This document shows, one piece after another, positions 1 through 39,619 of a stretch of DNA of 39,619 nt. Positions within the stretch are counted from its first letter, which is position 1, and every line of letters begins with the position of its first letter. The notes below the pieces were generated by a model. It worked only from the letters and a program-made list of their open reading frames with translations. It did no database searches and was not told the DNA's origin. The stretch is from Hyphomonas sp. Its GTDB lineage: Bacteria; Pseudomonadota; Alphaproteobacteria; Caulobacterales; Hyphomonadaceae. The stretch is from positions 1 to 39,619 of the forward strand of contig VMTE01000021.1 of the NCBI GenBank assembly GCA_013791775.1, in the 5' to 3' direction. The translations under genes were made by a program, and so were the position numbers.

Positions 1-102
1 AAGATCCCCGGTCTCAAGGCTGAGCCTCTCCGCACCGACGGCCAGCGCATCCTGCAAGACCTCAACACCGCCGCCCGCACCGCCGCGCTGAACTCGTCCT
101 GA
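1..102 (+). CDS. C-terminal end of an unidentified gene (partial)
   Basis: The window opens inside an open frame that runs from base 1 to a TGA at 100-102. Only 33 residues are visible, ending in a short helical-looking tail rich in Ala, Thr and Asn. This is too little to assign a family. The frame is the only long one at the window edge, and the stop is followed directly by an intergenic inverted repeat, which fits a true gene end. The function is unknown. Confidence 0.5.
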   Translation, partial: KIPGLKAEPLRTDGQRILQDLNTAARTAALNSS

Positions 103-127
103 AAACGTCAGACGTCGGTGGACAAGA

Positions 128-239
128 GCCCCGCCCCAACCTTCCCCGTACCGGGGAGGGGACAGACCCCGTTGTGCCGTGAGCTATCGCAAAAACGCTA
201 CCTGTCCCCTCCCCGGTACGGGGAGGGCTAGGGTGGGGC
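128..239. repeat. Long intergenic inverted repeat
   Basis: Arms at about 128-165 and 202-239 are near-perfect reverse complements over about 37 bases, separated by about 36 bases. Each arm itself contains a small dyad (CCCCGTACCGGGG in the left arm). It sits between two convergent genes, so it could act as a bidirectional terminator in RNA or be a dispersed intergenic repeat. A diverged relative of the same wording (gccccaccct...ggggaca) occurs near 11930-12010. Confidence 0.75.
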
Positions 240-271
240 CCCTTCAATTCAATCCGCTCACTGAATTTAGC

Positions 272-1045
272 TCAGGTCACCGACCCGTAGTCGGCCCCGG
301 CTGCCTCGAACCATCCGCGCCAGAAGGCCTTCACCTCGCTCAGCGGCAGGGCATATTCCTGACGCGGAACAATCCGGGCGACGACCTCGACACCCTCGAG
401 CCCCGCCCGCATGTCAGCGAGGCCGGACTCTGCCCAGGCCTCTTCGTCCGCCCCGCTCTTGTACATCGAGAAGCCGGGCGAATGCTGCATCAGGTCGGAC
501 ACGAGGATGAGCCGCCGCGCCGGAACATGGCCCTGGAAATCCGCCCGGTCGGCAATCGTGTACATCGCCTCCATCAGCGGCGAGCTCGGCGCCACCGTGT
601 CGCGCAAGGCGTCGTCCGCCTCGGACATTAACGGGGCATGAAACTTCCGCTCCCAGGCCTGCTGGATCATCTTCGGATTCTGGAAGATGGGGTTGGCTTC
701 AGCCGCGCTTCCCGGCGAGCAGCCGGTGAACACCTGCGCCGGATCATAGGGCGCGGCCGAGTTCGGCACGAGCAAGGTGAGGCGCCCGTAGCGCGGCAGG
801 CTGCGGGCCTCGCCGTCGAGCAGGGTGCGCACCCAGTCGAGGTCGGTGGCGTTGAACGGGTCCGACTGGTCGACCAGCACGATCGTGTGCACCGGGTCTT
901 CCCGGTCGAGACGGCAGCCCGTTTCGGCATCGGTCGGCGGCGGCTGGTGGATCGCGGCGGCCGCAAACAGTCCGAACACGGACGTCAGCATCAGCGCGAT
1001 GGCCGATCGCCAGAACCAGGGGCCGCGTTCCTTGCGTCGTGCCAT
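272..1045 (-). CDS. Membrane-anchored vWA-like hypothetical protein
   Basis: This is a 257-residue protein of unknown function. An N-terminal basic stretch is followed by one hydrophobic segment (about residues 11-30), so it is probably anchored in the inner membrane with a periplasmic or cytoplasmic domain. The pattern HTIVLVDQSDP followed later by a conserved-looking RLILVSDLMQ strand resembles a von Willebrand factor A fold with a partial MIDAS (DxS). That fold is an inference from pattern only. The ATG at 1045 is chosen because AAGAAGGCGGG lies just upstream and the start is 2 bases from the stop of the upstream gene, with which it must be co-transcribed. An upstream in-frame start at 1303 would overlap the neighbouring gene by 250 bases and is rejected. 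Confidence 0.75.
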   Translation of the reverse strand: MARRKERGPWFWRSAIALMLTSVFGLFAAAAIHQPPPTDAETGCRLDREDPVHTIVLVDQSDPFNATDLDWVRTLLDGEARSLPRYGRLTLLVPNSAAPYDPAQVFTGCSPGSAAEANPIFQNPKMIQQAWERKFHAPLMSEADDALRDTVAPSSPLMEAMYTIADRADFQGHVPARRLILVSDLMQHSPGFSMYKSGADEEAWAESGLADMRAGLEGVEVVARIVPRQEYALPLSEVKAFWRGWFEAAGADYGSVT

Positions 1046-1047
1046 GG

Positions 1048-2622
1048 TCAACCCGCCTTCTTGGCATCGCCGGCCGCTTTCGCGTCCCGCACCCGGCCGA
1101 TTTCGTCGGCCACTTTCTTCTCGATGGAGGACAGGCCCTGTTGCACCTGCTGGATATGGGTCTCCAGCCATTCGCGCGTCAGGTTCAGCGCTAGCACGTT
1201 CTGGTCGATCACCTTGACCGCCGCATTCGCCTGTGCGCGTTCCTTGGCATAGTCGAACGGCGGCAGCTGCGGCGTCAGGATCTCGTCGAAATAGGCCGGG
1301 CACGCGGACTGCTCACCCAGCTTGTCACGCAGGGAATTGCGCATCCGGCGGTGAGCCTGGCGGTAGGCCACCTTCAGGCCGCGCTCCTGGTCAGCCGCCT
1401 TGGCCGCGATGGCCACCGCGATATCCCGGCGCGACTCGAGCAGGTTCATCGCCTTCTCGATTTCCCGTTTTGCAGCGGCGTGGCGCGAGAGCTGTGTCTC
1501 GAACCACATCCGGCTGGCGGAGAAATAATTCGACAGGTCGCCGCGCAGGTCTTCGCGCAGCTGCTGGCGGTGCTCGTAAGCCTTGCGCTCCTTGCGCCAC
1601 ACCCGGCCATAGCCCGGATAGGGGTCCGTGATCCGGTCATAACCCTCATACACGGCCAGGCCGGATACCGTCAGTCCAAGGATCAATAGTGCCAGCGCCA
1701 CGAAGCTGTCGAAGGCAAAGACATTCGGGAACATCGAGGCGAGCACCGCGCCGGGCGCGATGTCGAACATCGAGAAGTCGCCGAGGCGTCCTTCGGCTTC
1801 GGCCACGATCAGCCCGGCCTCTACCGCGTCGCGGAAATGCGCGACAAACAGGTTGAGGAAAATGCCGAACAAGATACAGGCCCCGGCAATCACACCGCCC
1901 GCCACCTTGGCCGGCATGGCCGGATGGTTGAGATAGCGCAGCCCGAAAAATCCGCCTGTGACGCCGAACAGGACATTGACCGCCGACACCCCGAACGCCA
2001 CCAGCATGCCGCCGAGCAGACCGGCGCTCTGCGCGTCCTTGAACAGCAGCGCGTTGAACGCGCCCTCCACCAGCATGATGAAGACGAGAATGGCGATGGC
2101 CTGCTCGACATTCTTCTTGATGTCCGGCGTGCGCTTGCCGATCTGGTCGCCGTGGCGTTCCTTGAAGGCCTGCAGCTCGATGATCGCGGCAGAGTGGCGC
2201 TCCCTAGCATCGTTGGAATCGTCCGTTTCGTAGTGGCGGTATTCGTGTTCCTCGGCCTTGATCGACTCGCGCAACTGGTCCGGATGGATATCCGCCGGGG
2301 CCGTGTCGTGGATATAGTTGCGCACGCCGGCGGCCGTGGTGGACATCCAGGTCGTCAGCCCCCGGCGCACTTCCTCGGCGCGCTCGGCGATCAGCTGTTC
2401 GCGCTCGCTCCACTGGTCCTGCGTCATCGCCTCGGACACCGGCAGGGCATCGGCCGCATCGCGCCGCGCTTCCTTGCGGGTGATGCCCCGGCTGAGCCCG
2501 AGCTCACCCCTGGCACGCTTGCCTTTCAATCCGTGGTCAGACAATTCGTTGCGGCCCTGCAGCGGATCAATCCGCTTCGGGCATCCGATGTCCGTGCCCC
2601 AGCGCACAGTTTTCTTGCTCAT
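1048..2622 (-). CDS. Four-helix membrane protein with cytoplasmic coiled coils
   Basis: This is a 524-residue protein that I do not recognise. Residues 1-170 are soluble and highly charged. There are four predicted transmembrane segments at about 174-194, 202-228, 238-260 and 305-325. Residues 345-520 are charged and helical, probably coiled coil. The start at 2622 is preferred over 2658 because AAGGACGG stands at a good distance before it and nothing comparable stands before the longer form. The gene is the first of a two-gene operon with the vWA-like protein. The pairing of a membrane/coiled-coil protein with a vWA-like partner suggests a complex at the inner membrane, but its purpose is not visible in the sequence. 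Confidence 0.8.
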   Translation of the reverse strand: MSKKTVRWGTDIGCPKRIDPLQGRNELSDHGLKGKRARGELGLSRGITRKEARRDAADALPVSEAMTQDQWSEREQLIAERAEEVRRGLTTWMSTTAAGVRNYIHDTAPADIHPDQLRESIKAEEHEYRHYETDDSNDARERHSAAIIELQAFKERHGDQIGKRTPDIKKNVEQAIAILVFIMLVEGAFNALLFKDAQSAGLLGGMLVAFGVSAVNVLFGVTGGFFGLRYLNHPAMPAKVAGGVIAGACILFGIFLNLFVAHFRDAVEAGLIVAEAEGRLGDFSMFDIAPGAVLASMFPNVFAFDSFVALALLILGLTVSGLAVYEGYDRITDPYPGYGRVWRKERKAYEHRQQLREDLRGDLSNYFSASRMWFETQLSRHAAAKREIEKAMNLLESRRDIAVAIAAKAADQERGLKVAYRQAHRRMRNSLRDKLGEQSACPAYFDEILTPQLPPFDYAKERAQANAAVKVIDQNVLALNLTREWLETHIQQVQQGLSSIEKKVADEIGRVRDAKAAGDAKKAG

Positions 2623-2645
2623 CTTCCGTCCTTGTGCCGTTAACG

Positions 2646-2667
2646 ACTGGCCTCCCATCAGGCCAGT
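2646..2667. promoter_or_regulatory. Perfect dyad upstream of the membrane/vWA operon
   Basis: ACTGGCCT and AGGCCAGT (8-base perfect arms, 6-base spacer) lie 24 bases upstream of the start at 2622. The position would put it in the 5' leader of the operon. It could be an operator or an RNA hairpin. There is no run of T after it, so a terminator is unlikely. Confidence 0.45.
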
Positions 2668-2688
2668 GTGAAGCGTGGGCGTGGAGAC

Positions 2689-2840
2689 TTGACAGAGTCT
2701 GAACGTAAATGGCTCCTACCAAAATCGTAATGTTCGTTAACTGAACAAACTGCAATGAGGGCGCCGGCGTAGCAATCCATGCATTTTCATGGACTTACGG
2801 GGCCTCTGTCACCGCCGCGACACAGCGCGCGGCTTTTTTT
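2689..2840 (+). ncRNA. Candidate small RNA with intrinsic terminator
   Basis: On the plus strand a TTGACA box (2689-2694) is followed about 120 bases later by a textbook intrinsic terminator: stem GCCGCG/CGCGGC at 2814-2819 and 2828-2833, then seven T (2834-2840). In between lies a small hairpin CCATG/CATGG (2778-2793). No plus-strand protein gene lies upstream for this terminator to serve, since both flanking genes are on the minus strand. A short non-coding transcript is therefore the simplest reading. The -10 box is poor, so the promoter is the weak part. Confidence 0.35.
2814..2840 (+). terminator. Rho-independent terminator on the plus strand
   Basis: A six-base perfect GC stem (GCCGCG/CGCGGC) with an eight-base loop is followed immediately by seven T. 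This is the clearest intrinsic terminator in the window. It is oriented to stop plus-strand transcription in a gap where no plus-strand coding gene is seen. Confidence 0.7.
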
Positions 2841-2912
2841 GCCGGTAAGGCTTTGCTAACGCCTGTGGCCAAAGCATGGTGCCCCGCCCGCCTCCGGCGG
2901 CGGCGGCGGATT

Positions 2913-3902
2913 TCAGCCGTGCGCCTTGAGCAGCTGGAGAAAGGCCGCTGAACTCTGGTGCAGCACAAAGAAACTGCCTTTTGGCAAGGCTGTCGTGGCG
3001 ATGCCGAGCTCGGCCGACCGGGCCTCGAACGCTTTGCGCCAGGCCGGCAGCGTTTCCTCGCCGATCAAGGCCAGGCCGGCAAAATCCGCAAGCGCGCTGC
3101 GGCTGAGCGCGGGGTCCGGGATCAGGGCGCCGAGATTGCGCCGGAACGTCTCCGGACTGATCCGGCGCAGGCAGTCCCAGGCTTCGCCGAGGTCGCGCCT
3201 GTGGGTCTGGATGAACTCCGCGTCACTCGGCGCCTTGAAAACCTTCGCATAGAGCGCAGTGTGCCCGGTCCGGCGGACCACCTGCGTCAACGCCGCGAGC
3301 GACAGGCTGGCACCCGCCCGGGTTTGCAGACTCTGCAGGATGATATTGACGGTCCACGCATCGAGATCGCCGGCATCGGCGCCCGAATAGGCGGGGCGCA
3401 CCAAAAAGGTGAACCCGATGCGCGGGCTCGATCTGGCCAGCTTCAGTCCGGCCGGCCGCGCCGTGCCTTCCACGACGAGGACCGCATTCTCGATGCTGCC
3501 TTCCTCGAGGAATTCGGCCAGCACCTCCGCCTCCTCCTCGATGCTTTCGGCCGGGCTTGATTCGCCAAAGCCGCTCCGGCGCACGGCAATGATGCTGTAG
3601 CCTTCCGCCGCCGCATCGACACACAGTCCCCAGGGCGGCGCCATCGGATACTCCAGCGAGTGCAGCCAGACGACCGGGCGCAGGTGACTGCCGCCGAACT
3701 GCATGAACTGGATCTTCTTGCCGCTGCGGCGAAGGGCGGCGGTCTGCCAGATCCTCAGGACCCGGCCACGCTGGCCGACCTGATCGAGTCCATTGGCATA
3801 CGGACGATGCGCCGGTTCTGCCGCTGCCTGCGGACGTTTTCCTGATCCTTCCGGCACCCTGCTGCCTCGCCTGCCGACCTCTGCAATCGCGGAGGCATAC
3901 AC
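2913..3902 (-). CDS. Alpha/beta-hydrolase-like protein lacking the serine nucleophile
   Basis: A 329-residue protein. Residues 75-115 (VVWLHSLEYP followed by a VRRSGFGESS strand-turn) resemble the oxyanion strand and following loop of alpha/beta hydrolases. At the position of the nucleophile elbow the sequence reads EGTARPAG (about 145-152), so the usual G-x-S-x-G is missing. Either it is a non-catalytic member or the similarity is only in fold. The first 65 residues are low in recognisable signal and the ribosome site before 3902 is weak. A shorter form starting at Met 67 is possible. It stands alone, upstream of an intergenic gap and divergent from the esterase at 4049. Confidence 0.6.
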   Translation of the reverse strand: MYASAIAEVGRRGSRVPEGSGKRPQAAAEPAHRPYANGLDQVGQRGRVLRIWQTAALRRSGKKIQFMQFGGSHLRPVVWLHSLEYPMAPPWGLCVDAAAEGYSIIAVRRSGFGESSPAESIEEEAEVLAEFLEEGSIENAVLVVEGTARPAGLKLARSSPRIGFTFLVRPAYSGADAGDLDAWTVNIILQSLQTRAGASLSLAALTQVVRRTGHTALYAKVFKAPSDAEFIQTHRRDLGEAWDCLRRISPETFRRNLGALIPDPALSRSALADFAGLALIGEETLPAWRKAFEARSAELGIATTALPKGSFFVLHQSSAAFLQLLKAHG

Positions 3903-4048
3903 GATCCCGGATCAAAGTTCGAGCCCGGCGTAACGTCGCGCGTCAGGTAACCGGTTGCATCCACACCGTGAATGAGAGCTTGCCTGACGCCACGGCACAG
4001 GCGCAGCGTGGCTTGGCCAGCCATATTGAACACCCGGGAAGTGAAACC

Positions 4049-4999
4049 ATGCCTGATCCGACTATCCTGAACCGCCTCCACCCCGACTTCGCGCCCTTGC
4101 TGGCGCAGTTCGCGGTGGTCCCCGAATCGCCCCCGACCCTGGACGAGACGCGGGCGATGTACCGCGCGCTCCAGCCGCAGGCGCCGGCGATTGCGGTCGG
4201 CGAAATCCGGGAGGCCGTGATCCCCGGCCCCGCCGGCAACCTGAAAGTCCGCCACTATATTCCCGCCGGAAAAGGCCCCTTCCCGGTGATCGTTCACTTT
4301 CATGGCGGCGGCTTCATCCTCGGCGACCTCGACACGCATGACGCGCAATGCCGCCTGCTCTGCCGGGAGGCGGGCTGCATCGTCATGGCGGTCGATTATC
4401 GTCTGGGGCCGGAGCATCCCTATCCGGCGGCGCATGAGGATTGCTTCGCGGCGCTGCGCTGGGCCGGCGCCAAGGCCACCACCTTCGGCGGCGATGCCGG
4501 CCGGATCGGGCTTGCCGGCGACAGCGCGGGCGGACACCTCGCCCTCTACTGCGCCCTGCGCGCCAAGAAGGCGGGCGGCCCGGCGCTGAAGGCCATGCTC
4601 GCCATCGTGCCGGGCGTCGTAATGGGCCCTCCGCTCTCGGACGATATTTCTGCCGGACGCGAGAGGCGCGACAATCCCCTGCTCAGCTGCGAAGGCATGG
4701 ACAATTTCGTCGCCGCCTATTTTCAGGACCCGTCAGACCCCAGCGACCCGGCGCTGAACTTCCTCGGCGCGGACGTCTCCGGCCTGCCGCCGACGATCAT
4801 CGCCTCGGCCGAGATCGACGTGCTGCACGACGAGGGCGTCGCGATGGCGCGCCATCTGGAATCCTCCGGCGTGCCGACCCAGCTGATGGTCGCCGAGGGC
4901 ATGGTGCACATCTACTTCTCGGTGACCGAAGCGTTTCCGTCTGCGCGGCCCTTTGCGGTGAAGGCGGCGAAAGCGATGGGTATGTTGATGCGGGGGTGA
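4049..4999 (+). CDS. Alpha/beta hydrolase of the hormone-sensitive-lipase family (esterase)
   Basis: A 316-residue cytoplasmic esterase or lipase that hydrolyses carboxylic esters. Signatures in order: HGGGF (85-89, oxyanion hole), the DYRLGPEHPYPAA motif (116-128), GDSAG with nucleophile Ser159, Asp257 in AEIDVL and His287 in VHIYF. These together make a complete catalytic triad of the HSL (family IV) type. The start at 4049 has GGGAAG seven bases upstream. The longer reading from 3968 has no such site and adds a non-conserved leader. The natural substrate cannot be read from the sequence. It is a single gene with no visible operon partner. Confidence 0.9.
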   Translation: MPDPTILNRLHPDFAPLLAQFAVVPESPPTLDETRAMYRALQPQAPAIAVGEIREAVIPGPAGNLKVRHYIPAGKGPFPVIVHFHGGGFILGDLDTHDAQCRLLCREAGCIVMAVDYRLGPEHPYPAAHEDCFAALRWAGAKATTFGGDAGRIGLAGDSAGGHLALYCALRAKKAGGPALKAMLAIVPGVVMGPPLSDDISAGRERRDNPLLSCEGMDNFVAAYFQDPSDPSDPALNFLGADVSGLPPTIIASAEIDVLHDEGVAMARHLESSGVPTQLMVAEGMVHIYFSVTEAFPSARPFAVKAAKAMGMLMRG

Positions 5000-5407
5000 G
5001 GAGCCGATCGCTCCACGCGCCACCCTTGCGCGTCGTCGCCCCGGGATTGCCGCAGGCAATGCCCGGCACCCGGACTTTGCTTCGTGCGCGGATGAATTCT
5101 GGGCCCCGGACAAGTGCTGCGCACTTTCCGGGATGACGAGCACCGAGGGCGGAACATGAAGGACAGAAAGGAGCGCCAAGCAGAACTACGCCCATCCTGA
5201 GCGAAGACGAAGGATGGCCTGGCCACACCCTCACCCCGCCCGGCTCTCCTTCGACTTCGCTCAGGATGAGCCGTCCGAAACGTGGCGCGTATCAGCACGG
5301 CGGAATGCAACCCCGCCAGGCGAACCGCTCTTTTATCCGTACACGCCCTATCCGCAGACCCCTGCGAAGGGGTGAGCGGAAGATCGCGAGGCCGGTCTGT
5401 ATTGGCC
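5000..5407. other. 408-base intergenic gap with repeats
   Basis: No credible gene is seen between the convergent esterase and pccB genes. The gap holds several GC dyads, a 22-base inverted repeat pair (5193-5214 and 5247-5268) and a CCCCT-GCGA-AGGGG hairpin at 5359-5372, just beyond the pccB stop. That hairpin lacks a T run but may mark the pccB transcript end. Confidence 0.6.
5193..5268. repeat. Inverted repeat pair (CATCCTGAGCGAAG type)
   Basis: The 22-mer at 5193-5214 is the reverse complement of 5247-5268 with one mismatch, separated by 32 bases. The wording (CATCCTGAGCGAAG...GAAGGA) is that of short dispersed intergenic repeats often met in alphaproteobacterial genomes. It may fold as a hairpin at the 3' side of the convergent gene pair. 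Confidence 0.6.
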
Positions 5408-6940
5408 CTAAAGCGGAATGTTGTCGTGCTTCTTCCAGGGGTTGGTCAGTTTCTTGTTCTTCAGGGTGCGGAGTGATTTGGCGATGCGGCGGCGGGTATT
5501 GTGAGGCATGATGATGTCGTCGATATAGCCCTTCTTCGCGGCCACGTAGGGGTTGGCGAAGTTTTCTTCGTATTCCTTGGTGCGGGCGGCGAGTTTTTCC
5601 GGGTCGCCGGCTTCCTTGCGGAAGATGATTTCCACGGCGCCCTTGGCGCCCATCACGGCGATCTCGGCGGTGGGCCAGGCATAGTTGACGTCGCCGCGCA
5701 GGTGCTTGGAGCTCATCACGTCATAGGCGCCGCCGTAGGCCTTCCGTGTAATGACGGTAACCTTCGGCACGGTGGCCTCGGCATAGGCGAAGAGGAGCTT
5801 GGCGCCGTGCTTAATGAGGCCGCCATATTCCTGCTTGGTACCCGGCATGAAGCCGGGGACATCCACAAACGTCACCAGCGGGATATTGAAGCAATCGCAG
5901 AAGCGCACGAAACGCGCAGCCTTGCGGGAGGCGTCAATGTCGAGCACGCCGGCCAGCGTCATCGGCTGGTTGGCGACGACGCCGACAGTCGAGCCCTCGA
6001 TACGGCCAAAACCGCAGATCACGTTGCCGCCGAATTGCGGGCTGATCTCGAAGAAATCGCCCTCATCGACCACCTTGGTGATGAGTTCCTTCATGTCATA
6101 GGGCGTGTTCGGGTTCGGCGGGACCAGCGTGTCGAGGCTCATCTCGGAACGGTCGAACGTGTCATGCACCGGGCGCAGGGGCGGCGCCTCGCGGTTTGAG
6201 GCGGGCAGGAAATCGATCAGGCGGCGCATCTGAATCAGCGCTTCGATGTCGTTCTCGAAGGCGCCGTCCACGACGCCGGATTTCTTCGCGTGCACCGAGG
6301 CACCGCCGAGGGTTTCGTGGGTCACTTCCTCGTTGGTCACGGTCTTCACAACGTCCGGACCCGTCACATACATGTAGGAGGTGTCCTTCACCATGAAGAT
6401 GAAGTCGGTCATCGCGGGCGAGTAGACGTCGCCGCCAGCGCAGGGGCCCATGATGACGGAGATCTGCGGGATGACGCCGGAGGAGAGCACGTTCTCCATG
6501 AAAATGTCCGCATACCCCGCAAGTGAATCGACGCCTTCCTGGATGCGGGCACCACCGGCATCAAACAGGCCAATCACCGGCGCGCCATTGCGCGCAGCCA
6601 TCTGCTGAACCTTGACGATCTTCTCGGCATGGGCGCGCGACAGCGAGCCGCCGAAGACGGTGAAGTCCTTCGAGAAGACATAGACGAGGCGGCCGTTGAT
6701 GGTGCCCTGCCCGGTGACGACGCCGTCGCCGGGAATCTTCTGGTTGGCCATGTCGAAGTCCGCGCAGCGGTGCTCGACGAACATATCGTATTCCTCGAAG
6801 CTGCCTTCATCGAGGAGGACGGCGACCCGCTCGCGGGCGGTCAGCTTGCCCTTGGCATGCTGGGCCTCGATCCGCTTGACGCCGCCGCCCAGACGGGCGG
6901 CCTCGCGCCGGGCTTCAAGGTCCTCGATGAATTGCTGCAT
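5408..6940 (-). CDS. pccB: Propionyl-CoA carboxylase beta chain (carboxyltransferase)
   Basis: A 510-residue carboxyltransferase subunit of an acyl-CoA carboxylase. It transfers CO2 from carboxybiotin to propionyl-CoA, giving methylmalonyl-CoA in odd-chain fatty acid and branched amino acid breakdown. Family marks: [18 protein letters not shown] in the N-terminal half, [12 protein letters not shown] with [12 protein letters not shown], a [12 protein letters not shown] segment, and in the C-terminal half [10 protein letters not shown] and [10 protein letters not shown]. Its length is normal for PccB. The ATG at 6940 starts the conserved helix [15 protein letters not shown], and GGAG precedes it. 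The longer frame to 7030 is rejected. The biotin-carrying alpha subunit is not in this window. Confidence 0.95.
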
Positions 6941-7096
6941 GACGGGTGCTCCGAGAGGAAAAAGGGGTCTGAAATCTGCCGGAACGACTGATACCCCCTC
7001 GCGCGGGGATGGCAAGCTGGCGCAGCGCACCTCGCAAACGATCGCGCCCCGGATGTCCGGTCCGGGGCGCAGGTCGTGGGGCGGGGTTACGCAGGG

Positions 7097-7630
7097 TTAC
7101 CAGCCGCGGCGGGGCGGCGGGGCCCTGCCCCGGGCGGGGCGCGGCAGGCCTTCGAGGCTGACCACGTCGCCGCGGCGGATTTCGCAGGTGACGCGTGCCT
7201 CGCGGTCGCGGCGGCGGCCTTCGAACTCGACCTCGTCAAAGGTCACGAAGAAACCGCGCGGGCCGACCTGGCGCACCCGCCGGTCCTCGTCGATATCGAT
7301 GTCGCGGTAGCCGAGATAGCGGGCTTCCTGGCGGACCGCCTGGCGGCAGGTCTGGACCGCGTCCCGCGTCAGGTCGCGGACTTCCCGGTCCGACTGGCCC
7401 CACTGGTTGAGGTCGCGGCGGTAGCCGTCTCCGCCCCGGTAGCCGTCTTCACGGCGGTGGCTGTCATAGCCGGCCGAGCCGATGGCGAGGGTGAGCCGCG
7501 TGTCGTCGCCCAGACGGGTTTCGACCTTGGCAGCGGCGCCGCGCGCGTCGGCAGCGGCGGGGGCAGCGAGGAGAGCCGGCGTAGCAAGCGCAACGACGGC
7601 AGCTCCGAGAGTTCTGATGGGTTTCGTCAT
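7097..7630 (-). CDS. Secreted hypothetical protein, Arg/Gly rich
   Basis: A 177-residue exported protein of unknown function. Residues 1-28 form a clear Sec signal peptide (MTKPIRTLG, then an Ala-rich core ending AAPAAADA). The middle is Arg, Gly and Asp rich (GYRGGDGYRRD). The C-terminal half alternates basic and acidic residues and ends in a Pro/Arg tail. An upstream in-frame ATG at 7681 would give a longer n-region; 7630 is chosen because the signal peptide then has ordinary geometry. No enzyme motif is seen. Confidence 0.7.
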   Translation of the reverse strand: MTKPIRTLGAAVVALATPALLAAPAAADARGAAAKVETRLGDDTRLTLAIGSAGYDSHRREDGYRGGDGYRRDLNQWGQSDREVRDLTRDAVQTCRQAVRQEARYLGYRDIDIDEDRRVRQVGPRGFFVTFDEVEFEGRRRDREARVTCEIRRGDVVSLEGLPRPARGRAPPPRRGW

Positions 7631-7735
7631 GGGAGCAGATTTGCACGGGCCGGCCAAACCGGGCCTGAAGGGCGCGTTCATGCCCGGTTCCCGTCCGGTT
7701 CATCTGCGGTTTACCGGGCGGGCGGCCGGATATTT

Positions 7736-7799
7736 GTGAGCGTTTGTTCGCAATGCCGCATTTTCGCCACTTTATAATGTGAGTGAGCGTTTGTTCGCA
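7736..7799 (+). promoter_or_regulatory. TATAAT promoter flanked by 17-base direct repeats
   Basis: The exact 17-mer GTGAGCGTTTGTTCGCA occurs at 7736-7752 and 7783-7799. A perfect TATAAT lies between them (7773-7778). The repeats would therefore cover the -35 zone and the transcription start. No good -35 hexamer is seen at the right distance. This is the layout of a repressor-controlled promoter, with the GCG...CGC core as half-sites. The downstream gene is the 60-residue exported protein. Confidence 0.6.
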
Positions 7800-7874
7800 G
7801 CTCGGGAATGGTTCCCGGGGCGGACGAACATGGGCGGCCGGAGGACCCGGCCCGCACCCAAATGGAGACACGAC

Positions 7875-8057
7875 ATGGCCCAGCGCCTGATGACCCCGTT
7901 CTGCTTTGCCTCGATCCTCGCCGCCGCGCTGATCGCCGAGGGGGCGATTGCGGGCGTGGGGGCGAAGGCGGCCCCTGCCGCGACCGCCCGCGCCGAAGCG
8001 CCGGCCCGGGTGGGCGCGGCGCAGGCACCGGTCCGGCGGACGCCTGGGGCGTGCTGA
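7875..8057 (+). CDS. Small exported protein (60 residues)
   Basis: A short gene with a strong ribosome site (GGAGA six bases before ATG 7875). It encodes an N-terminal hydrophobic segment (TPFCFASILAAALIA, residues 7-21) followed by an Ala/Arg/Pro-rich tail that ends in a single Cys. It is probably a secreted or membrane-attached small protein. It stands about 95 bases downstream of a TATAAT promoter bracketed by direct repeats, which suggests regulated expression. The family is unknown. The next gene is convergent. Confidence 0.55.
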   Translation: MAQRLMTPFCFASILAAALIAEGAIAGVGAKAAPAATARAEAPARVGAAQAPVRRTPGAC

Positions 8058-8096
8058 CGGGGGGGCCGGGGGCGGCAGCGCTCCGTAGACGGTGCA

Positions 8097-8999
8097 TTAC
8101 GGCCGTTGGCCTAATGCACCCTTGCTTCCGGCGATGAAGTCACGCGCCGCACTCAGCCAGTCGGTATTGAACTCCCCGTTTTCAACGGTGATGAGGTCGT
8201 GGTTGACGCCGGGCAGGATAATGAGCTCGAAGTCTTTGCCCTGCGCCTGAAAGCGCCTGACTGTCTCGGCGTCGAGCACTGTTGGATTGCTGTCGTCCCT
8301 GTCGCCGAAAATCCACAGCGCCGGTTGTCGAAGCGCCGCCAGATCAGCGGCGGGATCATAGCCTGAAGGCCCATCATACCCGCATGTTCTGGAGATGGCG
8401 TCGTCAATGGACATGCCGTCATTTGTGTAGTGGTCGAAGGCGTCCGAGACGCCGACCGTGGACGCGCCGCCGGAGATGCAGATGATGAAGTCAATATCGC
8501 TGCTCGACGCCGCAGCAGCGACGTTGACCCAGCCGCCCATGCTGGTACCGGCAAGGCCGACGCGGTCGAAGCCGCCTTGTTTGAGCCGTTTCGCGACGGC
8601 GGTGACGTCTCGCGCGACGGCCGGGACGAGCCATTCGGTATTTTCGGTATCCGGGACTTCAAACGCGCCTGTCGACTGGCCGTTGCCGCGCCGGTCGTAG
8701 ATGGCGACAGCAAGCGTCTCATCCATGAAAAGCGGGATGGCCGGCGCGGCATCGGCGCGGGTCCGCATGCCCGACCCGCCGACGATGATCAGCGCGGTCC
8801 TGGGGGCAGTGTCGCGCAGCGCATGCACTTCGCCGGAGATGACCGCGTCCGGCGCCGACGCCGAGAAGACTGCGACCCGATCTGCGCTGCCTGAAATGGG
8901 TTGTGCCCACTCCAGCGGGGGCGTCGTCGTTCCGGCGCAGGAAGATGCCAGAGCGGTCATGAGAATCAGTCCGGCGGCGTAGAAATTCGGCAAGCGCAT
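8097..8999 (-). CDS. Lipoprotein alpha/beta hydrolase
   Basis: A 300-residue hydrolase with a lipoprotein signal: residues 1-21 end in LASSC (Cys21 the likely lipidation site), so it is anchored to a membrane on the periplasmic side. The hydrolase fold shows YDRRGNGQS (101-109), the nucleophile elbow GTSMGG with Ser153, Asp233 or Asp235 in FGDRDDSN and His267 in GVNHD. This is a complete triad. The start at 8999 has GGAG seven bases upstream. It lies 62 bases downstream of, and on the same strand as, a membrane-anchored AraC regulator, which probably controls or shares transcription with it. The substrate is unknown. Confidence 0.85.
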   Translation of the reverse strand: MRLPNFYAAGLILMTALASSCAGTTTPPLEWAQPISGSADRVAVFSASAPDAVISGEVHALRDTAPRTALIIVGGSGMRTRADAAPAIPLFMDETLAVAIYDRRGNGQSTGAFEVPDTENTEWLVPAVARDVTAVAKRLKQGGFDRVGLAGTSMGGWVNVAAAASSSDIDFIICISGGASTVGVSDAFDHYTNDGMSIDDAISRTCGYDGPSGYDPAADLAALRQPALWIFGDRDDSNPTVLDAETVRRFQAQGKDFELIILPGVNHDLITVENGEFNTDWLSAARDFIAGSKGALGQRP

Positions 9000-9061
9000 G
9001 AAGGTCTCCGTTATAGATTTCAGCCCCCCCAGAATGGCGCTATCATCGGATTTGAGTCGCC

Positions 9062-10183
9062 TCACTTTGCATTTTGAGACGTTTTCGAGCGGAACTCCGA
9101 GGGCGATTGGCCGGTTTCGGCCTTGAAAGCCCGGTTAAACGCCGCTTTGCTGTTGAAGCCGGCGTCAAGCCCGATCTCCAGCACGGATCGACCGGAATCC
9201 GCGAGCAGCGCCTTTTTCGCCGCCTCGACCCTGAACCCATTGAGCCACGATTGGATGGTTCTTCCCGAGCGTAAATTGATGACATAGGAAAGATAGTGCG
9301 GGGCAAGGCCGGTCGCTGTCGCAAGCCTGTCAACATTGAGCCCCTGTTCCTTGAAGAGTTCGCGTTCGCAGACCGCATGCGTCACCTGCAAGAACAGCGA
9401 GTGTGTGGTGGCCTCATCGAGCAGGGCGTTGCGCGGTGGCGCCCGTTCGTGCCCCGAGGCAGCGTCGTCAAGGTGGGAGGACAGCGCAAACTCACGCCAA
9501 TCGGCGATGGCGACAAGCGACAAAACATAAAAGAACACGCTGGCGATCACTGCTGACAGAAGATCGGACAAGACCGGAAGCGCACCGAGGAAATGCTCGG
9601 CCGCGAAGATCGCGACAATCGCCGTCAGGCCAGCTAAAAAGGCGGCGACGATTATGCGGAACCGGTTGATCAGCCGGACCTGACGGGCCTGCCTGGTACG
9701 GCGGATTCGCGTCAAATATCGCAGAACTGCGATGAAATAGGCGTAGAGCGATATCGTCTTTGCGAGTCCGAGAATACTGGCATCGAGCGATATGGACGAT
9801 GCGTGTTCCGCAAGTGCGATTTTCTCCGCACCCGATAAAAGGTAATAGGGCGTCAGGTAGGCGAAAGAGACGAACGCGGGCGCATAATGGAGGAGGTCGC
9901 CTCTTCGAAAGGCGGGTCGTTCAAGGCTTTTGACAAACAGCCACACGCTCGGTCCGAACAGGAAAGGCGCCCAGGCTGTCGACATCAATACATGGGGCGC
10001 AAAACGCCAGGCGTCGTGATAGACGACCCATTCTTCGACAATAATGGCCGCAACCGCGGCGACGCCCACTAAAAGATGGCTGTATCCAACGGGATTCAAG
10101 GGGCGAATACGCAAAAGCGAAATCGCCAGCACAGCGCCTTGCACGACGCCTATCGCCATCAAGAAACTCGTCGCCAGCGGCAT
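9062..10183 (-). CDS. Membrane-anchored AraC-family transcription regulator
   Basis: A 373-residue protein. The first about 240 residues carry six to seven hydrophobic helices, starting ATSFLMAIGVVQGAVLAISLL. The last about 100 residues are an AraC/XylS DNA-binding domain with two helix-turn-helix motifs (LNVDRLATATGLAPHYLSYV and VLEIGLDAGFNSKAAFNRAFK followed by GQSPSEFR). Such proteins are thought to sense a membrane or extracytoplasmic signal directly. The start at 10183 is supported by the hydrophobic helix beginning there; its ribosome site is poor. The neighbour at 8999 is a lipoprotein hydrolase, a probable target gene. Confidence 0.85.
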   Translation of the reverse strand: MPLATSFLMAIGVVQGAVLAISLLRIRPLNPVGYSHLLVGVAAVAAIIVEEWVVYHDAWRFAPHVLMSTAWAPFLFGPSVWLFVKSLERPAFRRGDLLHYAPAFVSFAYLTPYYLLSGAEKIALAEHASSISLDASILGLAKTISLYAYFIAVLRYLTRIRRTRQARQVRLINRFRIIVAAFLAGLTAIVAIFAAEHFLGALPVLSDLLSAVIASVFFYVLSLVAIADWREFALSSHLDDAASGHERAPPRNALLDEATTHSLFLQVTHAVCERELFKEQGLNVDRLATATGLAPHYLSYVINLRSGRTIQSWLNGFRVEAAKKALLADSGRSVLEIGLDAGFNSKAAFNRAFKAETGQSPSEFRSKTSQNAK

Positions 10184-10185
10184 GA

Positions 10186-10374
10186 TCAGGACGCTTGTAA
10201 GGTCACGATGGGCGATCTGTCGATTTCCAAGTTGGCAATTCGCACTTTGCCGTCCTTCAATCTGATTGGAGCCGCGATTTCGCCGACGATGGCGGCGAGC
10301 GTCTTCGCTTCGTTTTTGTCGCGTACGGCGTCCGACCGGGCCACGGCCGAGACTTGTCGCTGGTAGCATATCAT
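10186..10374 (-). CDS. Possible small ORF just upstream of the AraC gene
   Basis: A 62-codon frame ends two bases before the start of the AraC-type gene, which would suit translational coupling. It begins with a short hydrophobic-free stretch and ends DGKVRIANLEIDRSPIVTLQ. It has no visible ribosome site and no family that I recognise. It could be a leader peptide, a gene remnant or chance. Confidence 0.25.
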   Translation of the reverse strand: MICYQRQVSAVARSDAVRDKNEAKTLAAIVGEIAAPIRLKDGKVRIANLEIDRSPIVTLQAS

Positions 10375-10496
10375 TGCGATGAGTCGAATGGCGGCGAGGA
10401 AACTCCGGCTGAGTTTGTCAGAAGGCGCGGCATCCCGGCGCACTGCCGCTGGCGGGGGAACCTTAACGCGTCCATTTACGTTTCCTTAGCTCGGGC

Positions 10497-10514
10497 GGGC
10501 GCATTCGTGCGCCC
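10497..10514. other. Stem-loop with TTCG tetraloop
   Basis: GGGCGCA-TTCG-TGCGCCC is a perfect seven-base stem closed by a TTCG tetraloop, which is very stable in RNA. It lies in the gap between divergent genes, 47 bases before the exported protein start. There is no T run on either side, so it is not an obvious terminator. It would sit in the 5' leader of the downstream gene. Confidence 0.5.
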
Positions 10515-10560
10515 GATTGGCTGATGTGAATTAACCTTCTGAATGCGGGCGCCGAAGGCA

Positions 10561-11019
10561 ATGCAGACTCTCAAGTTTGAAATGGTGATGGCCGGTCTGG
10601 CGCTGTTTGCGCTGGGCGCGTTCGTGGCCACGCGGCCCACGAGCGCGGAGGCTGCGGCCATCGAGCCTGTGGCGGCGCGGGCGTTCACCGAGGCGGATTT
10701 CGCGCGGTTCGACCGGGGGTTCGTGCTGGACAAGGCCCGCTGCGCGGTGGGCATGCAGCGCTACAAGATGTGCTTTGCCCCCTCCCCGCTGGAGGCGCGG
10801 ATGCAGACGGGCATGGTCGTGCCGCAGGATGTGCCGCTGGTGACGGCGGAATTCCGCGTGATTGTCGAGACGACGCTGAAGGAAGAACCGCTGCGCACCG
10901 TGCGGTTTGGCCAGACGCTGGCACTGGTGGACCCCGAAACGCGGATTGTGGTGGACATGATCCGCCTGACCGCGCCGGACCTTGCCGCCGCCCGCCAGCC
11001 GGCGCCCGGTATCGGTTGA
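10561..11019 (+). CDS. Exported hypothetical protein
   Basis: A 152-residue protein with an N-terminal hydrophobic segment (about residues 8-24) that ends in an Ala-rich stretch, so it is secreted or membrane anchored. The mature part has two Cys about 11 residues apart (DKARCAVG and KMCFAP), which could form a disulfide. It ends with the strand pattern FGQTLALVDPETRIVVDMI, faintly like RcnB-type periplasmic proteins. That likeness is too weak to name a function. The start at 10561 has GAAGG upstream; an in-frame ATG at 10543 is possible. The ATP12 gene follows 38 bases later. Confidence 0.65.
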   Translation: MQTLKFEMVMAGLALFALGAFVATRPTSAEAAAIEPVAARAFTEADFARFDRGFVLDKARCAVGMQRYKMCFAPSPLEARMQTGMVVPQDVPLVTAEFRVIVETTLKEEPLRTVRFGQTLALVDPETRIVVDMIRLTAPDLAAARQPAPGIG

Positions 11020-11057
11020 GGCTTGGCGCCGCGCCCGGTCCGGCGTAATCGGGCACG

Positions 11058-11774
11058 ATGACAGGCCCAGAAACAAATCCGAAACGCTTCTACAAGACCG
11101 CCGCGCCCGAACGGCTGGGCGAGGGATGGACCATCGCGCTCGATGGCCGCACGATCAAGACCCCGGCGCGGGCGGGCCTCGTGCTGCCGACACTCGGGCT
11201 GGCCGAGGCGCTGGCGGCGGAGTGGAATGCGCAGGTCGAGCGGATCGACCTGACCGCAATGTATCTCACGCGGCTGGCCAATGTAGCGATCGACCGGGTT
11301 GCCGAGGCGCGCGACGCGCTGGCCGAAGAGGTGGCGCGCTATTGCGAGACCGACCTGATCTGCCACATCGCGGAGGAGCCCGAGGAACTGATCGCGCTGG
11401 AGGAAGGCCACTGGGCGCCGGTGCGCGAATGGGCGGGCGACAGGCTGGGCGTCAACCTGGTGACGACCGAAGGCGTGCGCGCCACGCCGCAGCCGGATGC
11501 CTCGCTGGACGCCGCGCGCGACTATGCGCTGAGCCTAGATGATTTCCGGCTGACCGGGCTGGTCTATGCCTGCGCGCTGTATGGTTCGGCGCTGCTGGCG
11601 ATGGCGGTGTGCGAAGGCGCGCTGCCGGCCGATGAGGCGTTCGAGATGTCGCGGCTGGACGAGAGCTGGCAGATTGCGCGCTGGGGCGAGGACGAGGAAT
11701 CGGCGGCCGCGACTGCGGCGAAGCGCGTGGAGGCAGGCGCGCTCGGGCGGTGGTTTGCGGGGCTGGCGGGGTAG
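11058..11774 (+). CDS. ATP12 family F1-ATPase assembly chaperone
   Basis: A 238-residue protein of the ATP12 family, known as a chaperone that binds the alpha subunit of F1-ATPase during assembly. Family marks: the opening KRFYKTA, WTIALDGRTIKTPA, LAEALAAEWNAQ, the Leu/Thr/Asn segment around TAMYLTRLANVAIDRV, YCETDLICH, and the C-terminal SRLDESWQIARWGEDEE. Its length and full-length conservation fit alphaproteobacterial members. It is transcribed after the exported protein and followed by a repeat-rich gap before convergent genes. Confidence 0.93.
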   Translation: MTGPETNPKRFYKTAAPERLGEGWTIALDGRTIKTPARAGLVLPTLGLAEALAAEWNAQVERIDLTAMYLTRLANVAIDRVAEARDALAEEVARYCETDLICHIAEEPEELIALEEGHWAPVREWAGDRLGVNLVTTEGVRATPQPDASLDAARDYALSLDDFRLTGLVYACALYGSALLAMAVCEGALPADEAFEMSRLDESWQIARWGEDEESAAATAAKRVEAGALGRWFAGLAG

Positions 11775-12034
11775 TCAGCCGACGCTGTCATCCCGGGCAG
11801 CGCGAAGCGCGTGACCCGGGACCTTGTTGCGGCAAGAGTGGAGAGAAGGTCCCGGATCAGCGGCGCTGACGCGCCTTGTCCGGGAAGACAGGGAAATGTG
11901 TTAAAGCGGGCGACGCGGCGGCTTCGCCGGGCCCCACCCTCTTGCTCGGGAAATCGTATACGATTTCTCGTCCTCGCAAGCTCCCCATGCTTCGCGCGAG
12001 GAGGGGACAGGCAGCATTCTGGGGAGAGCAGGCA
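11775..12034. repeat. Intergenic gap with nested dyads
   Basis: No gene is seen. The gap holds an inverted repeat (CCGGGACCTT near 11815 against AAGGTCCCGG near 11847) and an 18-base perfect palindrome GAAATCGTATACGATTTC at 11950-11967. A stretch whose wording (GGGCCCCACCCT ... GAGGAGGGGACAG) echoes the inverted repeat at 128-239 follows. It lies between convergent genes, so RNA ends from both sides probably fall here. Confidence 0.6.
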
Positions 12035-12721
12035 TCAGGCAGGTGTGAAGGCGAGTAGGCTATCCGTCAGGGTACGGAAGTCGTGGTGGACTTCGTCGGC
12101 GCCCGCGTCCTGCAGTTCGCCTGCCTGCCCGAAGCCCCAGCTGACGCCGAGGGCGCGCACGCCGGCGGCGCGGGCCATGGCGATGTCGTGGACGGCGTCG
12201 CCGATCATCAGGGATTGGGCGGGCGCGCAGCCGAGGGCGCGCATCGACTGCTCGACCATGAAGGGATGCGGCTTGCCGGGGCCGTCATCGGCGCACCAGA
12301 CGGTGTCGAAACAGGATCTGATATCGTGCTTGGCGAACAGGCCGTCGAGGCCCCGGTGGGTCTTGCCGGTGGCGATGGCGAGCAGCCAGCCGTCGTCCTT
12401 CAGGCGCGCCAGCACCTCAAGGGCGCCGTCATACATCGGCTCGTGCAGGGCGGGGTCGGCGCGCAGGCGCGAGAAGGTGTGGCGGTAGGCATCGATGAGG
12501 TGTTCGAGGCGGCCCCGGCCGAGATCCGGCGGGGCGAGCCGGGCGATGCCGGCGTGCAGACTGAGGCCGACGATTTTCCGCGTGGCGTCATAGTCCGGGG
12601 GCGGAAGACCGGACTCGGTAAAGGCGGTTTCCATGCAGGCCTGGATGATCTCGCGCGAGTCGACGAGCGTGCCGTCCACGTCCCAGATGGCGAGGCGAAG
12701 CGGGGCCGGCGGTGCGGGCAT
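12035..12721 (-). CDS. HAD-superfamily phosphatase (phosphoglycolate-phosphatase-like)
   Basis: A 228-residue HAD hydrolase of the Gph/PGP-like group with a helical cap. Motif I is DVDGTLVDS (nucleophile Asp14, acid/base Asp16), motif II is ATGKT, motif III is the Lys in GPGKPHPFM, and motif IV is GDAVHDIAMA. It removes phosphate from a small molecule; the true substrate is not visible. Its ATG overlaps the stop of the pseudouridine synthase gene by one base (TGATG), so the two are translationally coupled in the crcB operon. Confidence 0.88.
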   Translation of the reverse strand: MPAPPAPLRLAIWDVDGTLVDSREIIQACMETAFTESGLPPPDYDATRKIVGLSLHAGIARLAPPDLGRGRLEHLIDAYRHTFSRLRADPALHEPMYDGALEVLARLKDDGWLLAIATGKTHRGLDGLFAKHDIRSCFDTVWCADDGPGKPHPFMVEQSMRALGCAPAQSLMIGDAVHDIAMARAAGVRALGVSWGFGQAGELQDAGADEVHHDFRTLTDSLLAFTPA

Positions 12722-13773
12722 CAGATGAACGGCGCGAGCGGGTCCCTGCCCGCTTCCTGTTCGAGAAAACCGAGCGTCGCGAAGGTCTCGACCATGTGCG
12801 GCGGCAGCGGCGCGACGATGACGGTGGGCTTGCCATGCTCGCGCGGGATGATCAGCGCGCGGGCGTGCAGGTGCATGCCTTCGGCGAGGCCTTGCGGGAC
12901 TTCCCGGCGGGACTGGTATTTGTGGTCACCGAGGATCGACGTGTTCATCTCCAGCATGTGGAAACGCAGCTGGTGCATCCGGCCCGTCTCCGGGCGCAGG
13001 GCGACCCAGGCGGCCTTCATGCCGGCATGGGAAATGACGTTGTAATCGGTGATCGCGTGGCGCGCGCCTTCGACGCCCTGGGCGGATCGGATCATCCGCT
13101 CACGGTCCACATCGCGGCGCTTGACGGTCGATTTCGGATCATAGGGGCGATAGCCCGAGGGCTCGTCCGGGTCCGGAATACCCTTGATCATCCAGCAGCG
13201 GATCTGGCCCATCGGCGGGTTGGGAACGCCGACCGTGACCGCCCAATAGACCTTGTCCATCTCGCGGCCCCGGAACATGTCCGACAGCTGCGCGGCGGCG
13301 CGGGGATGCTTGGCGACGAGCAGGACGCCGGAGGTTTCCTTGTCGAGCCGGTGGACGAGGACGGGGCGGTGCTCATCCTCGCCATAATAGCCCATCAGCA
13401 GGCCGTCGATGTGGCGGCCCTGGCCTGACCCGCCCTGCACGGCGATGCCGGCGGGCTTGTTGAGGGCCATCATGTCGTCGTCTTCATAGATGATCAGCGA
13501 CTTGAGGAACTCGCGGTCCTCGGCGCTGGTGCGGGCGGTGTAGTGGGCCTTAGGCGCCATCGTCTCGGTGCTGAAGATCGGCAGGCGGACTTCGTTGCCG
13601 GCATCGAGGCGCTGGTTCGCCTTGGCGCGGGCGCCATTGACGCGGATCTGGCCGGTGCGCAGCATCTTCTCGATCTGGCCCTGGGTGAGCTGGACGCGCC
13701 GCTTGATCCAGCGGTCGAGCCGGGCGCCCTCCTCCTGGGGAGTGACGGTTTCGGTGATGATCTGGCCGCTCAT
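12721..13773 (-). CDS. rluC: RluC/RluD-family ribosomal pseudouridine synthase
   Basis: A 350-residue enzyme that converts uridine to pseudouridine in 23S rRNA. An S4 RNA-binding domain (about residues 17-63, GARLDRWIKRR ... RVNGARAKANQRL) is followed by the catalytic domain with HRLDKETSG (141-149, catalytic Asp144) and the later RPETGRMHQLRFH motif. The RluC name is given because of the S4 plus HRLDKETSG layout and context; RluD-like specificity is not excluded. Its start overlaps the crcB stop by four bases (ATGA). Confidence 0.88.
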   Translation of the reverse strand: MSGQIITETVTPQEEGARLDRWIKRRVQLTQGQIEKMLRTGQIRVNGARAKANQRLDAGNEVRLPIFSTETMAPKAHYTARTSAEDREFLKSLIIYEDDDMMALNKPAGIAVQGGSGQGRHIDGLLMGYYGEDEHRPVLVHRLDKETSGVLLVAKHPRAAAQLSDMFRGREMDKVYWAVTVGVPNPPMGQIRCWMIKGIPDPDEPSGYRPYDPKSTVKRRDVDRERMIRSAQGVEGARHAITDYNVISHAGMKAAWVALRPETGRMHQLRFHMLEMNTSILGDHKYQSRREVPQGLAEGMHLHARALIIPREHGKPTVIVAPLPPHMVETFATLGFLEQEAGRDPLAPFI

Positions 13774-14153
13774 GCGAAGGCCCTCCGGGCCAGCACCAGG
13801 CCAAGGCCGAGGGCGGCGAGGCTGAGCGCGACCGACAGGACGATGTAGGCGAGCGCCTTGGCGGTCTCGCCGGTGCGGATCATGTTGACCGTTTCCAGCG
13901 AGAAGGCCGAGAAGGTGGTGAAGCCGCCGAGGAGGCCGGTGGCGAGGAAGAGGCGGGCCGCCTGCCCGGCGCCTTCGGCCTTGAGCGCCAGCCAGCCGAC
14001 CAGCAACCCCATGGCGAAGCCGCCGAGGACGTTAACCGTGAAGGTGGCCCACGGCCAGGAGGACGGCAGGTGGCGCAGGCTGATGAGGCCGACGCCGTGG
14101 CGCAGCGCCGCGCCGATGGCCCCGCCTGCGGCAACGATGAGAAAGTGGTTCAT
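13770..14153 (-). CDS. crcB: Fluoride ion channel CrcB/Fluc
   Basis: A 127-residue inner-membrane protein with four hydrophobic helices. It forms a dual-topology dimer that exports fluoride. Family marks: GGAIGAALRHG near the start, the central TFTVNVLGGFAMG, and GGFTTFSAFSLE (the Phe-box and Thr residues of the pore). It is the first gene of the coupled set crcB - pseudouridine synthase - HAD phosphatase, all overlapping by one to four bases. I see no fluoride riboswitch upstream; the tRNA-Gly fragment lies 93 bases upstream on the other strand. Confidence 0.95.
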   Translation of the reverse strand: MNHFLIVAAGGAIGAALRHGVGLISLRHLPSSWPWATFTVNVLGGFAMGLLVGWLALKAEGAGQAARLFLATGLLGGFTTFSAFSLETVNMIRTGETAKALAYIVLSVALSLAALGLGLVLARRAFA

Positions 14154-14245
14154 GGCGGGGCGTTTACATTGGGGAAAGGGCTGGCGCCAGTGTGTATTCG
14201 CGGGTCTTGCGCAGGCGCGCGGGTTGGCTCAAAAGTCGTTGCGCA

Positions 14246-14285
14246 CGCGGGTGTAGCTCAATGGTAGAGCAGCAGCTTCCCAAGC
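14246..14285 (+). other. Left attachment site: truncated 5' half of tRNA-Gly(CCC)
   Basis: Bases 14246-14285 are identical to 23522-23561, covering the tRNA-Gly 5' half from its first base through the anticodon loop to the start of the 3' anticodon stem. After 14285 the sequence departs and no T-arm or acceptor 3' strand follows, so this copy cannot make a tRNA. This is the left boundary (attL) of the integrated element. The crossover lies within the 40-base identity block. Confidence 0.9.
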
Positions 14286-14363
14286 AGGATTTTTGGCAAA
14301 TAAATCAGTGCGTTAGCTGCAAAAAAGTCGCTCAAGACTTCCAATGGATTCAAAGAGCTAGTT

Positions 14364-15446
14364 TTAGGCTGTAAAAGCCTTGGCGAGCGCGACGGCGACC
14401 ATGTCCGCGTCAGCATAGACGGCACGCATTTTCGGCCCCTGCCCCGGTGCCCAACCATATTTGGCTTCGGCCTCGACGTCCGTCATGCCGCCTGCAAAGT
14501 CCAAAGTGACACGGGTGCCGCGAAGGTCGTGCAAGCGCTTCCCTTCAATTCCCACGTCGTTTCGCAGGGTGATAAACGCCGAAGTTATGCTGTCCGCCAT
14601 CTTGTACGGGAGACCGTGCTGATTGGTTATAATCGTCGTCGCCTTGCCCTTTGGCATTTCATCTAGCAGCGCAGCGATTTCGGGTGTGATCGGAATGCGC
14701 GCCATGTGCCGCCGGTTGCTTTTGGACGTCGCGCGACGGATCAAGCCCGCCACCCGGTCGACGTCGTTCCAGGTGACCATGATCGCGTCTCCCCGGCGCA
14801 TTCCGGTGAGGTAGAGGAAGCGGACAATTCGGGCAAAGTGAGGATCGGCTGCCGCGCACATGGCGTCGATTTCACCCTTGCTCCAAGTGATGTGTGAGCG
14901 CGTGACGCCGCGTTGCAAACGGTCGATACCGGCGGCGGGGTTTCGTTCCATCCGTTCTTCGTCGATTGCCCAATTGAACAACCGGGTAAGCACGGTGAGC
15001 GCGTAGTCGGCCTTGCGCGGGGTATCGGCCATCTTTTCATGCCAGCGCTTGATAAGCGCCCGCGCACCGCGTTTCTGAATCGCTTCAAGCGTCGTTGTGC
15101 CGAACTTCGTTTGTATTTCGTCGAGATGACGACGCCATTCTGATTGCGTCGATTGTGCCATTCCACCGAACGCGGCGCTTTTCCTGAAATCTGTAATCAG
15201 GCCGTGAATCGTATTCGGTGAAACCGTGGGGCGTGCGAGCGCCGTCCATTTCGCCGCGATGCGTGCCGCCGTGTCGGTGTCACCGAGCTTCGCAAGCGCC
15301 TTCGCCCGTGTTTCGGCCTCGATTGTTTCGAGCCGGGGGCCGCCGCGCCAGGCGTAGACGTACAGCTTGCCGTGCGCCCATACCTTATGCATTCCCGGAC
15401 ACACCAAGGGCTTTCCGAAGTTCGGCGAGCCCGTCGTCTTGCTCAT
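14364..15446 (-). CDS. int: Tyrosine recombinase, element integrase
   Basis: A 360-residue phage-type integrase that inserts and excises the element at tRNA-Gly. The N-terminal arm-binding and SAM-like core-binding regions (about 1-180) precede the catalytic domain. Catalytic residues visible are Arg217 or Arg218 in TGMRRGD, Lys242 in TSKSNRR, His306 and Arg309 in HDLRG, and Tyr344 in RAVYADAD. The start at 15446 follows AGGGGACAGGGA and overlaps the excisionase gene by 62 bases. The longer frame to 15611 is only overlap. The gene reads toward attL, 78 bases away. Confidence 0.92.
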   Translation of the reverse strand: MSKTTGSPNFGKPLVCPGMHKVWAHGKLYVYAWRGGPRLETIEAETRAKALAKLGDTDTAARIAAKWTALARPTVSPNTIHGLITDFRKSAAFGGMAQSTQSEWRRHLDEIQTKFGTTTLEAIQKRGARALIKRWHEKMADTPRKADYALTVLTRLFNWAIDEERMERNPAAGIDRLQRGVTRSHITWSKGEIDAMCAAADPHFARIVRFLYLTGMRRGDAIMVTWNDVDRVAGLIRRATSKSNRRHMARIPITPEIAALLDEMPKGKATTIITNQHGLPYKMADSITSAFITLRNDVGIEGKRLHDLRGTRVTLDFAGGMTDVEAEAKYGWAPGQGPKMRAVYADADMVAVALAKAFTA

Positions 15447-15639
15447 TCCCTGTCCCCTCACCGAACACCGCCGCGTCGATCTTGTGCCGGTCGAATATCT
15501 TCCGGCCTCGAATGCGGATTGGTGCACCAATCGTGCCGTCCGCAACGAGTTTGTCGAACGTCGGGGGAGACACGCCAATGTAAGCGGCGGCGTCAAGTCG
15601 GGACAATCCACGGGGGAGAATGCGCGGCGGTCGGGTCAT
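15385..15639 (-). CDS. AlpA/excisionase-like helix-turn-helix protein
   Basis: An 84-residue DNA-binding protein. Residues 11-50 (LSRLDAAAYIGVSPPTFDKLV, then a wing ending RIRGRKIFDRHKID) match the MerR-like winged helix of AlpA and phage excisionases. Directly preceding int in the same operon and overlapping it, it probably serves as recombination directionality factor or int regulator. Its ATG overlaps the upstream stop (ATGA). Confidence 0.82.
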   Translation of the reverse strand: MTRPPRILPRGLSRLDAAAYIGVSPPTFDKLVADGTIGAPIRIRGRKIFDRHKIDAAVFGEGTGNEQDDGLAELRKALGVSGNA

Positions 15640-15977
15640 TTGCGAGCGGGCAAACCATTGCAGGTGTCAGATATGATCTCAGTGCCGACCGCTTCAACGT
15701 CCACAGTGTGCCCGCGCCGTTCCCAATACGTGCGGATAATCGCGGCGCACCGTACGGCGTGTTTCAGGTCGGCGGGTGTGACACGGGCGTTGCGAGCGGC
15801 ACGTATCTTAGCTTCCTGTTCGACCGAAGCGCGGTCATAGGTGAAGTACCGCCCGTCTTGTTCGTCACGTTGCGCCAGCCAGCCGCGAAGCGCGGCGAGG
15901 GCGTAAAACGCCTCCCTGGAAAGACCGACGGCCCTCGCCGCCGCTTCGGTTCGGATGCGGTCGGGTTCATTCGTCAT
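15636..15977 (-). CDS. Hypothetical element protein with HTH-like start
   Basis: A 113-residue protein. Its first 40 residues (TEAAARAVGLSREAFYALAALRGW) look like a small helix-turn-helix. A middle part is rich in Arg and Gln (YFTYDRASVEQEAKIRAARNARVT). The end contains IIRTYWERRGHTVDVEAVGTEI. It is a possible DNA-binding accessory or terminase-small-subunit-like protein, but I cannot assign it. It overlaps the excisionase gene by four bases, so it is in the int operon. ATG 15977 is preferred; a TTG five codons upstream is possible. Confidence 0.65.
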   Translation of the reverse strand: MTNEPDRIRTEAAARAVGLSREAFYALAALRGWLAQRDEQDGRYFTYDRASVEQEAKIRAARNARVTPADLKHAVRCAAIIRTYWERRGHTVDVEAVGTEIISDTCNGLPARK

Positions 15978-16053
15978 CGGCAAGCGCCGCAAGCATCGCG
16001 GCCAGGCATTCGGCGAATTGCCGTTCGAATTCGGCGAATTGTTCGGCGCTCAT
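15967..16053 (-). CDS. Possible 28-residue gene in the int operon
   Basis: A short frame, MSAEQFAEFERQFAECLAAM and then LAALADDE, starts at an ATGA overlap with the 78-residue gene and ends 11 bases inside the next gene. The overlaps at both ends and an amphipathic helical sequence support translation. Its length and lack of relatives make it uncertain. Confidence 0.4.
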   Translation of the reverse strand: MSAEQFAEFERQFAECLAAMLAALADDE

Positions 16054-16286
16054 TGCATAAACCCCGGTTGCGTGTCGGGGAGTCCCGCAACGCCTTCCGC
16101 GCGGCGCGCCAGTTCGGTGAGCGCAAGCGACAGGTCGAGTTCACGCATCACGCAATAGGATTGCAGTTCGTCGACCGGGAGCATATGAAGCGGGGTCCCG
16201 TTCGCTAGGCGAAGGTTTGCCGCCGTCGCGAGTTTGGCCGCGTGAACTTTCTGTTCGTCGGTAAGGCCGTTGAATACGATTTGCAT
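16050..16286 (-). CDS. Hypothetical element protein (78 residues)
   Basis: A small, largely helical protein of unknown function, starting MQIVFNGLTDEQKVHAAKLA. A ribosome site (CAGGATGGAAC) precedes it in a leader that closely resembles the leader of the prohead protease gene. It lies downstream of the portal gene, where head-tail connector or neck proteins are often found, but its length and sequence do not identify one. Confidence 0.65.
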   Translation of the reverse strand: MQIVFNGLTDEQKVHAAKLATAANLRLANGTPLHMLPVDELQSYCVMRELDLSLALTELARRAEGVAGLPDTQPGFMQ

Positions 16287-16311
16287 TGTGTAGTTCCATC
16301 CTGTTGAAAAG

Positions 16312-16380
16312 GTGCGGGCGACCGGAAGTGTTCAAAAGGAACACCGCGCCACACTTCCGGTCTTAAAGTCTCGCCCGCTA
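16312..16380 (-). promoter_or_regulatory. Bipartite hairpin between portal and the 78-residue gene
   Basis: Two nested inverted repeats share one axis. Inner arms GACCGGAAGTGT (16320-16331) and ACACTTCCGGTC (16351-16362) are perfect. Outer arms GCGGGCGA (16314-16321) and TCGCCCGC (16371-16378) are also perfect. Nothing suggests a T-rich terminator. It would form a strong mRNA stem between two cistrons, and could tune expression or be a processing or packaging signal. Confidence 0.6.
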
Positions 16381-16412
16381 AGACTCCGTCGTCAAACGGC
16401 GCGGCGTGTCGG

Positions 16413-17618
16413 TTATTCAGTGTTCGGAGCGCTTGAGCCCGCAAGACTGCCAGGCTGCAAATAGGAGTCGCCGTCAGCAATCGCGCTTTCATTCTCTGCA
16501 CGTCTTAGATCGTTCGCGGAGTACATGCCGATTTCGCGCCCGATGCGATACGCGGCGAACCGTTCGGTCATGTTGCCGCGAAGCAAGCCGCGAAGGTCGT
16601 GTTCGATGACGTACTGACGCCGCCCTTCCGGTGTCAGCAAGCACCGCATGAACGCTTGTTCGACGCGTTCGGCGAGCGGTTGAAGGCAGTTCTGTACCAG
16701 CGCTTGAGCGTCCGCCGCTGCACTCCCGTAGCTGACCGACGATTGAATGCCGAGCGCGGCGGGCGGCACGCTGAAAATGCGCGCGACGTCCAGGTTCGAC
16801 ATTTCCCGGCTTTCGAGAAACTGTGCATCAGCACCCGACCAAGAAGTCGAAATGTATTTGGCACCACCTTCTAACACTTTGATCTTCCCAACGCCGCCGG
16901 GTCCGCTGGCGTCTTCTTCGAACATGTCTTCAAGTGCCTTGCGGCTTGGCGGGCTGATCTTGGCGTTCGGGACAGACAAGACGCCCGCCGACTTATGACC
17001 ACTGGTTGCAAGTCTTTGCGCTGCTTCGTTTTCCGCAATCGCGCGATTCAAAGCGCCCCTAGCTATAGCAATCGGCGACCGGCCAAGCATTCCGTCTTCG
17101 GAAGATGCTCTTATGTGAAGCACTTCTTCCATCAGCAAAGTCATCGACCCTTTATTGCCGGTTTGAGAAACGCGGTAGCGAAGGCGCCCGCTTTCCAGCT
17201 TCTCGACGGTCACCGCTGACGAAATGATCGGCCACAATTCGATGACCTGCCCCGCGCCGTCGCGAACGATGCGCGCGTACGCGTTGCCGTATAGATCAAG
17301 CGACCGAACCAACAATTCACGAAGTTCGTAAGCAGTCATCAGCGGGTTGGCCAAGTCACCTAGAACCATCGCCAGGGGCGTATCGGTCACGCGCTCTTTG
17401 TCACCGTTCGGAAGCTTGCGGTACAGTTTCAGCGGCACCGACGCCATAAGTTCGGAGCGAAGCGATACGCACCGCGCGGCCACCGCGAGATTGGAAAGCA
17501 CGGCATTTGCCGAAGCATAGGGCGCGGCGAACGCCGGGCGGTTCCACGCATCCGGCGCATACGCCGGGTTATAGTCGCGGCGTTCGAAGCCGAATGCGGA
17601 AAGAATGCGGGTCAGCAT
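16413..17618 (-). CDS. Phage portal protein, HK97 family
   Basis: A 401-residue portal protein, the dodecameric ring through which DNA enters the head. Marks of the HK97 portal family: NAVLSNLAVAARCVSLRSELMASVPLKLYR near the start, LLVRSLDLYGNAYARIVRDG, the VLHIRASSEDGMLGRSPI segment, MSNLDVARIFSVPPAALG, and the C-terminal ERFAAYRIGREIGMYSANDLRRAEN. Its length is normal. The start is one base from the protease stop, so they are coupled. Confidence 0.93.
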   Translation of the reverse strand: MLTRILSAFGFERRDYNPAYAPDAWNRPAFAAPYASANAVLSNLAVAARCVSLRSELMASVPLKLYRKLPNGDKERVTDTPLAMVLGDLANPLMTAYELRELLVRSLDLYGNAYARIVRDGAGQVIELWPIISSAVTVEKLESGRLRYRVSQTGNKGSMTLLMEEVLHIRASSEDGMLGRSPIAIARGALNRAIAENEAAQRLATSGHKSAGVLSVPNAKISPPSRKALEDMFEEDASGPGGVGKIKVLEGGAKYISTSWSGADAQFLESREMSNLDVARIFSVPPAALGIQSSVSYGSAAADAQALVQNCLQPLAERVEQAFMRCLLTPEGRRQYVIEHDLRGLLRGNMTERFAAYRIGREIGMYSANDLRRAENESAIADGDSYLQPGSLAGSSAPNTE

Positions 17619-17619
17619 G

Positions 17620-18150
17620 TCAGAACCCTCCGAGGTCTAGGAAATCAATCCGGCGGGCAAGATCGCTGCGATTGGCGAAAGCCGCCGAACGGGCATTCAC
17701 ACTGGTTTGGGGGTAAGCAGGCCATGCCGAGACAATCGAAATCTCGCGAAGGTCAATCGCGTGCAGCGTTCGCAGCGAGCCTTGCCAGGTCTCTCGCGTC
17801 GGAATGAAGCCGAAGGATGCCCCGCCAAGCGAACCGGCGTCAGCGAGCGCTAGAACGTCGTCAGCAAGGCTTGTTTTCGGTAGGGCGATTTCGAAATGCA
17901 GGCCGCGCGTATCTTCGGCGAGGCGAAGCGACCCGTTGCGGGTGCGACCAAGCAATTTTTCGGTGTTATGATCTACGAGGCATAGCTTGTCGCCCGCCTT
18001 GAGCGTGTCGGCGAAAGCGCCGCGTGCAATCATTTCGTCAAAGTCGACGATGCGTGCCCGCTGTTCGAAGACGGCGGCGTAACCTTCCAGGGTCCGGCCC
18101 TTGGCGCGCACTTCCAGTTCGGCGGCGCGACGTTCGATTGTGTTCGTCAT
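17620..18150 (-). CDS. HK97-type prohead maturation protease
   Basis: A 176-residue serine protease that cleaves the capsid delta domain during head maturation. It shows the family pattern LEGYAAVFE, FADTLKAG, LVDHN with His61, LGRTRNGSLRLAED, GLHFEIALP and GGASFGF with Ser112. The start at 18150 follows AGGATCACACC; the longer frame to 18231 only adds leader sequence. It lies between capsid (upstream) and portal (downstream), in the reverse of the usual portal-protease-capsid order. Confidence 0.92.
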   Translation of the reverse strand: MTNTIERRAAELEVRAKGRTLEGYAAVFEQRARIVDFDEMIARGAFADTLKAGDKLCLVDHNTEKLLGRTRNGSLRLAEDTRGLHFEIALPKTSLADDVLALADAGSLGGASFGFIPTRETWQGSLRTLHAIDLREISIVSAWPAYPQTSVNARSAAFANRSDLARRIDFLDLGGF

Positions 18151-18167
18151 GGTGTGATCCTGTGAAA

Positions 18168-18256
18168 AGAGGTGGGGCGGCGGTTTGCCAACGGGAATGC
18201 CGAAAACCGCCTTCACCGCCGCCCCTGCCACGCGCCAGGGTGATAGCGCGTGGCGT
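18168..18256 (-). promoter_or_regulatory. Nested hairpins between capsid and protease genes
   Basis: GGGGCGGCGGT (18174-18184) pairs perfectly with ACCGCCGCCCC (18215-18225). An alternative inner stem is GGCGGTTT against AAACCGCC (18179-18186 with 18204-18211), so two folds compete. A second perfect hairpin CCACGCGC/GCGCGTGG lies at 18228-18253. The adjoining leader (CACCTcTTTTCAcAGGAT, read on the minus strand) is shared with the 78-residue gene, so the two cistrons appear to carry the same control module. Confidence 0.6.
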
Positions 18257-18262
18257 TCGGGA

Positions 18263-19519
18263 CTAGGCCGCGTTCATGTCCGCCGCATAGGCGAAGGATT
18301 CTTCATGACGAAGTGCAACGTCCGCCGTTAGAAGCGCGCGTACCTGGACGTTGCCCTTAGAATACGCCGTTGCTTCATAGGGATTTGCCAGGATATCAAC
18401 GCCGGACCAATATCCAACGACAAGCGAACTGAAGTCGCCGAACACAATGCCACGATCAGCCGGTGAACCGTTGCCCACAAGCGCGGTCGTGTCGTAGTAT
18501 TGATACCCGTACAGACTGTTCGGCTCGCTCATGATCATGCGACTGTCCGTGGACGCAGCGACCAGTGTTGACCTCAATTTCTTTGTGACGTCGGGATGTC
18601 CGGCCCATCCGAGCGAGCCCATAAGCGCGTTCGTGTTGGCAATGCTTGCGATCATGGCCAGACCTTCGGCCCATGTCGGCGTAGCAAAGGTTGTCGGCGT
18701 GACGGTCGCGCCGATGCCTGACGGCTGATTGGCACCCCCGCCAACGAGGGCCGCTGCATCCAATGCGGCCGCGAGAGCCCGCGCGCCGTCTCGCATTGCC
18801 ATTTGATCCACAGACGGATCGGCTTGCAAGATCATATTGCGGCTGAATTCCGTCAGTGCACCAACGTGTTTCGGCGTCAATGTGCGGGCGTTGATATCCC
18901 AATCTGCGGGAGACAGAGCCCCGTTTTCGGCAATCCAAGCCGCTGTGAAGCCGGTATCAACGGCGGGGATAGAGACGTTACCGTGAAGGTTCGACAAGAC
19001 AGTCGCGCCGAGCCGGTCGACCACAGAGGCCGCCCGCAGCATATCGATGGTCAGGTCGCCGCGATGATCGGTGCCAATCGCGCCCGCGCCGGTCGTACCT
19101 GACACAACAACACGTTGTTCATGCCGGGGGCGCTGGAATATTTCAGTCGGGATCATGATACCTTGCGCCTTGCGCCCGGTGCGTCGTTGAAGTTCCTGAC
19201 TGATTTCACGGACGCGGGCCGTGTCGCGGCCTTCAATGCCCGCACTGGCAGCGATGGCGTCCAGGAAGAGGCCAGGCGCGCGGCAAGCGCGGTCGAAATC
19301 CGGGGTGCCGTTGAGCGGCGTCGCAGCGGCTGCGAGTTCCATTTGATTCAGGCGCTCTTGACGGGCGATTTGATCGTTGATCGCACGGCATTCGGTTTCG
19401 AGAGTTTTGTATGCAGCGTCTTGTTCAGGTGTCATTGGCGCGCCGCTCGCGGCGTCCAGTATTTGACGGAGTTCGCGGACCTTGGCGGCGCGCTTCTCTT
19501 GGAGTTGGGGAATGGTCAT
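18263..19519 (-). CDS. Phage major capsid protein, HK97 fold
   Basis: A 418-residue major capsid protein. Residues 1-110 are helical and charged, the usual scaffolding (delta) domain removed by the protease. The remainder is the HK97 core: TTGAGAIGTDHRGDLTIDMLR, VDRLGATVLS, AAWIAENGALSPAD, ALTEFSRNMILQADPSV, LIGGAN-like GGGANQPSGI, and the C-terminal GIVFGDFSSLVVGYWSGVDI. It is the first gene of the head block, behind a TTGACA promoter candidate and an 18-base palindromic element. Confidence 0.93.
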   Translation of the reverse strand: MTIPQLQEKRAAKVRELRQILDAASGAPMTPEQDAAYKTLETECRAINDQIARQERLNQMELAAAATPLNGTPDFDRACRAPGLFLDAIAASAGIEGRDTARVREISQELQRRTGRKAQGIMIPTEIFQRPRHEQRVVVSGTTGAGAIGTDHRGDLTIDMLRAASVVDRLGATVLSNLHGNVSIPAVDTGFTAAWIAENGALSPADWDINARTLTPKHVGALTEFSRNMILQADPSVDQMAMRDGARALAAALDAAALVGGGANQPSGIGATVTPTTFATPTWAEGLAMIASIANTNALMGSLGWAGHPDVTKKLRSTLVAASTDSRMIMSEPNSLYGYQYYDTTALVGNGSPADRGIVFGDFSSLVVGYWSGVDILANPYEATAYSKGNVQVRALLTADVALRHEESFAYAADMNAA

Positions 19520-19591
19520 TGGGTTGGGTTCCTTTCGCGTGGCGGTTCATTCCGCTGGCAAAAAGAAAATCGCACGACGCCAAACCGCCCC

Positions 19592-19609
19592 CGGAAAGCA
19601 GCTTTCCAA
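19592..19609. promoter_or_regulatory. Palindromic element, copy A
   Basis: CGGAAAGCAGCTTTCCAA, whose core GGAAAGC-A-GCTTTCC is a perfect palindrome, lies 73 bases upstream of the capsid gene. An identical 18-mer occurs at 22269-22286, also upstream of a minus-strand gene block. Exact repetition inside one element suggests a binding site for an element or helper regulator. Confidence 0.55.
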
Positions 19610-19688
19610 AACGCGCGAAAACCGCACCGACCGCACAACCGGCAAACTGGCACGAAACTTGGCCGTTAACCCTGAAAGGCATTTTATG

Positions 19689-19717
19689 TATCAAAATGAG
19701 ACATATTTGCCTGTCAA
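19689..19717 (-). promoter_or_regulatory. Promoter candidate for the capsid-protease-portal operon
   Basis: Read on the minus strand: TTGACA (19717-19712), 17-base spacer, TTGATA (19694-19689). The -35 is consensus and the -10 moderate. Transcription would start near 19682, about 160 bases before the capsid ATG, and pass through the 18-base palindrome, which could act as an operator. Confidence 0.5.
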
Positions 19718-19821
19718 AACCCAAGCGCGGGAAAAAGTGCTGAGGCCGCCGGTTTCAGAATTGGACACTCAGCAAAAAATCGGGGGTATATGGGGTCGGG
19801 CAAACCGGGCGGGGAATCGCA

Positions 19822-20199
19822 ATGAGCAAAAAGACCTTCGGCATCGTTGCGACATGTATCTGTTGGGCTCTGGCGCTGACCTACTTCTTGGGTCCGAAGA
19901 ATTCATTCATCGAGTTCTTACCGCCGGTGATCGTCTACTTTCTCGCATACTCAATCTTCAAGTACGACAAGCCGCAAGACGAAGTCGCCATGCCGTTAGT
20001 CGGCATCTTGGTAGTGTTCTACGGTTATTGGATTTTCACCGCTTACGACTCAATCGAGAACCGCCGTTCGTTGCGTGAACTTTATCGCGAGTGCGAGCGA
20101 CAACAGGCAGGTTTCAACGAGGGTGACCCATTTTACGAACAGTGCAACGAAGCACGCGATTGGTATTATTGGCGCTACATCGAACCGAATATGGACTGA
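19822..20199 (+). CDS. Small membrane protein, only plus-strand gene of the element
   Basis: A 125-residue protein with three predicted membrane segments in the first 78 residues (about 7-24, 29-46, 56-75). A soluble C-terminal part rich in Arg, Glu and Tyr follows (YRECERQQAGFNEGDPFYEQ). GGGGAA precedes the ATG by six bases. It is transcribed against all other element genes and could be a cargo ('moron') such as an exclusion or defence factor, but no family is recognised. It is convergent with the Cys-rich gene. Confidence 0.65.
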   Translation: MSKKTFGIVATCICWALALTYFLGPKNSFIEFLPPVIVYFLAYSIFKYDKPQDEVAMPLVGILVVFYGYWIFTAYDSIENRRSLRELYRECERQQAGFNEGDPFYEQCNEARDWYYWRYIEPNMD

Positions 20200-20214
20200 T
20201 CACCAATGGCGTCG

Positions 20215-20646
20215 TTACGGGCGCGCGGTCAGCAACCGGCATGCAACGTCTTCCCCACCCCACCGGGTCGAGAACGTGTCCGATACGTCGAACCATCCTC
20301 CGCCACCGCCGCTCCCATGATGCGCCCCCATGCAAGAGCATTGGCATTCGTGGCCGGTCGCATTGCGGCACGCGGGGGCGCACTTCTCTTGTTCGCGGTA
20401 CGGCTGGATGATGTAGATGCGCCCCCAGCGTTGAAGCCCCCGGTCGACAAGATCGTTGAACCACGCGGCAGGAAGCTCCCATTGTTTCGCGGCTTTGTTC
20501 CAACCGGGCTTTGCGCGTCTGCCGTCCTGCAACCAAGCGCGATTAGTCGGATCGTATGGAAGGCGCATGAGGATCGGCGGTTTAGCCTTCCGCCAGATGA
20601 CGGGCGTGTGTGTCTGGTTCCACGCGATGACTATTGGTGTTTGCAT
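20215..20646 (-). CDS. Cys/His-cluster protein of unknown function
   Basis: A 143-residue protein. The N-terminal half (YDPTNRAWLQDGRRAKPGWN followed by KAAKQWELPAAWF) recalls the short Trp-rich domain found next to some helicases and primases, a weak inference. Residues 88-108 carry a dense cluster, CAPACRNATGHECQCSCMGA then HH, likely to bind zinc. A Gly run follows. It sits between the structured gap and the capsid region, downstream of the RepA-like ATPase, so a role in replication or packaging is possible. Confidence 0.6.
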   Translation of the reverse strand: MQTPIVIAWNQTHTPVIWRKAKPPILMRLPYDPTNRAWLQDGRRAKPGWNKAAKQWELPAAWFNDLVDRGLQRWGRIYIIQPYREQEKCAPACRNATGHECQCSCMGAHHGSGGGGGWFDVSDTFSTRWGGEDVACRLLTARP

Positions 20647-20699
20647 TCGGCCCTTCGACGTTCTTTCCTTATGATTACACGGGGTCTAACCTTTGTGAA

Positions 20700-20845
20700 T
20701 CCTAACTCCCCTTCGTTTCCGGACACTCGTACGAAACGCACCCCCGTACCGTACACCCCTCTAGCTACGCTAAGAGGTGGTGTGTACGTGTGCGCGTGCG
20801 TAACGAGTCGGGGGTGTCGGCGTGTTAGTACGTACAGTAATTTTG
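20700..20845. other. Structured non-coding gap: candidate origin or packaging site
   Basis: A roughly 200-base gap (20647-20845) directly downstream of the ATPase gene with no credible gene. It contains a strong hairpin with arms CGTACAC (20750-20756) and GTGTACG (20782-20788), continued inward by CCTCT/AGAGG and AGC/GCT. There are also two crossing pairs, ACTCGT/ACGAGT (20725-20730, 20803-20808) and CACCCCCG/CGGGGGTG (20739-20746, 20809-20816). These cannot all pair at once, so alternative or pseudoknotted folds are implied. GT-rich short repeats follow. Confidence 0.55.
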
Positions 20846-21811
20846 TTAGTTGTGTGCGCCGTGTGTGCGCATTGAAATCTGCCGGTCGGCGTCTATTTCG
20901 ATCAGGCCCGCGTTTATTGCCTTTTCAAAAGCCCGCGCCCAGGCATTGCGGTTAGCGCCCGGTGACTTGCCGTATTTGTCGAAAAACGCAGCTTTGGCGG
21001 TCGCTTCGGCAATCGGTTCGTCGCCGATCACTTCGCGGAAAACGCGGTCACCGGGTGTGAGAACCGTCGTTTCGCCCTTCACTGGCTTTCCGGCCTCAAC
21101 GAGCACCGCCGCCGGTTCGTACGGCTGCAAGCGTACGTGAATGTCGTCAAACGGCGCGCCGTTGCGGCTTTTGGCGCATTTGATCACAAGCGCCCCGTCG
21201 CGACCCGTCCTGTGAAGCCCTAGGACGCGGTCACACGCCGCCCATAGGTCGACGGCACCTTTGCTGCGCCCTTTGTCCTTATGGCCGCTGTGATGAACCA
21301 CAAGCACCGCAGCGCCGGTTATGATCTTCAGCTTTTTGCAGGTCTCCGCGAACGCCGCCATGTCCGATGCCGAATTCTGGTCAATGCCGCTCGTCATGCC
21401 GGTAAGCGTGTCGATCACGAACAGTTTCGCCCTGGGGCGAATTTGCCCAAGGTCGCTATCAAGTTCCGCGAACACTTCCGGATCGTTCAATGGAAACTCG
21501 TACGCGCCGATGTGAAACGGGACACCATCGCTCGAAATTCCCCGGTGCGCGAACCACGCGCTGATGCGCGCCTGAAGGCCGTCAAAGCCCTCCGACGGCA
21601 AATAGAGGACCGGACCTTGCGCGACCGTCCGGTCTAGCCAAGTCTGACCGGTCGCGATGCTTAGCGCCAATGCCAAGGCGAGAAACGTCTTTCCGACGCC
21701 GCTCTCGCTGAAAAGCATCGTGAGTTCGCCCTCTGCGATGAAGTCTTCGACCAACCACTTAAACGACCGGTCGCGGCGCATGAAGTCGTCCAGCGAATCA
21801 ATCAGGGACAT
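20846..21811 (-). CDS. RepA-like AAA ATPase / replicative helicase
   Basis: A 321-residue RecA-fold ATPase of the RepA/AAA_25 type, probably a DNA helicase or helicase loader that lets the element replicate. Walker A is SESGVGKTF (35-43, Lys41 and Thr42), Walker B ends LFVIDTLTG (Asp134), and VVHHSGH (171-177) is the sensor strand typical of the family. The C-terminal part is a small winged-helix-like region. ATG 21811 is chosen over GTG 21820; neither has a good ribosome site, and both overlap the preceding gene, which suggests coupling. Confidence 0.85.
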   Translation of the reverse strand: MSLIDSLDDFMRRDRSFKWLVEDFIAEGELTMLFSESGVGKTFLALALALSIATGQTWLDRTVAQGPVLYLPSEGFDGLQARISAWFAHRGISSDGVPFHIGAYEFPLNDPEVFAELDSDLGQIRPRAKLFVIDTLTGMTSGIDQNSASDMAAFAETCKKLKIITGAAVLVVHHSGHKDKGRSKGAVDLWAACDRVLGLHRTGRDGALVIKCAKSRNGAPFDDIHVRLQPYEPAAVLVEAGKPVKGETTVLTPGDRVFREVIGDEPIAEATAKAAFFDKYGKSPGANRNAWARAFEKAINAGLIEIDADRQISMRTHGAHN

Positions 21812-22046
21812 GTTCAACACGCGTCACAGTTTCGAACGTACCGGTGGCTCGAACGTGTTTCAGCATTCCGTCGGCATCGAAGAAAACGACGTGCCCGTTG
21901 CTCACTTCGGCGCGGGCGGCGTTCAGTTCATATACTTCGACGTTCGAAACGGAGCCCTTGAGTTGATGGCTGACGGGTTTCGTCGTGATGCGCCAGGTGT
22001 GACACGCGACAGGCGGCAACTCTCCGTCAGGCCAAGGTCCGGTCAC
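21798..22046 (-). CDS. Hypothetical element protein (82 residues)
   Basis: A small beta-rich looking protein (VSNVEVYELNAARAEVSNGH, then VVFFDADGML). Its GTG start overlaps the upstream stop by four bases (GTGA), and its end overlaps the ATPase start. Function unknown. Its fixed place in the coupled replication block supports it being real. Confidence 0.6.
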   Translation of the reverse strand: MTGPWPDGELPPVACHTWRITTKPVSHQLKGSVSNVEVYELNAARAEVSNGHVVFFDADGMLKHVRATGTFETVTRVEHVPD

Positions 22047-22219
22047 GACGCGGCCCGTTTTTCTTCGCGTTCAATCGCCGCCTTGAGTTCGTCGATTTTG
22101 AAGCGGGCGAGCGCAAGGTACGTTTCGCTTTCGCCGCGTGCCTTCGCGGCTTCGTAACGCTGTTCAAGCGCCGCGAGATTGAGCCGGAAAAGTTGTGCCC
22201 TGATGGAAGGTTTTAGCAT
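22043..22219 (-). CDS. Small helical hypothetical protein (58 residues)
   Basis: A 58-residue, almost wholly helical and charged protein (MLKPSIRAQLFRLNLAALEQ, then RYEAAKARGE). GAGG precedes ATG 22219. The longer frame to 22252 lacks such a site. It could be a coiled-coil adaptor. It is coupled to the next gene by a GTGA overlap. Confidence 0.6.
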   Translation of the reverse strand: MLKPSIRAQLFRLNLAALEQRYEAAKARGESETYLALARFKIDELKAAIEREEKRAAS

Positions 22220-22260
22220 GGTGGCCTCTAACTGTGAGGACCAACATGCCATGCCCGAAT

Positions 22261-23139
22261 TCAGACGTCGGAAAGCAGCTTTCCAATGGGAATCGCGCGG
22301 ATGATTCCAAGTATGTTTTCGGCGCTGGTGTCACGGATGACTTCACGGGCCGCTTCGAGGTTCACGAGAAAGTCGGGGTCTTCTTCTTCGAAGGGGTTTT
22401 CGTTGGAGGTATCGTCAAAATATTCGGCGAGTTCATCGGCGAGCGTTTCGTGCGAAATTTTTACGCGTTCAACACGGCAACGGTTCTCGTAGTCCACTTT
22501 GCTTTCGTGTTCGCCGCGAGTTTCGACAAAATCGCTGGGGTCGTAAAAATACCGCGCAACCGTTAGCGCGACCGGCATCAACACGTTAATCGCCGGGATT
22601 TCTTCGATCAGTTCTTTGATTTCGACGCGGGGCAACCATTTGATGATAGCCCACGCCGGATTCTTGCCTTTTTCTCCGATTAGCCGCCGCCAAAGGTTAT
22701 CGCCAGCATCATAGCGCGCGATGATTACGTCAATCAACGCTGTGCCGATTTTACCGGTTTCCTTTGAGAGTTTACGGGCTTCATATTGCTTCCAAGCGGT
22801 GCGAATTCGGTCGGTCGTGTTGCGGTGCAAACCAGAATGGGCAACCGCAAGAGCGCCATTCAAAAAAACCACCCCCAGCCCACGCTTATCGAGTTCTCGG
22901 GCGTACTGTAATTGCTCCGGCGTGAGTACATCGCGGATACGATACTTCGCTTCGCGAATATGTCGCGGTAACGTATCAAACAATCGCTGCTGTTTGGCCC
23001 GCATTTCCTCGAAAAGCGCGACTACGGGCGCAAGCATCCGCCGTGATTCCTCATGTGAGTCCTCGATTAGCGCCAAGTTCTCAGCGGTTCTCGGCCATTC
23101 ATCGGGCCAATCGTCAGGGAATGACAGTTCAGCGGTCAT
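22261..23139 (-). CDS. Hypothetical element protein (292 residues)
   Basis: A mostly helical, acidic protein that I do not recognise. Visible parts are a coiled-coil-like region (about 30-80, ESRRMLAPVVALFEEMRAKQ), DVLTPEQLQYARELDKRGLG, a central WAIIKWLPRVEIKELIEEI, and a very acidic C-terminal part (DDTSNENPFEEEDPDF). Its last codons encode the 18-base palindromic element seen also before the capsid gene. Its start overlaps the stop of the first gene of the operon (ATGA). A role in replication or helper interaction is conceivable but unsupported. Confidence 0.65.
   Translation of the reverse strand: MTAELSFPDDWPDEWPRTAENLALIEDSHEESRRMLAPVVALFEEMRAKQQRLFDTLPRHIREAKYRIRDVLTPEQLQYARELDKRGLGVVFLNGALAVAHSGLHRNTTDRIRTAWKQYEARKLSKETGKIGTALIDVIIARYDAGDNLWRRLIGEKGKNPAWAIIKWLPRVEIKELIEEIPAINVLMPVALTVARYFYDPSDFVETRGEHESKVDYENRCRVERVKISHETLADELAEYFDDTSNENPFEEEDPDFLVNLEAAREVIRDTSAENILGIIRAIPIGKLLSDV
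22269..22286. promoter_or_regulatory. Palindromic element, copy B
   Basis: The same 18-mer as at 19592-19609, here lying at the end of the 292-residue gene and about 50 bases before the 58-residue gene. Being within coding sequence, one copy could be chance, but an exact 18-base match with a perfect palindromic core is unlikely to be random. Confidence 0.45.
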
Positions 23140-23393
23140 GAGTCGCCGCGTTCCTGCCGGTCCTTTGCCTGCTTAAGTTTCAGCCTTTCTCTAGCCGCCT
23201 CAAGTTCTTTTTCTAGCAAGTCGGTGACGTGTTCGCCCCCGTCTGGTCCGTCCGGCCAACTGGTTCTAAGCAATAGCCGTTCGTCGTCTTTGAGGGTGAT
23301 ACGCAGTTCTTCCAGCGCCGCGATTTGGTCTGCGGGCGCCAGGGCGCTGTTCAGCGCGGCGGCAAATAGTGCGTCGAAATCATCGTCAGTCAT
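23136..23393 (-). CDS. Small acidic hypothetical protein (85 residues), first gene of the element operon
   Basis: An 85-residue protein (MTDDDFDALFAAALNSALAP at the start, Lys/Glu-rich helix at the end). It has a strong GGAG ribosome site six bases before ATG 23393. It leads the early minus-strand operon next to attR. No helix-turn-helix is evident, so it is not an obvious repressor. Function unknown. Confidence 0.65.
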   Translation of the reverse strand: MTDDDFDALFAAALNSALAPADQIAALEELRITLKDDERLLLRTSWPDGPDGGEHVTDLLEKELEAARERLKLKQAKDRQERGDS

Positions 23394-23481
23394 GGCGGTC
23401 TCCAAGCAAGTTCAGCGCCAAATTAGAACGCAAAAGGCACAGAATGTAAAAACCCTTGTAAAAAAGTTCTACTCAACAAGC

Positions 23482-23511
23482 TTGCAAAATGACCCATAAC
23501 GCCCGTATCTG
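23482..23511 (+). promoter_or_regulatory. Element-borne promoter candidate for tRNA-Gly
   Basis: TTGCAA (23482-23487), 18-base spacer, TATCTG (23506-23511). It ends 11 bases before the tRNA, so transcription would start about five bases before the mature 5' end. The sequence lies inside the element, so the host tRNA would be driven by element DNA. Confidence 0.45.
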
Positions 23512-23522
23512 CAGGCGTTCTC

Positions 23523-23596
23523 GCGGGTGTAGCTCAATGGTAGAGCAGCAGCTTCCCAAGCTGACGACGAGGGTTCGATTCCCTTCACCCGCTCCA
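23523..23596 (+). tRNA. tRNA-Gly (anticodon CCC)
   Basis: A complete 74-base cloverleaf with encoded CCA. The acceptor GCGGGTG pairs with CACCCGC, the D-stem is GCTC/GAGC, and the anticodon arm has loop TTCCCAA and anticodon CCC. The T-arm is GAGGG-TTCGATT-CCCTT. Its 5' half comes from the element and its 3' half from the host, since 23522-23561 duplicates the truncated copy at 14246-14285. This is the right attachment site (attR) and the only functional copy here. Confidence 0.95.
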
Positions 23597-23883
23597 ATAG
23601 ATACAAGGCGTTATCGAGCACCTCGGTACCGGGGTTTACACGCGGCGTCGGAAATGGTCGGCGCTGCGCGCATTCGCGGCTGCGTTTTTCACCCCATTTC
23701 CAGAGCCTGACACGCCCCTCAAAACTCCCGCCTCGCCCCCGTCGAAGCCAGCCGGCCCGAGCCCCGCATTCGACACCGCCATGCGGCACACACAGGTGAC
23801 CACCGGCGACGTGTTCGGCGCCCTCGTGACTCGTCTGTCGCGCTGAGGTAACCTGGCAATCGCCCGGAGATTGGGAGGATCAC
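23597..23883. other. Gap between tRNA-Gly and the Excalibur gene
   Basis: An open plus-strand frame runs from just after the tRNA to a TGA near 23846 and ends RHTQVTTGDVFGALVTRLSR. It has no start codon or ribosome site, so it may be the tail of a host gene cut by an earlier event, or chance in GC-rich DNA. Nothing else is seen. Confidence 0.35.
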
Positions 23884-24219
23884 ATGAAACCGAAACACTT
23901 GGTTATTTTCGCGTGCACCGCTGTCTTGGCCGCCCCTGCGTTCGCCCACGGCGGAGGGCTCAATGCCGAGGGCTGTCACATGAACCGGAAGACGGGCGAC
24001 TATCACTGCCATCGATCGCCATCGTCGCCGCCCCCTCCTCCGAGGACGGACGGAACGGCCCGCCCACAAGCACTATATGATCGGCCCGCCGGCGAGATCA
24101 GCACGCCCTTCGCCAACTGCACCGCGGCCCGGGCGGCTGGAGCTGCGCCGGTTCGGATCGGCGATCCAGGTTATGGATCCCACCTTGATCGCGATGGCGA
24201 CGGGGTGGGCTGCGAATGA
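23884..24219 (+). CDS. Secreted YHCH / Excalibur calcium-binding protein
   Basis: A 111-residue exported protein. It has a Sec signal peptide (residues 1-21, ending PAFA), a GCHMNRKTGDYHCH motif (residues 31-44) with potential metal-binding His and Cys, a Pro-rich linker, and a C-terminal Excalibur domain (FANCTAARAAGAAPV ... DRDGDGVGCE). That domain has the EF-hand-like DxDxDG loop and two Cys that probably form a disulfide. The domain is known from extracellular proteins, including nuclease-associated ones. GGAGG stands six bases before the start. No operon partner is seen. Confidence 0.85.
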   Translation: MKPKHLVIFACTAVLAAPAFAHGGGLNAEGCHMNRKTGDYHCHRSPSSPPPPPRTDGTARPQALYDRPAGEISTPFANCTAARAAGAAPVRIGDPGYGSHLDRDGDGVGCE

Positions 24220-24342
24220 CAAAAGAGATGTTGTTTGGCCGCAAGAACACCCGCTGATGGCACTTGATAGAAGGTGCGCCATTAACTGACGCGGAGCTTA
24301 GCCCGGTAGGCCAGCGCCGGCGGCTTTTTCCGGCAGGAATTC

Positions 24343-24390
24343 TACGGAAATTCCGTATTTACTGACTGACGAAATACGGAGTTTCCGTAT
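24343..24390 (+). promoter_or_regulatory. Two palindromic operators before the BrnT remnant
   Basis: TACGGAA-A-TTCCGTA (24343-24357) and ATACGGA-GTT-TCCGTAT (24374-24390) are perfect dyads with the same half-site, centred 32 bases (about three helical turns) apart. They stand just before the toxin-like frame at 24400. This fits autoregulation by a toxin-antitoxin complex, as known for BrnTA. Confidence 0.65.
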
Positions 24391-24399
24391 GATCAGGTC

Positions 24400-24624
24400 A
24401 TGTCAGAGAGATTTGACCCAGCCAAGGACTTAACCATCCGCGAAAAGCACGGCCTGTCCCTGTCATTCGGTGACGAGATTTTCGGCGATGACGAACACCT
24501 GAACATCCCGTCGATCCGTGAAATGAATGGAGTGGCCCGCTACAAGGTGATCTCCATCATCGCCAGGGCGTCCCGCGCATTCCGGCTATGCATCGCAATC
24601 ATGCCAACGATGTTCACCGCCTGA
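24400..24624 (+). pseudogene. brnT: Truncated BrnT-family toxin remnant
   Basis: The first about 50 residues match the BrnT ribonuclease toxin opening (FDPAKDLTIREKHGLSLSFG, then a DEIFGD and RYKVISII block). After that the frame turns into unrelated residues (ARASRAFRLCIAIMPTMFTA) and stops at 74 residues. The strand segment with the catalytic residues and the following BrnA antitoxin gene are absent. The operators upstream are intact, so the loss is probably recent. It is called a pseudogene; a shortened functional protein is less likely. Confidence 0.6.
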
Positions 24625-24731
24625 GGTGGCAGGGACTTTCCCACTTTCAGGCCCAGCTATGCGTCGTCCGTCGTCTCAGCCGCCCGCCGCCAAAGCCGAA
24701 GACCTCATCGGCGACCTCGCCCATACTCAAT

Positions 24732-24784
24732 TTTTGATCATTTTTCGCAGTTTTTCAATATTTTGAGCATTATTCGCACTTTAT
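24732..24784 (+). promoter_or_regulatory. Tandem 24-base direct repeats upstream of the Fic gene
   Basis: TTTTGATCATTTTTCGCAGT (24732 on) and TTTTGAGCATTATTCGCACT (24761 on) extend as a 24-base repeat with four differences, spaced 29 bases. They lie 60-110 bases before the Fic start in an AT-rich patch unlike its surroundings. They are likely binding sites for a regulator of fic. Confidence 0.55.
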
Positions 24785-24842
24785 GAGTGTTTTTCGGGAA
24801 GAATGCGGTTAGATCAGATCTGCATTCTGAAGGTTTTTCATC

Positions 24843-26390
24843 GTGCCCGACGAAAACTATGGTTTTTCGCCCGATTTGAGGGTTTTTCGTGACCGCCATG
24901 TTCCCGAAGGTGTGCGGCTATGTGGCTATGCGGCCCTGATCCACGCCTTCGACCTCGATATCCCGCTCCCGCGCATACTGAGTGGAGCAAAGCCAAGCTT
25001 TGCGGAGATGACTGCAGATGGCTGGCAGCTCTATTCTCCGCGCCATCTGCCGGATCCAGGTTTCGCCGGACATCTGACCTTCGCGCTCCGCTATGAGCCC
25101 GTCGACCTGTTGATCCTGAAAACCCTCTTCCAGAAGGCCGGGACAGCCCCGGTCGAAAACATGGTTCGCGCCAGCCCGAACGGCCAGTATGCAAGGCGCG
25201 CCTGGTTCTTCTTCGAATGGCTGACCGGCACCACGCTCGACCTACCCGATGCTGGCGCCGTAGGTTACACAAATGCGCTTAACCCCGACATTCAGATTGC
25301 GCGCCGTGGGACCAATTCGCAGCGTCACCGGGTCCGGAACAACTTGCCGGGTTCAACAGACTATTGCCCGCTGGTCACCCTCTCTCCGCCAATCAAGGCA
25401 TTTCTCGAACGCGATCTTGCAGGCGAGGCGGCGGCAACTATCCGGCCAATTGGCAATGACCTTGTTGCCCGGGCGGCTGCCTTCCTGCTGCTCGCCGACT
25501 CCCGCTCGTCCTTTGCCATCGAGGGCGAAAACCCACCACAGGATCGGCTGCAAAGCTGGGGACAGGCCATCGGCCAGGCGGGACGCAATCGCCTAAGCCA
25601 CGAAGAACTCTGCCGCCTGCAAAGGATCGTCATACCCGATGCCCGCTTCATGCGAATGGGTTACCGGATCGAAGGCGGATTTGTCGGAGAACGTGATCGC
25701 CACAGCGGCGCGCCCCTGCCTGAACATATCAGCGCTCGGGCTGAAGACCTTCAGGTGCTTATGGCGGGGTTGCTCAATTTTGCAAATACAGCCGCGTCCG
25801 GCCTCAATCCGGTGGTTGCAGCAGCGCTGATTGCATTTGGCTTTGTCTATATCCATCCGTTCGAAGACGGTAACGGGCGCATCCATCGATACCTCATCCA
25901 CCATCAGCTTGCCGCCTCAGGATTCAATCCGCCCGGACTCGTCTTCCCTGTTTCGAGTGCGTTTCTGTCACGCATCATCGATTACCGGGACACACTCCGC
26001 TCCCATTCAGAACGCATCCTGCCATTCATTCAGTGGCGGGAAACAGAAACCCACAATGTCGAAGTCCTGAATGAGACGGCTGATTTCTACCGCTACTTCG
26101 ACGCCACACCGCACGTCCAGTTCCTGTTCGAATGCGTCGCCCAGACGATCGAAAGGGACCTGCCGGAAGAGCTCCTGTTCCTTCAGCGCTATGACCAGTT
26201 CAAGACACGCATTGAACAAAGGCTGGCTCTTCCTGATGCCCGCCTCGATCTATTATTTCGCTTTCTCAAACAGAACAGCGGCACCTTGTCCCTGCGCGCG
26301 CGAGAGAATGAATTTGCGGCTCTGACACCCGAAGAAGCTACCTGGATCGAGACGGTCTATGCAGAAGCCTTCCCTCCAGTCATCCCCTAA
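24843..26390 (+). CDS. fic: Fic-family AMP transferase (class II, with inhibitory motif)
   Basis: A 515-residue Fic protein. The N-terminal 200 residues form an unassigned domain. Next comes the inhibitory motif SFAIEG (Ser223, Glu227, Gly228), matching (S/T)xxxE(G/N), which in class II Fic enzymes blocks ATP binding until released. The Fic core contains HPFEDGNGRIHR (338-349) with catalytic His338. The C-terminal part (about 400-515) is helical. It transfers AMP to a hydroxyl group on a target protein; the target is unknown. The GTG start has GAAGG upstream. AT-rich flanks with direct repeats and nearby toxin and IS remnants suggest horizontal gain. Confidence 0.88.
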   Translation: MPDENYGFSPDLRVFRDRHVPEGVRLCGYAALIHAFDLDIPLPRILSGAKPSFAEMTADGWQLYSPRHLPDPGFAGHLTFALRYEPVDLLILKTLFQKAGTAPVENMVRASPNGQYARRAWFFFEWLTGTTLDLPDAGAVGYTNALNPDIQIARRGTNSQRHRVRNNLPGSTDYCPLVTLSPPIKAFLERDLAGEAAATIRPIGNDLVARAAAFLLLADSRSSFAIEGENPPQDRLQSWGQAIGQAGRNRLSHEELCRLQRIVIPDARFMRMGYRIEGGFVGERDRHSGAPLPEHISARAEDLQVLMAGLLNFANTAASGLNPVVAAALIAFGFVYIHPFEDGNGRIHRYLIHHQLAASGFNPPGLVFPVSSAFLSRIIDYRDTLRSHSERILPFIQWRETETHNVEVLNETADFYRYFDATPHVQFLFECVAQTIERDLPEELLFLQRYDQFKTRIEQRLALPDARLDLLFRFLKQNSGTLSLRARENEFAALTPEEATWIETVYAEAFPPVIP

Positions 26391-26496
26391 GCCCGCTTGC
26401 GCGCGAACGCGTAGGCTGCTGATCTTCTTCCGGTGCAAGCAAAGCCTGTCGCATGCGGTGATCATGGTATCGTGATCGTGGAACGGATTATCGACG

Positions 26497-26925
26497 TCAG
26501 ACAGGCTGTTGAAGGGGCGCGGGTGACGGGGTAAAGACAGTCGCCGGGCAGGCCATGGCGAGCGCATCATGGGGCCCTTCGCCGTTGAATTCCTGGATGA
26601 AGCGATCAAAGCGGTCCTGCTGCCGGAGGTGAATGGCTGCGGCCAGTTTTGTCGTTTCATCTTTCTGGGTGAGATGCATCCGTCCGTGGCGGCCGTTTTG
26701 ATGAAGGCAGCCGGAACTCGCCTTTGAAGTCGATGAACCCCAGCGCATTAGGAACGCTGCCGGATGACAGGGCGGTTCCAAATGGCCTGGGGCGCGCGGC
26801 CTCTTCGCCTTCTTCACCAGGCCGTGCCGGTCAGCTCCGCATGCACGGTACTGATCGCGGGATGCGTACATCGGCCGCCAGGCGCCGGATCAACAGCTCC
26901 CGGATCTTTTTCGCGCAACCGGTAC
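26497..26925 (-). mobile_element. IS481-family transposase remnant
   Basis: Pieces of an IS481-type integrase appear in different frames on the minus strand. They are AKKIRELLIRRLAADVRIP with STVHAEL, DRHGLVKKAKRPRAP, VPNALGFIDFKGEF (holding the first Asp of the DDE triad), then directly QNGRHGRMHLTQKDETTKLA and RFDRFIQEFNGEGPHDAL (C-terminal end). The central part with the second Asp is deleted, and at least two frameshifts are present, so it is inactive. It separates the Fic gene from the histidine kinase. Confidence 0.75.
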
Positions 26926-26929
26926 CTCA

Positions 26930-28294
26930 CTATCTGCTGCGGGGCAGCCTGACGACGACACTGAGCCCGCCCAGCGACGATTGGCCGAGTGTGATCGAGC
27001 CGCCATAGAGCGACACTAGTTCATCTACGATGGCGAGGCCGAGGCCGGCGCCCGGCTTTCGTTCATCCCAGCGAATGCCGATCGCGAGGACTTCCTTCCA
27101 CGCCTCGGGCGGCAATCCCGGGCCGTTGTCATCCACCGAAACTTCCACGAAGTCGCCGCCGGCGAACTGCGCGGCCACCACGACCCTCTGATTGGAATAC
27201 TTGCACGCATTGTCGATCAGGTTTCCGAGAATTTCGTACATGTCGCGCGTGTCGACGGCCACTGCGAGATCAACATCGCTGGCGCCTGTCGTATCAATCG
27301 AATGATCCGGGTACATACGTGAAATGGCTTCGGCGACCTGGTCGATCACGACGGGAACACTTGTGCTCAGGCCCGGCATCTTGATGCCGGCCACGGCCCT
27401 TGCCCGGGCGACGTGGTGATCGATGTGGCGCTGCATCACAAGGGATTGCTCGAGAATGGCCGCGCTGGATTCCGGCGTGTACCGCCCGGCGTTCAACTCG
27501 TGTGCCTCGTCGGTGATGATGGAAAGTGGCCCCTTCAATCCGTGAGCCAGGTTTCCCGCCTGTGTCCGGGCACGTTGCAACAAGGTGCCCATGGAGTTGA
27601 TCAGCTCGTTCAGCTCCGTAACGACAGGCTGAACTTCAGAGGGAAACTCGTGCTCGAGGAAGGGCTTGCGGCCAAGCTTCACCTCTTGGAGCGACCGCTG
27701 AAGACGCTTCAGGGGCGAAAGCGCAAACAGGACCAGAAATCCGGCCGAGACAATCATGCTGACGGCAAAAATGAACAGGGCCAGGCGGGCGCGCGCATCA
27801 AAGGCGGCCACGGCGGCCTTGAGATGGCGCATATCGGTTGCGACGACGAACTGGAAGATCGGGTCATCGACCGTACCGGTGCCCAACGCCTTCTCCGCAA
27901 TCAACATCGGACCTGTAGGGCCCAAGGCCTCATGGAGTTCCACGGGCCGATCAGGCGCGTGCCGGTGGGCCGGCCAGTCGATCACCGTTTCGGCGAGCGA
28001 TGCGCTGCGTAAGGGAGGACCATCACCGAGGCGCGCCTGCCAATAGTATCCCGACATGGCATAATCGTAGCGCGGATCGCTGAAACGGCTTACGAGCGAA
28101 AGCGATCCATCTTCGGCCACCTGTGTCAGACGGAACACCTCTTCGACGTGCACAAGCACTTCGTTTTCGAGTTCGATTCTGGTCTGCTCCCTGAAGATCA
28201 GGGACAGCACGACGAACGACACGACACAGCCGAGCGCGACCCAAATGGCGGCCGCAAGGATCAGACGGCTACGAAGGGACCGCGCGAAGGTCAT
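26930..28294 (-). CDS. Sensor histidine kinase, PhoQ-like
   Basis: A 454-residue inner-membrane kinase. Two membrane helices (about 10-33 and 170-192) bracket a periplasmic sensor domain of about 135 residues, and a HAMP-like linker follows. The dimerisation box is NLAHGLKGPLSII with phospho-acceptor His251. The ATPase domain has NLIDNACKYS (Asn362), DDNGPGLP (388-395) and GAGLGLAIV (415-423). The layout matches PhoQ-type partners of OmpR-family regulators. It starts three bases after the regulator gene stop, so the two form one operon. The signal is unknown. Confidence 0.9.
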   Translation of the reverse strand: MTFARSLRSRLILAAAIWVALGCVVSFVVLSLIFREQTRIELENEVLVHVEEVFRLTQVAEDGSLSLVSRFSDPRYDYAMSGYYWQARLGDGPPLRSASLAETVIDWPAHRHAPDRPVELHEALGPTGPMLIAEKALGTGTVDDPIFQFVVATDMRHLKAAVAAFDARARLALFIFAVSMIVSAGFLVLFALSPLKRLQRSLQEVKLGRKPFLEHEFPSEVQPVVTELNELINSMGTLLQRARTQAGNLAHGLKGPLSIITDEAHELNAGRYTPESSAAILEQSLVMQRHIDHHVARARAVAGIKMPGLSTSVPVVIDQVAEAISRMYPDHSIDTTGASDVDLAVAVDTRDMYEILGNLIDNACKYSNQRVVVAAQFAGGDFVEVSVDDNGPGLPPEAWKEVLAIGIRWDERKPGAGLGLAIVDELVSLYGGSITLGQSSLGGLSVVVRLPRSR

Positions 28295-28297
28295 ACC

Positions 28298-28951
28298 CTA
28301 TCCGAACCGGTATCCGAGGCCGCGCACGGTCTTGATGCGCTCCTTGCCGATCTTGCGCCGGAGGCGGCTGATATAGACTTCGACCGTATTGGACTCCCGC
28401 ATGGCGGCCGTCGCATACAGCGCCTCGACAAGCTCGCTCTGAGATACGATGCGCCCGGCCCGCTGCATGAGATATCGCAGCAACCGATACTCAAGGGACG
28501 TGGCTTCGACGGCGACGCCGTCAACGCGCAGTTCTGAATTCACGATGTCGAGCTCAATATTCCCGTGCACCAGAACGGGCGTGGCGTGGCGAGTTGAGCG
28601 CCGGACAAGCGCTTCCACGCGCGCTACCAATTCGGGCGAATGAAACGGCTTGGTCAGGTAGTCGTCGGCGCCGAGCCGCAGGCCTTCGACCTTTTCAGTC
28701 CAGGTTCCGCGCGCGCTGAGGATGATGATGGGGGTGAGGTTGCCGCTGCCCCGCAACTGTTTCAGGACTTCAATGCCCGACAGGCCGGGCAGCCCGAGAT
28801 CCAGAATGATCGCCTCGAAGCGGGCACTGGCGGCAACTGCCACCGCATCCAGGCCGCTTTGCGCATGCTCGATGGCAAACCCGGCCTGGCTCAGACTCCT
28901 GGAAATCCGGCGGACCAGTTCGATATCGTCCTCGACGATCAGAATGCTCAT
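28298..28951 (-). CDS. OmpR/PhoP-family response regulator
   Basis: A 217-residue regulator. The receiver domain (1-115) shows acidic pocket residues EDD at 7-9, phospho-acceptor Asp51 in ILDLGLPG, and the conserved Lys in LTKPFHSPEL. The winged-helix DNA-binding domain (about 125-217) contains LEYRLLRYLMQRAGRIVSQS and VEVYISRLRRKIG. The start at 28951 follows AAGGA; the frame to 29020 has no such site. It pairs with the downstream kinase. Dyads of CTGAA/TTCAG lie 75-110 bases upstream and may be its own binding sites. Confidence 0.92.
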   Translation of the reverse strand: MSILIVEDDIELVRRISRSLSQAGFAIEHAQSGLDAVAVAASARFEAIILDLGLPGLSGIEVLKQLRGSGNLTPIIILSARGTWTEKVEGLRLGADDYLTKPFHSPELVARVEALVRRSTRHATPVLVHGNIELDIVNSELRVDGVAVEATSLEYRLLRYLMQRAGRIVSQSELVEALYATAAMRESNTVEVYISRLRRKIGKERIKTVRGLGYRFG

Positions 28952-29026
28952 TGCATGTCCTTCCCGGCACCCGTTCCGGTTCAATTCTATTGCCAATGGC
29001 GCGGAACCTTCTGCGCTCAATCGAAT

Positions 29027-29059
29027 CTGAAATATTTTTCAGGTTCAGATCAAGCTGAA
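29027..29059 (-). promoter_or_regulatory. Tandem CTGAA/TTCAG dyads upstream of the response regulator
   Basis: Two adjacent dyads share one half-site: CTGAAA-TATT-TTTCAG (29027-29042) and TTCAG-ATCAAG-CTGAA (29044-29059). This repeated arrangement upstream of an OmpR-family gene is what an autoregulated promoter looks like. The link to this regulator is inferred. Confidence 0.55.
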
Positions 29060-29195
29060 ATCAGGATTTGTCCGTGTTCAGCGTAAGTTTGCGTATACTT
29101 GGACTGATGCCCGGCTAACAAGCTCGAATCTATTGACCGCCTGACCTTGGAGGAACCCGGCCTGAGGCAGCATGACGAGCGGAGCATGGGGATTT

Positions 29196-29253
29196 CGAAC
29201 GGAGCGAATGAGCGAGTCTTCTGGGTGGGGGGGACGCCCACGCGCTCCGTTCG
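29196..29253. other. Large intergenic stem-loop
   Basis: CGAACGGAGCG (29196-29206) is the exact reverse complement of CGCTCCGTTCG (29243-29253), with an inner GTGGG/CCCAC pair near the loop. It could be a transcript-end structure or a dispersed repeat. No T run follows. Confidence 0.5.
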
Positions 29254-29371
29254 ACTATATGCGGGGGACAATCCGCATGTCCGGGATTAGGAAACGAACC
29301 TGAACGAAAACTTAAACATGGCTGAATAGTAATGGGTCCCCTCAGCGCATCACCTGAATCCGCCCTGCGGA

Positions 29372-30679
29372 TCAGGGCTCGCCGTACTTGGTGACCACTT
29401 CCACGCCCATCGATTTCAGCAATCCGGTGGGCAGCACACCGCCCGCGCAGATGATCACGGCATCATTGGCAACGTCGAATTGCCGGCCGCAGCTTGCCTT
29501 GAGGACGGCCGCCCCATCGGAAATACGCAGCACTTCCGACCCGAGATGGGTGGCGATGCGGCCGGCTTGCGTCAGCGACGCGACACGGTCCCGGTTGCGG
29601 CGCCGCGCCCGTTGGAATGCGTCCCCGCGATAGGAGAGATCGACGACGGTTGAATTCTCTTCTGCAATCGACGCGGCCGCTTCAAGGGCGCTGTCTCCCC
29701 CGCCGACGACAAGCACCCGCCGGCCGCGAAACTGCGACGGGTCATCGAGGCGGTAGATGACCTTGGACATATCTTCGCCGGGCACACCCAGCTTCCTCGG
29801 GGATCCGCGCCGGCCGATCGCGAGGAGCACCGAACGCGCCTTGAGGCGTCCCGCCGTGGTGACGACTTCCAGACCGCCTTCAAACGGCACGACCCCCTCC
29901 ATACGGACATTGTGATGGATCGAAATGCTGGCGCGCGCGATTGCGTCGTGCCAGAAATCCAGGAGCTTCTCCTTCGAAATCTCCGTAAAATTCATCGGGC
30001 CGATGATGGGCAGAACGGCCGGTTTGGTCATCACGACCTTGCCGCGCGGAAAATGCGCGATCATGCCGCCGATGCTCTCCTGTTCGATGGTGGTGAAGCG
30101 CAGGCCGAGCGATTTGGCGGTCAGGCTTGCGGACAGTCCGGCGGGACCGGCGCCGACAATTACCAGGTCGAGCATCTCGCCGCTCGCCTTTCCGCGCAAA
30201 CTTTCGATCGCCTCGACCGCCTGCTGGCCCTGGCTGATTGCGTTGCGGATCAAGCCCATCCCGCCCAGTTCACCGGCAATGAAGAGGCCCGGCAGATTAG
30301 TCTGGAAGGTCGGGGTCACCATGGGCAACTCAATTCCCCGGGTCTTGGTACCGAAGACCAACGTAATCGCCTGCGTGGGACAGGCCGCCGCGCACGCGCC
30401 GTGCCCGATGCAGGCAGACGGATCAATCAGGTGCGCCTTGCCGTTGATGATGCCGATGACGTTCTTCTCAGGGCACGCCTTGGCGCACGCACCGGCGCCG
30501 CAGCACAGGGCTGGGTCAATGTGAGGGTGCAGCGACGGCGGCTCGACCAATCCCGCCTCCACGGATTCGGCAAGGATGGCGGACGCTGCGCGAGACCGGC
30601 GGTGGCGGGCGACCAGGTACAGACCTGATCCCACCATCAACGGCGCCGCGTACACCAAGACGAGGGACATTGAGTACAT
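29372..30679 (-). CDS. Membrane-anchored FAD / iron-sulfur oxidoreductase
   Basis: A 435-residue protein with, in order, an N-terminal membrane helix (about 4-24), a double ferredoxin-like domain (59-105) and a thioredoxin-reductase-type FAD/NAD(P) domain (170-435: VIVGAGPAGLSA for FAD, VLVVGGGDSALEAAASIAEE for NAD(P)). In both cluster motifs the second Cys is replaced: CCGAGACAKACP (Ala62) and CIGHGACAAACP (His93). Each cluster therefore has three Cys, perhaps with His as fourth ligand in one case. It probably moves electrons between NAD(P)H and a membrane carrier. It lies 26 bases after ccmI, at the end of the ccm operon, tying it to the cytochrome system. Confidence 0.85.
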   Translation of the reverse strand: MYSMSLVLVYAAPLMVGSGLYLVARHRRSRAASAILAESVEAGLVEPPSLHPHIDPALCCGAGACAKACPEKNVIGIINGKAHLIDPSACIGHGACAAACPTQAITLVFGTKTRGIELPMVTPTFQTNLPGLFIAGELGGMGLIRNAISQGQQAVEAIESLRGKASGEMLDLVIVGAGPAGLSASLTAKSLGLRFTTIEQESIGGMIAHFPRGKVVMTKPAVLPIIGPMNFTEISKEKLLDFWHDAIARASISIHHNVRMEGVVPFEGGLEVVTTAGRLKARSVLLAIGRRGSPRKLGVPGEDMSKVIYRLDDPSQFRGRRVLVVGGGDSALEAAASIAEENSTVVDLSYRGDAFQRARRRNRDRVASLTQAGRIATHLGSEVLRISDGAAVLKASCGRQFDVANDAVIICAGGVLPTGLLKSMGVEVVTKYGEP

Positions 30680-30705
30680 CGACCAGATTCCTTGACTGAC
30701 GAAAC

Positions 30706-31899
30706 TTAGTCCGCAGGCGTATCCATTGCGCCGGTTGCAGCGTCATCGAGCTGCATCAAGGCAACTGCGTCGGCGGCAAAGACCGAACGTGCGCGCTTGA
30801 GCGCGTCCGCAGCCAGGTCTTCCTGGTTCAGAACCCTGCGCGCCCGGATGAGACGCATCCATCCCTCGAGGTTTTCAGGATCTGCGCGCAGTTTCTGGTC
30901 CAGACGGGTGACCATACCCTCGATCATGTCGGCGCGTTCCTGCGCCGACATTTCCTCAGCTTCCACAATCGCCTGAGGGCTCGGGCCGCCCACGGCCTGC
31001 AGGACGGCGTCCGGAATGCGGCCCGCCACATCGATTCCCGACTGCTGGGAAAGCTCGAGTATCCGTGTACGCACTTCATCCTGCCATTCGGCGCCAGGCT
31101 CCGCGGTCTCGATCAGCGCGATCCAGTCGTCCAGGGCTCCCTTCGCATCTCCGTCCTGCTCTTTGCGCAGGCCGAGCAGGAAGCGCGCGCGCGGATCACC
31201 GGGATCAAGACTCACGGCCTTTTGCAGATTCGCGACAGCGGCGTCATTGACGAACCCGCCTGCGACACGCGCCTGCGATTCTCCGAGAGCGGACAATGTC
31301 TGCGCATCGTCCGGCGCGAGATCGACCGCTTTCTGATAGGCTTGGCGCGCCCCTTCGACGTCGCCGGTACGGAACCGGGACCATCCCAGCATGCGCCACC
31401 CCTCGACATCTTCAGGACTGACCTCAAGTCTGGCCTCCAGGCTGGCAATCATGTCATCGACAGACCCGACTCCCCCATCCGTCGCGGCCGGGCCGGCGGC
31501 CTGATCACTTGGCATATTCGCTGTTACCTGGCGGGACCGGTTGGCAGACGGCACCTGCGGCGCGCCCACGTTCATGTAGATGAGCGCAGAACCGACGGCG
31601 ATCGCGGCGGCGGCAGCCACCAGTGTGACTTGATCAGAGCGGCGCATGTGCTCGCTTTCCTCGAATTCTTTGGTTTCCAGAGTTGCGGCGAGCCGGCGCT
31701 TGATCTCGAGTCGCGCCTGCCCTGCATCGTCAGCCGGAAGCAGACCGAGGGATTCTTCCCGGTCTATTTCCTTGATTTGCGCGATGTACACAGACGATTC
31801 CGAGCCCGACCTCTGGCGCAGGCGGCGGACAAACGGCAGGCACACGGCCGCGAATGTCGCGAGCATCAGTACCGAGAAGGTAATCCACAGTCCGCTCAT
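30706..31899 (-). CDS. ccmI: Cytochrome c maturation protein CcmI
   Basis: A 397-residue protein of the CcmI/CycH type, which presents apocytochrome to the heme ligation complex. It has two N-terminal membrane helices (about 3-23 and 92-111) with a cytoplasmic loop (YIAQIKEIDREESLGLLPAD), then a periplasmic TPR domain (about 150-260, WRMLGWSRFRTGDVEGARQA and AYQKAVDLAPDDA). It overlaps ccmH by four bases (ATGA). In this operon it presumably serves the multiheme cytochromes encoded on the other strand. Confidence 0.9.
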   Translation of the reverse strand: MSGLWITFSVLMLATFAAVCLPFVRRLRQRSGSESSVYIAQIKEIDREESLGLLPADDAGQARLEIKRRLAATLETKEFEESEHMRRSDQVTLVAAAAAIAVGSALIYMNVGAPQVPSANRSRQVTANMPSDQAAGPAATDGGVGSVDDMIASLEARLEVSPEDVEGWRMLGWSRFRTGDVEGARQAYQKAVDLAPDDAQTLSALGESQARVAGGFVNDAAVANLQKAVSLDPGDPRARFLLGLRKEQDGDAKGALDDWIALIETAEPGAEWQDEVRTRILELSQQSGIDVAGRIPDAVLQAVGGPSPQAIVEAEEMSAQERADMIEGMVTRLDQKLRADPENLEGWMRLIRARRVLNQEDLAADALKRARSVFAADAVALMQLDDAATGAMDTPAD

Positions 31900-32369
31900 T
31901 CTGAAGCGTCGTCCAGAAGGTGTACCCGAAGGCGTTGAACTTCATCTTGTGTGAGCGGCGCGGCGGGTTCCGGATGGGTCGCCTGAGGCCGCAGGTAGAT
32001 CCACCAGCACGCGCCCGCGCAGAGGATAAACAGACCGGGCCCGAACCACAGAAACAATGTGTCGAGCTGGAGCGGCGGCCGCAGAAGGACGAAATTTCCA
32101 TAACGGTTGGTCATGAACGCGCGCACCTGGTCGGGCGACTCGCCGGCCGCGAGACGCTCACGAACGAGCTGGCGCATATCTGCGGCTAGCGGCGCCGCAG
32201 AATCTTCGATGGACTGGTTCTGGCACACGACGCAGCGCAGCGATTTGCCGACCTCGCGTGCCTCCGCTTCCAGTTCCACACTGTACGTGCCGGCGGGCTG
32301 TTCCTGCGCGCGGGCAAGGACCGCCTGCCCCGCCAGCGCCAACAGGAAGATGATTACCGCAAGTCTCAT
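31896..32369 (-). CDS. ccmH: Cytochrome c maturation protein CcmH
   Basis: A 157-residue thiol oxidoreductase that keeps apocytochrome CxxCH cysteines reduced. It has a signal peptide (about 1-21), the family motif LRCVVCQNQSI with Cys46 and Cys49, VRAFMTNRYGNFVLLRPP, and a C-terminal membrane helix (LFLWFGPGLFILCAGACWWI). Its length is normal for the CycL form. It overlaps both neighbours by four bases. Confidence 0.93.
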   Translation of the reverse strand: MRLAVIIFLLALAGQAVLARAQEQPAGTYSVELEAEAREVGKSLRCVVCQNQSIEDSAAPLAADMRQLVRERLAAGESPDQVRAFMTNRYGNFVLLRPPLQLDTLFLWFGPGLFILCAGACWWIYLRPQATHPEPAAPLTQDEVQRLRVHLLDDASE

Positions 32370-32944
32370 GTCGCTTCCTGCTCCAGCAATCGGATCATCG
32401 GCAGCAGCGTGTCGTCCCAGATCTCGGGCGTTATCGGACCGATCTGCTTATAGCGAATGCGCCCATTGGCATCGACGAGGAAGGTTTCCGGCGCGCCCGT
32501 GACGCCGAGGTCGATTGCAAGCCGGCTGTCGGCATCCAGACCCGCGCTTGAATAGGGATTGCCGTATCTGGCCAACCAGGCCGATCCGTCCCTCGGCGTA
32601 TCGCGCCAGTCGACGCCGTGCACTTCGACAATGCCCGCCCTGCTGATGTCCATCAGTATGGGATGTTCGGCGACGCAGCTGACGCACCAGGATCCGAACA
32701 CATTCACCAGCGTGACGCGGCCGCGCAATTTGTCCGGGGACAGATTGGGAATCTCGTCCGATATCGGCTGCAGTTCAAATGCCGGCATCGGCCGGTCCAC
32801 CATCATGGTTGGCAATGCATGCGGATCGAGCGTCAAACCCTTGGCGAAGAACACGAGGATGATTGTGAGCAGGCCGACCGGTATCAAGGCCGTCCACCGC
32901 GGCAATGCTTGCCTGGCTGCGAGGGGTTGAGGCGCCTCGCTCAC
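32366..32944 (-). CDS. ccmG: Cytochrome c maturation thioredoxin CcmG/DsbE
   Basis: A 192-residue membrane-anchored thioredoxin that reduces disulfides during heme attachment. It has one membrane helix (about 18-36), then a thioredoxin fold with WCVSC (Trp86, Cys87, Cys90) and GVTGAPETFLVDANG (the cis-Pro segment typical of CcmG). The start is a GTG at 32944 that overlaps the ccmF stop (GTGA). The longer frame to 33070 lies wholly within ccmF. Confidence 0.92.
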   Translation of the reverse strand: MSEAPQPLAARQALPRWTALIPVGLLTIILVFFAKGLTLDPHALPTMMVDRPMPAFELQPISDEIPNLSPDKLRGRVTLVNVFGSWCVSCVAEHPILMDISRAGIVEVHGVDWRDTPRDGSAWLARYGNPYSSAGLDADSRLAIDLGVTGAPETFLVDANGRIRYKQIGPITPEIWDDTLLPMIRLLEQEAT

Positions 32945-34923
32945 GCCGTGCCTCCCGCTGCAGCCGGCGCCGGCACGCGAACCTTGTGCAGACCCGCCAC
33001 CCGGAACCGGCGATCCGTCAGCGACACCATCCCGCCTCCGGCGATGACGAATCCGCCGAGCCAGATCCACATCGCGAACGGGTGATAGTTCACGCGAACG
33101 GTGTATCCGCCCGGGCGGCCGGCATCGCTGTAGGCAACGTACAGGTTGAAGAACAGGCCGGGACGGATTCCGGCCTCGGTCGTGTAACTGTCGCGCTCCG
33201 GATAGTATCGGCGCTCGGTTGTGATCGAGCCGTCGGGCTTTCCGGCATGGATGACGTCAAAGGTCAGCCGCTCCGCTTCGTAGTTCGGTCCGTTGGTGAT
33301 GTCGGTGCCGGCCAGTCTGAACTCGTACTGGCCGAGCGCCACACTTTCGTTGACGCGCAGGAAGGCGACATTCTCGGACTCCCAGGCGGACATTCCGGTG
33401 ATGCCGATCATGGCAATCACGAAGCCCAGGTGCGCCCCAAGGAATCCCCAGGTCGCCCTGGGGAACGCACGGGCCATGGCGAGCGATTGGGCAAGCGGCA
33501 CACTGCCGATGCGGGTCCGCTTCATGAACCAGATCGCCAGCCCCATCAGAAGAAACGCGGCGAAACCAAATCCCAGCCCGGCTGGAATGCTATGGCCAAG
33601 GGCAGCAACGAGTATTCCGATGAGAGCCGCAACGGCTGCCGGATACCTGAGCGGCGAGGCAGCGACCTTTGCGCTGTCAGAACGCCACCGTACGAACGGA
33701 CCGATTGCCATCAATCCAGCGACCGCCAGCATGATGGGGCCGAACGCGATATCGAAATAAGGTGGGCCGACTGAAATCTTGTCGTGCGTGAGCGCATCGA
33801 TCAGCAACGGGTAAAACGTGCCGAGAAACACAACGGCCGTCGCGCAGAGCAGAAGCAGATTGTTGGCGAGGATGGAGCCTTCCCGGCTGACGCCCGCGAA
33901 GGGCGGACCATTCTGGACGACGCGGGCGCGCAAGGCGTAGAGCGCCAGCGCGCCGCCCGACGCCGCGACAATCATGAAGAGGATGAATATCCCGCGCGAT
34001 GGATCAACCGCGAAAGCGTGCACGCTGGTCAACACGCCCGACCGCACGAGGAAGGTGCCGATCAGGCTGAGCGTAAAGGTCAGGATCGACAGCAGCAACG
34101 TCCAGTTCACCAACGCGTGCCGGCGCTCCACGACGAGCGCCGAGTGCAGCAAGGCGGTGCCGATCAGCCATGGCATGAAAGAGGCATTCTCCACGGGGTC
34201 CCAGAACCACCAGCCGCCCCAACCCAGCTCGTAGTAAGCCCACAGGCTTCCCGTAGTGATGCCGATCGTGAGGAAACACCAAGACGCCAGCACCCATGGC
34301 CGGACCCAACGGGCCCAGGCCGCATCGACGCGCCCCTCGATGAGCGCCGCGACGGAGAACGAGTAGGCGATCGAGAAGCCGACATAGCCGAGGTAAAGCA
34401 TCGGCGGATGCAACGCGAGCCCGGGATCCTGCAGAAGCGGATTGAAGCCGTTGCCTTCAAGCGGGGCATCCAAAAGGCGCACGAACGGGTTCGAAGTGAA
34501 AATGATGAAGGCGATGAAGGCAACCCCGATCATCCCCTGAACCGCCAGTGTTCGTGCTTTGAAGGTTGCCGGCAGGTTGTTCCCGAAGACGGCGACCGCA
34601 GCGCCGAACAGGGCGAGTATCAGTACCCAGAGCAGCATCGATCCTTCGTGCTGCCCCCATGCGGAGGACACTTTATAGAAGAGCGGCTTCAGCGTGTACG
34701 AGTTGGCGGCGACTACCTGCAGCGAGAAATCCGAACGCACAAAGGCGAGGATCAGGCAGGCAAAGGCCAGCGCCAGGAGAACAAACTGAGCGACAGCCGC
34801 GCTGCTGGCGACTGACATGAGGCGAACGTTCCGGACGTAGGCGCCCCACATCGGAATCGTTGATTGAACCACGGACGTTATCAACGCCAGGATCAAACAG
34901 AAGAGCCCGATCTCGCCGGTCAT
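32941..34923 (-). CDS. ccmF: Cytochrome c heme lyase CcmF
   Basis: A 660-residue membrane protein of the heme ligation complex. It has about 14-15 hydrophobic helices, the tryptophan-rich WWFWDPVENASFMPW motif (238-252) for heme handling, and His residues in LHPPMLYLG (His172) and TALLHSALV (His260) that fit the family heme ligands. It leads the operon ccmF-G-H-I followed by the FAD/Fe-S protein. ccmA-E are not in this window, so either another locus supplies them or this is an extra, dedicated ligation set. Confidence 0.94.
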   Translation of the reverse strand: MTGEIGLFCLILALITSVVQSTIPMWGAYVRNVRLMSVASSAAVAQFVLLALAFACLILAFVRSDFSLQVVAANSYTLKPLFYKVSSAWGQHEGSMLLWVLILALFGAAVAVFGNNLPATFKARTLAVQGMIGVAFIAFIIFTSNPFVRLLDAPLEGNGFNPLLQDPGLALHPPMLYLGYVGFSIAYSFSVAALIEGRVDAAWARWVRPWVLASWCFLTIGITTGSLWAYYELGWGGWWFWDPVENASFMPWLIGTALLHSALVVERRHALVNWTLLLSILTFTLSLIGTFLVRSGVLTSVHAFAVDPSRGIFILFMIVAASGGALALYALRARVVQNGPPFAGVSREGSILANNLLLLCATAVVFLGTFYPLLIDALTHDKISVGPPYFDIAFGPIMLAVAGLMAIGPFVRWRSDSAKVAASPLRYPAAVAALIGILVAALGHSIPAGLGFGFAAFLLMGLAIWFMKRTRIGSVPLAQSLAMARAFPRATWGFLGAHLGFVIAMIGITGMSAWESENVAFLRVNESVALGQYEFRLAGTDITNGPNYEAERLTFDVIHAGKPDGSITTERRYYPERDSYTTEAGIRPGLFFNLYVAYSDAGRPGGYTVRVNYHPFAMWIWLGGFVIAGGGMVSLTDRRFRVAGLHKVRVPAPAAAGGTA

Positions 34924-34989
34924 GCCATCATTCCATTCTGTGCAGGGCTGCGCCTGATCACGATACTACGTGCCGATAGAACGGCAGAG

Positions 34990-35040
34990 ATAATAAAAAA
35001 AGCTTCATTAAGCTCAATGTGTTTCAAGTGTTCCGAACAC
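34990..35040 (-). promoter_or_regulatory. ccmF promoter with an adjacent palindrome
   Basis: On the minus strand TTGAGC (35017-35012) and TATTAT (34995-34990) are separated by 16 bases; transcription would start near 34983, 60 bases before ccmF. Just upstream, GTGTTC-C-GAACAC (35028-35040) is a perfect 13-base palindrome. It lies between the two divergent operons and could control both. Confidence 0.55.
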
Positions 35041-35106
35041 TGTGGCAAGGCGTTAACACCAATGCCTAGCGCATCACGAAACACAACTTAAGTCAGTAAG
35101 CTGAAT

Positions 35107-35991
35107 ATGTTTTCAGGTACCATTCAGGCTCAGTCCAGAGAGACGCCCGCGCCCGCTCCGACGCCGACGCGCCGGCCCTTCGAATGGGGGTCCCTGATCA
35201 TCGGGACCTTCTTGATTGCGGCCCTGGCGCTGGGCTGGGTCTGGCGCGAGGCGTTGCCCTACACTGCGGAAATCGGCGTGGGGTACTGGCTTGGGATTAC
35301 CGGGCTTTCCTGTGTTGGCGTCCTGCTTTTGTATCCCCTGCGGAAGCGCGCTGCGTTCCTTGGTGTCTTCGGCTCGGTGCCGGCCTGGTTTCGCCTGCAC
35401 ATGTTCATGGGAGCGTTCGCGCCCGTCCTGATCCTGTACCATTCGAAGTTCGCTGTCGGATCCATCAACGCGATGGTCGCGCTGGTCAGCATGTTGATCG
35501 TCGCTGGTAGCGGCGTCATTGGCCGCTTCCTCTATATCCGGATCTATCGCGGCGTTGCCGGCAAGAAAGAAGAGGCCCGCCGGCTGTTGCAGGAGGCGTC
35601 GGCGTTCCGCGAGTTGCTCAATGCAAACTTTGCTGAAGCCGCCGACATCGCGGAAGACCTTGAAACCGCGCTGAAACATTCGAAGCGGGGGCTGATTGTG
35701 GCGAGTTGGCGGGCGATCCGCGATTCCAGCCTCATTTCGTCGGCGCAATCGCGGATGATTTCGGCCGTTCGCACGGGCGCGAAGCAGCAGCGGATAAAGA
35801 ACTCGCAAAGACGGGAACTGCGCAAGCGCTCCATCGAGCTGATCAAACGGTATTGCGAATCGCTCAGGGCAGCCGCGCAACTGGAAGTGTTCGAGCGCCT
35901 GTTCGCACTCTGGCACGTCGTTCACCTGCCCCTGTTCTTCCTGATGCTGTTTGCCGCCGTGATTCATGTCTTTGCTGTTCACCTTTACTGA
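35107..35991 (+). CDS. Di-heme transmembrane cytochrome b (ferric-reductase-like core)
   Basis: A 294-residue inner-membrane protein. There are membrane helices at about 28-46, 56-76, 94-113, 122-145 and 265-292, with a charged helical loop (150-260) between the last two. Paired His residues His98-x13-His112 and His273-x13-His287 have the spacing known from ferric reductase and NADPH oxidase cores, where four His hold two stacked b hemes across the membrane. It therefore probably carries electrons over the inner membrane. Its end overlaps the 24-heme cytochrome gene by 26 bases, so donor and acceptor are co-expressed. It is divergent from ccmF. Confidence 0.75.
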   Translation: MFSGTIQAQSRETPAPAPTPTRRPFEWGSLIIGTFLIAALALGWVWREALPYTAEIGVGYWLGITGLSCVGVLLLYPLRKRAAFLGVFGSVPAWFRLHMFMGAFAPVLILYHSKFAVGSINAMVALVSMLIVAGSGVIGRFLYIRIYRGVAGKKEEARRLLQEASAFRELLNANFAEAADIAEDLETALKHSKRGLIVASWRAIRDSSLISSAQSRMISAVRTGAKQQRIKNSQRRELRKRSIELIKRYCESLRAAAQLEVFERLFALWHVVHLPLFFLMLFAAVIHVFAVHLY

Positions 35992-37750
35992 CTGGCGAAG
36001 ATGGCTGGCTGCGCTGGTGCTGGCCTGGCTGGTGGCCGGCCTGCAATCGGCGACGCCGCAAAGCGCCATCGAGCGCCTCGTCGCGCCCGGAAAATTGTCG
36101 AACGCGCATATCGAACAGGAGAAGGACTGTGCGTCCTGTCACGAGTCGTTCAACAAGAAGGCCCAGTCAGGACTGTGCGCCGATTGCCACAAGGAGATCC
36201 GCGCCGATATCAGCGGGCGAACCGGGTTCCATGGCAGGTTTCCGGACGTCGCCGGAGCGGAATGCAAGTCCTGTCACACCGAGCACATTGGCCGGGGCGC
36301 CGACATCCTCGGACTTGTCCCTGAAAAATTTGATCACGATTTCACTGACTATCCCCTGGCGGGCGGGCACAAGAAGGTGGATTGCGCCGGGTGTCACAAG
36401 GCCGGCGTCTCCTTCGCGAAGGCGCCGCGCGATTGCGCAAGCTGCCACAAGACGGACGATCCGCATCGCGGAAAGCTGGGCACCACCTGTGCAGACTGCC
36501 ACGATGTTTCCAGCTGGAAAACCATCCGGTTCGATCACGGGAAAACGGATTTCCCGCTCCTTGGCAAGCACGACAGCGAGCCCTGTATGTCGTGTCACAA
36601 GGAGCAGGTTTGGGCCGGCACGCCGTCAGACTGTATCGACTGCCACCGCGCGGATGACGTGCACAAGGGAAGTTTTGGAACCGATTGCGCCAGTTGCCAT
36701 TCGGCAGACTCGTGGCCCAAGACACGCTTCAATCACGACACCACCGGCTTCAAACTTACGGGCAAGCACAATGCCATTGAATGCGCCGCCTGTCATGGCC
36801 CGGGAAAGCCTGACCCGGCGCCGAAGACCTGTATCGGATGTCACCGAGCGGACGATGTTCACAAGGGCGTAAACGGAACCGCATGCGCCGATTGCCACAC
36901 GGCGAAGAACTGGAAGACCGTTTCATTCGATCACACGAAAACCGGCTTCGCCCTGCTGGGCGCGCACGGGAAAACGCCCTGCGCGAGCTGCCATACCAAG
37001 CCCGCAAACGAGTGGAAGCCGCCGCGGACCTGCATCGGATGTCACACCGCAGACGACACACACAAAGGTCTTCTTGGGGCCGACTGCGAGACGTGCCACG
37101 CCGAAACATCGTGGACAAAAATACACTTCGATCACGCCGCGGATGCGGGCTTCACGCTGGGCGGCGCGCATGCGGCAATTGCCTGTGCCACCTGTCACAA
37201 GCAGCCAACGCCCGTCGCGTCGCCGCCGGTTTCGTGCGCCGGTTGCCACAAGCAGGACGACCCGCACAAGGGACAGCTGGGCGATGGCTGCGGCCAATGC
37301 CACGGCGACCTCAGCTGGACGGCGTCCGTTCGCTTCGACCATGAGTTCACCGATTTCCCGCTGCTCGGCGCGCATGAAGGCGCAGAGTGCGCCGACTGCC
37401 ACAAGAGCAAGGCGTTTCTCGACGTGTCCGCTTCCTGTGCGGACTGCCATGCCGAAGATGACGTGCACGAAGGGCGAATGGGCACAGAATGTGCGCAGTG
37501 CCACAATCCGTCCGACTGGAAACGCTGGACGTTCGATCACGACCAGCAAACCGCGTTCTCGCTGACCGGCAAGCACGCAAAATTGACGTGCGCCGCCTGT
37601 CATACCTCCAAGTCGGCAAAGTCGATGAAGATCTCCGCGCGGTGCATCAGCTGCCACGCATCCGACGACAAGCACCGCGGCGCCTTTGGCACGAGCTGTG
37701 AACGATGCCACAATACCGAGGCGTTCTGGGCGGTCGAAATTTCCAACTGA
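35966..37750 (+). CDS. 24-heme cytochrome c (cytochrome c3/c7-like repeats)
   Basis: A 594-residue exported multiheme protein. A signal peptide or membrane anchor (residues 1-32) precedes 24 CxxCH motifs. From about residue 110 a module of about 60 residues recurs: CxxCH, a SW..FDH segment, a LxGKH or LxGAH segment, CxxCH, then CxxCH with DDxHKG. Extra His in FDH, GKH/GAH and DDxH positions are natural sixth ligands, so hemes are probably bis-His and low potential. It acts in the periplasm or at the outer surface. It overlaps the cytochrome b gene and is the likely electron acceptor. It needs heavy heme ligation, which the adjacent ccmFGHI could supply. Confidence 0.92.
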   Translation: MSLLFTFTDWRRWLAALVLAWLVAGLQSATPQSAIERLVAPGKLSNAHIEQEKDCASCHESFNKKAQSGLCADCHKEIRADISGRTGFHGRFPDVAGAECKSCHTEHIGRGADILGLVPEKFDHDFTDYPLAGGHKKVDCAGCHKAGVSFAKAPRDCASCHKTDDPHRGKLGTTCADCHDVSSWKTIRFDHGKTDFPLLGKHDSEPCMSCHKEQVWAGTPSDCIDCHRADDVHKGSFGTDCASCHSADSWPKTRFNHDTTGFKLTGKHNAIECAACHGPGKPDPAPKTCIGCHRADDVHKGVNGTACADCHTAKNWKTVSFDHTKTGFALLGAHGKTPCASCHTKPANEWKPPRTCIGCHTADDTHKGLLGADCETCHAETSWTKIHFDHAADAGFTLGGAHAAIACATCHKQPTPVASPPVSCAGCHKQDDPHKGQLGDGCGQCHGDLSWTASVRFDHEFTDFPLLGAHEGAECADCHKSKAFLDVSASCADCHAEDDVHEGRMGTECAQCHNPSDWKRWTFDHDQQTAFSLTGKHAKLTCAACHTSKSAKSMKISARCISCHASDDKHRGAFGTSCERCHNTEAFWAVEISN

Positions 37751-38010
37751 TCCGATCTTGTCCGATTACGGAACATATCGTTGTCGCTTCTTGAACCGAA
37801 CCTGAATCGGGCATGAAAATGCAATAATTTCAAATGGTTCATGATATGAAATCTTGGACAGAGTAACGAATTGTTGTTGGTCTGGCATTGAAAAAACGCA
37901 AACTGTGCGTAGGCCAAACTCGGCAATCAAGCTGGCCTTGGTGCATCGCTGGGAGGCGATGACTCGATGTCGACAATTCGTATCCCCACGCCAGCGAGGC
38001 CTCTCTTATC
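37751..38010. other. Gap between the two multiheme genes
   Basis: 260 bases without a credible gene. It is AT-richer than its surroundings, with small dyads (CCGA...TCGG near 37796, TTTCA...TGAAA near 37830-37852) and a CTGAA near 37801 like the half-site before the response regulator. A promoter for the repeat cytochrome probably lies here; I cannot fix its boxes. Confidence 0.45.
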
Positions 38011-39619
38011 GTGAGCCGGTTCCGGTCCATCCTGCGAATGATCCGCATACTGGCGGTTATCGCGCTGTGTCCGGCAGTCGTGCTGCCGGCATCCAACGCC
38101 GCACCGCTTGATCCGAAATCATCGTTCGATCACCTGTCCACAGGCTTTGCCCTTGAAGGGCGCCATCGGACGATTGCCTGCGAGGCCTGCCATTCCCGCG
38201 GCGAGTTCACCGCACTGCCGAATGATTGCAGCGCCTGTCACAACGGCGTGCTCAGCCCCGGCAAGCCGATGGACCACGTCCAGACGGCCGGAGAGTGCGA
38301 ACAGTGCCATTCGACAAGTTCCTGGACGAACGTCCGGTTCGACCACTCCGGCGTCAGCGGCACCTGCGCGGCGTGCCACAATGGCACCACCGCGTCCGGT
38401 AAGCCGCCAACGCATATTGCAACCACGGCTGCCTGCGAATCCTGTCACTCCGTCGCAAGCTGGACTGCGGTTCGCTTCGATCACTCGACGGTCTCCGGAG
38501 CGTGCGCGTCCTGTCACAATGGCGCGACGGCCACCGGCAAGCCCCCGACGCATATTCCGACGTCAAGCGGCTGCGATTCCTGCCACATCACGGCATCCTG
38601 GACCAATGTACGGTTTGATCACAGCTCGGTTTCGGGCACCTGTGCGTCCTGTCACAATGGGAAATCGGCAACTGGAAAGCATGTCCAGCACATTCCGACT
38701 TCGGCCGCGTGCGATACCTGTCATGTGACGACCTCCTGGTCGAACGTGCGCTTCGACCACGCGGCTGTGACCGGGTCGTGCGCCTCCTGTCACAACGGAA
38801 CTTCTGCCACCGGCAAGCCGGCAGGCCACATTCCCACATCCGCCGCGTGCGACACCTGCCACGTGACGACCTCGTGGTCGAACGTGCGCTTCGATCACGC
38901 GGCCGTCACCGGATCATGCGCTTCCTGTCACAACGGAACTTCCGCCACCGGCAAGCCGGCAGGCCACATCTCGACATCTTCAGGGTGCGACAGTTGCCAC
39001 GTCACAACGTCTTGGACGAATGTTCGATTTGACCACGCGGCTGTGACCGGATCGTGCAGCGCCTGCCACAATGGAACCTCCGCCACCGGCAAGCCACCAG
39101 GTCACATTTCGACATCCGCCGGGTGCGACAGCTGCCATGTCACGACCTCATGGTCGAACGTGCGCTTCGATCATGCGTCGGTGACCGGCTCGTGCGCCTC
39201 CTGCCACAATGGAACTTCCGCCACTGGAAAATCCGCAGGCCACATCTCGACTTCCGCCGGATGCGACAGCTGCCACGTCACGACCTCGTGGACAAACGTG
39301 CGCTTCGACCACGCGGCGGTGACCGGCTCGTGCGCCTCCTGCCACAACGGGACTTCCGCCACTGGCAAGCCGCCCGGTCATATCTCGACATCCGCCGGGT
39401 GCGATAGCTGCCACGTCACGACCTCGTGGACCAATGTGCGCTTCGACCACGCGGCGGTGACCGGCTCGTGCAGCTCCTGCCACAACGGGACGTCGGCTAC
39501 CGGCAAGCCGCCCGGTCATATCTCGACATCCTCCGGGTGTGACAGCTGCCATGTCACGACCTCGTGGACCAATGTGCGCTTCGACCACGCGGCGGTGACC
39601 GGCTCGTGCAGCTCCTGCC
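38011..39619 (+). CDS. Tandem-repeat multiheme cytochrome c (partial, runs off the window)
   Basis: An open frame from GTG 38011 to the window end (536 codons, no stop), in the same frame as 21 complete CxxCH motifs plus one cut by the edge. The N-terminal signal peptide (about residues 10-30, RILAVIALCPAVVLPASNA) is followed by an irregular start. From 38296 onward the gene is built of 46-residue units. Each holds CxxCH (often CDSCH), VTTSWTNVRFDH, a second CxxCH (CASCHN) and GTSATGKPPGHIST. Each unit thus has two hemes and two spare His (FDH and GH) as ligands. It follows the 24-heme gene and is probably its surface-exposed partner. An in-frame ATG at 38038 is an alternative start. Confidence 0.9.
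   Translation, partial: MSRFRSILRMIRILAVIALCPAVVLPASNAAPLDPKSSFDHLSTGFALEGRHRTIACEACHSRGEFTALPNDCSACHNGVLSPGKPMDHVQTAGECEQCHSTSSWTNVRFDHSGVSGTCAACHNGTTASGKPPTHIATTAACESCHSVASWTAVRFDHSTVSGACASCHNGATATGKPPTHIPTSSGCDSCHITASWTNVRFDHSSVSGTCASCHNGKSATGKHVQHIPTSAACDTCHVTTSWSNVRFDHAAVTGSCASCHNGTSATGKPAGHIPTSAACDTCHVTTSWSNVRFDHAAVTGSCASCHNGTSATGKPAGHISTSSGCDSCHVTTSWTNVRFDHAAVTGSCSACHNGTSATGKPPGHISTSAGCDSCHVTTSWSNVRFDHASVTGSCASCHNGTSATGKSAGHISTSAGCDSCHVTTSWTNVRFDHAAVTGSCASCHNGTSATGKPPGHISTSAGCDSCHVTTSWTNVRFDHAAVTGSCSSCHNGTSATGKPPGHISTSSGCDSCHVTTSWTNVRFDHAAVTGSCSSC
38296..39619 (+). repeat. 138-base tandem repeat array coding two-heme units
   Basis: Units begin at 38296 and then at 38434, 38572, 38710, 38848, 38986, 39124, 39262, 39400 and 39538, each exactly 138 bases apart with no insertion or deletion. 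The first three units differ noticeably; from about 38710 on they are nearly identical and the similarity rises toward the window end. This is a coding repeat (46 codons), not CRISPR. It points to recent unit duplication or gene conversion. Confidence 0.95.

Follow-up and report, generated by a model that had tools for sequence, protein, structure and literature searches.

PCC3 is a putative porin-cytochrome complex described with an inner-membrane protein (IMP), an inner cytochrome of about 21-24 hemes, a repeat cytochrome and a porin (He et al., 2017; PMC5566968); here and below, statements about the PCC3 papers apply to portions of their text. The same study already noted the repeats of PCC3 together with the wire idea, and gave Amphritea atlantica (63 + 21 hemes) as an example (PMC5566968). 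Models of PCC3 cytochromes are long and mostly linear (PMC10734462), the function of PCC3 has been termed unverified (PMC12442390), and these portions of the PCC3 literature, supplements aside, report no electron-transfer measurement. Hyphomonas is unnamed in the main text of PMC5566968, and a full-text literature search combining Hyphomonas, multiheme and extracellular electron transfer returned no paper.

The window, i.e., the whole stretch of 39,619 nucleotides analyzed in this work, is the entire contig C34 of a Hyphomonas sp. genome of 3.93 Mb in 51 contigs. Its features, which continue on contig C39 of the same genome, are the following:

26930..29020, minus strand: histidine kinase and response regulator (PF02518, PF00072, PF00486)
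29372..30679, minus strand: FAD/NAD(P)-type oxidoreductase with an N-terminal iron-sulfur domain (Pyr_redox_3, E 3.4e-35; Fer4_10)
30706..31899, minus strand: CcmI-like TPR protein (PF23914, TPR_CcmH_CycH, E 2.9e-22)
31896..32369, minus strand: CcmH (PF03918, E 3.5e-44)
32366..33070, minus strand: CcmG-like thioredoxin-fold protein (Redoxin, PF08534), a name taken from its position among the ccm genes
32941..34923, minus strand: CcmF, cytochrome c maturation (PF16327, E 1.1e-93)
35107..35991, plus strand: inner-membrane protein (PCC3 IMP), putatively di-heme-b by the motifs given below
35966..37750, plus strand: 24-heme cytochrome, putative periplasmic PCC3 cytochrome (Cytochrome_C7, E 1.3e-39)
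38011..39619, plus strand: multiheme cytochrome with repeats, the putative outer cytochrome of PCC3; it starts with GTG, carries a Sec-type leader and is truncated where the contig ends
38296..39619, plus strand: tandem array of 46-residue diheme units, 9 complete and 1 cut (unit table)
C39, L006 16111-15134, minus strand: remaining part of the outer cytochrome, 12 CxxCH, then a stop
C39, adjoining the array: SPOR-TPR outer-membrane barrel protein P0003

To the left of the array lie the 24-heme cytochrome, the IMP and then, divergently, ccmF, ccmG, ccmH, ccmI and the oxidoreductase, the porin being placed to the right on C39, and this order is conserved in the relatives G018, G031 and G045. 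The features of PCC3 are found here as an IMP of about 300 residues with SGxxG and two W-x3-H-x13-H motifs, a periplasmic-type cytochrome (24 CxxCH, the PCC3 median being 21 hemes), a repeat-rich outer cytochrome with a low residue-to-heme ratio (at least 33 hemes, 23 residues each) and a neighboring beta-barrel porin. Relatives common to the covered portions of PMC5566968 and to this work are Amphritea atlantica and an Erythrobacter sp.; the locus L061 comes from Amphritea atlantica DSM 18887, carries the 63 + 21 heme pair and holds homologues of the IMP, oxidoreductase and porin of the window genome (porin 31% over 720 residues, IMP 33% over 283). The IMP has 294 residues, with W-x3-H-x13-H at residues 94 and 269 and SGVIG, and its motifs also occur in 71 of 75 IMP matches. 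IMPs of PCC3 are described with five transmembrane helices; hydropathy separates four segments in the present one at a cut-off of 1.6, while at 1.3 the stretch from residue 91 merges into the third, and the looser cut-off gives a fifth segment. The 24 CxxCH of the inner cytochrome fall in invariant columns with G018, G031 and G045, as counted on the alignment. Taken together, we consider it quite probable that the cluster encodes a porin-cytochrome conduit of the PCC3 type, in which the array is the outer cytochrome and varies in length; this confidence excludes the direction of flow.

The kinase/regulator pair, a possible regulator of the cluster, lies left of the oxidoreductase here, and its homologues (68 and 83%) lie right of the porin in L019, at 15340-17368 (Hyphomonas sp. 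RI_45, NZ_WGLO01000005.1). Farther left, the window holds prophage genes at 14364-19519 (phage integrase, portal and capsid family matches) and a Fic/DOC family protein at 24843-26390 (PF02661), directly preceded by a tandem repeat at 24727-24782 that is AT-rich and has a period of 29.

In the open reading frame, the gene at 38011..39619 contains 21 CxxCH, and hydropathy places its hydrophobic leader at residues 7-25. The preliminary description of this DNA had reported ten unit starts at an exact 138-base period running off the window, and this was confirmed: the starts go from 38296 to 39538, nine units are complete, the tenth is cut by the window end, and the contig ends inside the array. 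TRF finds period 138 from 38689 on. A finer period of 69 bases is seen in 19 of the 20 CxxCH-to-CxxCH steps of the window gene (the first step is 48), and two half-types alternate along it, resulting in an A/B heme pattern with a 46-residue period. The uniform heme spacing claimed earlier, one heme every 23 residues, is indeed constant along the array. Two CxxCH and two extra histidines per unit, also claimed, are present in eight of the nine complete units, the one at 38572 having three extra histidines. Of the 21 motifs of the window, 20 have a histidine 12 residues past the CxxCH histidine, as do 10 of the 12 on C39; judging by this count, the number of histidines is sufficient for two per heme, any pairing of a given histidine with a given heme being putative. 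That the units are near-identical applies from 38710 onward (six complete units, 38710-39400, with 79-93% nucleotide identity) and fails for the first three, which reach 62-68% to any other window unit. Likewise, identity rises to the right edge within the window, but this edge is the middle of the array and identity drops again on C39, whose units match their best core unit at 96, then 79, 70 and 59%.

The preliminary description had named a stop codon or a loss of frame immediately beyond the window as refuting; neither occurs where sequence exists. Searching this genome at the DNA level showed the array reappearing in frame at the very end of C39, with 325 open codons before the stop and, in order, more near-identical units, diverged units, a C-terminal cap, the stop and the barrel gene. 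The ends of C34 and C39 have 19 bases in common, in the same repeat phase. Should there be no gap, the outer cytochrome would have 855 residues and 33 hemes by arithmetic, both minimum values; because the stretch between C34 and C39 is unsequenced, and such repeats break assemblies, 33 hemes is a lower bound. The second multiheme gene is also cut by a contig end in 15 of the 77 scan loci having at least two multiheme genes. Contigs terminating inside the array on both sides could suggest an assembly artefact; however, the core units differ from one another with a pN/pS of 0.10 and other genomes hold uncut arrays of the same design, which makes an artefact highly improbable and leaves only the copy number unsafe.

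The history of the array was approached with a tree of 35 units from three arrays of one genus (13 here, 9 from G018 and 13 from G031), in which several branch supports are low. Units from the array ends group with their positional counterparts in the other species (W01-H01, Wc3-H08-R12 and Wc4-H09-R13, supports 0.83-1.00), whereas central units group by species here (W04-W09, Wc1) and in G031 (R04-R10); those of G018 form no single group. This contrast between ends and center indicates that the array grew in its middle, independently in at least two species, a mode of expansion that may be new. Two units are identical in G031, and the best pair here reaches 96%. Since the core units here have a mean pS of 0.51 and a mean pN of 0.05, their near-identity at the protein level mostly reflects strong purifying selection. 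The recent expansion proposed in the preliminary description is thereby narrowed to a few central units and does not extend to the rest, given the core pS.

The outer cytochrome has 23 hemes in G018, 31 in G031 and 27 in G045, and uncut arrays of relatives range from 7 (L072) to 73 hemes (L054). The heme count of the first cytochrome gene is either 21 or 24 in 69 of the 72 uncut cases, whereas the second has 7 to 67 across 62 uncut cases. One of the three exceptions for the first gene, the 8-heme row of L097, is another gene that entered through the automated assignment; the pieces with 8 hemes in L066 resemble a single broken gene. The opposition of a fixed inner to a variable outer cytochrome may be new, though the trend is already visible in print, in the PCC3 medians of 21 and 34 hemes (PMC5566968) and in the 21-27 against 10-35 hemes of Gallionellaceae PCC3 (PMC10734462). 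Averaged over 68 arrays, among them cut and duplicate ones, the identity of heme blocks is 0.44-0.56 when they lie an even number of blocks apart and about 0.11 when the number is odd. Equivalent sites variable in number would also suit an electron store, a capacitor whose length sets capacity and not reach, as raised in PMC10734462; storage alone needs neither constant spacing nor a porin partner, so we regard it as unlikely to be the main role of the hemes, although storage and conduction can coexist.

Other regularities of the arrays were observed as well. The best self-match lag is four hemes in 35 of the 68 arrays, pointing to a four-heme super-period, and two, six and eight hemes in 14, 8 and 11, respectively. 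An odd heme count as a general law was rejected: second genes are odd in 50 of 62 by position, or in 52 of 56 without the window's cut gene and the duplicates (L013 = L019, L017 = L033, and the L032/L054 gene), nine of the 12 even-count second genes belong to Betaproteobacteria by title, and even counts are in print for Gallionellaceae too (PMC10734462). On the one contig of Proteobacteria bacterium WH4.bin33 that holds both L032 and L054, several repeat cytochrome genes follow one another; one of them, with 73 CxxCH in 1832 residues, is the largest array among the relatives found.

In its model, with a mean pLDDT of 84.1, the porin comprises a beta domain followed by a SPOR region, then TPR helices and finally a barrel of 22 strands (DSSP count), and SPOR and TPR_9 match 34 and 38 of 49 aligned porins, respectively. 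In fold searches with this model, the majority of the matches listed were diverse outer-membrane barrels, TonB-dependent receptors having the highest Z; MtrB is not among the 50 matches listed, which excludes nothing. The porin profile gave two chance-level matches to solved structures. At E < 1e-40, porin homologues occur in 15 of the 398 genomes covered from the order (20 at 1e-3); within the genus they occur in three of 37, counting the window genome, and we regard the cluster as a patchy accessory system. A mobile element was considered and set aside, as no porin match was found among 72,556 plasmid records.

Two gene associations accompany the porin in a set of 61 relatives. A near full-length homologue of the oxidoreductase is present in all four porin-bearing genomes and in none of the 57 others (Fisher 1.9e-6, uncorrected for kinship), three of which have a partial, distant match of 28-31%. 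Two ccmF copies occur in the same four genomes against two of the 57 others (Fisher 2.9e-5, uncorrected for kinship), where 54 have one copy and one has none; the second ccmF of the window genome is on C32. The two exceptions are G029 and G053, and in the latter the extra ccmF stands beside a related oxidoreductase-IMP cluster. Among 82 loci (79 scan loci plus L013, L015 and L017, two of which repeat scan loci), the oxidoreductase is matched in 63 and CcmF in 20. Of the 19 scan loci lacking the oxidoreductase, 14 offer less than 3 kb of sequence upstream of their first cytochrome gene, but five, all Betaproteobacteria by title, lack it despite at least 8 kb, and therefore it is not obligatory. 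The covered portions of the PCC3 literature, including PMC5566968, do not count the oxidoreductase and the ccm set among PCC3 components (supplements aside). The linked oxidoreductase may thus be new to PCC3, as may the second cytochrome c maturation set of these relatives, and both suggest a point of electron entry.

The oxidoreductase has an N-terminal hydrophobic segment at residues 6-24. Across 60 aligned homologues, the six cysteines of its two iron-sulfur motifs are at least 95% conserved; in the second motif, a conserved histidine takes the place of a cysteine normally found there in ferredoxin motifs, an apparently unusual cluster-binding pattern. Distant relatives of the oxidoreductase and the IMP also pair outside PCC3, in L100, L101 and L102 (28-31% over 224-263 residues and 24-25%, respectively). 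There, they adjoin a protein with 10 CxxCH and, unlike here, no repeat cytochrome is present in the stretches read. The oxidoreductase relative has 814-836 residues in these loci, the N-terminal part of the 10-CxxCH protein is FHA-like by eye, and ccmF is adjacent in L100 and L101.

The conduit proposal builds on gene content and order, repeat geometry, conservation and a confident barrel model. As to protein locations, partners, electron flow and its direction, we infer the following scheme. The di-heme-b IMP (35107-35991) would exchange electrons with the quinone pool and/or the NAD(P)H-FAD-iron-sulfur protein (29372-30679), the 24-heme cytochrome of fixed length would ferry them over the periplasm, the 22-strand SPOR-TPR barrel on C39 would move them through the outer membrane, and the repeat cytochrome, with at least 33 hemes, would take them beyond it, its length changing through the gain or loss of complete diheme units mid-array. 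A continuous heme path, the wire idea, is a plausible hypothesis; an AlphaFold2 model of nine units from 59 aligned sequences failed (pLDDT 53.7, pTM 0.25). MtrA has 10 hemes. Its length is given as about 100 angstrom (PMC5566968). As a rough estimate at this ratio, 24 hemes would extend for about 24 nm and 33 hemes for about 33 nm. A length of about 24 nm is close to the width of the periplasm. Against the conduit we count the failed model of nine units, the five loci without the oxidoreductase, the pairing of oxidoreductase and IMP relatives outside PCC3, an outer cytochrome sequence in which no lipobox was seen and the fact that, in the proteome of Sideroxydans ES-1, the outer cytochrome Slit_1448 went undetected while its IMP, inner cytochrome and porin were detected, according to the portions of the literature covered.

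In turn, the conductive filament put forward in the preliminary description was not borne out, as nothing points to a free polymeric filament and the array is one polypeptide within a PCC3-type cluster. The sequence is repetitive, heme-dense and rich in small side chains, as a self-assembling extracellular filament like OmcS or OmcZ might be, but the repeats lie inside one polypeptide, a barrel and an inner cytochrome are encoded in the same cluster, and OmcS and OmcZ are absent from the solved-structure matches listed, a sequence-only comparison; we consider such a filament very unlikely.

Fe(II) or Mn(II) oxidation, with electrons flowing inward from extracellular metal, deserves more weight. 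PCC3 is reported in some iron oxidizers and in a Mn(II)-oxidizing Erythrobacter (PMC5566968), and L029 comes from Erythrobacter sp. SD-21; both PCC3 copies of Sideroxydans CL21 show expression higher than the mean, with the copy 2 IMP going up when iron oxidation is possible (PMC12442390). Nevertheless, both PCC3 clusters of Sideroxydans ES-1 are down on Fe(II) in the published data covered, which speaks against metal oxidation and which we also count against the conduit, a RuBisCO match is absent from the window genome (the only CO2 fixation route searched), and the linked NAD(P)H-type oxidoreductase suits outward flow at least equally, so that metal oxidation seems rather doubtful here. Returning to the conduit, we tentatively hypothesize, as a possibility slightly ahead of metal oxidation, that iron oxidation is not the primary role of PCC3, which would instead be an adjustable outward conduit. 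In this reading, an NAD(P)H-FAD-iron-sulfur protein dedicated to the conduit, together with its own maturation set, would feed both a fixed inner wire, built in three-heme steps so as to span the periplasm, and an outer wire, the reach of which would be adjusted through mid-array diheme duplication.

Among described systems, MtrCAB and MtoAB likewise combine a porin with inner and outer cytochromes, but have ten hemes each against 24 and at least 33 here, and the decaheme family decahem_SO scored 74.1 and 19.7 bits, below its cut-off of 192.2. A profile search of solved structures with the repeat matched MtrC weakly (best 3.9e-11) and 6r2q_A at 8.5e-8, which we take to be MtrA although the table labels it cystathionine beta-synthase, and we count these matches in favor of the conduit; a single-sequence search gave one weak match (6f0k_A, 5.8e-5), and the profile of the 24-heme cytochrome had no match among solved structures. 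The nanowire_3heme family (TIGR04257) is similar in its tandem c7-like heme modules and differs from the diheme repeat with 23 residues per heme found here; the scores of 29.1 and 29.7 bits fall short of its cut-off of 40. With regard to PCC3 itself, up to 42 segments are predicted for its porin in the covered portions of PMC5566968, compared with the 22 strands modeled here. Judged by its genes, the cluster belongs to PCC3, a known class of very heme-rich proteins from many Proteobacteria, in which the present repeat is unusually clean. Together with the natural length series of 23 and 31 hemes in two species of the same genus and at least 33 here, this repeat makes the relation between wire length and reach directly testable.
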